This document shows positions 1 through 64,000 of a DNA stretch of 64,000 nt, piece by piece. Below the pieces are notes generated by a model. The model made no database searches. It was not told where the DNA came from and saw only the letters and a program-made list of their open reading frames with translations. How positions within the stretch are numbered: the first letter of the stretch is position 1; the number at the start of each line of letters is the position of its first letter. Origin of the DNA: Chrysogorgia sp. JL179-B06 (lineage: Eukaryota > Cnidaria > Anthozoa > Scleralcyonacea > Chrysogorgiidae); contig JAYKKM010000209.1 of NCBI GenBank assembly GCA_035772405.1, positions 992,001 through 1,056,000 on the forward strand, read 5' to 3'. Position numbers and translations under genes: made by a program.

Positions 1-1510
1 ACACAAAGTAGAAAAAGAACAGGTCCAAGGCAGCTCCCTTGAGGAACTCCACAGTTCACCTCAAAACTGCTAGAAGACGCTTGGTTAAAATGCTGTTTCC
101 TGCCAGAGAGAAACGATTTGATCCACTTCAGAGCATCTCCCACAACGCCAAAATCTGACTCCAATATGTTCAACATAATTCCATGATCAATAGTGTCAAG
201 TTAAGTTGGCCGGCCGTAGCCGGAGGTGACCCGTAGGCTCCTCTTTCATTAGCTGCTACCCGGTAGGTAGGGGTGGGCGCCACTCCAATCCCTGGAATTA
301 ACCACTTACCCCAGCCAGAGAGCTGGTCCCAATTCTCTTGGTGAAAGCCCGACCTCCAATTAGCACTGCTCATTGGATTATGGCAACACTAATTTTCAAT
401 CTTCCGGGACCGATATCTGAACAAGGTGGTAACCCATCAGTTAGTGTACTAGAGCCTAGAGGTACGGTGCTTAACTTTGGAAAGTCAAGCAGCGATCACT
501 GACCATTATATTATACCGGTTCGGTCTAATAGTGTCAAAGGCAGCACTCAAATCCAAAAGCACTAGCAGCGTTACTTCCTGTTGATTCATAAGATTGTAA
601 AAGAGTAGTTTCGGTGGAAACCAGGGGCATTATCAGTGCATTGCTTAAATAACTGACTAATAACCGCTTTTTCGGTAGACTTGGACACAAATGATAAATT
701 ACTAACTGGTCTAAAGTTTTCGAAAACTACATCAAGGCCAACTTGTTTCAGGAGAGGCGCAAGAAGAGCCACTTTCCATGTATCTGGGATGTGTCCTTCA
801 TGTAATGACAAGTTAATCATTTTCATAATGATAGGTGTTAATTTGTCAACACATATTTTCAGCAACCATGTTGGAATTGGATCTGACATGTAAGATGCAT
901 TCGACAAGTTCATAATTATGCCATGGACATCTTTTTCAGAAAGGAGGGCAAATGTTTCGAACTTGACTTCGAACGGTATTCTACAGATGGTGGATCTATT
1001 GCGATGTTATCAATATTATCCTTCATTATTTCAATCTATCGACAGTAGTATTCGCCAAACTCATTCGTTGCCGCGAATCGTCATGTGGAGGCAAAGGGTT
1101 CTCCTGACGTACATTACAAAATGAAGACACAACTTTAAAGAGTTTACTTGAATTGCCCGAACATTGATCAATGAGCTTGGAATAGTGTTTGTGCCTAGCA
1201 TTGTTCAGTTCAGCAGAATATTTGTTACAAATGCTGCAATAAGCATCTCTATCCATTTGGCATTTTGATCATTCCTTCATCATGAGGAATGGATAGGCTG
1301 CATTCAACAAAGCAGTGGTCAGATACATAGAAAGTTGTCTGGACTGAACGAATGTTAATATCATTAGATGCTCTCGAAATCAAAGATCCAATATGTGATC
1401 TGACGAGTGAGTCGGAATCATGACATGTTGAATAAGGCCAAATGTTTCCAACAAATCAATAAATTTCTTGGCATCGCCGTCTGATGAATCATCAAGAAAG
1501 TACCAGAACG
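1..1510 (-). pseudogene. CR1/L2-like non-LTR retrotransposon remnant (endonuclease end plus reverse transcriptase)
   Basis: Reading the minus strand, an endonuclease C-terminal part (DLLETFGLIQHV, then PTHSSDHILDL and a later SDH) lies at about 1500-1290. An open frame follows at 1256-1026. A reverse-transcriptase N-terminal part lies at 913-587 (DPIPTWLLKICVDKLTPII, then NFRPVSNLSFVSKSTEKA). The RT catalytic-region motif GVPQGSCLGP is read at about 60-25, so the element runs off the left edge of the window. Frames change several times, so it is dead. A SINE-like insertion (200-527) splits it. The order EN then RT fits an APE-type LINE; the choice of CR1/L2 over another clade is inference. 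Confidence 0.8.
200..527 (-). mobile_element. SINE-like insertion with 5S rRNA-like internal promoter
   Basis: A 328-bp block interrupts the LINE and is flanked by an 11-bp direct repeat (AATAGTGTCAA at 189-199 and 528-538), as expected for target-primed insertion. Read on the minus strand, it holds a stretch resembling 5S rRNA internal control regions: AGTTAAGCACCG, then CTAGTAC, then TGATGGGTTACCACCT. This suggests a 5S-derived (SINE3-type) SINE. No protein is encoded. The insertion boundaries are seen directly; the 5S relationship is by eye only. Confidence 0.55.
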
Positions 1511-1639
1511 CGTTCCGGTTTTCAGGGTATCGATGTCGTGATCGGTTCGGCCATATCCGGAAATTTTCGCCATTTTCCGATCTGTAGTGTCATCTTGTTG
1601 CATATCATCGCTCCGCCGTATTTACTGTATACAAGAGAT

Positions 1640-1735
1640 ATTTTACGATAATAATAATAATAGACGTATTAGGAGCATTATACAATAGTCTCAATGCTCT
1701 TACAACAATATATTCTTAAATTTACTTATAAAACT
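1640..1735 (-). repeat. (ATT)n tail plus LINE 3-prime-end-like segment
   Basis: An AATAAT-type microsatellite is followed by a 41-nt segment at 1662-1702 that occurs identically at 48162-48202, again beside an (AAT)n run. Such a pairing is typical of a 3-prime LINE end with a short repeat tail on the minus strand. Confidence 0.5.
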
Positions 1736-1869
1736 TATTACAGTTTCATTATAAGATAAGCTAGCCTACTACATATTTTCCTACTATGAACAAAACAAAA
1801 CAAAAAAACTATTAATTGGAAAAGCTGTCGATTGGCAAAGCTTTCGCTATATGCAAGAAATAGAGCCAA

Positions 1870-2035
1870 GTTGTCAAGACAAGACAAGACAAGACAAGAC
1901 AAGTTGTTAAGACAAGTTGGTGCTACTAGCTGAGTCATAATATATTATACTACAGTGCATTACGGCTACTAACCGAGCTATAATATATTATACTACAGCA
2001 CATCACGGGTACTATCCGAGCATAATATAGCATCT
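1870..2035. repeat. ACAAG microsatellite and two-copy ~53-bp tandem repeat
   Basis: About five ACAAG units lie at 1877-1905. Two imperfect copies of a roughly 53-bp unit containing ATAATATATTATACTACAG follow (about 1936-2030). I see no gene between 1600 and 2040. Confidence 0.6.
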
Positions 2036-2744
2036 ACCATTGCACCATGGCTAACATCAATATTTCAACAATCATATGACACAGGGACAGTACCCTCTGT
2101 CTGGACCAAAGCACATGTTACGGCCATCCACAAGAAAGATGCAAAATCTAACCCCGCCAATTATCGCCCAATTTCTCTTACATGTTTATGCAGTAAGATT
2201 ATGGAGCATATCATGCTAAGCCATATTGCCAAATATTTATCATCCAACATCCTTATCAACCAGCAACACGGTTTTAGAAAATACTTTTCTTGCGAAACGC
2301 AACTCATCTCTGCAGTTAACGACTGGGCAAGAAGCATAAACCACCACACAAACAGATGTAATTCTTCTTGATTTTAGCAAAGCGTTTGACTCTGTACCCC
2401 ACAATCGCCTATTGTCTAAACTCAACTACTATATGGCATTCAAGGAAAACCTGCAGATTGGATCAGTGCCTTTTAAAAAAACCGACCCAAATGGTCTCAG
2501 TCAATGGCTCACATTCTAAACCGGTATCCGTGATTTCTGGTGTACCTCAAGGATCGGTCCTTGGACCTGTCCTATTCTTATTATACATTAACGATATCAC
2601 AGATGTTATCAGCTCCCAAATGCGCCTCTTTGCAGATGACAGTGTGATATACCGAGAGATCCACAACTATAAAGATCACGTAGCACTTCAACGAGACCTA
2701 GACCAACTGAATTAATGGGCAAAGACATGGCAATTAGACTTTAA

Positions 2745-3428
2745 CAGGGCCGGATTAACGTGAGGCCCCCGTACCCCCCCCCTGCCCCCGTTATGAAAAC
2801 CTAAAATAATCGTTTTCAATTTTATCCGCAAATCATCGCAATTTCGCAGCCAATCTATCTCCACCAGGATTTCTGAATAATTTTCCGTTGCGTTAAAACT
2901 TGTTTCAAACATCAATGAAACCTTTATATTTTGCTAATTTGGGTGTTTGAACAACCTGAATTAATTGCGACGATTTGTTGGATATAATTGGGTCTTTACA
3001 AATACATTTTTAGTATCCAACAACAAACATAACAAAACGTTAACAATTAACATGGCTAAAAATAGCTAACAAAAAGTCATACAAATCAAATGTACATGTA
3101 AGAACATTAGCACATGCAAAGCATTGGAGTCTAGGGGGCGAGGCCCTTAAATGCGCGAGGCCCCTAAATGCGAGAGGCCCCTAAATGCGAGAGGCCCCTA
3201 AATGCGAGAGGCCCCTAAATGCGCGAGGCCCCTAAATGCGCGAGGCCCCTAAATGCGCGAGGCCCCTAAATGCGCGAGGCCCCTAAATGTGAGAGGCCCC
3301 TAAATTCGCGAGGCACCTAAAATGGGCGTGTCCCAGTAAAAATGGGCGTGGCCCAGTAAAGCGCGAGGCCCCAAAAGCGCGAGGCCCATGGCATATGCCG
3401 CATCTGCCACGTGGTTAATCCGGCCCTG
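2745..3428. mobile_element. Non-autonomous hAT element
   Basis: This 684-bp element has perfect 15-bp terminal inverted repeats (CAGGGCCGGATTAAC at the left end, its complement at the right) and a perfect 8-bp target duplication, GACTTTAA, at 2737-2744 and 3429-3436. Those are hAT hallmarks. It has no transposase frame. It holds a minisatellite (3138-3312) and shares a segment (about 2988-3172) with an intron of the neighbouring larger hAT (about 5282-5466). Confidence 0.9.
3138..3312. repeat. 15-bp minisatellite inside the hAT element
   Basis: About eleven units of GCGAGGCCCCTAAAT and close variants run head to tail, followed by degenerate GCGAGGCCCA copies to about 3390. The unit resembles the terminus of the adjacent 3539-6793 element (TTTTGCGAGGCCTG). 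Confidence 0.85.
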
Positions 3429-3904
3429 GACTTTAATATTACAAAATGCTACCAGCTGGGAATTACAAACAAGGTGATCCCTGCTTCTTTTTAACTACCT
3501 GATAAATGGCCGTGTTATCTCCAGAACAGACTCAACTACAGGCCTCGCAAAATCGCCTGCCCGACGTCCCGGGGCAGGCAAAATTTCTGTCGGGCAACCA
3601 AAATCTCTAGTGTGATGTCCCGACGGGCAACCAGAAATTTACTTACAGACCACGATAAGCTGTTACACACTTTTAGTTTTACAATAGTTTTTATTTAGTA
3701 AATGTGTTAATCAAGCCGTGTGAAGAGATGGTTTATAGTTTTGATCTTTCATAAGTATATTGAAATTTACAAAATCGATCCGAAAAATTGGTTCGTGGCG
3801 CGAGTTTATTGCGATTTGTAAATATCAACTCAACACGCGTCGCGCGAGATAAAATCATACAACATGGCCGACATTGGCCACGGCTTCTACAACGTGATAT
3901 TATA

Positions 3905-6715
3905 ATGAGTTTATTGAGATATTTTAAATCTGCATCAACTAACAATGATGGGGATGATCCAGGCGTGAGAAATAAAAGGGGACAAAGCGAAACATCAGCC
4001 ACAGGTAAGACAGACTACGAAAACAAAAAGAGAAAACGGCAATTTGTCCCATCTTGGTCGAAGGAATTTACTTGGCTTGATTTGAATAAAGATAAAAACG
4101 TAATGGTTTGTCGCTTTTGCAACGAGTTTTCTCAACATGCAGACAAAGAAAGCCCATTTTATCTCGGAACAACTACCTTTAGAAAGAGTTCTATTAGAAC
4201 ACACGCTAAATCTAAGGCCCACGCAAAGTGTGAACTTGCAAAGAGAGCTAAGAAAATCCACGAAGCACACCAATGGCACAAACTGTTGCTAAAATGAACA
4301 AGGATAGTTTTGAAGTACTCAGAAAATTGTTTCGCACTGCATACTATGTTGCAAAAGAGGAAATTGCACTGGCCAAGTTTCCAAGTTTATGTAAGCTGCA
4401 AATAGGCAATGGGATTAATATGAATAACACCTATTTGAATGACCACGCATGTCGTAATTTTATTGGAGCTATGGCGCATCTACATAGATTAGATACAGCA
4501 AGTCAAATTGAAAAGAGCAGGTTTTTGTCTGTGCTTTCAGATGGAAGCACAGACAATAGCATAATTGAACAAGAACTTGTCTATGTTAGGTTTCTGTGCA
4601 ATGGGAAACCCCAGACCAAAATGATCAAAATTGTACATGTTAAGCATGCACATGCAGTTGGCATTCTCAATGCTATTGACGGGGCTGTTAAAGATGTTGG
4701 TATTACATTGGAGATATGGCTTAGCAAAGTTGTGTGTGCCAACTTTGATGGAGCTAGTGTGATGATGGGAGAGATAAATGGAGTTGCCGGTCGACTGAAG
4801 CGCCGTGTTCCACGCATTGTTATTCTGCATTGTGTGGCACATAAACTGGAACTGGCTGTACTTGATGCAGTTAAAAGAGTTCCCTACCTTCAGAAGTTTG
4901 ATGATACAATAAAGGCAATTTTCAAAATGTATTATCGTTCTCCTAAGAAGAGGAGAGAACTGAAGGAAATAGGGGAAATTGTGGGAGAAAAGGTTTGTGT
5001 AAACAAAGTTTATTACATCTCATAGTTAATATTCATTAATTTATTTAATAACTTATTAAGAATGTTTAATAATGGGTCTTTACAAATACATTTTTAGTAT
5101 CCAACAACAAACATACAATAAAGGCAATTTTCAAAATGTATTATCGTTCTCCTAAGAAGAGGAGAGAACTGAAGGAAATAGGGGAAATTGTGGGAGAAAA
5201 GGTTTGTGTAAACAAAGTTTATTACATCTCATAGTTAATATTCATTAATTTATTTAATAAATTATTAAGAATGTTTAATAATGGGTCTTTACAAATACAT
5301 TTTTAGTATCCAACAACAAACATAACAAAACGTTAACAATTAACATGGCTAAAAATAGCTAACAAAAAGTCATACAAATCAAATGTACATGTAAGAACAT
5401 TAGCACATGCAAAGCATTGGAGTCTAGGGGCGAGGCCCTTAAATGCGCGAGGCCCCTAAATGCGCGATCATTTATTTACATTATTAACATTATTTAACAT
5501 TAATAATATTTTTAAAATAAAAAAATATTTTCTTGTTGACAGGTGGCTTACTTTAGTAAACTTAAATCTACAAGATGGGTGCCAAGCCGTCTAAGAAGCT
5601 TGGTAGCAATTGAGCGAAATTATGCAGCAACCATCATGCACTTAGACAACCTTGCAAGTGGACAATTGCCTGACGTAAAGGCTGATGATGCAGCCAAGGC
5701 AAAAGGTCTATTTCTTGAGATGCAAACATTGAGATTTGAATTTCATGATTGACTATAGTACTGTTCTATCTGAATGCAGCAAGAACTTTCAGGATGAAGA
5801 TATATTCATCACTTATGTCAAGCAGATGATTGAGTCAACTACAGCCAAACTACTAAAGCTAAAGACAAAACCTGGAAAATACACAAAGAGCCTCAACGAG
5901 CTTCTTTCAGGTGATGCTCATGCTTCTTAATTTACACATTTGATGATTTGAAAATTTATATTTATTTATTCAATGAACAATAAATCTATTATCAGTGTAA
6001 AATAAACCTACATACTCAATTACTCATACTGTCTGAGGTAGCCTGCTAGCCTGTGTTAGGCAGTAATAGAATTACTCAGGAAAACACTAAACCTAATGTC
6101 GTAATCTGGTCAATTTTATTACAGGTGATGATAACCTGACCTACAAAGGAGTGACACTCACAAGACAAAAGAGACCTGTCCGTGTAGCTGTACACCAGCA
6201 ATGTTCCTGTTGAAATTGTGGATCCAGATTTCACTAAATTAATTGAAGATACAGTGGCTTATCTTGACACTCGGTTTGAAAACTTGGACAAAAAACCATT
6301 ATCATGTTTTGAGGTATTTGACATATCTAAATTGCCATATGATCGAGAGGATGTGGCAATCCATGGTGACAAGGAAGTTGATGATCTAATTAAAGATTTT
6401 GCAGATGTTTTGACAGAACAAGAAATTAGAGAAATTCCAAATGAGTGGCCTGATTTCAAAATTTGGATGGCAGCACACAGAGGCAGAAGTCATCTTCTTG
6501 ATTTGTACAGTGACTTAATCAAAGAAGATCCGCAGCATTTATGGCACATACTTGTCCTGGTTCAATTGTTGTTGACCCTCAGTCCTTCCACTGCCTCCTG
6601 TGAAAGGGGATTCTCGTGCATGAACCGAGTCAAGAATTCCCAAAGAACATGTTTGCATAATGATATATTGAATGATATAATTTTTGACTTAATAATAATT
6701 GACGTGGGCAAGTTA
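3905..6715 (+). pseudogene. hAT transposase (BED/TTF-like zinc finger to hATC dimerisation domain), exon-split
   Basis: The likely start is the ATG at 3905 (MSLLRYFKS). A zinc-finger region follows (VMVCRFCNEF with RTHAKSKAHAKC), giving a BED/TTF-like DNA-binding domain. The core lies at 4273-4990, with SVLSDGSTDNSIIEQELVYV and CANFDGASVMMG, the usual D-containing hAT catalytic segments. Further exons lie at 5543-5750 and 5750-5930. The C-terminal hATC dimerisation region is at 6220-6715 (LTLSPSTASCERGFSCMNRV). The layout resembles the ZNF862/ZMYM-like hAT group. Frames at 4273-4297 overlap out of phase, and part of an exon is duplicated (4907-5318), so activity is doubtful. Exon boundaries are partly inferred. 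Confidence 0.8.
4907..5318. repeat. ~206-bp tandem duplication of exon end plus intron start
   Basis: The segment from about 4907 to 5112 is repeated nearly exactly from about 5113 to 5318. It includes the end of a transposase exon, the following GTTTGTG donor-like site and intron sequence, so the element holds a spare exon end and donor. Confidence 0.85.
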
Positions 6716-7204
6716 TAAATGGCTTCGGGCAACCAAATTTCTCATGGCACCTGCCCAAGGGCAATCATGTTTTTTCAAATTTTGCGAGGCCTGCTCAACT
6801 AAATACCTGGGAATCGCAATAAATAAAAAGCTTAATTGGAATCAGCATTGCAATAACATCTGTAAAAAAGCAAATGGTACACTTGGACTTCTGAGACGAG
6901 TACTGGGGGATTGTAGCAGAGATGTGAAAAGCAAGGCATATTTAACTCGACTGGAATATGCCAGCTCTGTGTGGAATCCATATATGAAACGAAATATAAA
7001 CCAAATTGAAATGGTACAGCACAGAGCTGCCAGATTCGTCTTTCATGACTATTCTAGATTTAGTCACGTAACACCAATGATTAACCAACTTAATTGGGAT
7101 ACCCTTGAACACCGTAGGCTACTGTCACAACTATCTATGTTTTATAAGATCCAGCAAGGCTTGGTTGGTATTACACTTCCTCGTGAGATATACAAATTCA
7201 TATA

Positions 7205-8160
7205 ATCTACGGTTTATGTTTTGATTCATCCAAACATAAGCATGTAAACACGACCTTCGAACATGAAATATAAAACCGGCCGACGATATCATGATAGTAT
7301 AAACTATAGTTTTTAGTCTCAGTTAATAATTTTTTTCCGCATTTATAACATCGTTTGATAAAATTTGCTCGCTTGCAAAAGATATTGACAACTATTCTAT
7401 ATTGAAAATGGCTTGCAACTGCAATTTACATGATGAGTGGCGGTTGAGTGCTTGAAAATAATAAGTTGATGATTCATAAAGAGTGAACCAGCATTAGCCA
7501 TTAATGATCTATTTAATCTTAGTAGAAACGTACTAATAGTCTATTCGCTCTCAATTTTATATATGAGATAGATGACTCGATCTTAGACAGATTACATATT
7601 TATCCGAATTCAGAATAATAAAAAGCCAAAACATGAAACCAAAACGAAACATAAACGTAGATATAAACTCATATTAGGCATGTGTCGTTCGACGTATGCC
7701 AACAATTAAGTTCGACTTATTTAATTGTGTCGACCGCAATATTACGTTCGACCGCTTCGGCACAGACGTCGAATTTATCATGTGTCGAATGTAATACAAA
7801 CAAACTGGGAGAAGATTTAAGTTCAGTACTTTTAAAATGCAATCCAAACGAGTTCTTTTCACGGGAGGCCTTCGACACATGATAAATTCGACGTTTGAAA
7901 CTGACGTCGAATTTTGTCGAACCTATTGTGCATTAGACAAATGATAAATTCGACGTTTGAAATAATAATAATTTTTTTATTGATCCATCTTAAATTTAAA
8001 AATACAATGGATTTACAATTATATGTAAGGTTGAAAAAATTTACACATTTGAAAACTACAAATACGAATCAAATATATACAAGCTAGTTTTTAAATGATT
8101 TGTCTTATTGCTCTCCCCACTGTTCTTATGCCATGCCTAAGATTATAATGATGATTGTTA
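7205..8160. repeat. Non-coding stretch with inverted repeat and a LINE 3-prime end
   Basis: No gene is visible. Arms of about 24 bp, containing GTCGAATTTATCATGTGTCG and its complement, lie at 7766-7789 and 7869-7893, with a third partial copy at about 7935-7960, suggesting a small foldback or MITE. The AATAAT run at about 7963 marks the 3-prime tail of the minus-strand LINE to its right. Confidence 0.55.
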
Positions 8161-8164
8161 TACC

Positions 8165-10560
8165 CAATTAGTCATTGATGAAAAATGTGGCTTTGATTTC
8201 CAGTAATAATATCAACTTCCTTGGCCAGAGCTTTATTTCTTCTCTCTTCGAGACTCTGCAAATAATCATAAGGAAGCCCAGTTATGTGTAAACTTCTCTT
8301 TTGCACGCGCTCTAGTTCCTCCTTAAGATACTGTGGAAGATACCGATGAACCGTACTCAAGCACTGGTCTAATTTTAGAAACATGTGGTTAGACCCACTT
8401 CGACAGGTAAATTTGCTCTTCAGCATTCTCTCAGGCAGTACAAACTTTTGCATGCTTTGGACATAGTCTCCTCTACGTGTATATTCCATTTAAGGTCATT
8501 TTGAAACTAAACTCCCAAGAGTTTAAAACTCTCGATTCTTTTAATCTGAATCCCCTACTTGTAATGGTGGTGGGGGCGGTGTTCCAGTAAAAGTAATCCA
8601 CATATCATATAATGCTTGTTGTAAGACGCTAGGTTGCGTAGCATTTACACTAGTATCCATGGTACAGTCATCTGCATATTTACTCGTGTTCACTCTAGGT
8701 TGTGTAGGAACATCAGCTTCCAGATCGTTGATATACATGTTAAATAGGCTTGGCGAGATAACAGAACCCTGTGGGACTCCAGTGGGGCATGGAGATTCGC
8801 CTATTGTGTTCTCCCTTCCAGGAAACTCTTTATCCATAGCCAAAAACTCATATGTACATTCATTTGTGCAAGTTTGTCCAGAAGAATCTTGTGGTCAAGC
8901 AGGTCAAAGGCCTTTCGGAAATCGATAAACAGGGCATGAACCCCTTTCCTACCAGATGAGGTGTTGTCGGTTGAGTCAAACCAATTCTGAGATATCGCGG
9001 TAAGAGCAGATACGTTGAACGGCCAGAAGTAAAAGCATGCTGGTTATCTTTAACCTTTAGGATTGATTTATTAAGTCTTAGTTGAATCTTTTCAAGTACC
9101 TTTGCTAGTTGAGGGAGCACAGACACTTGACGAAAATCATTATCTAAGTATGCGGGAGGACGTACTTTTGGTATAGGACTGATAAGCGCATGCTTATATG
9201 CAGTAGGGTATTTACATTGCACTATGCTAGCAACTATAATGTCATGAACCACAGGCACGAGTTCCTCCGCAAAACGCTTAAGACACCATGCCGGGATATT
9301 ATCTGCCCTGTAGCTTTCCTGGATTTTAAGTGTTTGAGGATGGATTTTACTTGACCAATAGTTGGTAGTTGTGGTGGATGATTTTTGAGCAAGTGCTCTA
9401 CCTCTTGGAAACTCGAGTATTCAGACTGAATGTCTGACCAGGGATTAACAAAACTTCTTTGGAGTCTATCAGCGATTGCAGATAGATGAGTTTGAGTCGG
9501 CGTTAGTAGAGTTTGGTTATCCTCATTTATTGCTGCTAGCTTATATATTGTTTTTTACCAATTCACGATTACCCTCTGCTTTGGATTTGTAGTACTTAAC
9601 TATGGCATTGGTTATCAATATTGAAACCTTTGTGCGTTAACTTTCGAATTTCGATAACTCCCCTCTTGTAAATGCTTTCTGTCTTGCCTTTATTTCTTCC
9701 TTAATATTTGGAGTCATCCAAGGTTTGTCTGTAGGGTGCACACGAACTGTTCTCACAGGTAAGGTATCGTTATCATACGAGTAATAATGGAGTTAATAGC
9801 AGAGACCTTATCATCCACATCGTTTTCAGAATACACAGCACTCAATTCCTCTAGATTCATGTTGTACTTCAGGGCATTTAAGTTCTTTAGTTTCATTTGT
9901 CTATATTGTCTGGAGGTGGGTGGGATCTTCTGTCTGTTTTGTGGAGGTAAGAGCAGGCATTGATGATCCGAACGACCTAACTGCGGCAGGTGGAGAATAG
10001 GGTCATACAGATCTGACATATTTGATAGTATCTGATCATGTATCAGTATATGACACATTTAAAGTATCTTATCTAAGATATTATTTCCTCTCGTAGGTGA
10101 CTTGACAAGCTTCCGAAGGTCAAAGCGTCGGCTTAGTGGATTTAAATTCAACTTGTTAAAGTCCCCAGCAATAAGTATTCCAGTTGAAGGACGCTCAGCT
10201 AAAACCTCGTCGATATTTTCGGTCAAGTAATCCAACATCTCATGTTCGCACTCTTTACTTTGACCTGGAGAATGGTATACACATATTACAAGGATGACAC
10301 TAAAAGGTCTAGGTGTTCTTGGAGGTATTATTAATAACCGTAATGGCTGATAGTTCATCAACTTTGTTTGTTAAATGGCAGGCATTTGTAAGAAAGAGGG
10401 ATGGTACGACGGCCGAAGATATTGTTTGATTATTTCGGCAATGTTGTACATAAATCAGATTGTGTGGGTTAGTTCTCTTAATTAATAATTTAAAATTATT
10501 CCTATTTCTACTCGAATTGTTATTAGAGTAGTTTTCCTCACGGGAATAAAACCGCAATCA
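8165..10560 (-). pseudogene. Non-LTR retrotransposon remnant with APE endonuclease and reverse transcriptase
   Basis: On the minus strand, endonuclease pieces come first: VCVYHSPG and ILIAGDFNKLNLNPLSRRF at about 10290-10150, then LPQLGRSDHQCLLL near 9970. RT pieces follow: ALISPIPKVRPPAYLDNDFR near 9180 with VLPQLAKVLEK, TGVPQGSVISPSLFNMYIND near 8780, SKYADDCTMD near 8680, and the terminal ERVQKRSLHITGLPYDYL near 8300. Multiple frame changes show decay. The AATAAT tail at about 7963 would be its 3-prime end. An open frame at 10718-10482 may be upstream LINE sequence; I do not recognise it. Confidence 0.8.
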
Positions 10561-10859
10561 TCGTTCGTACATGCTTCGGTGGCACCAACATTATCTAGGA
10601 TCGCGTTATATGGTGAACGAGTTCCAGGTGGGCCAGCCAGCTGCATGTTAGACGAGTCAGCCCTGATCGTCTCCGAAAGACTTTGGCTATGCATCTCCTG
10701 ATTGCCTATTGATTGCAATTGGGCTCAATGTGGACGTGAGTCCAAAGAATAATTATGGAAATTTAGTTCCTTTGACTCAGCAACCTTCCCAGCGATTCCA
10801 TAGACGGTATTTTGCTGATTATGCTAGCGGTTGTATGCATCGTTGAACCTATAATATAA

Positions 10860-12330
10860 TAATAATAATATTATAATGATTTATTACGGCATTCGAACTA
10901 GTGGCTCTTCATCCGCAAAAATTACATATGTTAACAATTAAGTATAAGTAATACAAATTAACTATAGTTTAAATATATACGATTTGTTTACAGATAAAAG
11001 ATAAATGAGATTATATACTATTAAAATTACAGAGAAGAATAAAATATATATATAAATATGTATTATGTTGGATTATGTCTTTCTTTCGCTGAACTAATTA
11101 AATGAGTTTTTAAAAGTCTGGAAAACTGTGCATGATTTATACAGTTCCTAATGTCTTTTGAAAGACGATTAAAAGTTTTGGCACAAGCATATTGAAAAGA
11201 GCCATCTATTTTTGGTACTACCAGTTGAATTCCATCAGATGATGATCTAAGTGTTCTTGATGGAATATAACGTTCCAATGGAAGATAAGATGGCCATTTC
11301 GAGCTATGCAGGGCTTTGTGGGCTAATTCAGCAAATGGTATTCACGACGTTCTGTTAAGGGTAGCAGCCAGCCAAGTTTTAGTAAATCAATCTCTTTGGC
11401 ATAGTGATTAGTCACAAAAGCTGCGGCAGATAATTGCACCCGGGATAAACGTTTAATTAAATATGCTGGAATAGACTCCACAACACAGCTATTGTAGTCC
11501 AGTCTCGAAAGAACGAGGCATTCAGCAAGTTGCTTTTTCACATGAAACGGCACAAGGTATTTTAGTTTTCGTAATATTACAATCTTATTTACCACGGTCG
11601 TGGCACTGAGCTTGACTGTTTGTGTTAATGTTACCTCGGGCGTAAATTTTTCTTTATTAGTGAACATATTTTCCATGGGCATTGAACTTGGCTGTTTATG
11701 CTCTAAGTCGAAGATCTTTTTCTTAAGAGAGGCGAGATCTAATTCAAGTTGTTTTGTTTTATTCCTTTCATCACAAAGCTCTTGATTTAGACGACTTATT
11801 TCATTAGAATAATCATTTTCAGAAAAACATATTTTGTGCATTAGCCAAACTCTGCAATGCATCTGTCCTCGACTGTAAGATTTCAATGTTAAGTTTCATG
11901 TTTTCAAGCTCGATTAAGACATGACCACCACAAGGACAACTGCACTGTACCCCGCCAATTAAAGGTTCTGTATCGCCGGCCTCTAAACCAGATGTAAGAT
12001 TTTTTTTTCAGAAGCAGCTCCTTGAGATTGATAAGACATCGTATCCTGTTCAGGATACTCAGATGAAATGCTTAACATATCACTGGGACTATCAATAACA
12101 GAGACAATCTCAAATTCACTGTCATGTGCAATCTCGGATGGAGAGATATTTGAAGCTATATTTTCACATATTTTAATCAGAAATACCTTTAGATCAGAGC
12201 CAATATTTCCTTGGAAAAGCAGGGTTTTCTGTTTATTGTAATACCACGTTATGCTCAAGTCCGATATGGAGCTTGTGAATCTTCGAGAGCTCAAAACCTT
12301 TGACAACCAATTCCCTTGCTCTTCGATAAC
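10860..12330 (-). pseudogene. Internally deleted LINE: coiled-coil ORF1-like part joined to RT C-terminus
   Basis: Minus-strand frames encode, from right to left, an ORF1-like region (ITWYYNKQKTLLFQG near 12240), CSCPCGG near 11940, and a heptad-rich coiled coil (NEISRLNQELCDERNKTKQL near 11790). The frame then runs straight into LINE C-terminal sequence (LVLSRLDYNSCVVESIP near 11500, ERRE near 11340, then ERYIPSRTLRSSSDGIQL near 11270). Endonuclease and most of RT are absent, so a large internal deletion is inferred. An AATAAT run at about 10858 is the probable 3-prime tail. Confidence 0.6.
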
Positions 12331-13365
12331 TTTATCGACAAGCCTAATGAAATGCGTTGGCAATCTAACACCTTTCGTGAGATCGATCAATCGACGAAGA
12401 AAGGCGCGGCCTGGGATAATTACAGAACAAGTAAAATTCAACAAACCTACAAAGGACTGGATTTCTCTTAAAGTCTACCTTCTTACGATGTAAGAAATCG
12501 GTGATAAATTGGACGCATTTTTTAATTTTGTCCTCCGGCAAACGGGCCTCGAATCTTATCGAGTCCAGTTCAATGCCTGCGAAAGACAAAGTGGTTGCGG
12601 GACCACAAGTTTTTTCTGGCGCAATGGGAACACCGATATCTTCACATAGTGCCAGAAAACGAGCTAACTGATTTTGGCAGCTATCTTTGGAAGAAGAAAT
12701 AAATAAAAAATCATCTAATCAATGTAGCATTTTGTCTATAGATAGTTTGTTGGGCAATCCATTGAATTGCTGCGCTAAATTTTTCAAATGTGCTGCAAGA
12801 ACTTGAGCATCCCATAGGCATGCATCGGTCATAATAATAAAAATCACGCCATTTTAAACCGAGGAGATGATGGTCCTCGGCTCGAATAGGGATGATTCGA
12901 AAAGCATTTTTGATGTCAGTCTTTGCCAAAAAACAACCTGGACCAGCAAGTTTAATCAACCGAATTGCATCAGACACAGTTGAATAATGCAGACTAGAAT
13001 CTTCGTGATTGATACCATCATTAATTGAAAAACCTCGCGGGAACGATAAATGATGAATTAAACGATACTCTCCAGGAGCTTTCTTTGGAACAACTCCAAG
13101 TGGCGAAACTCGAAAAGAAGGAAATGGCGGTGTAATAAACGGACCTGCAAGTTCTTTTGCAATTTTCTGGTCGACGACTTCGGGATTTTCAAAAGCAGAA
13201 CATAAATTCTTACCGTCGAAATTACCAACATCGCCGGAAAAATACAACGGAAAACCATAAGTAAAACCAGATATAAGCACTTGAGACTTGGATGAGGGGT
13301 ATCCATTAGATAATTGATAAATCTATCAACTTTGATAGGTGTCGTGAGGGTGAAATTTATGAGAT
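12330..13365 (-). pseudogene. DIRS-like (tyrosine-recombinase) retrotransposon reverse transcriptase fragment
   Basis: Minus-strand RT motifs appear in order: LISGFTYGFPLYFSGD near 13270, VSPLGVVPKKAPGEYRLIHH near 13090, FLAKTDIKNAFRIIPI near 12930, MPMGCSSSCSTFEKFSAA near 12820, DDFLF near 12710, LSFAGIELDSIRFEARLPED near 12580, and IPGRAFLRRLIDLTKGVRLP near 12400. This order and wording fit DIRS-type elements, where RT and RNase H precede a tyrosine recombinase. No recombinase is present here. At least two frame changes occur (near 12710 and 12430). Confidence 0.75.
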
Positions 13366-13782
13366 CAGGTTTGGCTTAGGAGCCTTTTTTAGTTGGGCCA
13401 AGAAATGTACAAGAATGAGCTAGATGCGGACCTTCGCACTTAAAGTGTTTATGCAACGACATTTTCGACATCGTTTTTTTCGCGAATCTGAAAGCCCAAA
13501 GTGCCGCGAGTACTACGCAAAAATAAAATTAAAATCCGACCTATAGAACTCATTTTATAACATCTCAAACTTAGCGATTTTGGCGAGTTAGGTGCGAATA
13601 TTGATCGCGGCTGCGTGACGTCACAAGTAGGACGGCAATATGTAAATAAACATGGCGAGCGAAGGTGAATCTCGTCATCGCGGTGGAAAATATTGTGTTG
13701 CTGGCGGACCAAATAACGTGAGCTGTACCAACGGCCAACACACAAAAGAAGTGTCAATCCACCATTTCCCAAACGCGACTAA

Positions 13783-13970
13783 GGGGGTGTTTACATGGAG
13801 ACGAGCCAGCCCGGGTACCCGCTTAGCCGAGATCCAACGTCTGCTATTAATTCATACTAATATTCATCTCGCGTTTACATGGAGACCGGGCTAGCCCGAC
13901 TAGCTGAGATCTCGCTTTGCGAAGCCGAGATCTCGGCTACCCGGGCTGGGAATTTTCCCATGTAAACGCA
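13783..13970. repeat. Harbinger left terminus with a second inner palindrome
   Basis: After the terminal repeat (GAGCCAGCCCGGGTACCCGC), a foldback runs at about 13869-13968, beginning GTTTACATGGAGACCGGGCT and ending CCCATGTAAAC. Its core is GCTGAGATCTCG...CGAGATCTCGGC. The terminal motif is thus repeated in inverted form inside the left end. Confidence 0.75.
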
Positions 13971-14010
13971 TAGATTTGCGCATGCTCAGTTCCACGTGTT
14001 TGTTTACAAG

Positions 14011-15111
14011 ATGGCGGAGTTAAACAGTCCTATTAATATACCTGTCGTTTCGGCGAAAAAAACGCAAGAAAAAACGAAACCAAAACAATTTCGTTGGGAC
14101 CCACAGATGGTAGAAAACTTAATTACATGCCTTTCAAATTATAAGAGCGAAATGGAATATGAAAACGTAGATTTTGACGGTGATCGTCCAGCTCAGTATT
14201 CTCGGTTACGAGACGAAATGTGTAAATTATACGAAGAGGATATCTTGTTATTTGGTCCAGTTTTCGTGACCCCAGCAAATACTTCATTGTCCGCCATGGA
14301 TAAGAAAGAAATCAACGCTTATAGAAAGAAAAACAAGGTCGAAAATGATTTGGTGAAGAAGGGTTATGCACGAATAAGAGAAAAAGTAAAAGAGATCAGG
14401 CAATCGTTTTCTCAGGCAGTAATAAATGGGAGAAGAAGTGGCAGCGGCAAAACAGTATATGAATTTTATGACAAATTACTTACAATCTGGGTTGGTGCAG
14501 CTGCTACACAGCCTCTTCCATTTGGTGTAGGAAATGATACTTTCAAGCAACCTGATTCTACCCAGATCCAACATGAAAAATCCGATGAAGACAATGATGA
14601 TGGTTTATCTACACTTGAGGATGAAACTGGACAAGCTGAGGATGAAGAATTATTGGATTATCGCAAGCGAAAACATATTAATCAGGTCTCCAAGTTAATT
14701 GACAATGAACGTAAACATCTAGAAAAAACACTATCTGCTGCCCAGCGTGATACTCTTTTGTTAAACGAAGCAAAAGAAGATTCAAAATTCAGGAAGGATC
14801 TGGCTGATGCCACTCGAGACTCAACCTCATCAATCTCTAGTGCATTGAAAGATGTAAGCAGTTGCATGACACAACTTGGAAATGGACTTTCACGCTCAAT
14901 CGAGCTGATGGCCCAGGCAGTCATGGCTCAGGCAATGCCTAACCCCCAGCCTCAACCAATGCCTCTTAATCAAAATCTATTTTATCAGAATGGTCCAAAT
15001 CCCCTTCAATTCCATGGTATGCAACATGGTACACACTCTGACCAAGTCCAACATAACTTGTCATCCAACGCAGCACGTCGTGATGATGAGAATGTGTATC
15101 ATTCACTTTGA
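14011..15111 (+). CDS. Harbinger Myb/SANT-like DNA-binding protein
   Basis: This is the accessory protein of PIF/Harbinger elements, thought to bind the termini and bring in the transposase. The ATG at 14011 (MAELNSPINIPV) is preferred over the upstream in-frame GTG at 13996. Residues about 27-120 form a Myb/SANT-like domain (FRWDPQMVENLITCLSNYK, YSRLRDEMCKLYEED), followed by a lysine-rich helix. An acidic stretch (about 185-215) and a long predicted helix follow. The C-terminus is Met/Gln/Pro-rich. The 366-codon frame is open throughout with no intron evident, so this gene is intact although its partner transposase is broken. Confidence 0.85.
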   Translation: MAELNSPINIPVVSAKKTQEKTKPKQFRWDPQMVENLITCLSNYKSEMEYENVDFDGDRPAQYSRLRDEMCKLYEEDILLFGPVFVTPANTSLSAMDKKEINAYRKKNKVENDLVKKGYARIREKVKEIRQSFSQAVINGRRSGSGKTVYEFYDKLLTIWVGAAATQPLPFGVGNDTFKQPDSTQIQHEKSDEDNDDGLSTLEDETGQAEDEELLDYRKRKHINQVSKLIDNERKHLEKTLSAAQRDTLLLNEAKEDSKFRKDLADATRDSTSSISSALKDVSSCMTQLGNGLSRSIELMAQAVMAQAMPNPQPQPMPLNQNLFYQNGPNPLQFHGMQHGTHSDQVQHNLSSNAARRDDENVYHSL

Positions 15112-15967
15112 TTTTATATGGGAGAAGAAGCAGAGTACAAAGTTTATGCAACCATTGGTTCATGTGTTGTGGTAATGTATTAACTATTAGTATGGTTTTG
15201 CAATCAATTTGGATAAAAATAATATGCAAGAGTATCAAACTAGCACAAGTCCAAAGGACTAGTAATATTTGAGGTGTTTAATAAAAAACCTACAAATACA
15301 TGTTTTATCCAATTTGTACAAGAAACCATGTTAATACTGATTCACAATACTGAGATAGATATATGGTTTTGAAGTTACAATCTTTGACAAACAGTTCACT
15401 GCTATTATAGATTTCTGCAATGTTGTTTGTGATAAATTGCACTGAAGGCATTTTCTTGTGTATTATAACATGTTGTAAAAAACATCAATTTATATTGTTG
15501 TGTTTACAATTGTTTTGGAATTTTATGCTATTTGAAATTATGTTTTGAAATTGATGATCCTGTTTAAAGAAGTCAATATGTAATGCCAACATTGTTACAA
15601 CGTACTATTTATATTTACATATAGTTGGTATTATGATGTTTTGGTTGTAATATGTTATGGTGGTTCTAGAAAAAATCCATACCTCAATATATCACAGGAA
15701 ATCCTATCTCGGGGGGGGGGGGGCAGGGGGGTGATTTAAGTTGTCCAAAAGGGAAGGCTAAATGTGAAATGATTATTTTCTATTTCCTCGGTGAGAGGGG
15801 TCGCATCTTTTCTGGAATGAACCACTTTTATACTTAATAGTTATTACTAATATTTTTAATATAAAGTCAACTTAAATAAACTATAAAAAAACTGTTACTT
15901 TCTATAATAACTTATAGTAATTGTTTAGTTGTATAATGCTACTTACTGAAAATGTCGAGTATTTATC
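15112..15967. other. Harbinger intergenic stretch
   Basis: AT-rich sequence lies between the convergent Harbinger genes. I see no gene. A G-rich run (13 G, CA, 6 G at 15711-15731) is the only distinct feature. Confidence 0.6.
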
Positions 15968-17248
15968 TCAGGCTACCAGATTGTCAGGCAGGTTATCTCG
16001 AGTATTGCCTGTTATTATTCTTCTAACCACTTCACCCTCACCAGAATTACAGGAGAAAATGGGGTCCAAAATGTTTTGGTTTTGCTCCTCATTTCTTTTG
16101 GATAACTCAATTTGCTTTCTCACAAGATCTTCATCAACATATGATTTGTTTTTCTCGCAGAAGTTATTTAAGACAAAGCATGCATATACAACTACTGGAA
16201 CTGTTTCTAACTTCAGATCCACTTTCTTTGAAAGAAATCCCCATCGTGATTTTAACCTACCAAATGGACACTCAATTGGGTTTCTAGCTGTTCGCAAGAG
16301 ACCATTGAAAACAACTTCCTCATTTGTTGCACAAGTTGCATATTCTTTCATGCAAAATGGGGTCAAGGGATATGCCGGATCACCAATTAAGTAATTTGGT
16401 ATTTTTTCAGTGCCTGGTGTAATTGACTGAAATGTGCCTGGCAGTGTTGCACTTTTCAATTTGTTATTTACTGATGAGTTTGCAAACACTTTTGCATCAT
16501 GGACACTCCCTGGCCACCTGCATTCAACATCCATAAACATACCTACACACACAGCCTGAACACTCAAAGAATAAAACCCTTTGTAACAAAAATAATCTTG
16601 GGGATCTTTTAGTGGACGAAGGATAGGTATATGGGTCCCATCGATACAACCAAATGCTTGTACCATTCCAAATTTGGCTTCAAATTCGGATACTTTCTTC
16701 CTCATTTCATCAATATCCACAGGTAAGTGCAAATATTTTGGTCCAACTACATTCGAAATTATATCAGATACTTCTGTTACAACCCTAGAGACAGTACATA
16801 CAGCAACACCAAATACATTAGCTGTCATGATGAGGGATCCAGTGTCTTTTAAAATAGTATAAAGTTATTGCAAGTTTCTTTGTACAACTGAGTGATCTGA
16901 AATTAGGTGAATTCGGATCAGGTGAGATATAAGGTCGCGGCTCTCTTTCTAGCTCCATTAATGGTCCTGTGACATTCGGAAATTTTTGTGCCAGCATTCC
17001 TTGGGTGCAGTGCCATTAAAGTGCTTATGCAGCCAAATTTTAGGTATTGCTTTTATTCGTTTAATAAATTCGCCAAACTTTTGCGGTTATTTCCCTGTAA
17101 TCAGAACGCAAATTGGTCCAGTAGAACTAATTTTATGACTGTTTGAATTCTCAAAATTTTCGAAATGCGATACGAACTTTGCGCGCATCATTTCTTGTGC
17201 TGTGACATCATAACGAGGACACGCTTATTCGACTTGGCGAGATACAAC

Positions 17249-17623
17249 ATGGCGAGTACATCGAGTGCTTTACATAAAACGCGTAAACACGGAGGTAGAA
17301 CGTGTGTTGCTGGTGGCCCTGGTCGTGTAAGTTGCCAAAATAGTCAACATACATCAGGTATATCTACCCATATATTCCCAAACGAGGAAAAGGACTGTAA
17401 AAGAAGGAAACAGTGGGAGTGCTTTGTTCGAAAACACAGGCCGAATTTTACATCTTCGCGCTCATCTGTTTTGTGTTCCGCGCATTTTGAAGAGAGTTCG
17501 TTCACCACAAATTTGGAAATCGCTACTTCTCTTGGCATGAAGAGGAAATTAAATCATGACGCTGTTCCCACAATCGACGTGGCAGGAGTTGCTGAACTTG
17601 CGACTTCTCCTGGAGTTTCACAG
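17249..17623 (+). pseudogene. THAP-domain first exon of Kolobok B transposase
   Basis: The ATG at 17249 (MASTSSALHK) opens an exon with a THAP zinc finger: CVAGGPGRVSC, HTSGISTHIFP, W.CFVRKHRPNF and LCSAHFEESSF, giving the C2CH metal ligands. It ends at a donor (CAG/GTAAAC at 17623/17624). The sequence is clearly related to the Kolobok A THAP (13652). Downstream catalytic exons are not found before the right end, so this is a remnant, useful only for DNA binding if expressed. Confidence 0.8.
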
Positions 17624-17639
17624 GTAAACTGACACTTCA

Positions 17640-18880
17640 TAATATAAATATTCATAAGGCCATATTATAATACATAAATAATACGTGTTCCCTTGCTTGT
17701 TTGATTCTGTTCTGTTCGAGTAAGTTTTAAAATGCGTTTCAATTGATTCTATAGATCATTCGCCGCAGCAAGAAAGTGTTGCCCAAAAAAATATTGCCGA
17801 GCGAGTCGGATTAAACAGGTTGTTTAGTCATTGTCAGGTATTCCCGAGTCGGATTAAACAGCAGCTGAGTGAAAATTGAATAATTCCACGTTCATTTGAG
17901 ACCAATCACTTCAAACTAAGTCAGTTATAACAAACTAAATGTAAAAATAATTTATGTTCTATTAAGTTTTACATGGTGATATTTATGATACCAATACAAT
18001 ATTTTTTTGGTTTAGCAGAATTTTTGTAAACCAAAGGATACCACTAAAAATTATGCTAACACTGCACAAATATTGTGTTAGTATTATATGTAATATAGGT
18101 TTGTAAATATTTGGGGATAAAAAATTCTTGTTATGATCTTGTTTGTGCTGAAATATAATAATGTTATTCTTGTGTATTGTATATTGTATATAATAGCAGG
18201 TTTGTTAAATAGATATTTGGGGATAAAAAATTCTTGTTTGAGCTGAAATATATCCACATTGTTCTTGTGTATTGTATATAGCAATAACAGGTTTGTAAAT
18301 ATTTTGGGATAAAAATTCTTGCTATGATCTTGCTTTACGCTTAAGAGTGATATTTGAAAATTTTGACAAAATTGCACGACCCGTTGTTAGGCGAGTACAA
18401 TTTGGCACAATTTTCAAATATCACAAGTAGTGTAAAACCTACTTGTACGAGCAATATCACATTATTACTTGTTTACTATAATTATACTAATACATGACAA
18501 AATTTATCGAGCTCTTGCCTATTGTGGGAGATAATTCTCCAGACTCCATGTCCACAATATAATTTTGGTCGACAGCCACTTTCAAGCACATCTTTGTACT
18601 GTTTTGTGTACTTGCATTAACCCTTGTCCAGACTCCAGAGTAAATTCATCTGTGTTTAAAAAACGTTACGCCATTTTGTTATCGCAGTGCCTGGGTACGA
18701 TCAAGGCTGAGTACAATTAATGAAATAATTCACTGCAGTACAAATAATGAAGTAATTGTACTCCTTTCAAGCAATCAGAATGCAGTTATTTTGTCATGCA
18801 TATAACAGCTGAAATATATCCACATTGTTCTTGTATATTGTATATAATAACAGGTTTGTAAATATCTGAGGATAAAAATT
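17640..18880. repeat. Kolobok B interior: ~100-bp tandem repeats and inverted repeat
   Basis: Units beginning GTTTGTAAATATTTGGGGAT and ending in TGTATATAATAGCAG recur near 18100, 18200 and 18290 and again near 18850. An inverted pair, GATATTTGAAAATT and its complement, lies at about 18350 and 18410. No further coding is evident here. Confidence 0.6.
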
Positions 18881-18894
18881 GTTGTTATTGTTTG

Positions 18895-19894
18895 AGCTGG
18901 AATATATCCACGTTGTTCTTGTGTTGGGAACTGTCTTCGAATCTTGTTATAGACACATGCAGGTAAAGGTCTAGAATTATCCCAACCAAGTAGACCACAC
19001 ATCCACCTTATTAGCCACCTGTATGCAACAGCTCTCAAATACCTATTAGAGAATGAAAACAATTATTTTGATCTCCTAGAAGATTTTGACAGCACTATTA
19101 TTATAGCCAGTTGCCCTAAACTCATAACATATAAGTTAATAATAAATAAGTGTATGTGACTAAACGTTTTTATTACTGGTACTACTATAATGCTTACAAT
19201 ATATTAATGAAAACATGAGAATCTTTCAAGATGTTTCGAAGCAATAAAAAGAAATTTGTTTATATTATGATTTATAATTATGTCCTCAAAAACTCCTCAT
19301 GCTTCCCTGGGCTTTGAAGGGATAGTTCTGAAAATATGAATTGAAAACATCAACTTACTCGTTTCTAGTTTGACCTCCATGTTTACGATATGATCGCCCA
19401 TTTCTATCTTTAAATAACGGTCCAACTTGTTCCAAAACGGTGGGATTTATCATAGCACTAAAATCTTCATGCTGCGTTATACATTCATGGAGTAGTTTTT
19501 CGCCACCATCGAGGGTCAAAATTCTCATAGCAGGAATCATTTCTCGACAACATCTACGTTGTCGATATCTACGTTGTCATATCTACGTTGTCATATCTAC
19601 ATCTACGTTGTCATATTCATACGTCATTGACAAAATGACGATTTGACTAAAAGTCTCTACTTACCACTCGTTAATAAGGATCCTTCTATCACTTCTCATT
19701 TCTAGGGTAAGTTGAGAAAGACCATCCTCGTCAGTATCACTAGCTTGAACTGATTGACCGGGTCATGCAAGAGGTTCATCAGCGTACGCGATGGCGTGTG
19801 ATGTTACGACTGCATAGTCACCGTCACTCTCGCTTTCGCTTCGGCTATTCGAAGAGTTGTTCGAACTAACAGACATATTTAAATCTTCTGCCAT
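18895..19894 (-). pseudogene. P2X7 cytoplasmic (ballast)-domain-like gene inside Kolobok B
   Basis: The start is the ATG at 19892-19894 (MAEDLNMSVSSNNSSNSR), an acidic, serine-rich N-terminus. Exon 1 runs to a GTAAGT donor near 19665 and has one in-frame stop after DEPLA. Exon 2 (about 19550-19365) reads CREMIPAMRI, ECITQHEDFSAMINPTVLEQ and GPLFKDRNGR. Exon 3 (about 19045-18900), after a TAG acceptor, reads YLRAVAYRWLIRWMCGLLGW, NSRPLPACVYNKIRRQFPT. The last part matches the signature of the P2RX7_C domain. A GACAACGTAGAT minisatellite (19548-19620) seems to replace the upstream WC-x-C-x2-C part. It is decayed. Family assignment is by eye. Confidence 0.65.
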
Positions 19895-22730
19895 GATAGT
19901 ATTCAATATCTGGTAAAAATCGTAGACGACAACGACCAGGAACGTGTTTAAAAAGCCACCTACAATATCAACTCGTAGTGTTGTTTACTGTTGTAGTCTT
20001 CCTCGTGTCCTCGTTATGACGTCACAGATAAAAACATGGCGGCTTAAAAATTTCTTATGCAGTTACTAGCTTTAGACGGCTTTAGACGGCAAGTTTAACA
20101 ACTTCTGTTGCTCAGATAAGTGTCATATATACATCAAAATGATCGCAAAAGACTGAATATTTCAATAAAGTAATAAAACGGGCATCCAAAATTTGGCTGC
20201 ATTGGCACTTTAATTATATTTATCCACCATTGGTCTGTTCTTCCAGGTTGTATCCAACAACGTCGCTTTCTTCGTCTGAGTCTTCGCTCTCTTGCCAACT
20301 TCATTTTTCGCAAATTATAATTTCGCTTACTTTGAATCCATGCATTTATCGTATGATTCCTTTTCTCCTCGTAAATCTTCCACAAAATAATAAGTCCATG
20401 CAGCTGCATTACCAATATTATAAAAACTGCAATTTCCATAGTTATCAAACCAAACATCGGTATTAATATATTCATTTTACGCGCCATTTTGAATTCAAAC
20501 TTTCCCGCGATGAGCCAGACCGGGTACCCGGGCCAGCCCGCCTCATGTAAATGCAAAAGAAAATCATCCCGGTTAAGCGGACTAGCCCGGGCCCGGGCTG
20601 GCTCGCCTCCATGTAAACACCCCCTAAAGAGCCTAAAAGACACGGCAAATGGGTTAAATTTGTTCGAAAACATCGACCGGGATGGAATCCTTCGGAGACG
20701 TCCATATTATGCGGCAGCCATTTCGAAGATTCCTGTTTCGAACAGAATAGAAATATTTCAGCTTCACTTGGTATAAAGACAAGGTTAAAGCGTGGTGCAA
20801 TACTAACACTGGACAACGCAAACAAAGTCATGCAGATCGAGAAATCACTTTCAAATCGGCAACGTAGAAAGGTGAGAATTAAAATTTAAATAACTGAATA
20901 TATAAATAAATTATATGTCTGGTTTACAGTAAACATGCTTGGGATTGCTGTTGTCATGAATTGTGTTGTTTTGTTTTAGACTATTTGTGATATCTCTGTA
21001 CCAGTAGGAGAAGGAAATACAGTCTCTAAAAAAATAGTGATGTATCTGAAAACACGCAGGAGCCATATTTGCCAAATGAGCCTGAGTGCCATGGCTGTAC
21101 AAAATTAAAGGCGAAAGTTGTAAAGCTGCAGAAGGAAGTCAGCTACCTGAAGAAGAGACGACAGGTTAGAAACACTTTTCCAAAATATATTATAGACCCC
21201 TTGCTTTGTTTACATTTTGCTGCATATTTTGGTGGCAGGTAAATTTTCGATTATACAATACATTATGTTCTGCATTGTTTAATCTACAATGCAGAACATA
21301 ATAACAAAACTCTTTTGAGAGGTTATGGACGTTCGATTTTAACAGTAATCCCACCCTCTAAAGTTGATGTCTCCCGGTTGATAATATAAAACATACTAGA
21401 TTTAACAACATATAAAGCAGCTAAAACTGGATGCTTCATATGCACATGCAAATCCAGAAAGTGCTTCTTTTATAGAAGATTAGTAGCCAAATTGTTTGTA
21501 ACATAAACTACAGTTATGTTTGTTATTTTCAGAATGTTGAAAATGATGAAGACGAAACTGATGTTTCAGACACTGAAGTTTGTAGTGATACAATGACAGT
21601 TGATACTCTTGATTACTTGGAAGAAACAGATGTTTCGGATGATGATGATGTTGACTGGGAGATCAATTTGGAAGATGATGTCGATTCTTCAGCAAGTGAT
21701 AACGAGAACAACACTGTGCCTAAAAATCTTGTGAGGTAAATATCCAACTACACCTGATGGCTGGGTTGTCTATAATTTAAGTATGTTTGAAATCAACCAA
21801 AAACTAAATTCCAATTGTATAAAAATATACTTGTCACTCGTGATTGGTAATACAGAATATTCCTGCAGTATTCATCAAAATTCAATATTGATAATATCAA
21901 TGAGATGAGAATTTATTTAAAAATACATTTTTTGTAGGGTTGCAGAAGGAACAAAACCTGGTGATGAGCCTAAATATGTGATCTTCTACAATATGTTGGT
22001 AGCCATATTCCAGCTTTTTTGTTTTCATTGCAAATGGGACAAACCTTCAGGTGGAAGTACACCGAATAGGGACAATGGCAAGTGTAACCCAAAAATGTAA
22101 CCATTGTGGGAAACTTTACCATTGGAAAAGCCAGCCGTCAATGTTTACAAAGCATCCTGCTGGAAATATAATGTTGAGCGTTGGCATAATGGCATCAGGA
22201 GCAAAGATTAGCCAAACTTTACTAATGTTTAAGCATATGGGACTCTCTGCTATTTCACCTCTAACGTACTTTTATCACCAGAGGAGGTTTCATTTTCCTT
22301 CACTGTTGCGTCATTGGGAAACTTACCAGGCCTCTCTTCTTGGTGAACTAAAAGAGGTTGAGAAACCGGAGTGGTCAGGCGATGGTCGTTTTGATTCAAT
22401 GGGCAATAGCGCAAAGTATGGTGTTTATACCATGTACTCCAACTCCATATCTAAACTTGTTCATTTTGAACTCTTTCAGGTACAATTCAGTACTAGTTTA
22501 GAAATTTTATAATAATAATACCATGATCACCTTGGTGTCTTTTGACCTCGGCTCACCTGGTGATTTAATAATTAAAAATATCCTTCCAAGATTTCTAATT
22601 TCTCCCTCATTAAAATGCATGAGCCACGTCAGAACGTTTTTATTCCCAAAAGAGTTTTATACAATGAAAATATACACCATGTATGTAATTATGTAGGTAA
22701 TCCATTCATGGTATTACAAACTAATACAGC

Positions 22731-22880
22731 AATACCATGACATGTCAAGAAATTAGTTATTAAATGTCCCTGCAAGCCTCGGGAGGTTTGTGAAAGTCCC
22801 TCGGGCCCTTGTGACATTCACAAACCTCTCTTGGCTTGAAGGGAGATTTAATCACTAATTCCCAGACATGTCATGGTATT
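22731..22880. mobile_element. Foldback MITE
   Basis: This 150-bp near-palindrome has arms starting AATACCATGACATGTC and ending GACATGTCATGGTATT, with inner arms around GGGAGGTTTGTGAA and TTCACAAACCTC. It has no coding. The surrounding 22500-23240 shows no gene. Confidence 0.7.
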
Positions 22881-23249
22881 ACTTATAATAATTTTCCTTT
22901 TTATCAAGGAATTAACTCAAAGTATTCCATAAAAAACCTTCATTTCCAAGAAATGTGACTTTTGTAGAACTGGGCATACCTGTACCTGGGTTGTATGGGC
23001 TGTATGATTAACCCCCTTAACTTATTAAGCCACAATCACTCTACAGTACTTTATTCTTTTACTCTGTAATGTCAGATTATTTTACTTGTGAGAGTTCTGT
23101 GCTTTATGTAATGTCTTAATCAATGCCCAAAGATCACACAGCACTCCACACTGCTGAACTAAGCCATAAAATAAGAAAATAGTCATAGCCTCTACATAAA
23201 GCATAACATATTTATAAAAACAATACTTAGCTTACGGCAAAAGAACCCG

Positions 23250-23793
23250 TTATAGCAAAGACAACATATGTAAAGATTTTATTATTGCACCCCTGTAGCT
23301 CTTATATAGCAGAAATTGGCCTAGACGATTGTAATGTACGCCATCGGGCATAACTGGTGACACAGAAGGATTACAAAACCATCTGTGTGACCAGCAAAAC
23401 ACGTTAGGGAAATGTTCCAGAACGACCTTAACGTACTGGTTAAGAATTGTTGCTTTTGCATTAAAGCCTGGGTTCTTATCCCGAGGGGTAACATGGCACA
23501 CTCCTACAACACGCACTGTGTTTAACTGTAACAACTCGCATACTAATTCTTCGATTTTAGACCCAATAACTTCAGGCCTTGCCGAGGAATATCGTTGGTA
23601 CCAATCTCAAGGATAACTACTTCGTGTGAGAGTTTAGATACTGCGCACATATCATAAATTTTCAATTTCGAAACCGTACGGCTACCCTGAAGATGAAAAT
23701 CCTCGGCAGCACGAGCATCGAAGTTCGACATTAAATCTGTTTTTAGCCTCCGAACGAAAGAATGCCCCAAAATTAAAACTTTAGTTTGTGCCA
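23250..23793 (-). pseudogene. SGNH-hydrolase-like gene, frameshifted
   Basis: The ATG near 23793 starts MAQTKVLILGHSFVRRLKTD, the GxSxxxR block I of SGNH esterases. Block III follows as EVVILEIGTNDI. After a one-base frame change near 23575 the frame continues with VCHVTPRD, FNAKATILNQYV and the C-terminal DGVHYNRLGQFLLYKSYRGAI, which supplies the D-x-x-H pair. All catalytic blocks are present; only the frame is broken. Such genes in cnidarians often sit in retroelements, so it may be the ORF1-like part of one; host origin is also possible. Confidence 0.65.
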
Positions 23794-24099
23794 TTGAAGA
23801 TACGTTTGCTGTTATAATAATTTTCCACAAGGAAAACGACAATAAGAGTACCAATTTTTCAAATAATAATAACTGATACGAACGTCTTACCTGAAAAAAG
23901 CAATTACACGTCTTCACTCGGTGGCAACGAAAGTTGAATGATTTTGTAGAGTTTGCTGTTGTCAATTTAATACCAGGCAAAATCTGTTAATATCTCAAGG
24001 TGTGACGTGCAGTATGCATTGGTTGCATTCTTTCCCTAATGCCTCCTTGACAATGTCGAGAGGACTAGATTAAGATTAAAGGATAACCATCTAAGACGG

Positions 24100-25344
24100 A
24101 ATGCATAAAATCCCTATTCACTTGCAAATATTTCATATATTTTTAATCTATTTAGTTTAAATTTTTTCTTGTAAAACTTTTTAATTTTTTATGAGGACCC
24201 TGATGAAAAACACCTTTGGTGATTCAGGTTTCCTGATTAAAGATAATTTTTCATTCATTGGACGCTGTTACGCCTCAGCATCCTGAAAGCGTACAGGCGC
24301 TTGCTTGCCTTGGAACATATATAGCCAATATGTGTATCCATTTGAGATCTAAAGACAAATACATGCCCAAATACTTTATACTATGCACCACCTTAAGAGG
24401 TTGGTTGTTGATCGACAGTGGTTCGAGTGAAGGTTGATTCTTCAGAAATGACATGGTGAATTCCTTTGTTTTTTTAACATTCAGCTTCATATTGTTGGCA
24501 GTTGACCATTGAGTAATGTTATTTATTTCTTCATGTAAAGTAGATGAAACCATACCTTTCGTTAGTACTACCTCGAAGACAGTACAGTCGTCAACGTACT
24601 TATACATTGGCAACTCCGTAGATAGATCGTTACCATTACAAGAAATAATAGAGGTCCCAATTTAGTCCCTTGAGGTACCCCAGCGTTGATTCTCTTCCAA
24701 TTTGATTTGCAGGCTCTCAATTTAACGCGTTGTTGTCTATTTTGAAGAAAATTGGCACACCAATTTAGGAGTACAGGATTGAGTAATCGAAGTTTGTACA
24801 TCAGGATGTTGTGATCGATTCTGTCGAAAGCTTTGGAAAAATCTATTAGACAGGATCGAATCAATGTTTTAGGTGTTTCTAAAGCAGAAAGCCAGTGGTG
24901 GACAAGAGCATGGGTGCTGGAGGACTTATTTACACAACGGAATTGGAAAGGGTCAATGTTTGGCATTACGATAGAGGCCAACCAGTTGAACACACAACTT
25001 TCCAGGGCTTTACTTAACACAGCAGTTGGGGATATTGGTCGAAGGTCGGTGTCAATAGACCGTGGCTGGGAGATCTTTCCTAAGGGCAGCATGTCCGCAC
25101 ATTTCCATAACGAGGGAACATAATCTTCTCTAACAGAGGAGTTAAAAATAGAGCACACACGGCTGCTAATAACCGGTGCATATATCTTCAACAGCCAATT
25201 AGGAATCTCATCAGGGCCAATTGACTTGCGCTCTTGGATCGCAGCTAGAGCGCGTTCTACAGCTTCCGGAGTAATGGTATACTCGTCAGGAAAATGTGTA
25301 ATTGGAATAGGAGTAAAATCGAGCTGTGGGATGTCCTCTGCCAC
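24100..25344 (-). pseudogene. Non-LTR retrotransposon reverse transcriptase remnant
   Basis: The minus-strand frame 25344-24568 has the RT domain: RKSIGPDEIPNWLLKIYAP, LPLGKISQPRSIDTDLRPIS, CLIDFSKAFDRIDHNILMYK, INAGVPQGTKLGPLLFLV. After a frame change it continues at 24613-24275 (YKYVDDCTVFEV, NNMKLNVKKTKEF, IKYLGMYLSLDLKW), so the YVDD active site is in the second frame. A 3-prime untranslated stretch runs to about 24100. Upstream endonuclease is absent (5-prime truncation). Confidence 0.85.
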
Positions 25345-25399
25345 TCAATCGGCCAAAAGACTCGTTGAAATTCTTCACATGGGTGAATTGATTTGATAT

Positions 25400-27118
25400 T
25401 GATTTGACACTTAAGAGCAGACCTGCCAAAACTCATGGTTTTGATCACGGTCTCACGATTCTCTACTCACGGTAAAAGCAAGAACCTAAAAGGTTAAAAA
25501 TCTCACAATTTTAAATTATATTAAATCCTCATCCTTTATTGGTGTGATTTCAATATTTGACGAGTTAACTGAACGATAAATATACAGACACCATTTTGAA
25601 GTTATTCGCATGCTCATAAAATGTTTCTGAACGAGAGGAACGCCCAGGCTTTGGGTACGAGATTATGCACCCATGTGGAGTATTTCAACATGGCGTCTGA
25701 TATTGATAATGACGATCAGCAAAACCTCAAAAACAACAAAAAATCTTTATATCTTGTATTATACTATTTGTTAAAACCTTGGTGTTACATGGAAAAAATA
25801 CAAAATATATCGTTGCACTTTTCTCACTATTTTTTGGGAGAAAAAAAATTGGATCTCAATGTTTTTGCTTTGGATGGATGGGTTGGCAGATCTGTAAGAG
25901 TGTTCCAGTATTTCTTTCTATATTCATTTAATTGGCATGCTAAAGAGTCTGTAGCACTCACACAATTTGGTGGGGCATCATCTTTAGAATTCATCGCTTT
26001 ATAGCTAGCAATTTCTTCAGTATTAATGGGCTTATCGGGACTGATGTTGATTCTCTCTAGAACAATATCACAATCAGGATCTGAACACTCAAGTGGTGAA
26101 TGTAAAGCTTCAGTGATTTCCCTCTGAGTTCTCAAATTGCCATTGGATATCATTTTGTTTATCATGAATCTTCTTTAACTGATCCTTAACCGTATCAATA
26201 GTGACAGAATTCGACTGTATTGCCTTCTCAAATAGTGACAGAATTCGACTGTATTGCCTTCTCAGTAGCGCAACAATATCTAGTTTTCAAGCTTCAACAT
26301 CTGGAATAAATTCGCTGCATCGATATGAACTTCGCCGTCAAGGTCGATGACCGGCGCTGTCTCTCGCTTTACATTTTCGTTATTTGTAAAACCACAAATG
26401 ATCTGACAAAACGTCTGAGATCATCCACATCATCCCCATGAAAATTCAAAACTTTATTGTTCTTCCGCCATGAAATAGAAGAGTGGCCAATACTAAAGAC
26501 CTAAATGCCATCAAGATTTAAACTTTCGCTTACGAATCGTTCCAACCACATACGATCTTTTGTCCAACAAAGCCCCAAACCAAAACTTGCAGTAGAAATA
26601 AACTCCTCACTGTTGGCTGTTAATTTAGAAGATGACTTAGTGTCCAAGAGACCTAGATATTTTATGGAGAGAATTATCTTCAAAGCATTGATTTCCGTGA
26701 CTTTCCGCCATTTTTACTTATGGAGCTATGGTTATCGATGCAGACAGGTAAATTTTGTGTTTCCATATCGTTGACTGGTCGCCAATCAGTCGGCGACTGT
26801 TGTGAAAGTTGAACTCTGTTCAACTTTCCCAACTGTGGTTTGCATCTTTAGTATCAGGACCTTGATTTGCCCAGAAACGCGAACATGTGTCAAATTCAGA
26901 ATTTCCATGACATTCTGCATGTCAGAATTTCTACTCCTGGTATTTCATGATACTCCATGTATATCGCTGTGGCATTTCCAATCCACGGTGTGCCAGCGAT
27001 CTCCTGGTAGGCCTACATCTAGTGAAATGCTTTATTTCATGCAGTGTATGGTATTGAATAGTGCAATTACTTACGAGAATGAACATCTTTTTGGAGCATA
27101 CATAAGTCTATGACTATG
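25400..27118. other. Stretch with no recognised gene
   Basis: Open frames at 25621-26004 (plus), 26165-25827 (minus) and 26505-26774 (plus) are readable, but I recognise none. A 35-bp unit (AGTGACAGAATTCGACTGTA...) is tandemly doubled at about 26200-26268. Some of this may be an old element. Confidence 0.4.
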
Positions 27119-27124
27119 ATAAGA
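27119..27124. repeat. Polinton target-site duplication, left copy
   Basis: ATAAGA immediately precedes the left terminus; the identical ATAAGA follows the right terminus at 45700-45705. Six bp is the standard Polinton duplication. Confidence 0.95.
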
Positions 27125-27292
27125 AGTAGTATAGCAAGTAGGGCTGCGAGCCCAATCGACTTCAAACGTGAATATAAACACCAAAACATCACCAAATTTG
27201 CCAAATCACGATTCGACAAATTTGACGATGTTTTGGTGTTTATATTCACGTTTGACGTCGAATAAGCTCGCAGCCCTACTTGCTATACTACT
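27125..27292. repeat. 168-bp palindrome at the very left end
   Basis: The first ~80 bp (AGTAGTATAGCAAGTAGGGC...) recur inverted at the inner side and finish with GCCCTACTTGCTATACTACT at 27292. The arms also share CGTGAATATAAACACCAAAA. Each TIR could therefore fold on itself. Confidence 0.93.
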
Positions 27293-27894
27293 ACAGCGAT
27301 CGTTAGTCAATCTAGACACCCTTCGCACGTTTTCTACTAAATTGATGTCAAACACACGCGAGACTAGCGAAACAATACCAAGTTTATACTAAATTTGACA
27401 CCATTTCGGCCACATTTAAAAAATAGAAAGTGTCGTTTCAAAATTCTCACAAATTACATTTAGGAAAAAATAGAGTGTCATTTCAACATTTTCGCGTGTT
27501 AAAAAAAATAAAATGTGGTACGAGCCCACTCTCACATATTAAAAAATAGAGAGTGCCGTTTCAACATTTTCATAAATTTGTCAAATCACATTTAAAAAAT
27601 AGTCGTTTCAACATTTTCACAAATTTGTCAAATCACATTTAAAAAATAATCGTTTCAACATTTTCACAAATTTGTCAAATCACATTTAAAAAATAGAGAG
27701 TGTCGTTTCAACATTTTCACAAATTTGTCAAATTACATTTAGGAAAATAGTCGTTTAAACATTTTTACAAATTTATGTATCGTAAAAGTGTCTCACGCGT
27801 GATAAAGTTGCCACCTGTTATGCAAATTAGGTTATTGCCACCTGTTAATAATAGATTAGTCCGTTTGTTCACTATTTTCAGTGTTTGTCGCCTC
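27125..27894. repeat. Polinton left terminal inverted repeat
   Basis: About 770 bp match, as the reverse complement, the segment 44924-45699, with a few small indels. The inner end covers the last dozen codons of the polymerase gene. Subterminal units of roughly 50 bp (TCGTTTCAACATTTTCACAA, ATTTGTCAAATCACATTT) repeat at about 27540-27740. Confidence 0.93.
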
Positions 27895-30072
27895 ACCTCT
27901 CACTTCAATGTTTTTGTGACCATACGCGTAGGAGTCAATACCATTTTCTAAAAGGTATCGTTTATCATCAAAACAGGATAGCGATACTTTATTAATTTCA
28001 TAACTACCGAGCTGATGTTTGGCACTTCTAATGGTCTTCATTGTGTGCCGCAATTGTTTCTGCTCAAGTAACACACTTTTATAATCTTCGTGTCTGATCA
28101 CTTTTTTAATTATATTCTTTCTAATACCTTTAGCGGTTTTCCCGCCGCCTCCACCCTCTTTCAAATAGCTGTACATTTTACTGCGCAACCCGACGAACTC
28201 AACAATTGGCGTTCCAGCGCACTCGTCCTTCATCTTCCCAATAACTTTCTTATTCTCTCTAAAAAAGAATGGACTGTCTGCAGGATAGTCGCTATTGTCG
28301 AACTTTTCGCACTCCATCATAAAGTCGGAATAAACGTCGTCAGTTTTGATTGAGTACAACAGACTGTCAGTGTCAGTGAAGTGCAATCTACAGGTGTCGC
28401 TAGAGTACTTTTTCATAATATAATTGTAGTGAAAATTGTACATCAGCGTTTTACTCAAGTCTAGTATGCACATACCCACATATGCAGGTCTATTTAGTGT
28501 CAGCGTTTCTTTAACCTTATGGACAGCGACTAAGTTCTCGCTAAATATTTTGCAAGACACAAACGTCGGCTTCGAGACAAGCTTTTCTAATTTCTCCGCA
28601 GTGGTCACTAATCTTACGTCCACACGCTTCCTCAAGTTTTCCATCGTTTTTCCGAACACACTGTTGTTCATCAACTTGAAGAAGTCCTTCTCAAAAGCGT
28701 TCTTAGCCGCAGTTCTTTTGACTGTGTTAAAGTCGATGTACTTACCTAGCCACTTGGACTGGTCAAACTGCAGGACCCTGTGAATCTTATTGATTTTTAA
28801 TCCAAGATCCATGTACAACTGCAGATTTCCGTAGTGACACACATACTTTTTTTTGTCCATCAAATTAGTCACCAGCTTCTTCACACCACCAACACTCACG
28901 TTAAACTTATTTTTGATTTTCGTGCAGTACTCCGACAACATGTCAACGGTTATCTCCATCTTCTCGGGAGCCAACGGGTAATCGTTGTGTAGGTCGTGCA
29001 AATGGGCTGGGTACTCCAAGTCGACTTCGAGCAGTAAACCTTTTTTACTATTGTTGTGATAGTCGTGCAGATTAACTTTTTCTATTTCTTTCTCAGTCAA
29101 CCACTTGAAGCCGCCCGTAGGTAGACTTCGACTCATTGCCCATCCGTACAAGTTGTTGGCGTCAAGGTACATCAAATACTTCGACTCTTGCTCTTTGTCA
29201 TACCCCTCCATGTACTTATTATTCGCCACGCCATGTCTGTTGCATATGTAGCTCACACCACCACGCATACCTAATTCTACGAACTGGAACATGTCAATGT
29301 CGGACAATAATTCGAGTTCCACTCCAGTCATCTTTAACATAGCATCCCAAGCCAATCCGGGTGATGTGAAATAATGGCAAGGGTCTAATTTATACTCGCG
29401 ATGGCATGTCTCTCTAAAGTTCTCAAAAACGTCAGCAAGTAAGAGCACATCGCTTTTCAAATACAGGTCGTGATACTCACCCATATTTTTAACGTCGAAG
29501 TAGTCCCACACATCGATGGCACGCTCGTGCATTTCTTCCGCAATGTGCTCGTCGTTCAGAACGCTGTAGAAATCTTTTTTGGAGGGTAGCTCGCACTCAT
29601 CGAATTTTTCAAAGGAGTCCATATAATCATAAGGGTAGACCCCCTTTCTTGTCATGAGTGCCAACCCCTCATCACGAAACACTTCTGATGTGTATTTGAA
29701 AGCGTCCCTTGGTAGGTTCTTCACCAAGTTGTCTAGACCACTACTCATGAACTGAAAGCTGTCCAAGAACACCAAGTTTTTTCCAAGCATGAACGCCATG
29801 TACTTCTCCATGTTGTTCGGTATCACATTTATGTCTTGACCAAACTTGCCAATTTCCTGCATAATGAAATGACTATCGTAGCCGCGTAAGTTATGAAAGA
29901 TCACAGGAATTTTGTCAGTCAACTTAAAGTTCACTTTACACTGACGATGCGCAGACCCTCTGTACTTACCTGACATGTGACAGTGGTCTCTCACTCTAAC
30001 GTCAGCGCTAGTGTACTCAACACTACAAATAGATGTCTTTTTACTCAGATGTCTTTTTACAATATTCAACAA
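27856..30072 (-). CDS. polB: Polinton DNA polymerase B, C-terminal part (exo II, exo III and polymerase domain)
   Basis: This is a protein-primed family-B replicative polymerase. Visible motifs in order: exonuclease II FHNLRGYDSHF (about residue 59), exonuclease III YLKSDVLLLADVF (about 204), motif A DANNLYGW (about 304), motif B MNNSVFGKTMEN (about 472) and motif C DTDSLLY (about 572). A DHCHMSGKYRGSAH zinc-like segment lies near its start. The frame begins in an overlap with the N-terminal half, which is in another phase. A 14-bp direct repeat (30031-30044 and 30047-30060) marks a 16-bp duplication that explains the shift. The last dozen codons (ending NSEQTD) lie in the left TIR. All polymerase residues look intact. 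Confidence 0.93.
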   Translation of the reverse strand: MLNIVKRHLSKKTSICSVEYTSADVRVRDHCHMSGKYRGSAHRQCKVNFKLTDKIPVIFHNLRGYDSHFIMQEIGKFGQDINVIPNNMEKYMAFMLGKNLVFLDSFQFMSSGLDNLVKNLPRDAFKYTSEVFRDEGLALMTRKGVYPYDYMDSFEKFDECELPSKKDFYSVLNDEHIAEEMHERAIDVWDYFDVKNMGEYHDLYLKSDVLLLADVFENFRETCHREYKLDPCHYFTSPGLAWDAMLKMTGVELELLSDIDMFQFVELGMRGGVSYICNRHGVANNKYMEGYDKEQESKYLMYLDANNLYGWAMSRSLPTGGFKWLTEKEIEKVNLHDYHNNSKKGLLLEVDLEYPAHLHDLHNDYPLAPEKMEITVDMLSEYCTKIKNKFNVSVGGVKKLVTNLMDKKKYVCHYGNLQLYMDLGLKINKIHRVLQFDQSKWLGKYIDFNTVKRTAAKNAFEKDFFKLMNNSVFGKTMENLRKRVDVRLVTTAEKLEKLVSKPTFVSCKIFSENLVAVHKVKETLTLNRPAYVGMCILDLSKTLMYNFHYNYIMKKYSSDTCRLHFTDTDSLLYSIKTDDVYSDFMMECEKFDNSDYPADSPFFFRENKKVIGKMKDECAGTPIVEFVGLRSKMYSYLKEGGGGGKTAKGIRKNIIKKVIRHEDYKSVLLEQKQLRHTMKTIRSAKHQLGSYEINKVSLSCFDDKRYLLENGIDSYAYGHKNIEVRGEATNTENSEQTD

Positions 30073-31417
30073 TTTCTAACATCTCCCCAATGAACTTGTT
30101 GACTGCATTTTCACCGCGATACACTTTCACTGGCTTACTGTACTCATTGTCATAGCAACAAACTAATTTGTACCCATAGCCACAGTCAACGTGTCTCTGA
30201 TAAGCGTTTGTGTAGCTACACTCGCTTGACAGCTTTGTTGTGTGCACCTTCTGTGTGATAGCCTCGAAGTCTGCATACACCACAAATGGTACGTTTAGCT
30301 GTCTACTAAAATTCTCGTATTTCACTTTCGCACCTTTTTGCGGCATTTTAATAGCTTGCTTCCCATTAATAACCAAACACACTTCAATATGACTTTCAAG
30401 CACGTCCGCACGGGTGAAACACTGCAAACAATACCTACAAAAGTGCTTTCTCGCCTTATACTTTGTCTGACGGTACATGAATTTGTTAAAATCGCGAATG
30501 TACACATAATGCTTGTTGCCCACGTCGTTAGTTATCAACAATAGGTCCATATGGTCAGGATACGCTTCCTTAGAAACGTACACAGGGAATGGCTGCAAAT
30601 TTTCGTACCCAAAAACATTAATGCTAATATCGTTTGCCTTTTCGATCTTGTTGTAGTCTTTGAGTGTGACTGGGAAGTCAATTCCGTCATAGTCCAGCTC
30701 ACCGACATGCCTAGCGTACTTCGACGTTCTATGAGAGTGTTTTCCAACAGGAAACTTATGCGCAAGGTGGCACCATCTAAAGCACTCGTTGTCATCATCG
30801 TTATTTACGTTTATCAGACCCTTCATACTGTTGCGCAGCTCCTTTGGCAACGCAATGTAGCTACTCCCATGCAAAGGTCTGTAAATAGCGACATTGACGT
30901 AGTGCGCATCTATTTTGTCGATAGTCCATCCAGACCCCTCAGATAACCACCCAGCTATCCGCGTCAAGATTTGTTCCGATCCACGATTGGCGACACCCTC
31001 GATGTCATGCTCGTTAATGACGACGAACGTCTCGCTGTTAAAGTAGGCAGTTTTGTATGTGGTCTTATTGAGTTCTAAAACTTTCTCAAAAGTGACCTTG
31101 ACTGTCTCCACCACTTTCATTCCGTTGGTCTCACCTAGTTCACGTCTCAAAAGGTTAGTGACAGCACTTCTACTACCATTTACCTGATTGATGTCTCTGT
31201 CGTCAATTACCTCGACTCCATAAGACCTTGTGAACCCTCTCAGTGCTCGATCCAACAGATGCGTTGACGGTGCGAGGTCTTCGACTACAGGTTGTGTTTC
31301 TTGGTCTCTAAAGAAGCCGTGAACGTTGGTCGCTTCATCTGTTAGTGAATTGACAACGGCTGCACTCGTCTTATGCGCCCGTCTTTTTTTCAGCGGGTTT
31401 TTCACAGTCCGACTCAT
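30041..31417 (-). CDS. polB: Polinton DNA polymerase B, N-terminal part (exo I)
   Basis: This N-terminal part starts at ATG 31415-31417 (MSRTVKNPLKKRRAHK). It contains a C2H2-like finger (CRYCLQCF...SHIEVC) at about residue 325-350 and exonuclease motif I VVYADFEA near 385. It ends prematurely at TSE because of the small duplication at 30031-30060; the rest of the enzyme follows in another phase at 27856-30072. The start overlaps the stop of the upstream gene by 4 bp (ATGA), so the two are likely co-transcribed. Both halves together would have the usual ~1200-residue Polinton length. Confidence 0.9.
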   Translation of the reverse strand: MSRTVKNPLKKRRAHKTSAAVVNSLTDEATNVHGFFRDQETQPVVEDLAPSTHLLDRALRGFTRSYGVEVIDDRDINQVNGSRSAVTNLLRRELGETNGMKVVETVKVTFEKVLELNKTTYKTAYFNSETFVVINEHDIEGVANRGSEQILTRIAGWLSEGSGWTIDKIDAHYVNVAIYRPLHGSSYIALPKELRNSMKGLINVNNDDDNECFRWCHLAHKFPVGKHSHRTSKYARHVGELDYDGIDFPVTLKDYNKIEKANDISINVFGYENLQPFPVYVSKEAYPDHMDLLLITNDVGNKHYVYIRDFNKFMYRQTKYKARKHFCRYCLQCFTRADVLESHIEVCLVINGKQAIKMPQKGAKVKYENFSRQLNVPFVVYADFEAITQKVHTTKLSSECSYTNAYQRHVDCGYGYKLVCCYDNEYSKPVKVYRGENAVNKFIGEMLEIVEYCKKTSE

Positions 31418-31992
31418 TGGCTTCTATATACTACACTTGTTTTTTTCCTAAACCACTCGTCGTAATAATTGTCGCCACTTTCGCACCATCCTAGCTTTGG
31501 GTACACCACCCCAAACAAATTATCGTCGAACAAGTCTTTCACCTTTCCGTCTTTAAGGTCTGACACCTTCTCAAGTGTCTCGAGTTGTCTTCTATGGCAC
31601 AACCTAATAATGTAGTATCCGTATCTGCTGACGTTTCTACCCTTTATCAAATTGCATGAGTACAACACATTGACAACTTTCAAGAAGTCCTCTTTTATTG
31701 ACTCAAGGTGCTCACCCTTCACAACATTCCGTAGTCTCCTCCCCATCCACCAAGACCGTTTGTGGACGCTTTTTAGTCGCGTGAGTCTCATGTCGCTGTA
31801 ACTCTGAGTGTAACCCCATTCGGTGTCGCCACACTTTGGACACGCGTACCCACCGCAGTCAGTCACATGTTTCACAACGTCACAATCCGAGCAGTAGTAA
31901 ATTCTGAAGGCGTCTCCACACTCAGTTTGCGTCTCGCTCGCGATCTCGTCAATTGTCAAGCCATAACTCATCTGCCTCATAAGTTTGTCCAT
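31414..31992 (-). CDS. Polinton zinc-ribbon protein, possible VLTF3-like transcription factor
   Basis: This 192-residue protein has a clear zinc ribbon near the N-terminus (YCSDCDVV ... YACPKCGDTEW; C-x2-C and C-x2-C). A helical region follows (RLKSVHKRSWWMGRRL, FLKVVNVLYSCN). A zinc ribbon followed by a helical basic domain is reminiscent of the late transcription factor VLTF3 of large DNA viruses, but I cannot confirm homology. It sits just upstream of polB with a 4-bp overlap, consistent with a replication or transcription role. Confidence 0.6.
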   Translation of the reverse strand: MDKLMRQMSYGLTIDEIASETQTECGDAFRIYYCSDCDVVKHVTDCGGYACPKCGDTEWGYTQSYSDMRLTRLKSVHKRSWWMGRRLRNVVKGEHLESIKEDFLKVVNVLYSCNLIKGRNVSRYGYYIIRLCHRRQLETLEKVSDLKDGKVKDLFDDNLFGVVYPKLGWCESGDNYYDEWFRKKTSVVYRSQ

Positions 31993-32017
31993 CGCTTATA
32001 CTACTCCAACATTTTTT

Positions 32018-32437
32018 TCACCGAACTAGTACCCGTAGCGCTATTCCACTACCCAAACCTAACGCACCAACAAACAATAATTGGTATTCCTTCATTTCCG
32101 CACTCGGTTGGTAGTAATCCGCAATCTTCGGGAGGTCAGTGAACACTCGTCCGCTGTACTGTATGGTCATTACGCTTCTAAGTTCTTCCAACGCGTGGTT
32201 TGTGTCGTTGATGTCAGCGTTAGCATCAGAGAGCCGTTGTCGTAAACGCTGGATCTTATCTTTCTTGGCGACTTCATTTTCATACCACACTTCTTTCGCA
32301 CTGGCTAGCTGTTCCAACGCGTGGTTGTGTCTTTTCATCTCAGCTTCATAACCCGAGTGATTAAACTTCGAAAACATAAAGCCAGCGCCTGCAAAAGCCA
32401 CTGCATTAAATATCCCTCCAGCCACAACGCTCGCCAT
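32018..32437 (-). CDS. Polinton coiled-coil membrane protein
   Basis: This 139-residue protein has an N-terminal hydrophobic helix (GGIFNAVAFAGAGFMF), a central coiled coil (about 35-90, KIQRLRQRLSDANADI) and a C-terminal membrane segment (LLFVGALGLGSGIALRVLV). Such two-span coiled-coil proteins are common among Polinton small genes and may be virion membrane-active components; that role is inference. It follows the next gene upstream after 4 bp. Confidence 0.65.
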   Translation of the reverse strand: MASVVAGGIFNAVAFAGAGFMFSKFNHSGYEAEMKRHNHALEQLASAKEVWYENEVAKKDKIQRLRQRLSDANADINDTNHALEELRSVMTIQYSGRVFTDLPKIADYYQPSAEMKEYQLLFVGALGLGSGIALRVLVR

Positions 32438-32441
32438 TAAC

Positions 32442-32684
32442 TTACATTGATTTGAATGGATCTGTCGGTATCCACTTTTTCGATTGCACCCATTTTACTA
32501 ACAGCGTTCCTGCACCAACAGCTGCAGCAAGTTTCACTGTGCCTTTCACTGTCTCTGGTGTTCCCAATGGTTCCCCCAAAGCCTTTTTAGAAATCATACT
32601 CACTGCCACAGCGCCAGTCGTAACAAGTAGCGCGTCATACAATTCGTTCATAAGTTCTTTTCGATCGATCGCAGCCATATACAT
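32442..32684 (-). CDS. Polinton small membrane protein
   Basis: This 80-residue frame has ATG at 32682-32684 and a second ATG two codons later (MAAIDRKE). Hydrophobic stretches (LLVTTGAVAVSMI and TVKLAAAVGAGTLLVKWV) suggest one or two membrane passes. I do not recognise the family. It is packed tightly between co-directional neighbours. Confidence 0.6.
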   Translation of the reverse strand: MYMAAIDRKELMNELYDALLVTTGAVAVSMISKKALGEPLGTPETVKGTVKLAAAVGAGTLLVKWVQSKKWIPTDPFKSM

Positions 32685-32699
32685 TGTCGTGTGTTTTGT

Positions 32700-33029
32700 T
32701 CAAGAATCAAATGTGTCTAACGCTGGACGACGAGTTTTGTGGTTCTCTGACACAGGTGCTGGTGTAGCGCTCACTTTTTCACTACTAATTGTGTACCATA
32801 ACGAAGCGGCGGCGATGATAACACCAAGTGTTCCAACAATGTAACCATAGCTCCACTCACCACCCTGTTCTTCGTTGACTATCATTTCACGCATTTTCTT
32901 TTCTTTCGCAGCTTTCGATATCTCAGCCAACTTTCTACCAGCAGCGACGCGCTTTGGGTCCTTCACCTTAACACTTTTCACATCAGCTGTGATCTTAGCG
33001 TCGACAGCCGTCTGTGAGTCTTCAACCAT
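32700..33029 (-). CDS. Polinton basic protein with one transmembrane segment
   Basis: This 109-residue protein has a lysine-rich N-terminal half (KDPKRVAAGRKLAEISKAAK), then a membrane span (YIVGTLGVIIAAASLWYTI) and a Ser/Pro-rich tail. The RVAAGRKLAEISKAAKE pattern recurs in Polinton and adintovirus small proteins as I remember them, but no function is assigned. It is first in the minus-strand block reading to polB. Confidence 0.65.
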   Translation of the reverse strand: MVEDSQTAVDAKITADVKSVKVKDPKRVAAGRKLAEISKAAKEKKMREMIVNEEQGGEWSYGYIVGTLGVIIAAASLWYTISSEKVSATPAPVSENHKTRRPALDTFDS

Positions 33030-33160
33030 CTAATACACTATCACGTGTTATCTTACTCACAGTTGACCTCACAGGTGCCTCACAGTTGACCTCACAGGTA
33101 TCTCGCAGTTCCAGACCAAACGCACTAAAAAATTAGGATTTTTTCTGGGAGTATAACATA
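33030..33160. promoter_or_regulatory. Divergent intergenic control region with repeated 21-bp motif
   Basis: Between two divergent Polinton gene blocks, the motif CTCACAGTTGACCTCACAGG occurs twice in tandem (33057-33097), followed by a partial copy CTCGCAG. A TA-rich stretch (GTATAACATAATG) leads into the plus-strand start. Confidence 0.55.
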
Positions 33161-33931
33161 ATGACTCAAGTCCAAGACATCGCAGAAGAGATGACTCAAG
33201 ACCAAGCCCGCCAAGAAGAGGAGATCGACGCAATGCGGAGAATGTCCTTTGTCGACGTGTCTACCCCACAAGGCGCCTCTGGACCCAACGTCTTAAAAGG
33301 GTACTCGCAAGTCTTCAAGTTGTGCGACCCCGATCGTAAAAACGAAGAGGTGTCGAGACAATTTGGTGCCCAGATTCTCTACACAAAGTTCGCTCATGAG
33401 GCTTGGGTCGGGCTTGATGAAGTTAGAGCCAACAGGGTGGTTAACGAACTAGCCAAGATGATCCCTGTGTGGTGTTACTCACCATTCAAACGTCTTACGT
33501 TAGCAAGTAGCCACTACTTGAGCAACCCTTGCGAGTCCGCCGCTACACTACTCGGTAACTACCTCGAAGTGTTCTTGGCGACCCTTCTATGGAAACCATG
33601 CTCAACCAAAGCCAAAGCGTGGCTAGAGCTCGCCGCAAACTGTGACGCCAACGTTTGTAGGGTGGGGTGTAATGAAATACTAGGTGCGGGCGATATTATG
33701 AGTCACATACTCTCAGACGCTCACCTGGATTTTGTGCACGGCGGCGCGTCGTACAATTGTTACCCATGTGGTGTGGTTACCAACAACCCAATGCATCGCT
33801 CAAGACACGAGAGCTCGAGGTCCCATCTTAAAAACTTAGAGCTTCAGCGGATATTTAACAACGAGCAACAGTTGCCGCAAGAGGGGAGAGCATTTCTCTG
33901 GAGGTATAGTAACCATGAAGAAAGTTGGTAA
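33161..33931 (+). CDS. Polinton protein of unknown function (Cys/His-rich C-terminal half)
   Basis: This 256-residue protein starts at ATG 33161 (MTQVQDIAEEMTQDQA) with a Gln/Glu-rich N-terminus. The C-terminal half has many Cys and His residues (CDANVCRVGC, HILSDAHLDFVHGG, NCYPCGVV, HRSRHESSRSH), suggesting metal binding. I do not recognise it. Its end overlaps the thymidine kinase start by 17 bp, so the two are a transcriptional pair. Confidence 0.65.
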   Translation: MTQVQDIAEEMTQDQARQEEEIDAMRRMSFVDVSTPQGASGPNVLKGYSQVFKLCDPDRKNEEVSRQFGAQILYTKFAHEAWVGLDEVRANRVVNELAKMIPVWCYSPFKRLTLASSHYLSNPCESAATLLGNYLEVFLATLLWKPCSTKAKAWLELAANCDANVCRVGCNEILGAGDIMSHILSDAHLDFVHGGASYNCYPCGVVTNNPMHRSRHESSRSHLKNLELQRIFNNEQQLPQEGRAFLWRYSNHEESW

Positions 33932-34487
33932 ACTAGAAATCGTGATTGGTCCCATGTTTGCAGGAAAAACAACCGAGACTCTTCGCAGGTTAGTCACGTT
34001 AAGTAAGTCAGGGCTCAAAGTCCTCTACATGAACAACACAGGTGACACTAGGCGAACTGACCACACGTTCTCCACACACCGTCAGACCATTGTTGTTGGA
34101 TCAGACAGTTTACCTGCGAAGTTAATCACCAACCTCCCAAGTTCTTCCGAGATAGCTGATTATGACGTCATCGGCATTGATGAGGGCCATTGGTACTCTG
34201 GGTTACTCCCAATTATTCGCGAATACATTAAAGCCGGCATTCACGTCATTATTTGTGGTCTCATAACAACAGAGCACTTAAAAAGACTTGGTGAGCTCGA
34301 CACACTGTCCCCAGTAGCGGACGACATCACGTTTCTAAAAGCGTATTGCGTCGTTTGTCGTGACACTTACGGAACAACTGTTGAAGCGCCATTCGGTTGG
34401 AGATACAACCCAGGACCATCATTCGTTGGTGGTGCTGAGCAATACCGTGCAGTGTGCAGACGTCATCATCCTTCCACACAAAATTAG
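33915..34487 (+). CDS. Thymidine kinase, type II (TK1-like)
   Basis: This enzyme would phosphorylate thymidine to dTMP with ATP, feeding the element's own DNA synthesis. The 190-residue length is normal for the family. Visible: P-loop GPMFAGKTTETLRR at about residue 10; the D-E-G segment VIGIDEGHWY near 90 (usual form DEGQFF, so the catalytic Glu is kept); GLITTEHLKRLGEL; zinc site CVVC and, near the C-terminus, CRRH in place of the usual second CxxC; and the lasso segment FVGGAEQYRAVC. The start ATG at 33915 overlaps the previous gene. I do not recall thymidine kinase in the canonical Polinton set. Confidence 0.9.
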   Translation: MKKVGKLEIVIGPMFAGKTTETLRRLVTLSKSGLKVLYMNNTGDTRRTDHTFSTHRQTIVVGSDSLPAKLITNLPSSSEIADYDVIGIDEGHWYSGLLPIIREYIKAGIHVIICGLITTEHLKRLGELDTLSPVADDITFLKAYCVVCRDTYGTTVEAPFGWRYNPGPSFVGGAEQYRAVCRRHHPSTQN

Positions 34488-34533
34488 GGGTGTTCTCGAA
34501 TACCCCACTTTTTTAAATTTAGACATTGGTCAC

Positions 34534-34656
34534 ATGGAGCGTCCAATGTATCGTAGAAACGTTTTTTCACACAGTGGTCAGAAGGTTTGTGAAATAAAGA
34601 GAGAAAGTTTCGCAGACACCTTTTACCAAGTTAAAAACGTCTTTAGAAAATGCTAG
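34534..34656 (+). CDS. Small possible ORF (40 aa)
   Basis: ATG at 34534 opens MERPMYRRNVFSHSG and closes at a TAG at 34656. A GGGGTGTTCTCGAATACCCC hairpin sits just before it (34487-34506). It lies in the gap between convergent thymidine kinase and BRO genes and may be only chance. Confidence 0.25.
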   Translation: MERPMYRRNVFSHSGQKVCEIKRESFADTFYQVKNVFRKC

Positions 34657-34709
34657 AACAGTTGTCTCAACAATGAGAACGAGTGTTAATTCGACTCATT
34701 ACTCACTGT

Positions 34710-35477
34710 CTAAAAAGTCTCTTTACAATAACGTCTCTCATGGTTACTCAACGCTGATTTATTTTTAAATTTACGAAAACACTGAGAGCACTGAAACCCA
34801 ACGTCAAAGAGATATTTTATCACTGTGGTAATAGCGTCGTCATATGAGTCGCACAAGAGTGTTAGATAACCAGCGGATTTGTATCTGAGCAACAGAGACT
34901 CCTGCTCTTTGGACGTCTTGCCTGTGCCACCTGGATTCTTGAACTCAATCACAAGCCCGCTATGCTGTCGGTTTGCATTGGCAATAATCAAGTCAGGCGT
35001 TCCACGTTGGTAACCTTTTTTCCACGAACTTATTCTTTTACTCGAAGTGTCTTGATTCTCACCACAAGCGGCTATCAAAATAGCTTCTGGATAATATTTC
35101 CTAAGAAAACCAACAACTTTCGTATGAAGGTCGAACTCAGTGATCATTTTAAACTGATTGTGTTTGAGACCGACGTCAGCCACAGTCTTTCTAATGCTTG
35201 GTAAGACTTCTGAGTGCACCCACCTTCCAAAGTGTTTCGCACGCTCCATTTTACTTGAGAACACTAACGAGTAGACCCCAAGTTCGTTGATAAATGAGGC
35301 CTGCTCCATCTTCATTTTACAATCAGGTTCGACGTGGTCGTTTACTGCATCTTTTGGTCGAGCATAACCTAGAGCGCTCGCGACTTCTTTCGCTTTGAAC
35401 CATATTTCACCGTTGTGGTTAACCGTCGTGATTTGGTGACCATCGAAATCGAATAATCGAAGTGTTGCGGAAGTCAT
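34710..35477 (-). CDS. BRO-N domain fused to VRR-NUC nuclease and C2H2 finger
   Basis: The ATG at 35475-35477 (MTSATLRLFDFDG) is preferred to the upstream in-frame GTG at 35495; a CTATATA box lies at 35480-35486. Residues about 5-105 form a BRO-N domain (GEIWFKAKEVASALGYARP, HVEPDCKMK, FINELGVYSLVFSSKMERAK, RWVHSEVLPSIRK). Residues about 150-200 match a VRR-NUC nuclease (GTPDLIIAN, GLVIEFKNPGGTGKTSKEQE). The C-terminus has a single C2H2-like finger (CSQCFRKFKNKSALSNH). BRO-N proteins are known from baculoviruses, NCLDV and phages. Fusion to a nuclease suggests a DNA-targeting or repair role; that is inference. Confidence 0.85.
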   Translation of the reverse strand: MTSATLRLFDFDGHQITTVNHNGEIWFKAKEVASALGYARPKDAVNDHVEPDCKMKMEQASFINELGVYSLVFSSKMERAKHFGRWVHSEVLPSIRKTVADVGLKHNQFKMITEFDLHTKVVGFLRKYYPEAILIAACGENQDTSSKRISSWKKGYQRGTPDLIIANANRQHSGLVIEFKNPGGTGKTSKEQESLLLRYKSAGYLTLLCDSYDDAITTVIKYLFDVGFQCSQCFRKFKNKSALSNHERRYCKETF

Positions 35478-35503
35478 CGCTATATAGTCCTCCACGAAAA
35501 AAA

Positions 35504-35644
35504 CTACTCGATGTGGGTGTAAGGTTTTTTATAGATCTGGTTTGTTGTGTACCAACGCATCAGGTGTGTTTTATTAGTCCTCAGTTTTCTACGTCGTCTG
35601 AAAAAGTTTCTAATGTTACGAGCCAGTTTTCTAAGCCAACCCAT
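35504..35644 (-). CDS. Small arginine-rich protein (46 aa)
   Basis: An ATG at 35642-35644 opens a short frame, MGWLRKLARNIRNFFRRRRK, ending at TAG 35504-35506. It lies right after the stop of the 68-residue gene and just before the BRO gene on the same strand. The strongly basic, amphipathic N-terminus suggests DNA or membrane binding, comparable in character to small core peptides of DNA viruses. No homology is claimed. Confidence 0.45.
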   Translation of the reverse strand: MGWLRKLARNIRNFFRRRRKLRTNKTHLMRWYTTNQIYKKPYTHIE

Positions 35645-35650
35645 TTTAAC

Positions 35651-35857
35651 TTAGGTCACGTCTCCTACCACTCCTACTTTGTCTGACTCTGGTAACGTAA
35701 TAGGTTCGCCATAAGTCTTTTTAGACCTCATACCAATCTCAGCGTGGAGCTCGAGAGTCACGTCACCGCGACCAAACGATCCACCAGCTTTGAACATGTG
35801 ATCAGTCGTCTTATTTATTTTATATATTTCATGAGGTCTCGAAAAACATGCTCCCAT
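35651..35857 (-). CDS. Small Polinton protein with myristoylation-type N-terminus
   Basis: This 68-residue frame starts MGACFSRPHEIYK, a good N-myristoylation/palmitoylation signal (MGxCFS). The rest is soluble in character. It directly abuts the fibre-like gene on the same strand (stop at 35858). It could be a virion or membrane adaptor; I do not recognise it. Confidence 0.55.
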   Translation of the reverse strand: MGACFSRPHEIYKINKTTDHMFKAGGSFGRGDVTLELHAEIGMRSKKTYGEPITLPESDKVGVVGDVT

Positions 35858-36808
35858 TTACTTTACACCATATTCCTTCATCATCTCTCCACCCATGATT
35901 ATGATGTCTCGGTTTGTCATGTAACCACTCACAATTTTCACACCGTAGAACTCTATCAACGATGGGTATGCATAAGGTGCGAGTGGTATTCTTGGTCGAT
36001 GTATTCCAAAAATCGTTCCATAGGGTGTGCCTATTTTTTTCATATTCGCTATGAAGTCTGAGTCGGCTGACTTAACGTTGTTGACCCTGACATGTGAATT
36101 GCTCATTTGCCAGTGTATTGATATCATATGCATTTTGGTGAGGTCAACACCACTCGGAATAGTGCATATGCTCTCCATCGCTGGGATGCTACCACCATAC
36201 GCGAGTCCATTAGTCATACCAGTCTTGTACCCTATGAACTTATCCCACTGACCGTCGTCGTTTGATATAATTGTCTCCCAATTTGATCCAGCGGTGCGAG
36301 TAGGCAACCTCACCACAACAAAAATAGAGAGATCGCACCATTGCATACTGGGGCAATTAAAATGAAGACCTGACTCAAGTGGGATTGGTGTTAACACAGG
36401 GGATAGAAAACTTTGACTCACACCGCTGATGCCGACAATAGGACCATAAGCTGGGTTGTTTTGCACTAACTTACTTGTTTCACCAATGGCTTTCACTTTG
36501 TTTGAACCACTGGTGTGAAATTCCACGTTTCTCAAGGCATGTGTGCTAACGTTGAAGTCGAGCACAACGTTGTAGGACTGACTCTTGAGGTAGCTTGATA
36601 GTAGCTGCTCTAGAGTTCTTTTATTGGTAGCGTCTGAGTCATCGACTGGGTCTGCTACGTTTTTTATCGCTGAGCCTTGCATGTCTATTATTCCAGACAT
36701 CCTCCCACCGGTCGCACTTAATTTAGGATCTTCGTCCAGATGTCTTTTCGTTCTCTTTAGTATTTTATCGTGAGGGTCGTCAGACTCATACCCATAGTTT
36801 AGACTCAT
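35858..36808 (-). CDS. Fibre-like attachment protein with lectin-like C-terminal domain
   Basis: The N-terminal ~70 residues (GGRMSGIIDMQGSAIKNVAD, DSDATNKRTLEQ) match the short repeat style of viral tail-fibre shafts. The C-terminal ~200 residues look like a concanavalin/LamG-type beta-sandwich (LSIFVVVRLPT, NWETIISNDDGQWDKFIGY, MISIHWQMSNSHVRVNN). By analogy this would be the receptor-binding spike of a Polinton particle. It lies in the minus block with other probable structural genes. The function is inferred; no fold search was done. Confidence 0.6.
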   Translation of the reverse strand: MSLNYGYESDDPHDKILKRTKRHLDEDPKLSATGGRMSGIIDMQGSAIKNVADPVDDSDATNKRTLEQLLSSYLKSQSYNVVLDFNVSTHALRNVEFHTSGSNKVKAIGETSKLVQNNPAYGPIVGISGVSQSFLSPVLTPIPLESGLHFNCPSMQWCDLSIFVVVRLPTRTAGSNWETIISNDDGQWDKFIGYKTGMTNGLAYGGSIPAMESICTIPSGVDLTKMHMISIHWQMSNSHVRVNNVKSADSDFIANMKKIGTPYGTIFGIHRPRIPLAPYAYPSLIEFYGVKIVSGYMTNRDIIIMGGEMMKEYGVK

Positions 36809-36810
36809 TA

Positions 36811-37245
36811 CTACTTCAAGGTGTATTTGGTTAGTAGATAGCCAGAGACTGCTGAGAACCCTAACACTATCGCCAGCGTTGTCGTGTCTGACTTACTTGT
36901 GGTGGTGGCCACTGTTTTTTTCACAGGAAGTGGTGTCACATTTTCTTGGTAAACTTTTTTAGCCACCACATTTTCTTGGTGAACTTTTTTAGCCGCAAGA
37001 CTCGCTGGCGTTACTAAGTTAGTCACCACATTTTCTTGGTGGACTTTTTTAGCCGTAATTGTTGGTGTTGTTGCATTCAAGCTAGTGTTCACCCCAAATT
37101 TCATGGACTCTGTAGCAACCTTTAATAAGTTGTTGTACCCAGCGATTTTATTCTTGAGTATCACTAGGTTACTTGGCATTAACCATGTACTTGGTGACAC
37201 TGCAAGATTTTGGACAACGTTGGTGTCTCTAATTGATTTGTTCAT
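36811..37245 (-). CDS. Polinton repeat-containing membrane protein
   Basis: This 144-residue protein has three copies of a short repeat, AKKVHQENV, AKKVHQENV, AKKVYQENV, at about 65-105 and a C-terminal transmembrane span (TTLAIVLGFSAVSGYLLTKY). It sits 2 bp from the fibre-like gene, so the two probably work together. No known family. Confidence 0.6.
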   Translation of the reverse strand: MNKSIRDTNVVQNLAVSPSTWLMPSNLVILKNKIAGYNNLLKVATESMKFGVNTSLNATTPTITAKKVHQENVVTNLVTPASLAAKKVHQENVVAKKVYQENVTPLPVKKTVATTTSKSDTTTLAIVLGFSAVSGYLLTKYTLK

Positions 37246-37260
37246 GTTGAGAATCCATGT

Positions 37261-38295
37261 TTACACGTCATACTGTACAACGCTGTCAGAAAACAACTTG
37301 CGGAATTCTTGTTGGGTCTCTAGACTTCCTGCAGAACCACCAACGACTGATACACGTGTTCTCGCTTGCGCACCAAGTGTGGAGTACACAAAGGCTTCTA
37401 TGCTTTGATTTAGATATTGCAGTCCAATGTTGGTGAAGCCGTCTGACAATCTCGCGACGTATCGTCTGTAATCGTTATGGATGTCGTTGAGTGTGAAGAC
37501 TCTGGTCTCGCCTGTTGTGCCATCGCTCAGGACTTTATTCTGGTAGTAATGCTTTTTGGGAATCTTGGAAATCTTACCATACAATTCGGAAGCGTTAAAT
37601 TCTCTACTTATTGATTTCATAGTCTCACCACCCTCCATTCTTCTGAGAAGTCTTCTAATGGTGAAGTACAAATGAAATCTCATTACACTTGTGACCACGG
37701 GGTGAACTTCTTGTGACACTGATAAATGTTGCAATGACACCCCACAACAGAAACTCGCACAATACGTTGCAAACACAACGCGATAGTAAGATTCGCTGTC
37801 ATCCCACTCTGATTTTGTCTTTGACGTGGTGACTCGCAAGACTGGTAGCTTTGACATGAAGTAGCTATTTTGGTTAACAAAGACTTTAAAGTTATTCACT
37901 GGGTAGTTTAACACGTTTTCTGTTGGGTAACCATCCCAAAGTCCCCAACGGTTTTTATGACCTTTTGGCAGTGGTTGGATAGTTCCACCACCTTGCCATA
38001 TTATTGGGAACTTACTATTGTGTAGCCACTTCCACATGCTTTTATCATTTTTGAAGGTTGTGCTGGTTATGTCTGTGCTGAGGATGTCGTTGTTTCTGAA
38101 ATACACATCGACACTCATGATCTTACCATCTTGCAAAATATTTGGATAGAACTCGAATTTGCTTAAAGTGGCGTGAGGGTACTTTTTGATGAGGTCTGCC
38201 TTTGCGTCGTGTGCGGCCTTTGACGTGTTAGCCATCGCGAGTTTGTAGTACTTTCCATAGTAGTCACGAAGGGCTTTCTGCATATAATATACCAT
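37261..38295 (-). CDS. Polinton conserved-type protein, function unknown
   Basis: This 344-residue protein opens at 38295 or, more likely, at the second ATG at about 38283 (MQKALRDYYGKYYK). Distinct blocks: WQGGGTIQPLPKG, NNFKVFVNQNSYFMSKLPVL, ESYYRVVFATYCASFCCGVS, MRFHLYFTIRRLLRRM. It resembles hypothetical proteins I associate with cnidarian Polintons, without a named function. It is not recognisably the adenain-like protease. It diverges from the capsid-like gene at 38296 with start codons touching. Confidence 0.65.
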   Translation of the reverse strand: MVYYMQKALRDYYGKYYKLAMANTSKAAHDAKADLIKKYPHATLSKFEFYPNILQDGKIMSVDVYFRNNDILSTDITSTTFKNDKSMWKWLHNSKFPIIWQGGGTIQPLPKGHKNRWGLWDGYPTENVLNYPVNNFKVFVNQNSYFMSKLPVLRVTTSKTKSEWDDSESYYRVVFATYCASFCCGVSLQHLSVSQEVHPVVTSVMRFHLYFTIRRLLRRMEGGETMKSISREFNASELYGKISKIPKKHYYQNKVLSDGTTGETRVFTLNDIHNDYRRYVARLSDGFTNIGLQYLNQSIEAFVYSTLGAQARTRVSVVGGSAGSLETQQEFRKLFSDSVVQYDV

Positions 38296-39006
38296 ATGTT
38301 ATACATAATGCGAAAGTTGACGGTATTCATTGAGGGTGCAGAAAAAGTTGTGTCCTTTGACAACGCGATAATGGTCACGCACGACAACCCGTGCATTATG
38401 GTTAAGACAGCTACTGTGTTTTGGGACTACAATAACATACGAGATGATTTCGACATACTTGCCCCCACTCTGAGCCACCCTTCGAGCGATCTTAAAAGCA
38501 CGATAACGAGTAGGGGGTACGCTAACTTCGACACACTGGTCGAAGTGATAAAAGAAACGACTAAAAACCGTGGTAGGGGGGACGTTGAGATAGAGAAAAT
38601 ACCGCTCACAAGTAGATGTAGGATTAAGGCTAGCACTCCAGTTGATCTTGGACTCGTTGGGCCTCTACTTGGTTTCGCGTTGGGTAGGGTGATTAAGGGT
38701 GACTCGAAGTGGTACGTCAGCCCAAACGAGGTCGACATGCTTAGAGGTCTGAAGTACGTAGAAATCTTATGTGATATTGTTGAAACTGAGAGCAATGTGG
38801 GTATTGATGGGAAGCGAAGCAGTGTGATCACAACGTTGCCAATACCCACTAAACAGTCTTTGAATGGGTCAGTGCAACGTCATGTGGACATCGAGTCTAA
38901 GGTGAGTATTAAAAAAGGTGCTTACTCAAGTATGACATTTCGTGTCAAACCAAATAACGACGATCCCAAAATTGGTGCGGTGTTATTGGAACTGTATATT
39001 GTGTGA
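38296..39006 (+). CDS. Probable minor capsid (penton-like) protein
   Basis: The start is ATG 38296 or the in-frame ATG at 38308 (MRKLTVFIEGAEKV). The 236 residues are rich in alternating hydrophobics typical of a beta-sandwich, ending with HVDIESKVSIKKGAYSSMTF and IGAVLLELYIV. Size, position just before integrase and the capsid cluster, and the C-terminal pattern fit the single-jelly-roll minor capsid of Polintons. This is inferred, not shown by a diagnostic motif. Confidence 0.45.
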   Translation: MLYIMRKLTVFIEGAEKVVSFDNAIMVTHDNPCIMVKTATVFWDYNNIRDDFDILAPTLSHPSSDLKSTITSRGYANFDTLVEVIKETTKNRGRGDVEIEKIPLTSRCRIKASTPVDLGLVGPLLGFALGRVIKGDSKWYVSPNEVDMLRGLKYVEILCDIVETESNVGIDGKRSSVITTLPIPTKQSLNGSVQRHVDIESKVSIKKGAYSSMTFRVKPNNDDPKIGAVLLELYIV

Positions 39007-39011
39007 ATTAT

Positions 39012-40115
39012 ATGGAGCTTGGTGTGGAAACAGAACAAGGGCTGCGAGACATCTATTATAATCCCAAGACAGGGTTCAGTGGTGTAGAGAGGTTGTATCA
39101 AAGCGCATTGGGAGACGGATTGAAAGTAACTAGAAAAACAGTGAAAGAGTGGTTGACAGCGCAGGACACTTACACTAGGTACAAACCTATTGTGAGAAGA
39201 CACAAGTTCCGCGCGACTTTTGTTGGGTTTCTTGGTGAAGAGCTCCAAATGGACTTAGTGGACATGAGTAAGTACTCAAAACAGAACGGAGGTTATTATT
39301 GGATATTGACAGGTGTTGAAATATTGAGTAGATACGCTTTTGGTATTGCGGTTTACAGAAAAGACACTAAGAACATGACTAAGGCTGTTGGAAAATTGTT
39401 GAACGACTTCAAAGATCGGTTTGGAACCACACCTAAGTTAACGCAATTTGATGATGGACTCGAGTTCTACAATGTTGGGGTGAAAAGTTTGTTGAAAGAA
39501 CACGACGTTGAATATTTCAGCACTAAGAGTGATAAAAAGGCCGCTGTTGTCGAGCGTTTTAATAGAAGTCTGAAGAGCATTATGTGGAAGTACTTCTACG
39601 CCCATGGAACGTACAAATGGATTGACGTTTTGGATCAGTTTGTAAGCAATTACAATAGCAATGTGAACCGAAGCATTATGATAAAGCCGAAGGATGTCGA
39701 TAAGTCAAACGAAGGCGAAGTGTGGACCACTTTGTTCGGTCATCAATTTGCAGACAACCCATTGCCAAAGTTTAGAGTTGGTCAATCAGTGAGAATTAGT
39801 AAATACAAGAGTGTGTTCACAAAGGGCTATGAAGCCAACTTCACTGAAGAGCTGTTTAAAGTGGTGAAGGTTACTCGTGGCGATCCGAATGTGTACGAAA
39901 TTGAGGACCACACCGGTGAACAGATTATTGGTAAATTTTATGAACAGGAATTATCGCTAGTCAATAAGAAACCTGGTGACGATGTGTACAGAGTTGAAAA
40001 GGTGTTGAAAAGAAAGAAAGTCAGAGGGAAGAAGATGGCGCTGGTCAAATGGTTGGGTTACGAGAGCAAACATAACTCATGGATACCAGAAAGCGATATT
40101 CAAAATGTGAGCTAG
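39012..40115 (+). CDS. Polinton integrase (RVE) with C-terminal chromodomain
   Basis: This retroviral-type integrase joins element ends to host DNA and makes the 6-bp duplication. The start ATG at 39012 (MELGVETEQG) follows an in-frame GTG at 39003 by three codons. The catalytic triad is visible: LQMDLVDMSKYS (first Asp, about residue 80), LTQFDDGLEFYN (second, about 140) and AAVVERFNRSLKS (Glu, about 177). The C-terminus has an SH3-like region and a chromodomain (YRVEKVLKRKKV, LVKWLGYESKHNSWIPESDI), which may guide insertion to chromatin. Confidence 0.95.
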   Translation: MELGVETEQGLRDIYYNPKTGFSGVERLYQSALGDGLKVTRKTVKEWLTAQDTYTRYKPIVRRHKFRATFVGFLGEELQMDLVDMSKYSKQNGGYYWILTGVEILSRYAFGIAVYRKDTKNMTKAVGKLLNDFKDRFGTTPKLTQFDDGLEFYNVGVKSLLKEHDVEYFSTKSDKKAAVVERFNRSLKSIMWKYFYAHGTYKWIDVLDQFVSNYNSNVNRSIMIKPKDVDKSNEGEVWTTLFGHQFADNPLPKFRVGQSVRISKYKSVFTKGYEANFTEELFKVVKVTRGDPNVYEIEDHTGEQIIGKFYEQELSLVNKKPGDDVYRVEKVLKRKKVRGKKMALVKWLGYESKHNSWIPESDIQNVS

Positions 40116-40121
40116 TGTAAT

Positions 40122-41072
40122 ATGGCCGAAGGTGGCTTCGACGACCTTGAGATGGGTAGCTCTAACGAATACAAAGATGTCACTGACGACGAACTAAAGT
40201 ATAGTCTTGAAAGAGCCACTCAAGATCGCGAACTATCTCGGAACGATCCAAACGTCACAGCCGATGAGAAAATTAGACTAATTAGAGTGGAGAGTGGACT
40301 GAGGCGCGAACGTGATGTAAGATTTCGTCAACACATGAAGGAGGATTTTAACGATATTACAACGCGGGTTAATGACATCGTAAGAGATCGTGAAGACGTT
40401 GCGGGGAGTGCGTCATTGTTAGACACCACACACGCAGAGTACGTCGACATACCTGGACTAACACCAATCGAGAACCGCGAGCTGAATAGCGTGCTCAATC
40501 CAGGTGAGAATGTGACGTCTGAGTTGAGAGTAGGCGACACTGGCACATTGCAAATACAAGCAGACCATTTTCAAGACTCGATAAACGAAGCGAGCAAAAG
40601 AATAGCGGAGCTTGACAGAGAGGACCTCACGATCGCAGAGAACGAAGAGTTCATCGATCTAGCTGAAAGAATGATTGGACTTAGACGGGCTAGAGACATG
40701 GTTATTGAACAGCGAGAAATGGAGGAAGTTAGAGAGCAGCAGGAAGTCGACATTGACAGATTGCAGAAGTTCAAGAAATGGGTTAGAGAAAATATGGTTG
40801 GGTTGAGTGCTTTAGCGATTTCAGTAGCTGCGATTATAACAACTATTATTATCGCTGGGAGGTCTGCTGTTATGAGAGGCGCTATGGTCACGAGATCATT
40901 CGCACAGGCTGTTAAAAACGCGATAATTAAGATAGGTCCATGGGCTGTTGAATTAGCGAACTTAGTTTACGACGCGCTGGCGACAGGCGCAAAGGGCCTC
41001 GCTTGGTTAGCTCAAAATCTGTGGGTGTTTGCGGTGACATTCGCGTGGCTTGCGTACAATTATCTAAACTAA
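40122..41072 (+). CDS. Polinton membrane protein, copy 1 of a tandem pair
   Basis: Starts MAEGGFDDLEMGSSNEYKD. Central charged helices (QQEVDIDRLQKFKKWVREN) precede a strong transmembrane span (VGLSALAISVAAIITTIIIA). The C-terminal hydrophobic region reads GAKGLAWLAQNLWVFAVTFA. It is paralogous to the next gene along the N-terminal ~10 residues and the C-terminal ~180. Probably a particle membrane-active or fusion-like component; function unknown. Confidence 0.75.
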   Translation: MAEGGFDDLEMGSSNEYKDVTDDELKYSLERATQDRELSRNDPNVTADEKIRLIRVESGLRRERDVRFRQHMKEDFNDITTRVNDIVRDREDVAGSASLLDTTHAEYVDIPGLTPIENRELNSVLNPGENVTSELRVGDTGTLQIQADHFQDSINEASKRIAELDREDLTIAENEEFIDLAERMIGLRRARDMVIEQREMEEVREQQEVDIDRLQKFKKWVRENMVGLSALAISVAAIITTIIIAGRSAVMRGAMVTRSFAQAVKNAIIKIGPWAVELANLVYDALATGAKGLAWLAQNLWVFAVTFAWLAYNYLN

Positions 41073-41130
41073 AAGCAAATGTGACTCGTGGGAGTCAGAG
41101 AGCGATATTCAAAATGTGAGCTAATGTAAT
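41073..41130 (+). pseudogene. Leftover of the integrase gene end between the duplicated membrane genes
   Basis: The stretch GAGCGATATTCAAAATGTGA at 41099-41118, followed by GCTAATGTAATATGG, repeats the last codons of the integrase, its stop and the leader of copy 1 (40092-40125). The duplication therefore began inside the integrase chromodomain codons. Confidence 0.8.
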
Positions 41131-42570
41131 ATGGCTGAAGGTGGGGAAGTTTTTGACGAGATCGAGATGGAAACCCTCAATAAGTACGAAGACATGAGTG
41201 ACGAGCAATTAGAAAAGACGCTCGTCGATGTTGAAGATATTGTTGGAGGCATGTACGGTAAGTACACTGAAGACAACATGCCGGAAGACGTTCGTGTTAA
41301 TTACAACGACTATCAAGACCAAGCGAAAAAGATAAGGAGTGAGCTAGACGCGAGACGAGATTGGCAAAAAGAGACGCCATTTATTGACACTGATGATGGT
41401 AAGACGGTGACGATAAGGGGGACCAACACAGAAGTCCCTGCAGTGGAGTTTGTTGAGCAGGAGTCATATGGTGATGTCAATGACGAGAGTTTTAGTATAG
41501 CTTTTGAAGAGGGGAAAGAAATTGAGAGAAGGCTGGGCGAGCTAAAAGCATCCAACAAAAAGCTAACAGAAGACAACGTAAAAAGAATCAAGCTAATAAA
41601 CAAGAAAATACGTAAATTAAGCAAAAAGGCACTCGGTCTCGACGACGCGTCAAGGAAAATAGTCAACAGGTCGCAGGTTACGGACTCGGGGGCTATTCTT
41701 TTCAAACCGGTAAACAAAGACGGTAAATATGGAAAACCCAAACTAATTCTAAAACCTGGGAAAAAAGGTTTGATCTACAGTAAAGACGCGAGTAGTAAAA
41801 ACGCGATCGAGCAGTTCAAAAAGTTAGTTAGTCAAATCCCTGAGAATGCAGAAACAACAGTTGTCACAACAGAAGTGGCCTCAGACGACCTCCCAGTGAT
41901 TGAGACAAGAGTGGATCACGACGACATACCTGGGTTATCACCAGACGAGAACCGTGATCTGAGTGGTGTGGTTAATCCAAGCGATAGTGTGGTGCCTGAG
42001 TCAAGAACAGGTGACGATGGTGCGTTGCAAGCGCAGGTAGACCACTTTCAAGAGACGATAGATGAGACGAGTGGGAGATTGGCAAAGCTTGATAAAAAAA
42101 CTAACCAAACTGGTCTCACGCCTGACGAAGAGCGAGAGCACGTTGGTTTGGTTGAAAGAGAGTCAGGACTCAAGCAAGCCAGAGACAGAACTATTGAGCA
42201 GCGACAAATAGAGGAAGTTAGAGAGCAACAAGAGATCGACATTGACAGGTTTCAGAGATTTAAGGAATGGGCTAAAGAAAATGTAGTTGGGTTGAGCGCT
42301 GTGGCAATTTCAGTGGCTGGGATTATAACAACTATTATTATCGCTGGGAGGTCTGCTGTTATGAGGGGCGCTATGGCTACAAAGTCATTCGCACAGGCTG
42401 TTAAGAACGCAATCACGAAGATGGGTCCATGGGCTGTTGGGTTGGCTAATTTAGTTTACAATATGCTGACGTTGGGTGCAAAGGGTCTCGCTTGGTTGGC
42501 TCAAAATCTGTGGGTACTCGCGGTGGTACTTGCGTGGTTTGCTTATGACTATTACAAGCTAAAACGGTAG
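41131..42570 (+). CDS. Polinton membrane protein, copy 2 (longer)
   Basis: Starts MAEGGEVFDEIEMETLNKYE. It shares IPGLSPDENRDLSGVVNP-type and EVREQQEIDIDRFQRFKEWA segments, the transmembrane span and the whole hydrophobic C-terminus with copy 1. It has an extra Lys-rich middle part (about residues 100-240, IRKLSKKALGLDD, GKPKLILKPGKKGLIYSK). The extra block could come from the ancestral gene, lost in copy 1, or be new. Confidence 0.75.
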   Translation: MAEGGEVFDEIEMETLNKYEDMSDEQLEKTLVDVEDIVGGMYGKYTEDNMPEDVRVNYNDYQDQAKKIRSELDARRDWQKETPFIDTDDGKTVTIRGTNTEVPAVEFVEQESYGDVNDESFSIAFEEGKEIERRLGELKASNKKLTEDNVKRIKLINKKIRKLSKKALGLDDASRKIVNRSQVTDSGAILFKPVNKDGKYGKPKLILKPGKKGLIYSKDASSKNAIEQFKKLVSQIPENAETTVVTTEVASDDLPVIETRVDHDDIPGLSPDENRDLSGVVNPSDSVVPESRTGDDGALQAQVDHFQETIDETSGRLAKLDKKTNQTGLTPDEEREHVGLVERESGLKQARDRTIEQRQIEEVREQQEIDIDRFQRFKEWAKENVVGLSAVAISVAGIITTIIIAGRSAVMRGAMATKSFAQAVKNAITKMGPWAVGLANLVYNMLTLGAKGLAWLAQNLWVLAVVLAWFAYDYYKLKR

Positions 42571-42592
42571 TAACAAAACATATGCAAAGTAT

Positions 42593-43831
42593 ATGAACGT
42601 CACGTCGGCAGAGTTGAGCCCCGGTTTTAGACGAGCGACCATGGGTGTCATAAAAGGGGTGAGAACACAGCATGTGATCACGTTGAACCCTAATAAAGTC
42701 AGTCCTGGTGAAGAACTTTACGTTGACATACCAAAGCTCAAGGTTAGTAGCTGTTTGGTGCCAGGATCGTTGGGTCTAGTGTTCGACTTTAGGAATGCGA
42801 ACGCCAAAAGCTGGTTCTTGAACAATGTGAGCAAGTTGTTGGTTGAGAAACTTGTTGTGAGACTAGCTGGGGAAACTGTGTATGACAACAATGGGGAAAA
42901 TTACACTGGTGTCTATCGCGACCTTTGGGAAAGTGTTACTGCGCGAGACCAAATGATTGACTATGGTGTTGGTGGTGAGAACTTGAGAAAGCTAGTTTCT
43001 AAGGATGACAGTGGTGCGACGAGTGGGAACGTTGCTAAAGTTAGTGACGCGTTGATGTTTGGTGTGATTGGAACGAAACTGCGGATTAAGCTTGGCAAGA
43101 TCATGAATGACCATGGGTTGTACGCTCCTTTTAGCATGAATAACAACTTGCAGTATGTGATCACACTCCCGAAGGCCACAGACATCATGGTGGCGCAATC
43201 CGGTAGCGCTGTGGGCGGATACACTCTGGAGAACCTCGAGCTTGAGTACGAAACGATTGATAACCAGGAGCTCGCTGACGAAATAGCGTCGGGCTACGCA
43301 AGTGGTCGTAGTTTGTCATATGAGCACATCACGTTGATGAAAATCACCGAATGGGATAAAGGTACGACCATTGTGAATGAAAACATTAATCTTCCAAGAA
43401 AAAGCATGAAGGCAATCGTGTTGCTATTCACGAATAAGGTGCGAACAGACAGCGAGGAGTTTCTTTACCCAAATATTGAGAATATTAGAGTCACAATTGA
43501 AGGTGTGCCAAATAGTGTGTACTCACAAGGCATCCCAAAGTCGAAGTTCTATGCAGAAGCGAAACGATTGTTTGGGTTGGGTGAAGAACACGCTCAGTTC
43601 ATGACCATACAGAAGTTTTATAAAGATGGCTTCGCGTTGGTCATTGACTTGAGGAGCGTTCAAGATAATCGCAATGTCGCCACTGGTAAAAATATTGTGA
43701 ACACACAATCTGGCGTGCTTCTTGAGATCACTAAGAAAGCGACGACTGCGAACGTCATGTGTAGGGTGTTTGTGGTAAGCGATGGGTTGGTCAACTTTAT
43801 GAATAATGGGTTGCAATCAATCCAGTATTAA
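42593..43831 (+). CDS. Major capsid protein (double jelly-roll, Polinton type)
   Basis: This 412-residue protein shows the Polinton major-capsid pattern: an N-terminal strand-rich jelly roll (SPGEELYVDIPKLKVSSC, LVEKLVVRLAGETVY) and a second half with INLPRKSMKAIVLLFTNKV, IRVTIEGVPNSVYSQGIPKS, FYKDGFALVIDLRSVQDN and GVLLEITKKA. It would form hexon-like capsomers. It is shorter than the ~600-residue versions in many Polintons. It is followed 15 bp later by the packaging ATPase, the usual neighbour. Assignment is by pattern and context. Confidence 0.85.
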   Translation: MNVTSAELSPGFRRATMGVIKGVRTQHVITLNPNKVSPGEELYVDIPKLKVSSCLVPGSLGLVFDFRNANAKSWFLNNVSKLLVEKLVVRLAGETVYDNNGENYTGVYRDLWESVTARDQMIDYGVGGENLRKLVSKDDSGATSGNVAKVSDALMFGVIGTKLRIKLGKIMNDHGLYAPFSMNNNLQYVITLPKATDIMVAQSGSAVGGYTLENLELEYETIDNQELADEIASGYASGRSLSYEHITLMKITEWDKGTTIVNENINLPRKSMKAIVLLFTNKVRTDSEEFLYPNIENIRVTIEGVPNSVYSQGIPKSKFYAEAKRLFGLGEEHAQFMTIQKFYKDGFALVIDLRSVQDNRNVATGKNIVNTQSGVLLEITKKATTANVMCRVFVVSDGLVNFMNNGLQSIQY

Positions 43832-43846
43832 ATCAAACGTGGGTTA

Positions 43847-44446
43847 ATGGAGACTCCATTTAATATGTTAATTGTTGGTATGACAGCTTGTGGTAAGACG
43901 CATTATTTGCTGGAAACATTGGAATCTGAGTACTTTAGTAAATTTGACTACATTGTGTTGATTTGCCCTACTTTCGAGTGGAACAAAGCGTACCAAGATT
44001 GGAAATATGTGCGCGACCCCGACGTGTTAGCGATAGACTGCACACAGGACAATGTCGACGCTGTTCTCAAGTGTGTAACAAATGTTTTTAAAGGCACTAA
44101 CACTCTGATTGTGTTGGACGACTGTGCAAGTTCTCAAGATGTCAAGAATAGGACTAGTCAATTGGTTAACTTGGCTTTTAGTGCGCGACATTTTATGTTG
44201 AGCGTTATTGTCATCACACAACAACTGACGTCGATCGCAAAACCGTATAGAGAAAACATTAGTAAGCTCGTTTGCTTTTACTGTCCGAGCAGAAGTGATA
44301 TGAAGGTTGTTATTGACGATTACCTTGGGCACATTAGCAAAGAAGAAGTGTCGGCGATTGTGACCGCATTAAAAAATAATAAGTACGCTAGACTTGAAAT
44401 CTCACTGCGCTATCCATACAGTCACGAAGTTGTTATTCCGCAATAA
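43847..44446 (+). CDS. Genome-packaging ATPase (FtsK/HerA, A32-like)
   Basis: The 199-residue protein has a Walker A (IVGMTACGKTHYLLETL, residues about 9-25), a Walker B (TLIVLDDCASSQDV, about 86-99) and a sensor-like VIVITQQLTSIAKPYRENIS. This is the compact packaging ATPase of Polintons, related to poxvirus A32. It would pump DNA into the capsid built by the preceding gene. Length and motif spacing are normal. Confidence 0.93.
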   Translation: METPFNMLIVGMTACGKTHYLLETLESEYFSKFDYIVLICPTFEWNKAYQDWKYVRDPDVLAIDCTQDNVDAVLKCVTNVFKGTNTLIVLDDCASSQDVKNRTSQLVNLAFSARHFMLSVIVITQQLTSIAKPYRENISKLVCFYCPSRSDMKVVIDDYLGHISKEEVSAIVTALKNNKYARLEISLRYPYSHEVVIPQ

Positions 44447-44449
44447 AAT

Positions 44450-44965
44450 ATGGGTATAAGTAATAGCGTGATGGTGAAACGCAAAAGTGAAGAAAACCCC
44501 ACGATTGAGGAACTAGTTGAGGAGACCGCTGACACTTCGACTGTGGAAGACAACATTGACGTTAGGAGAGCCGAACTTATTAGACTGTCCGGTGACGGTG
44601 TGGTAAGCCAGTCCGAAGCGTACATTAAAAAAGCGTCCGCGAAAGTTATTGATAAGATATGGCACCAATATGAGTTGAAGAGAATGGAGATCGCAAACGC
44701 TTTTCTCACCGACTTGCTAATCAGCAAATTCGCTAACTTACTGGATGGGTTGAACGCTATTGAAAATCCTGACGAACTAAACGACGAACTACAAAAAGAC
44801 CCGCTATTAAAGAAAGACGTCGAGAGCATTGTCGCGATTGTGACGCCGTACGTGCCTTTCTTAGGCTTGCTGTCGGGAGGAATCACAACGTCGAAATATG
44901 TGTACGATCACCATTTTAGAAAAGAGGCGACAAACACTGAAAGTAGTAGTGAACAAACGGACTAA
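44450..44965 (+). CDS. Polinton terminal protein of unknown function, myristoylation-type start
   Basis: The 171-residue protein starts MGISNSVMVKRKSEEN (possible N-myristoylation) 4 bp after the ATPase. The middle is helical (KKASAKVIDKIWHQYELKRM), and a short hydrophobic patch (IVTPYVPFLGLLSGGITTS) lies near the end. Its last dozen residues (ATNTESSSEQTD) are encoded within the right TIR and nearly equal the polymerase C-terminus, since both ends share the repeat. Confidence 0.7.
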   Translation: MGISNSVMVKRKSEENPTIEELVEETADTSTVEDNIDVRRAELIRLSGDGVVSQSEAYIKKASAKVIDKIWHQYELKRMEIANAFLTDLLISKFANLLDGLNAIENPDELNDELQKDPLLKKDVESIVAIVTPYVPFLGLLSGGITTSKYVYDHHFRKEATNTESSSEQTD

Positions 44966-45699
44966 TCTATTATTAACAGGTGGCAATAACCTAATTTGCA
45001 TAACAGGTGGCAATTTTATCACGCGTGAGACACTTTTACGACACATAAATTTGTAAAAATGTTTAAACGACTATTTTTTTTAAATGTAATTTGACAAATT
45101 TGTGAAAATGTTGAAACGACACTTTCTATTTTTTAAATGTGATTTGACAAATTTGTGAAAATGTTGAAACGATTATTTTTTAAATGTGATTTGACAAATT
45201 TGTGAAAATGTTGAAACGACTATTTTTTAAATGTGATTTGACAAATTTATGAAAATGTTGAAACGGCACTCTCTATTTTTTAATATGTGAGAGTGGGCTC
45301 GTACCACATTTTATTTTTTTTAACACGCGAAAATGTTGAAATGACACTCTCTATTTTTTCCTAAATGTAATTTGTGAGAATTTTGAAACGACACTTTCTA
45401 TTTTTTAAATGTGGCCGAAATGGTGTCAAATTTAGTATAAACTTGGTATTGTTTCGCTAGTCTCGCGTGTGTTTGACATCAATTTAGTAGAAAACGTGCG
45501 AAGGGTGTCTAGATTGACTAACGATCGCTGTAGTAGTATAGCAAGTAGGGCTGCGAGCTTATTCGACGTCAAACGTGAATATAAACACCAAAACATCGTC
45601 AAATTTGTCGAATCGTGATTTGGCAAATTTGGTGATGTTTTGGTGTTTATATTCACGTTTGAAGTCGATTGGGCTCGCAGCCCTACTTGCTATACTACT
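44924..45699. repeat. Polinton right terminal inverted repeat
   Basis: This is the mirror copy of 27125-27894, with the same ~50-bp subterminal units (about 45060-45290) and the same terminal sequence. It differs by a few short indels in A/T runs and in the polymorphic AGTAGTAGT near 44942. Confidence 0.93.
45532..45699. repeat. 168-bp palindrome at the very right end
   Basis: Same structure as 27125-27292: AGTAGTATAGCAAGTAGGGC at 45532 and its complement ending at 45699, with TTTGGTGTTTATATTCACG shared by both arms. Confidence 0.93.
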
Positions 45700-45705
45700 A
45701 TAAGA
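45700..45705. repeat. Polinton target-site duplication, right copy
   Basis: ATAAGA, identical to 27119-27124. Confidence 0.95.
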
Positions 45706-46238
45706 TTCAAGCTTTCCTGTGTGTCTAGCATAATAGAAAAGTTTCAATACAATTATGCCCTAGTCAGAATATTTTTATACTACAATTATATGAAGTTCAC
45801 TATTCAATAAAAATAAATGTTTTAGTAACTTGAATTTTACATAATAGGGCAAATATATATTGTCCAGGACAATCTCTCAGAGCTTGCATTGGTGCAGAAT
45901 CTGGTTGGAGCCACTCTTTTAGAGGACCATGTGAGCATCCATTATACCACTTCTATGGTGGCCCAGAAGCAATTATTTTATTTTGATTATCATAGTTAAA
46001 ATCAAAACAAAGCAAAATTTAAAAATATTTCAAAATAAAATAAAAACAATTAAAAATTAAAAATTAAAATCAAAGCTAAATAAAAACAAAATCAAAATAT
46101 GCCATGGCCCAGAAGCGCCATAGACCAAGATGCTTTGCGAGCCATGTTGTCTCTGACAGATCCGTTTTAGTGCGAGTTTTGGTTGTGAATTTCAACATGG
46201 TTGACAAATAAAACACATGGAGAAAATTTCAAGAAAAG
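45706..46238. other. Non-coding flank
   Basis: AT-rich sequence with an A-rich simple stretch (about 46010-46095). No gene is seen; it may be upstream of the alpha-kinase-like gene. Confidence 0.5.
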
Positions 46239-48529
46239 ATGAAAGACAAGCATAAAGCAAAGAAAGCGACAAAGCCAACGAAAGGTAATGGCCAAGAAAA
46301 CGAAAGAGGTGAATTAATAGTTCAGCGCCTGAGCGCCGAAGTTCATGGGAAGGCGCAAAAGTATAGTGGAGTAGACCCAAGAGACTTTGTCGATTTTGCC
46401 AATATTGACATGACGGTAGAAAACATCAAAAGGCATGTACCGTGCATTTTATAGGTAGTGTTGGAGTAGGTATGGTCTGTGACATTCTTGCGGTTGACCA
46501 AGATCCATCGTGCAGAACTGTTAAACAATTCCTAACTTGAAACTTATACATATTCGTTTCATCCCCGAATCTGATGTTGAAGTATTGGAGGACACTAAAA
46601 TAGAAGGCTGTCCTGGCACGAGTATAAGGCAGAAGTTTACCAGAGGCGTTAGCCCTCCACCGAGACTGAATAAAAAACCCAAGGTTGCACCTAAAAGTTT
46701 GTCAGTATCGACAATCTTACAACTTGGAAGACTGGTGCAACCCAAAACGACATTGGTTAACTTGTTTTCCTTCCACTTCGAGTCGCTTACTTGGTCAACT
46801 GTTCCAGTGCCAGTAGAGTTCACAATCGATCCCGACGTTCTTGGTGAAGGTGGTTTCAGGAAGGCGTATAGAGCAACAACTGTCACAAAAGAGTTTTCGC
46901 ATGCTACATGGGTAATCAAAAGGTACAAGCCAGAAGCACTTGAAGAGATTGAGAAAATCAATGAATCTGTGGATAATCAAACCAAAAAGGTTTGCAATTA
47001 CACATTAACTTATATAATAGTTATAGTTCATAACTATATGTGTTTATTGGGGACATATGCTTGCAAATAGATTTGCATAACCCTCTGACACTCTGTATAT
47101 AAAATGCTTCTAATGATCAGTTAATCAAAATATAATTCATACATCACATTATTTATTTATATCAGGGGTGGATTTAGTATTAGTCAAATAAGTCAGATGA
47201 CTAAGGTGAAAAATTCTCAAAGAGAAAAGAAGAGAACTTAAAATTTTCATAAAACAATTAAATAACATTTTTGCAGGAATATGATTAATGGACCGCGTCG
47301 CGGTACGATAGCGATGAACGACCTTCAATCCTCGCAAAAGCGGCAAAGCTTTCCTTCAAAATATTAATTATTTTTTATAATTATTTATAACTGCACAACT
47401 CGTCAGGCATTCAACCTGGATGCGTTAAATTTAGTGCCCGTAATTCCGTTTATCAGGCAAACACACCTACAGATCAGTCAAAATGGCTTGCGCTGATTGG
47501 TTTAGAGTGATTTCGCCGAACTTGCTCTGTCTTCGCCATTCCGATTGGTCAAAAAGGCCCGCAAAACACCTGCAGATCAGTCAAAACAAGGCAAATGGGT
47601 CGAAAAAGCCTGCAGATACACCCACAGATCAGTCAAAATAGCGTGTACTGATTGGTTTAGCACTTTCTGCCCTTACTCCCTGACTTAGTACCTGATCGAA
47701 GTACGTCAAGTCTGTTCTGTTCGATCATGGCTTCCACAAGCGTGTTCTGCTTTAGAAAGCAACGACGACGTTTTATTGCGGCAAATGTGCAGTGATTTGT
47801 AGGCAAAGGTACATTTTCCCATGATTGGGCGCAGTAGTGCACAGGGATTTCGGAGCAGAGTCATACATTCCTCTGTTTATATGCTACAGCTGACAAGTCA
47901 AACTAAAAGAGTCTTGGATTGCTCTAAAAGTCTAAGGTGAGTGAATAATCTATTATTTTAGCGTTCTCATTCAATATTACTTTTACTAGTCTACTACTAC
48001 GATCGTCTATGTACTGTGAATTATTTAAATTAGATGGAAAGTCAACTTATTTATTGTAATTTGACTTGGTATCACACGTATGAATAGTTCATATTAATTT
48101 TAATTAGTAAAGTTGATTTCGAACATTTTAATAACGGTGATGATAATAATAATAATAATAAAGACGTATTAGGAGCATTATACAATAGTCTCAATGCTCT
48201 TATTATTCTATAAGAAATCTGCTGTTTGGTTTGTTTGTTTCTATGTTTCCTTTCCATATCAATTGACTTGGAATGAATAATTATTTTGTGTTATGTCTGA
48301 ATTATATAGATATGAAGCCTCTGGGAATTGCTTATATATACAGCTAGCTGTTTCTTTGGCAATGGTAGGTGATAATTCTCTTACTGTGGATCTTCGAGCT
48401 TTAACATCGATTTATTCTGCCTCTGAGTGTCTGTGTCTCACAAAGCATTTGATTCTGGTCTCTCATGTAGTACCAGGGTTATTTTCAGTTCACAAGCTAC
48501 ATCTACAACCAGTACCTCTATTGCTTTGA

Positions 48530-49620
48530 CACTTCCAAAATGCGAGTATGATGTTGCTTCTTATAGTTATAGGGAGAGAGTCAAAGGTATGAGCAACTTG
48601 CAAATTGAGATGTTGATTAAGAATATTTTTAGAATTGATAAGTCATACTTTACTCAAAAAAACAATGGGAGGAGTTTTCTTTATAAATGGCTTGAATTAC
48701 AGTACATCCATGGTTATGTTATTCTTTTAGTGTAAATGGTGCTTTTTGTCGTTCCTGTGTTTTGTTTGGCAATAAGTTACTGAATTCAAAAATTATTTGC
48801 TGAAACAGTTAAATATTGGAATGATGCCACTTGTTGTTTTAAGTATCATACCGCGGCACCAAAGGTACTGTAGTTCTAAAGAATGCTTGCATGAAAATAC
48901 ATCAGCTATTTTCACATCTATTATCACATCTACAGTATTCTTAGTCAATTGTCAGGAAAAAGCCAACCAATTGCGGTGACGATGAGTGAAATTAATCAGC
49001 ACACTAATTTCTTCTTTTCAGTTTATAGTACTCTAGAATATTCTTGATATGACCCTTCCTGTTACTCAGTTACTGCAAAGAAAGAATAGTTATATTTTAG
49101 ATGGTTTAGAATTGATTCAGGCCCTTAAGAATTTAGCTATGACAGCACAAAATCAGATTAATCATTATCATGCTCAGTCGTAATAATCAGGCTGTTTCTT
49201 TAGTTTCAACAGTTGACATTGAGGAATCTATGCCAAGAGTAGCTCATAGACAAACCACTAGAGGTAATCCTCCTGCTACTACAGTAATGCTTCTGAGTAT
49301 TACAAGCGTACTGAGTTGGAATTGTGGCATACATATTGGGTTGCCTATACAGGTTCACATCCCAGTAGTGTTGCTACTTTTGATTCTTTGCATGTTGCGA
49401 ACATTAAAGTTAGCTACTCTTCCTGTCACTTCCTGTGTGTGAGCAATCTTTTTAGCCATGCTTAGGAATTAAAAAACTACACAAGAAGCACCATGGTTGA
49501 AGATTACTTTTTTATGGCTTAGCATTGATGGAAATTCATCAAGAAATAAAGCATTCTCTTCAGAATGTCATTGACAAATTTGCAGCTGACAACATAATAA
49601 TTGAATTGATGACCTTTAAC
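48530..49620 (+). pseudogene. hAT transposase relic (TTF-type finger to hATC)
   Basis: Scattered plus-strand pieces read as a zinc-finger region (FLYKWLELQYIHGY, FCRSCVLFGNKLL), SHWNDATCCFK-like downstream sequence, TMSEINQHTN, EYYKRTELELWHTYW, VANIKVSYSS, and finally a C-terminal LKNYTRSTMVEDYF, all in varied frames with many stops. The order matches TTF-type/ZMYM-like hAT transposases. Too decayed to act. Confidence 0.5.
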
Positions 49621-49910
49621 ACACATTTTAATAATTTAATTCAATATTTGACTATTTAATTAATTAACTAATTACTGGATAGATGTTCTGTAAAACCTAG
49701 GCTACTGCAGAGATACTGTATATAACCTTCATATGATTCATTTTATACATCTACAGTCTGGAAGCCATTTGCAATTATCTGTCCCAATAAATAAATAAAT
49801 AGACTTACATTTAAGTTGTCTGTGTCTTTAATTGAAATTTAAAATTAATTACAAAATAATAGTTAAAAAGTAATGTATCAAGAGTTATTTAGATGTTAGA
49901 TTAATTGAAG

Positions 49911-50285
49911 GTTAAGTTGGCCAGGATAATGTAGAGAGTTGAGCATGTCTATGTCCATGAACTGTTCCATTATGGTCATCAATAAAAGCTTCTTTTAAAC
50001 CAGACATTGTCTGCTTGGGTAGAGGTGTAAAAGGCAAGTATCTGGCACCTTAAAACCAGACAGCTCAAAGGTGAAAGTTACTTGGGTTAGGGTGGGTTGG
50101 TGTGGGTGGTGATTGATTTGGGATTAAATTGGCCAGGATAATGTAGAGGATTGAGCTCCTCTATGGCTCTATGTCCATGAAATGTTCCATTATGGTCACT
50201 AATCAAAGCTTCTAACCTGACAATGTCTGCTTGGGTTGAGGTGCAAAAGGCAGCTATCTGGCACCTGAAAACCAGACAGCTCTGG
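49911..50285. repeat. ~160-bp unit in two tandem copies
   Basis: GGCCAGGATAATGTAGAG ... CTGGCACCTTAAAACCAGAC at 49918-50065 recurs at about 50129-50282 with small differences. Confidence 0.8.
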
Positions 50286-51609
50286 GTAGGTAGGAGAAGG
50301 AAAACTCTGATTTCAAACCCTTGGACCTGTCCATGTCGGATTCACTGACTGCAACAATGTGTTACTGTGTTTCCTAGGCATGGTGATGAGCTCTGATATA
50401 GAGCGAAACAGCCAATATTTTTATGATATGTGAGGCTACATTATCAAAGTTCGAATTGGACGAAAAAAATTCAGAAAAATAATAAAATGTTTCATAAAAA
50501 AACAGGTTTGAAAACATTAAAATAAATACTCAAAAGTGCTGTCAGATCGTGGGAAATGCCATTTCAGAGACCCAAATTCAAAAAATTTCCAGGGGGGAAT
50601 GCCGCCTGTACCCCTAGATATGTTCACCCCGCCATTTTGACTAAGGTATTAAATTTCCTAGATCCGCCCCTGTATATCGTAACTTAGTTATTTACATACA
50701 TAACCAAATTCTAAAATGGTTTCCATAAGTTTGTGTGTGTAAAAATACTAAAATATTTAATTACATAAGTCTCAGTGATTAGTGTGAATATTCATGTTGA
50801 ATTTTGAATGACTATTAGTCTGGTGGCTTAGTGCAAAAGTTTGGAAAGATCTATACATAATGGACAAAAGCGCAAAACTTTGCATGAATGTAGGTGTGGT
50901 AATAGAGCAACTTTAATGGGCAATTGCAGGGAATCCTGAAGTCTAGGAACCAATCATAGTTTTGATTAACATAACATAACCTTCAATTGTGCAAAGTTTG
51001 GTGCTTTTGTCTACTCTGTATAGAGCCGAGCATTGAGCCACCAGACGATATGCCTTCAATAAATAATTGTTAATATTACAACTATTAATATTCTTATAGG
51101 TCACACAAATGCACCATCTGGCTCAAAATTTTACACAAAATATCACTAAACAAGTTGAAGAAGATGCCTGCCCTGAAACATTTGGTCCAACTCTTAACTA
51201 CAGGACTATTTATTTGGGAAAAATGGCAAGTGAGGAGTGTGTGACTGTGGAAGAATTTGTGGATGGCACTTTCACAAAATATATTAACAATGATGGATGT
51301 GTTTGTGAGGACCAAGAAGATGAATTGGTGCAAAAAGCAGAATGCTTATCACATTTTTCCTATTTAAAGTAAAAAAAAAGGTTATGGTGGTGGATATTCA
51401 AGGTGCAGGATACAATTTATTTGACCCAGAAATTGCCTCTAAAGTTTTGGTTAAAGAAAATGAGGTCATGTTTACAGCAGGAAATTTGTCTCAGCAAGCT
51501 ATAGACAATTTTATTGGTTGCCATATATGTAACAGGTTTTGCAAGTTTCTATATTTAGAACTGCTGAACTAGCAAGAATCTCAGTAGAGGCTATTTCAGA
51601 TCAACTGAA

Positions 51610-51751
51610 GCACCTCCGGACATTTTAGCACTAAAATTTTTAGCATTAAAAAATCCTGTTTATTTTTTATTTAGGATACTAGGTTTAATTTATGAATAAG
51701 ACATGTAAAGAACGAAGCAGTTCTCTACAGTGCTAAAATGTCCGGAGGTGC
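51610..51751. mobile_element. Small MITE
   Basis: A 142-bp element with 23-bp inverted ends starting GCACCTCCGGACATTTTAGC and its complement at 51751. No clear target duplication. It lies at the end of the alpha-kinase coding sequence. Confidence 0.75.
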
Positions 51752-52039
51752 GTCAGTGGATCTAGAGAAATTACACAAGAATTGTCCCATGTAATAGCAC
51801 CTTTATGTCGCAGACAATATACAGCACTCGTTTTTTAAGATTTTAGCTGTTTAATGCTGTCGAACACTGTTTATGTTAATGTTAGGTTACACTGTTTTAT
51901 TGTTAAAAACTTTCTTATGCAGAGCAGAACTCTAGTGTCAAGTTAAGCACCACATAGTTGGGTTAGTTATGACTACCTTTTTATTATATAATAACAAAAA
52001 TCGTAACGCTGATTTTCTCTGTTTTAAAAGTGTTTAGCT

Positions 52040-53325
52040 GTGCAAAAATTTGTCTTTCACATACACATATGCATCAGTGCATTGGTCAGGTGCAATGTCT
52101 CGAGGGAAAGGAATTACTCTTTCACATTTCAATCTAAATTCACTTTCTATAAAAACTCCTGACAACTTAGCTACATCTTCAAGTTGTTCTTCTGTGACAG
52201 GCTACCCTATTAAAGACAGTACAGTGTGCACATCAGTGACACTGAAATATTATATTTGGAAATAATAGAAACCCATTTATCTATTCTAGAACAGCTGCCC
52301 CTTGGCAAATTACCTATGTTAATGACAGACAATATCACTTGTCAAGTGTCAACTTCCATAAACTAAAGGGTTAAAAATATATGACTATGCAACTACTATA
52401 GAGTATATATATATATATTATATGTCCCACCACACTTCTGCAAGCCATATTCTTCTGGAAAACCGTATATGTGATTAGGAACCCCATCTGGCAGCAAAGT
52501 TTCTTTTTGAACACGGATTCTGTGAGCATTCCACAATGTATCCTTGAACGTGTCCAGTTGTTTTTGTAGTAATGGTATCATTATAAATGCCAAAAGGTTT
52601 CTGTGAATGGAAGTCAAATACAATACTGATGTGATTAATTGCTGCATACAAGAGCAAATGTCAAGAGTACTACTCCACACTTATTCACAACAATACAGAG
52701 CTAAATTGAGGTACTGTCAGATTAAATTGTTCAAAATTCGATTCTGTGGAAATACTAGGGGAACTGCCATGTCCTCAATAGGGGTGGGGGCAAGGTTAAA
52801 AAATGCAATCTGCCAATTTCAGCAAATAAATAAAACTTTTGTCATCCCTTACTCGTACGCAGTCGTCTCTTTATTGTCTCATGGGTGAGCGATACAGGAT
52901 CAGGTACAAGATAGACGACAAAGAGATGACTAGGTATGAGTCAGTGACATTCCTTAAGTGTGAAACTAAAAACATTTCACCAACCTGTATTGTGCACTGT
53001 GTGGATCATAATGTTTTAAAACATCAAATTGATTTTTAAAACATCAAATTGATGTTTTAGCCAGTTCAGTTGTTGTTTGATATACTTTTCGAGGCGTTCA
53101 TGGAGTTACCTCCACCATCGTTCAATCTATCAAATACAAAATACAATAAGCTTGAGGTTTAGTTTAAATTGCTAAGTCATAGTTTTAAAAAATGTATGAT
53201 GTATATACTATCTTTTATAAGTACTACCTGGTTAGAAGTAGATGGTCCGTACAGAACCGTGTCCTCTGCATCAGTGTCACCATGGTTTTGACGTAGATAG
53301 GCGTGCATTGTTGCCATCACCCCTG
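52040..53325 (-). pseudogene. Degenerate integrase-core-domain gene
   Basis: Minus-strand pieces in order: HGDTDAEDTVLYGPSTSNQ at about 53315-53225, ending at a donor-like GTAGTA; IERWWR, stop, LHERLEKYIKQQLNWLK at about 53130-53055; LLQKQLDTFKDTLWNAHRIR with HIYGFPEEYG at about 52580-52440; and TEEQLEDVAKLSG with VIPFPRDIAPDQCTDAYVYV at about 52200-52060. The GPSTSNQ-IERWW-WN-H-R pattern matches the integrase-core domain proteins common in cnidarians. Two in-frame stops are visible. An unrelated plus-strand frame (52839-53039) lies between pieces. Confidence 0.6.
52839..53039 (+). other. Unrecognised open frame
   Basis: ERYRIRYKIDDKEMTRYESV and TKNISPTCIVHCVDHNVLKH read like real protein on plus, upstream frames continue weakly from 52780. 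I cannot name it. Confidence 0.3.
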
Positions 53326-54486
53326 TCTACTCTAATGATTGAAGCAACCTTCCGTGTTTCATACAGATAATGCAATGGTTATATGTACAGTATCTCCATC
53401 AAGGTGTTGGGTTCTGCACTCAACACCTCAATGATTGATAGTACTGTATCAAGACAAACATAAACTTCACAAACTTTAATAAATATCACTCCCTCAAAAG
53501 GGTTTTTCAGTGATACAATAGTATAAATTAATAATATATGATACATACATGATATAATAAATATAAATTCTATATAAAATAAAATTAAAATAAAAAATCT
53601 AATCACAAATTAATATTAAAAAGATGATTGTACAATTTACGTTTAAAAGGTCTTAAAAATTGTTCGGATTTGATCTCTGGCGATAATGAATTCCACAATT
53701 TAGCGCCTCTAAAACTAAAAGTTCGCTGTCCTGTAACAAGGCGACAAAGTGGCAAATGCAAATCATTAGCATTCCTTGTAACTCTGGAATGTACCTCAGA
53801 GTTTCTTTCAAACTTTTCAGTAAGAGAAGCAGATGTCAGATTGTGTAACGATTTAAAAACAAGTACCGCATCTCTGAGATACAATTGGTCTTTAATATTC
53901 AACCATTTGAGTTCTTTCAGGGCAGGAGAAACATGATCGTATTTTCGTAAACCAACTGTAATATGAGCAGCAAAATTTTGAACAAGTTGCATCTTTTTTA
54001 GATTCTGTTTCGAAGTGTTGCTCCATACGGAAGAACAATAAAAGAATCTACTAAATACTAGAGAATGTATAACAAGTAAAAGGGTCTTTCGATCTAAAAG
54101 GTGTTTAACGCGATTAATCTGAAATAATGAGCACATGCATAAAGAGACAGTTTTTGCAATATGATCTGTATACGAAAGACATGAATCCAAATGAACACCA
54201 AGGTCTTTAGCAACAGGAACAGGCTTAATTTGTTTGGAAAGAAGTTTAATGGAGAAACTTGGAAGCTGTTGTAAGCACTGACGAGTGCCAAAAGCAAGGA
54301 CTTTAGTTTTCTCAGGATTTATAAGAAGAGAGTTGCCACAGCACCAACAGCATAGCTGGTCAAGATCTTTGTTAATTTTGTCTATAGCTGGATCCAGATC
54401 GTTCAGCAAGAAACTTACATAGAGTTTGCTGTCATCAACGTAGCACTCCGGCTTACAGTTAACAACTGTCGATGGCAGGTCGTTGA

Positions 54487-57400
54487 GGCCAAAAAAAAAA
54501 TATATATGGGTTTCCGGTTTCCCGACCCTACCTAAGGTTTTGGCCACTGAAATTACCGACCCTAATCTTTTTATTCACTGAATTTTGGTCGCGCGGAAGC
54601 AAAAGAGCCTGGGGACGAGGTTGAAACATGAAAGATGGCGACCACCGGTCCTGCAAGCGTGATCAAAATTAGCTTTAAAAAATGCGACCATTCAAGCAAA
54701 AAGAATCTCTTTGTTTCAGTAGCAAATCATTTTTCGATGTTGGATATATTCGAGCGTTATCACGGCCACGCGGATTATGCAATTTACGATATTTCAGTCG
54801 CAACTGAAACGAAGAAAGCAGCAGGAACCAACGAGACAGACACATTTGATATTCAAGCAAGTTTGACCGTGGCAGATCTCATCTCAAAGTTTGAAATAAA
54901 GAACTTAATGTTCTCTTGCACTCGTAAAGAGCATGAAGCTATTGATTGTGAAGATATAAGTGATTGTATTAACTTGACAACGAATAAAGAGACAAATGCA
55001 TTCGAAAGACTGATGGCCGCGAAGAGAGAGAGTTTCCACCATTAAAACTCAACAGGTGAGCAAAATTATTCGTTGTTTTAATTTAAGATCACTCTTGTGT
55101 TTAAATCTTAGTACGTAGTACATACAGTGGTCACATATTTGAAGAAAAGTTTGCTTTATAGTATTGTATTATTATTTGGCATATCACATGTGCATTATAT
55201 TGTCGATTTCCTTGGCCTAATTCCCTATAAATTTCTCTTCAGGGTTGTTCTGTTGGGAAACCAGGTTTCTTTATATGATACTGTAAATATACAAAATATA
55301 GTTTGAATACTCAACAACTTTGGCATTGCTTCAATGTGGCAAATTGGACTGTTATGGCAGAAAGCTTACTCGTGCACAAACCATATGGCATATTTTAAAG
55401 TAAATTGTAGATCATATCTAAATAATTATTTTTAAAAGGTTTCTTGCTGGAATTTTGTAGTTCTGGTGTCAAAGTTGGATTGTCCAGGAAAGATGAAATT
55501 TACAATGCCATTGTTGACAAGTTTCAGAAAGAAACGCTAGATTTTCCCAAACAGCATGCACAGACAGATGGGAAATATTTTGTTCAGGTACTGTACAAAA
55601 TAATATGTTGCCGAGTATGGTATCAAGTTTTCTTAGATCAGTTAAATAGTTTCTTTACATGGCAAAACAGTGGACTTACATTTCTTCATGAGCATTCACT
55701 TTATATTAAGATCCTTTAATTGCAGACAATCTCAAATGCTCTTTGGTGTATTACCAACCATCATGCGACAATCAATGATGCTGCTTTGAGAAAGAAAGGA
55801 GTACTTCCTATTCCCCAAGCATTTCAACATTTTGATGGTTTTGACGAAAGACGAAGGAAAAAATTGAAAGGTCTTCAGTTATCCAGCATGGAACTGAATA
55901 GCCATAGCCAAGTTTTGTATAGCTTATTGCAGAAGCCTATCATCAACAGGTCACCATCTTGGAGACAAGCCGGGAAAGAAATTCAACAGTTGGCTGACTG
56001 TTTGTATGCATACCATGAACACTTGGTAAAACAAAATGAAGTCCAACAAGAAAATCAAGCCGTGCCTCACCCAGTGAGGACCATTGCTAATGATGCAACC
56101 ATTGAACACCGACAGAAAAGTCCGTTTGGAGTAAAGGAGAAATACCTTATGGTGGATCAAGCTTTGCAAAATGCTGGAAAAAATGTTCCGGTGGTGTTTG
56201 ATGAATCAATTCATCTGAAATCTCCATTTGAAAGTAATATGGAACGATTTAAGTTTCTAAAAGAGTTGCAGTTGTCTGTTCCAGTAGATATGTTACGCTT
56301 TTGTCCAGGAGGGTCAACAGTATCTTCTGTGTATCTTGTAGAAGTTCCCCAAAACCGTCCACAGTCACAATTGCTCACCGATGGGGCACAACTAGTTCAG
56401 CAAGTTCGACCACAGTTGAAAGAATATCACACAAAAGCCCAACGACGATTATTTAAAGATAAGCTAAAGAATGTCACACATGTCCTTCCATCAGTTGCTG
56501 ATCTTATTTACAAAGAACTGTCCCTAGATGCAAGTGCAGCAGTCCATCCTGAAACACAGGAGAGACTAAGACTTATATTCCTTGGTGAGTCTGACCTTCT
56601 TCCAGATTTAAGGCATTTGAATCCTGGTCGACCAAACCACACCTTTGACAAGTTTTTCGAAGTCTTGGAGAGAATGGTTGAAGAGATATCTGCAGCTGAT
56701 GAACGACGGCACAACATTGCTCACCTCTCACACTTTATCTCACTGGATGAAATGGTTGAAAAAGCAGGAGAACAATGCCCAGAAGGTACACCTATACCTT
56801 CAAAAAGTTTGGTGCGCCTTCAGTTTTCGCCTAGGAACCCATACACCCACGCTGCTTTGAATTTCACATCGAAAATCAAAGTACAGTACAAAATCCAAAG
56901 AAGGCAACTTCGATCAGCGCATCCTGATGATCATTATTGTGCAGCACAACTAAAGTACCTGAAAGAAAAAGCCATTGAAATGAAAGAAGTCACTTGCCTT
57001 TTGTTTTGTGATGACAAGGCCAAAGTACCTTTTGGAGAACCTGGAAGTGCATTGTCAACGGGAGTTAGAGGACGGATGAGTATTGTACCAACAACCACCA
57101 CCCTTGGAGCCCTGGATCATGACATGCAGTCAAAATCATCCCTTGTGCCTTCTGTTACACTTGAGTGTAATATACATCTTGGCCAGATGTGCCCCAGGCC
57201 ACATCTGGATCAACCCTGCTGAGAGGATCATGTCAATCCTGAATCTGGGCTTGCAGAATGTATCACTTGAGCGGCAACAAACCTGTGATGAAGTGATGGC
57301 GAAAGTGTTGAAAGATTGTGGAAGTATGAATGACATCAGAAAACGGGCAGAGACAACTCTAGATCTAAAGAAGGCCTGGGCAAGATCTGTGGCACCACTG

Positions 57401-58762
57401 AAGTCAATCCTTGAAAGTCGCTTCTCTCGTTTGAAACTAAAAGGCCAACAAGTTCGAGTTGATGACCCTGTCACTGAAGGGGACATTAACATATTGACGC
57501 GTCACCTACTGGTAATGTTTACAGATCTAGATGTCACTAAGCTCCAGAAGGCCCACACAAGGAAAAGGAAGAGCACTGCAGAGAGAGAAAATACACATTC
57601 CAGATCAGGAAATGTAACAACCCAGAATGTTGCTTGCCTCCCCATCTTCCTTTTGAGATGCTGAAGTGGTTGCCAGATCCTGTACTAGCTGAAGATGGGG
57701 ATCATTTTAAGAAGTACACTGAGGTAAAATAATATTTGTACAGTTTATATATATAATGTTATATTATATAATTATTAAATATATATATATATTCAAGCAG
57801 TATATTCTGTACTGTAGTTATGCAGCTCTCAGGGTAGATTATTCTATTCTCCCACACCTGCACTCTTCAACGATGACTGACCCCTATTTGTATTATATAT
57901 TTTCAAAGGTCAAAGATGTAGAAACAACAGAGGAAGATCGACCATCACTAGCAATTCAGAAAAAGAAAAAGAAAAGCAGCCAGAAAAATGCTCCTAATCA
58001 GAATGTCCCTGTGCAAGTACATGTGATGCCCGATGTCATGCAGGAGGAAGATGCAGATGCTGAATCAGGGGAAGCTACAAGTTCTGTTGCAACACCTCAA
58101 TTTGCTCCTTCAGTCATGACTTCAACTCAGAATGCAAGATTCTTAGTCAATTGTGTAGAATGCAGGAAACCAAGAGTGATGTACTCATTGGACAAGCTAA
58201 CTGAAAGACAGAAAGTTTCACTAGTGACATCCATGAGCGAGTATGACTACACATGTGGAGCACCTGTGCTTCCTCCAAGCAATACTCTACACAGCAAGGT
58301 TATGGTTAGAGCCTTCCTTACATGTTCAATGCCAGTAGAAATACCATACTACGGTTCAGAACTAGGAAGAACGGACACGTGTGCTCACTGTGCAGCAGAG
58401 GAAGCAGAAACTGATCAGGAATTGAAGAAGAAATACAAGACCGTCCTTCCCATTTGCTTTGCATGCAGGGAAGCAGGGAAGACTCCAGTTCTTCAACGTC
58501 CCTATGGGAAACAATAACTCAACTGCAGTGATACTTTTTACAAAGAGGTTCATACAATGGTGCTCGTTTTCTAGCTGTAGCAGTATGGTATTAAATATCT
58601 GTGATATTAAATTTTTACATTTTGTTCTGGAAAGACTATTCTGTGCATGAGCATTGGGCAGTTAGTATTAAAAAAAAAAAGGGAAAAAAAAAAAAAAACC
58701 GACCTACCCTACCTAAGTTTTTGGAACAAGAAATAGGAAATCCAGGTATTTTTTTTTTGGCC
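54487..58762 (+). mobile_element. DDE-type DNA transposon with TGA duplication, superfamily unassigned
   Basis: The element begins GGCCAAAAAAAAAA and ends TTTTTTTTTGGCC, with further inverted similarity (CCTACCTAAG and CTTAGGTAGG). TGA is duplicated at 54484-54486 and 58763-58765. It holds a multi-exon transposase-like gene on plus. The 3-bp duplication excludes hAT, Kolobok and piggyBac; Zator or a CMC/EnSpm relative are candidates only. Confidence 0.8.
54635..58517 (+). pseudogene. Transposase-like gene with internal deletion and C-terminal Cys-rich exon
   Basis: Exon 1 from ATG 54635 (MATTGPASVIKISFKKCDHS). Exon 2 at about 55440-55590 (KVGLSRKDEIYNAIVDKFQK). Exon 3 from 55724 holds the main body, with a probable first catalytic Asp in CLLFCDDKAKVPFGEPGSAL, then IVPTTTTLGALDHDM. 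At about 57175 the frame shifts directly to APGHIWINPAERIMSILNLG, which likely holds the catalytic Glu; the segment expected between them (with the second Asp) is missing. A last exon (about 57905-58517) is Cys-rich (CVECRKPRVMYSLDKL, CAHCAAEEAE, CFACREAGK). The gene is deleted and frameshifted. Confidence 0.6.
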
Positions 58763-60140
58763 TGACGTAAACAGTAAACATCAAAGGCCCTAAAATAGAT
58801 CCTTGGGGGACTCCATGAGAGAGCGGAAGTCGTTGCGATAGAGACTCTCCCAAGCGTACTCTTTGAGATCTATTCGTCAAATAGCTGGAAAACCATTTCA
58901 AGGCACACAGAGCCATTCCAATATTCCACAATTTGTTTAAAAGGATGACATGATTGATGCTGCCAAAAGCTTTCTAAAAATCAATCAGGACTATAATGGT
59001 GACCAGTTTATCGTCCATAGCCTTCAAAATATCGTCTGTAACTTTTAACAGGGCTGTCTCCGTGGAATGTAATTTCCTATTTCCATTTTGATGTACAGAG
59101 AGTTTTCCTTCAGAACACAAAAAGTCATTGTATTGACCATGAGCCAGTCTTTCGCAGATTTTAGACATAACTGGCAACAATGAAATAGGACGATTATTAC
59201 ATGCTATCTCCTTATCTCCTAACTTTGGGATAGGGATGACCTCTGCAATTTTCCAGTCCCAGCCTTATTAGTAGATAACTCTTTAGCAACTTTTACGATT
59301 TCTTGATCGGAGACTTAATGAAAAGAAAACTGTATTTCTGGAGGGTTTTCAGAGCGTTGCTCATAAGTTGCCTCCAAGTTAAACTCCTTTGCAATCCCAC
59401 AAGTCTCTGCGGCAGTAGAACGTCCAAGGGAAGTAAAATATTCGTTGAAAGTATTCGCCAATTTTTCAGAGTTTAGTTGTGTAGAAGAGCGCGATTTATG
59501 GGGTAAGCATTTATTTATTGTTTGCCATAACGACCTTGTGTTTCCTGAATTTAAAATTATCTCATTTCGTACATGTTCCTTCTCCGCAACTCTTAATTAT
59601 TTTTTGACTTCTTGCCTGAAGAATCTGTAACCATTCCAATCACGATTATCTTTAGACTTTACAGCTCTCCGATGCCACCTATCCCTAGTCTTCATTAATG
59701 CGCGAATTTCAGGTGTTACAAACGGGTTAGGTCTTGATTTTAATTTGATGCGCTTTACAGGAGCATGGACATCCAAAATATCCATAAACAGTTTGTTAAA
59801 AACACCAAGTTTGTCATTTACATTATCAAAAATATCCAAAACGTGCCATGGTACAAATGAAAGATCATTCACAAAGGATTCCCGGCGGTAATTCTTAAAA
59901 CTGCGTACTGTCACATAAGAGGGTTTACACTTAGGACTTTTTAAGTTCAGCACAACATACGGTAAACTGTGGTCACTGATGGATGAGAGCAGAACGTTGC
60001 TAGAAGATATTAAATTGCGATTTGAAGTAATAATCACATCTATTAACGTCTGTGTATTCTCAGTTATTCGTGTAGGCGTAGTTATGATCTGATGCAAATT
60101 TAGACCAGAACAAACATGTGGAGGTGCCATAATAATTATG

Positions 60141-60293
60141 GTATATACTTCATGGTAGTCCACATACAGTACACATACTAGTGCCCCATAACTCTTCAGT
60201 CGTTAGAGTTAGGATTAGGAACTCGAAACCATAACCCTAAATTAACAACTAAAAAGTTACCAGGTACTATGTGGACTACCATGAAGTATATAC
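60141..60293. mobile_element. MITE
   Basis: 153 bp with 26-bp inverted ends starting GTATATACTTCATGGTAGTC and its complement ending at 60293. Confidence 0.8.
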
Positions 60294-60505
60294 TATTAAT
60301 TATCATCAACAAAATTGACATAAAGTTCTCATGCCTGAGAATATAAAATTCTCATGCCAGTATGCTGAGGTACATGTACCTGGCCAAGTGTTTACATGGG
60401 AAAATATTTATCATGCCTTGTTGCTGCCAGTGCCAAGTTATTGGCAAACCAAATTATTTACCTGTCCCATGTCGACACCATGAAAATAATAGACCTGGAT
60501 TATAC

Positions 60506-60659
60506 CAGTGGCAAAGCTGTCCATAGCAACTGGTCATGCTATGCAAATTTTTAAAAGGTTTTACATATTCAGACCTTTAGAAATGTATTGTTTTCAAAAT
60601 ATGCAGATGCTTATAAATTAGCATAGCATGACCAGTTGCTATGACCAGCTTCGCCACTG
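60506..60659. mobile_element. hAT-like MITE
   Basis: 154 bp with long inverted ends starting CAGTGGCAAAGCTG (left) and CAGTGGCGAAGCTG (right, inverted), continuing through ATAGCAACTGGTCATGCTAT. No exact 8-bp duplication is seen. Confidence 0.8.
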
Positions 60660-61019
60660 AACTTACCTTAGTATAAATGAGCCCATAGGGGTCTGTTAAG
60701 AGGGAGTTCACTGTATTAACATTGAGCCATCTGTACCAATTATCAAGACATCTCTGAAATATTAGTGGTGTATGTATTGTAGAATGATACCTACAGTATC
60801 CACTTTTGAAATTGAACTCATAAGCAATGTGAGAACTCTCTTAAAAATCTCCACAAAACTCTTATATCAAAATAAATTAATTTTATTCACTGTTTGTACA
60901 TTTGGATAGATATCCAAATTGAATTTGAATGTTGTACTAGTTAGCTCTACTATAGTACCTGTAATCTAGGCTTAAGGGCTTTTCTTAAATCTTAAATGTT
61001 TAATCTTTCAATTTACTAA

Positions 61020-62100
61020 AAATTACTTCCAGTGTCGGTCTGTTCTCAGGCTTTCTGTATGTACATACTTCATACACATGCTTCATTCTTTTATTTTCTG
61101 TGAGGATGCATGTAGCCTTACAGATGTTGGAAACGAGAACACCATATGAATAGATATCGGACACAAATGACTGACAATGTGTTCCTTTGATTAACTCAGG
61201 AGCAATATGACCATGATATTTTTGATACTCAACTATTCTGAGGTCAACCTATACCTTTTTGCATTTGTGGCTCTACGACACTTGCCAAAATCAATTAAGA
61301 TGTATAACTGCAGCTTGTGTTGTCAGCAGAACATTATGAAGCATTGCCTTGTTATGGACATAAAGAAGGGCTTCTATCTATCTAAAGAGCCTTGTCCACT
61401 CACCTATTGTTGATACCACAAGTGACTTCCCAGCGTTATAAATTGGGTGACCATCAGGTAAGGTTTCTTCTCCAAGCAGATGCCAAATAACATTGGTAAT
61501 CCTACTATAAATGAATTTGTTGAGGTAAATATAGTATTTTATGTTTTGTGTTTTAGATTATTTTTACTGTGCTCAATTAAGTTACAGATGAAGGTTGGAA
61601 GGGATAACCTCTACCACAGTGTACTCTATTAGCTCTCTATATATATATATTCAAAAAAATTGAACACATTAATATTCTGTAAACCCAAAATTTCACTATA
61701 ATTTCATTTACCTGGATGATTAAAGATTAATAACATCTGCTTCCCATGTAATTGAACTGGCCTTAACATGATCATGGTCCCTCTTGACAGCTACAACAAG
61801 TTCCCAGTGTGTCATCTTTTGGCATGTTCCAAATGCACCCTTTCCAAGAATATTTGATGAAATGTCACCAGCTTCTTTCAAGTTGCTTCTTCAATATTCT
61901 TTGGGGATTAATTATTGGTCCATGAAGGATCATCAAAAGCATCTGTTGGATATAAGTCCCTGCGATCAGCACTACATGCAGGCCCCAATGAACCCCTCGC
62001 AAATTGATTGTGGTCTGCCAGGAAGTCCTTTCCTGAATCAAAAACTAAGAGACAAAGATTAAAGAAATGGTGAAGAACAAGTTATATTCCAGCCAAATCC
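61020..62100 (-). pseudogene. Protein-kinase gene remnant
   Basis: Minus strand: an N-lobe exon at about 61870-61750 has the glycine loop and Lys (ILGKGAFGTCQKM, VVAVKRDHDHVK). A C-lobe part at about 61440-61020 has LYVHNKAMLHN, VLLTTQ, ILIDFGKCRRATNAKR (DFG), HGHIAPELIKGTHCQSFVSD (APE) and IYSYGVLVSNI. The catalytic loop between HN and VLL is missing several codons, and a stop follows LTSE. Related kinase fragments are plentiful in cnidarian genomes, by my recollection. The region 62100-62540 has no recognisable coding. Confidence 0.65.
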
Positions 62101-62539
62101 ACTTGCCCAGGAGACAAAAGTGAGTAGATTTCTTCCCGGTTGAACTCAAATCATGTTGCTGGGAGCCCAAAATGTGAAATGTGTGCACACATGCTGTGTA
62201 ATATACTGTACTGTATACTTTATTACTTGTTTATTAATGTGTGCTACTGTTTGCCATCCAAGATAAATTTTAGGCACCCATATTTCAGATGCTGGTAGTC
62301 CAAGTAGCTACATAGGTCCCAAAGAACATTTAGTCCTCCCTCTTTATACTGCATGTATATATTACTGTAATGTATGTATATAAAACAGCCTCACAATTTT
62401 GGAGAAGAGGAATATATACTTCAGAATAATATACTTAACAATTAAAATTATTTTATCATAGCACTAGCCATCCCATCAAGGCAATAGGTCTTCATTTATC
62501 CATTGTTCACATTTCATAACAACAACAAAAATACGTACC

Positions 62540-62956
62540 GGTACACTTTTAGCTTCTTTGCCTTCTCATCTTTATACAATTTCCAGCAATTTTCAGAAAG
62601 CTTTCTCTCCTTATTCTCTTGAGTTTTCTTTAAGTCCATCAATAATTTAGTTGGGAATACCAGAATATCTTGCTTTTCTTTCTAATCAACTCAGTTTCTT
62701 TATGGACTCGCGCTTTTTTTGTTTCTTCGCCGTCTTTTCGCTCGCAATGATTCCTGACTCCTTGGCGATGACATTGTTGACTTCGCTTCAGAGACGCTGC
62801 TTTTGGCATAGCCGATCGTCAGCAAACGAGAAACCATTCGCACGATCTCCCAATAAGCAACACTGAAGCGCATTAGCTTGACTAAGCTTAGTAACAGCGA
62901 TCCCATCGGTGTTGCAAACAACGTTCCTGTTCTTTGACCAATTCTTGCTTGCCATT
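62540..62956 (-). other. Possible 5-prime exon, Lys-rich
   Basis: An ATG at about 62956 opens MASKNWSKNRNVVCNTDGIA; another minus frame reads SEAKSTMSSPRSQESLRAKR and KRRRRNKKS. These could be first exons of the kinase gene downstream, but the link is not shown. Confidence 0.3.
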
Positions 62957-63439
62957 ATGAAAATATTAGGTTTTGATCTAGAGATCAGTGGTTTTGGCGG
63001 GAGATTCAGGGTTGTGAAGGACCGCACATTGTGTATTTCTGGCTAGGGAAAACAAGGCCGGTACTATTTCCCCGATGTAGGACCGGCTAATTACCTAGAT
63101 TTTGTAACTGTAAATGCCTTTTCAATTGCTAAAACTGACATATTGAATTGGTGGAAACTTGAAATAATATTCTCTTTGTGCATTTAATTGCTCCAACCTC
63201 CAATTCGTGCAGTCCGACTCCCACTCGCTGCTGCAGAAGGAACTGAAACTCCGATGCTAAGTATCTACCAAGCCCAGAACCCGACCAGGAAGCCTCGCAG
63301 CGCAAGGGTGCTTGGGGAGGGCTGTACTTCACACGCCAAATCTAAATACTTCTTTCTGGTTTGGTGTAACGTACTTAATTAGCCGCGCTATATTCGACGT
63401 AGTCCAACTTTTTTTTCACACATACTAAAGTAACTAATT

Positions 63440-63700
63440 ATGATGGCGCAGAATTCTACCGATGGAGCTCAACCGGTCCTAGCACAGAGAAATCAAGACC
63501 AAGTGCTTGTCCTTCTCGAGGAACTGGCATGCACGAACCGAGATGTAAGCGCGTAAAACCATTTGCTCCGGGAAGAACTAAAGAGGCAAAAGAGAATAAC
63601 CAAAGTGCGTACGAAAGCCTTGAGAAAGTTAGACGAGGCAATTCAGTGGTGGTGGATCTCCTCCTGGGCGAAGAACTTTATAGTGCACTAAAGTTTACTT
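63440..63700 (+). other. Weak open frame, probably decayed coding
   Basis: From ATG 63440 the plus strand reads MMAQNSTDGAQPVLAQRNQD, stop, then LLREELKRQKRITKVRTKAL (helical). Family not recognised. Confidence 0.3.
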
Positions 63701-63765
63701 AAATCTCTATTTGGGTGACATTGAAGGCTGATATTAAATTATGCTAAATTAAACTTTAAATACCT

Positions 63766-63923
63766 CTTACTAACCTCGTTTTCTCGGGCCGTACGCGAAG
63801 TTACGGACCGAGTTTTTTTCCTTAGATTTATGGCCCGAGAGCGAAGCTCGAGGGCCATAAATCGAAGGAAAAAAACGAGGATCCGTAACTTCCAGTACGG
63901 CCCGAGAAAACGAGGTTAGTAAG
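63766..63923. repeat. 158-bp hairpin-forming foldback
   Basis: CTTACTAACCTCGTTTTCTC at the left and its complement ending at 63923, with inner arms AAGTTACGGA and TTTATGGCCC matched on the other side and a ~15-nt loop. It is likely a palindromic MITE. No coding. Confidence 0.85.
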
Positions 63924-64000
63924 ATGTTTATTATATGGCTATCTAATTTCGAGACAAAAACTGAAAAAGAAATTTTGATGTAAACAACATGTATTTGAAG

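Follow-up and report, generated by a model that had tools for sequence, protein, structure and literature searches.

A putative TK1-type thymidine kinase gene under apparent purifying selection in a high-copy Polinton family of the cnidarian Chrysogorgia sp. JL179-B06

We found that a Polinton in the genome of Chrysogorgia sp. JL179-B06 carries a gene predicted to encode a TK1-type (type II) thymidine kinase (TK), and that this gene is apparently kept by purifying selection across a Polinton family that is present in many copies. The window that we analyzed is a stretch of 64,000 nucleotides (assembly GCA_035772405.1, contig JAYKKM010000209.1, positions 992,001 to 1,056,000 of the forward strand); the TK gene occupies 33915-34487 of the window on the + strand. 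We consider it probable that one Polinton family is an integrating cnidarian virus whose regular genes include a functional deoxynucleoside kinase of the TK1 type. We infer the activity of the enzyme, its substrate and its benefit in non-dividing cells. In the role that we propose, TK would be made while the element replicates and would use ATP to phosphorylate thymidine, or a close analogue, to dTMP. Host enzymes would convert dTMP to dTTP, on which the DNA polymerase encoded by the element could draw, and this would help the element to be copied in cells whose S-phase TK1 is off. The original prediction named dTTP as what the enzyme could supply; strictly, dTMP would be made, not dTTP.

Three lines of evidence support a TK1-fold enzyme at 33915-34487: the sequence profile, the structure model and the catalytic residues. 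The frame is open from ATG to TAG and encodes 190 amino acids, and there are many stops on the opposite strand. In 200 single-base shuffles of the letters of the element, the longest ATG-started open reading frame (ORF) had a mean length of 112 amino acids and was never longer than 187, which rules out a chance ORF. The Pfam TK profile (PF00265) matched the protein at 3.7e-27, scoring 95.8 bits where the cut-off is 20.6, and the match spans residues 5-185 and positions 1-176 of the 176 positions in the profile, its full length. A search of PDB sequences matched the protein to human TK1 at 5.1e-19. The AF2 model had a pLDDT of 85.7, and its best solved neighbors in Foldseek were vaccinia TK (8.0e-15) and human TK1 (1.8e-14), along with trypanosomatid TKs; TMt was 0.78-0.88 against the human, pox and trypanosomatid TKs listed. 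The best matches among viral models were the TKs of a marseillevirus, squirrelpox virus, a fish herpesvirus and giant viruses.

The catalytic and structural motifs are also present. The P-loop GPMFAGKT lies at residues G12-T19, the segment IDEG at residues 88-91 (D89 and E90 being the catalytic Asp-Glu), and the zinc site consists of C145xxC148 and C181xxH184. Using residue numbers of human TK1 transferred through the PDB sequence alignment, we found that the window TK keeps the counterparts of human K32, D58, R60, D97, E98 and Y181, and that these are kept in 81-83 of 83 aligned TKs. The original prediction had called the protein TK1-like on the basis of the GPMFAGKT, DEG and CxxC/CxxH motifs. 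All three occur in the 190-residue frame, the identity is borne out by the profile match, the modeled fold and the catalytic residues, and structure modeling, which had been named as the step at which the call could fail, returned the TK fold with the vaccinia and human enzymes nearest. A misread packaging ATPase was also considered and was rejected, as the ATPase is a separate gene at 43847-44446.

The element around the gene spans 27125-45699 (18,575 bp), and the 20 ORFs counted cover 88% of it. It is bounded by terminal inverted repeats of approximately 770 bp at 27125-27894 and 44924-45699, which are 98.6% identical over 776 columns with 5 mismatches and 4 gap openings. An identical 6-bp target duplication, ATAAGA, lies on both sides of the element (27119-27124 and 45700-45705). 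On the + strand, there is a retroviral-type integrase with a chromodomain at 39012-40115 (Pfam Chromo, 6.4e-11; rve, 4.2e-06, at 27.4 bits, below Pfam's cut-off of 32.6), a double-jelly-roll major capsid protein at 42593-43831, and an A32-type packaging ATPase at 43847-44446 (Pfam Pox_A32, 9.7e-17). The capsid protein had 438 relatives and a model with a pLDDT of 79.4, and Foldseek matched this model to the capsid proteins of PBCV-1 (4.9e-14), mavirus (4.1e-10), Sputnik (1.1e-09) and an iridovirus. The Polinton setting put forward originally is thus confirmed by the inverted repeats, the 6-bp duplications, the integrase, the packaging ATPase and the capsid protein.

Other parts of the element were less easily recognized. 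Seven candidate motif strings of DNA polymerase B were found across two ORFs on the - strand, a putative C-terminal piece at 27856-29976 and a putative N-terminal piece at 30041-31417; the strings include a presumed exonuclease motif in the N-terminal piece. Against expectation, there was no match to either piece in Pfam, PDB, PHROGs or NCBIfam. The frame is interrupted between the two pieces in the window copy, and because of this the window copy may not be autonomous. There was no Pfam match to an adenovirus-type cysteine protease or a penton-like protein among the 20 ORFs at E ≤ 0.1, and the ORF at 38296-39006 (+), which had no family match, is a candidate minor capsid (penton-like) protein by a guess at its name. 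A Bro-N domain, a VRR-NUC nuclease and a C2H2 zinc finger, recognized by profile matches (that of the C2H2 finger falls below Pfam's cut-off), are fused in one 255-residue protein encoded at 34710-35477 on the - strand, convergent with TK. No Rfam family matched anywhere in the window. Other mobile elements lie in the flanks (15968-16828 and 24568-25092), represented by a DDE_Tnp_4 transposase and a fragment of a reverse transcriptase.

TK is present in the genome in many copies. In the 780,986,399 bases of the own genome that we searched, a 20-base word from TK had 1,719 matches with up to 3 mismatches, compared to 24 for the reversed control word. A search with the TK protein gave 1,943 candidates, of which the best 150 were scored. 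Every one of these spanned residues 1-190, with 94-100% identity, and an internal stop was absent from 149. The number of TK gene copies therefore appears, from these sequence searches, to be well over a thousand, and the candidates and word matches together rule out a single-copy oddity. A 20-base word from the tip of the element had 4,934 matches, compared to 56 for its control. Because the palindromic tip holds the word twice, giving four words per element, this corresponds to approximately 1,200 elements with recognizable ends. If full-length, approximately 1,700 copies would amount to about 32 Mb, or 4% of the genome, an upper figure because many copies may be partial. A first look at the ATPase gave 3,965 candidates (150 scored), about twice the number for TK, so part of the related elements in the genome may lack TK. 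Each inverted repeat opens with a palindrome of approximately 168 bp made of two arms of about 84 bases (27125-27292 and 45531-45700), and the tip words listed mostly occur as pairs in opposite orientation, separated by about 150 bp, as in hairpin-like tips.

We compared copies of the element in three samples, the second and third chosen by hand along the lists, with no retrieved stretch dropped. The first (TK-picked) contained 20 of the best 150 copies by protein score, read in 8-kb stretches, and is biased to intact, slow-evolving copies. The second (ATPase-picked) comprised 8 of the 150 elements scored with the ATPase and is biased to elements close to that of the window. The third (word-picked) contained 40 of the 100 word matches listed and is biased to exact word matches. 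All 20 TK-picked stretches repeat the arrangement of the window, with TK between the gene at 32700-33029 and the Bro-N gene; this shows the place of TK, not its presence, because the stretches were chosen for TK. All eight ATPase-picked stretches contain a full-length TK at 92-95% identity with the orphan gene (see below) adjoining, and seven contain the Bro-N gene, the eighth ending at TK.

Median pairwise dN/dS of TK was 0.082 in the TK-picked sample (21 copies, biased to intact), 0.124 in the ATPase-picked sample (9 rows) and 0.15 in the word-picked sample (41 rows, broken copies included), with a median dS of 0.21-0.26. Other measured genes of the element had dN/dS of 0.10-0.13, and the orphan gene had 0.46-0.48. 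A relic evolving without selection is ruled out by the values of 0.08-0.15 in the three samples. Among the 40 word-picked copies, 27 were strictly intact, 6 ended 2-3 codons early and 7 were shifted or truncated; an ORF of at least 187 amino acids starting with M was present in 33. By comparison, a neutral simulation with substitutions only left 9.5% of TK copies stop-free. The 13 word-picked copies that fail the strict test for intactness count against our main reading. The repeats of the window element differ by less than 1% substitutions, compared to approximately 0.2 at silent sites between copies, which suggests that most TK divergence arose under selection. This divergence seems to come mostly from replicating lineages, before insertion, as judged from the repeats of one copy.

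The residues that would contact the nucleoside differ from those of human TK1. The contacts of human TK1 with thymidine include Phe128, Phe133, Phe101, Tyr181, Arg165 and Asp58, with Glu98 as the base, and Gln100 is absent from the contact residues named in the part of that source available to us (PMC8757434). In the window TK, Glu120 corresponds to Phe128, Leu125 to Phe133, Trp93 to Phe101 and Tyr177 to Tyr181, and His92 is found at the position of Gln100, next to Phe101. The window TK therefore lacks the aromatic thymidine pocket of human TK1, a feature that does not strictly define TK1 enzymes. The copies in the host genome keep the pocket changes, with Ile at position 125 in 11 of the 41 word-picked rows and 1 of the 9 ATPase-picked rows.

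Because positions in the thymidine pocket are changed, substrate preference may differ from that of human TK1. Taken further, the protein could be a TK-fold kinase with shifted specificity that phosphorylates another or a modified nucleoside instead of thymidine. The window TK and its four closest relatives all have His and Trp at the positions of Gln100 and Phe101 and Leu at that of Phe133; at that of Phe128 they carry Glu, Thr or Asp, none of which is aromatic. In the 83 aligned TKs, Phe is usual at 133 (71) and at 101 (75). In human TK1, Phe101, Phe128 and Phe133 touch the thymidine moiety (PMC8757434). However, the catalytic Glu, the sugar-side Asp and the lasso-loop Tyr are all kept in the window TK and its copies, and the 128 position varies among the 83 aligned TKs generally. 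We regard a shift away from thymidine as unlikely, and phosphorylation of thymidine by the window TK, with a benefit in resting cells, as likely.

A protein search gave 295 relatives; of the 120 listed, one was 83% identical to the window TK, three were 55-56% identical and 116 were at most 40% identical. A scan with a broad TK alignment located 36 loci; 28 of these were examined, and 25 remained in the tree once near-duplicates had been removed. In the phylogeny, a kind of check suggested along with the original prediction, the window TK and four relatives form one clade with support of 100/99; its placement, on a long stem (0.96) and in a tree that includes no named animal TK1, is weakly supported. 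Two alternative placements were not rejected, one with cellular TKs (p = 0.147) and one with a nearby unnamed sister group (p = 0.354).

Acquisition of TK from a large DNA virus rather than from a cell, which is compatible with the other readings, is a tentative suggestion to which we give a little less than an even chance. It is favored by the nearest rows outside the clade, which are metagenomic-type TKs and not the plant and protist cellular group, and by the best viral structure models (marseillevirus, squirrelpox virus, fish herpesvirus and giant virus TKs); the long stem, the weakly supported placement and the two surviving alternatives weigh against it. A cellular eukaryotic origin, which the tree test does not reject (AU p = 0.147), would also fit a TK of host or foreign origin that was caught once by a Polinton and is carried without function. 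Such a passenger is very improbable, given dN/dS of 0.08-0.15 at a median dS of 0.21-0.26, relatives at 83% and approximately 56% identity with the same pocket changes, and the presence of TK in all eight elements that were not chosen for it. A motif pattern for the host TK1 had 0 matches in the own genome, where an exon border may cut the motif.

The distribution of relatives differs between TK and the capsid protein. No cnidarian is named among the 120 TK relatives listed (of 295), whereas the same collection contains at least 37 capsid clusters from Paramuricea clavata, an octocoral: of the 120 capsid relatives listed (438 in total), 37 have a named source, which is P. clavata in every case, at 57-65% identity (the best capsid match among those listed is at 71%). 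Taken by themselves, these capsid matches point indirectly to a cnidarian host, probably an octocoral. TK seems to be absent from P. clavata Polintons, or too diverged there, as seen in a shared-word search in which most rows are nameless. Scans of viral_contigs with TK, the five-member TK clade, the major capsid protein and one polymerase piece found no relatives.

The element resembles animal Polintons/Mavericks (adintoviruses) in its inverted repeats, 6-bp duplication, chromodomain integrase, A32-type ATPase, double-jelly-roll capsid protein and candidate polymerase B motif strings, and differs from them in carrying a TK1-type kinase. Its TK is like pox, giant-virus and cellular TK1 (type II) enzymes in modeled fold, Walker A motif, catalytic Glu, CxxC/CxxH zinc site and lasso Tyr. 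In contrast to this likeness, it is only 24-30% identical to the top solved TKs listed in structural alignments, with changed pocket positions. The Bidna-class parvovirus segments called 'Tkoid' are also from a small eukaryotic DNA virus with a TK-like gene (PMC11071296); unlike the window element, they belong to a segmented parvovirus-type genome and not to an integrase-bearing Polinton. Cnidarian major capsid proteins are reported to fall outside the main Maverick-Polinton cluster (PMC10120064).

No Polinton TK was reported in the literature that we searched on Polintons/Mavericks and virophages, as far as the texts were available, and an earlier mention, for example for adintoviruses, is possible. 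In the sections available, TK is assigned to other virus groups (PMC4981718), is noted in an algal giant virus (PMC12085832), appears in the reference list only (PMC3751428), or is treated as a putative horizontal transfer in a nematode, with Mavericks discussed separately and no link drawn (PMC7593179). A term search found no mention of thymidine in the available text of PMC11071308, PMC10120064, PMC12220804, PMC7805220 and PMC9952930. The view offered at the outset, that TK is not a standard Polinton gene, agrees with this literature within the same limits.

Large DNA viruses typically encode enzymes that supply nucleotides. That selection has kept such an enzyme in an integrating element of 18.6 kb favors a viral way of life for Polintons, perhaps with replication in resting cells. 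It also makes this view testable, since TK can be assayed simply and its nucleoside-analogue substrates are known. The integrated herpesvirus-transposon Teratorn stands in contrast, as it is without TK, which its authors ascribe to the gene being needless after endogenization (PMC5601938). The maintenance of TK in the present elements argues against that explanation for this Polinton family. More speculatively, an animal Polinton lineage could be a nucleotide-salvage virus, with a kinase of remodeled pocket, replication outside S phase and approximately 1,700 endogenized TK copies, most of those sampled being near full length; we consider this broader picture conceivable but rather doubtful. 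The high copy number makes the genome a rich source for the study of Polinton activity in an animal.

The orphan gene at 33161-33931 (+), upstream of TK and overlapping it by 17 bases, had no homologue at E ≤ 0.001. It was matched in 19 of the 20 TK-picked stretches (only 12% of the gene aligned in L047, one of the 58-64% copies, and L053 gave no match), with 8 copies at 96-98% identity, 2 at 78-82% and 9 at 58-64%. This pattern suggests an interaction gene that evolves fast or has been swapped. In 3 of the 20 copies (L054, L060 and L064), the two genes at 36811-38295 are present in versions only 37-47% identical to those of the window, and TK is still 94-96% identical. By sequence comparison, this is apparently modular exchange within the Polinton family.

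A hairpin followed by a T run is predicted at the TK stop (34487-34514, +) in all 20 sampled copies; this G+C hairpin is weaker in one of them (L049). The convergent Bro-N gene also has a strong predicted hairpin at its 3' end (34710) in the window. These predicted hairpins may mark the 3' ends of the TK and Bro-N mRNAs.
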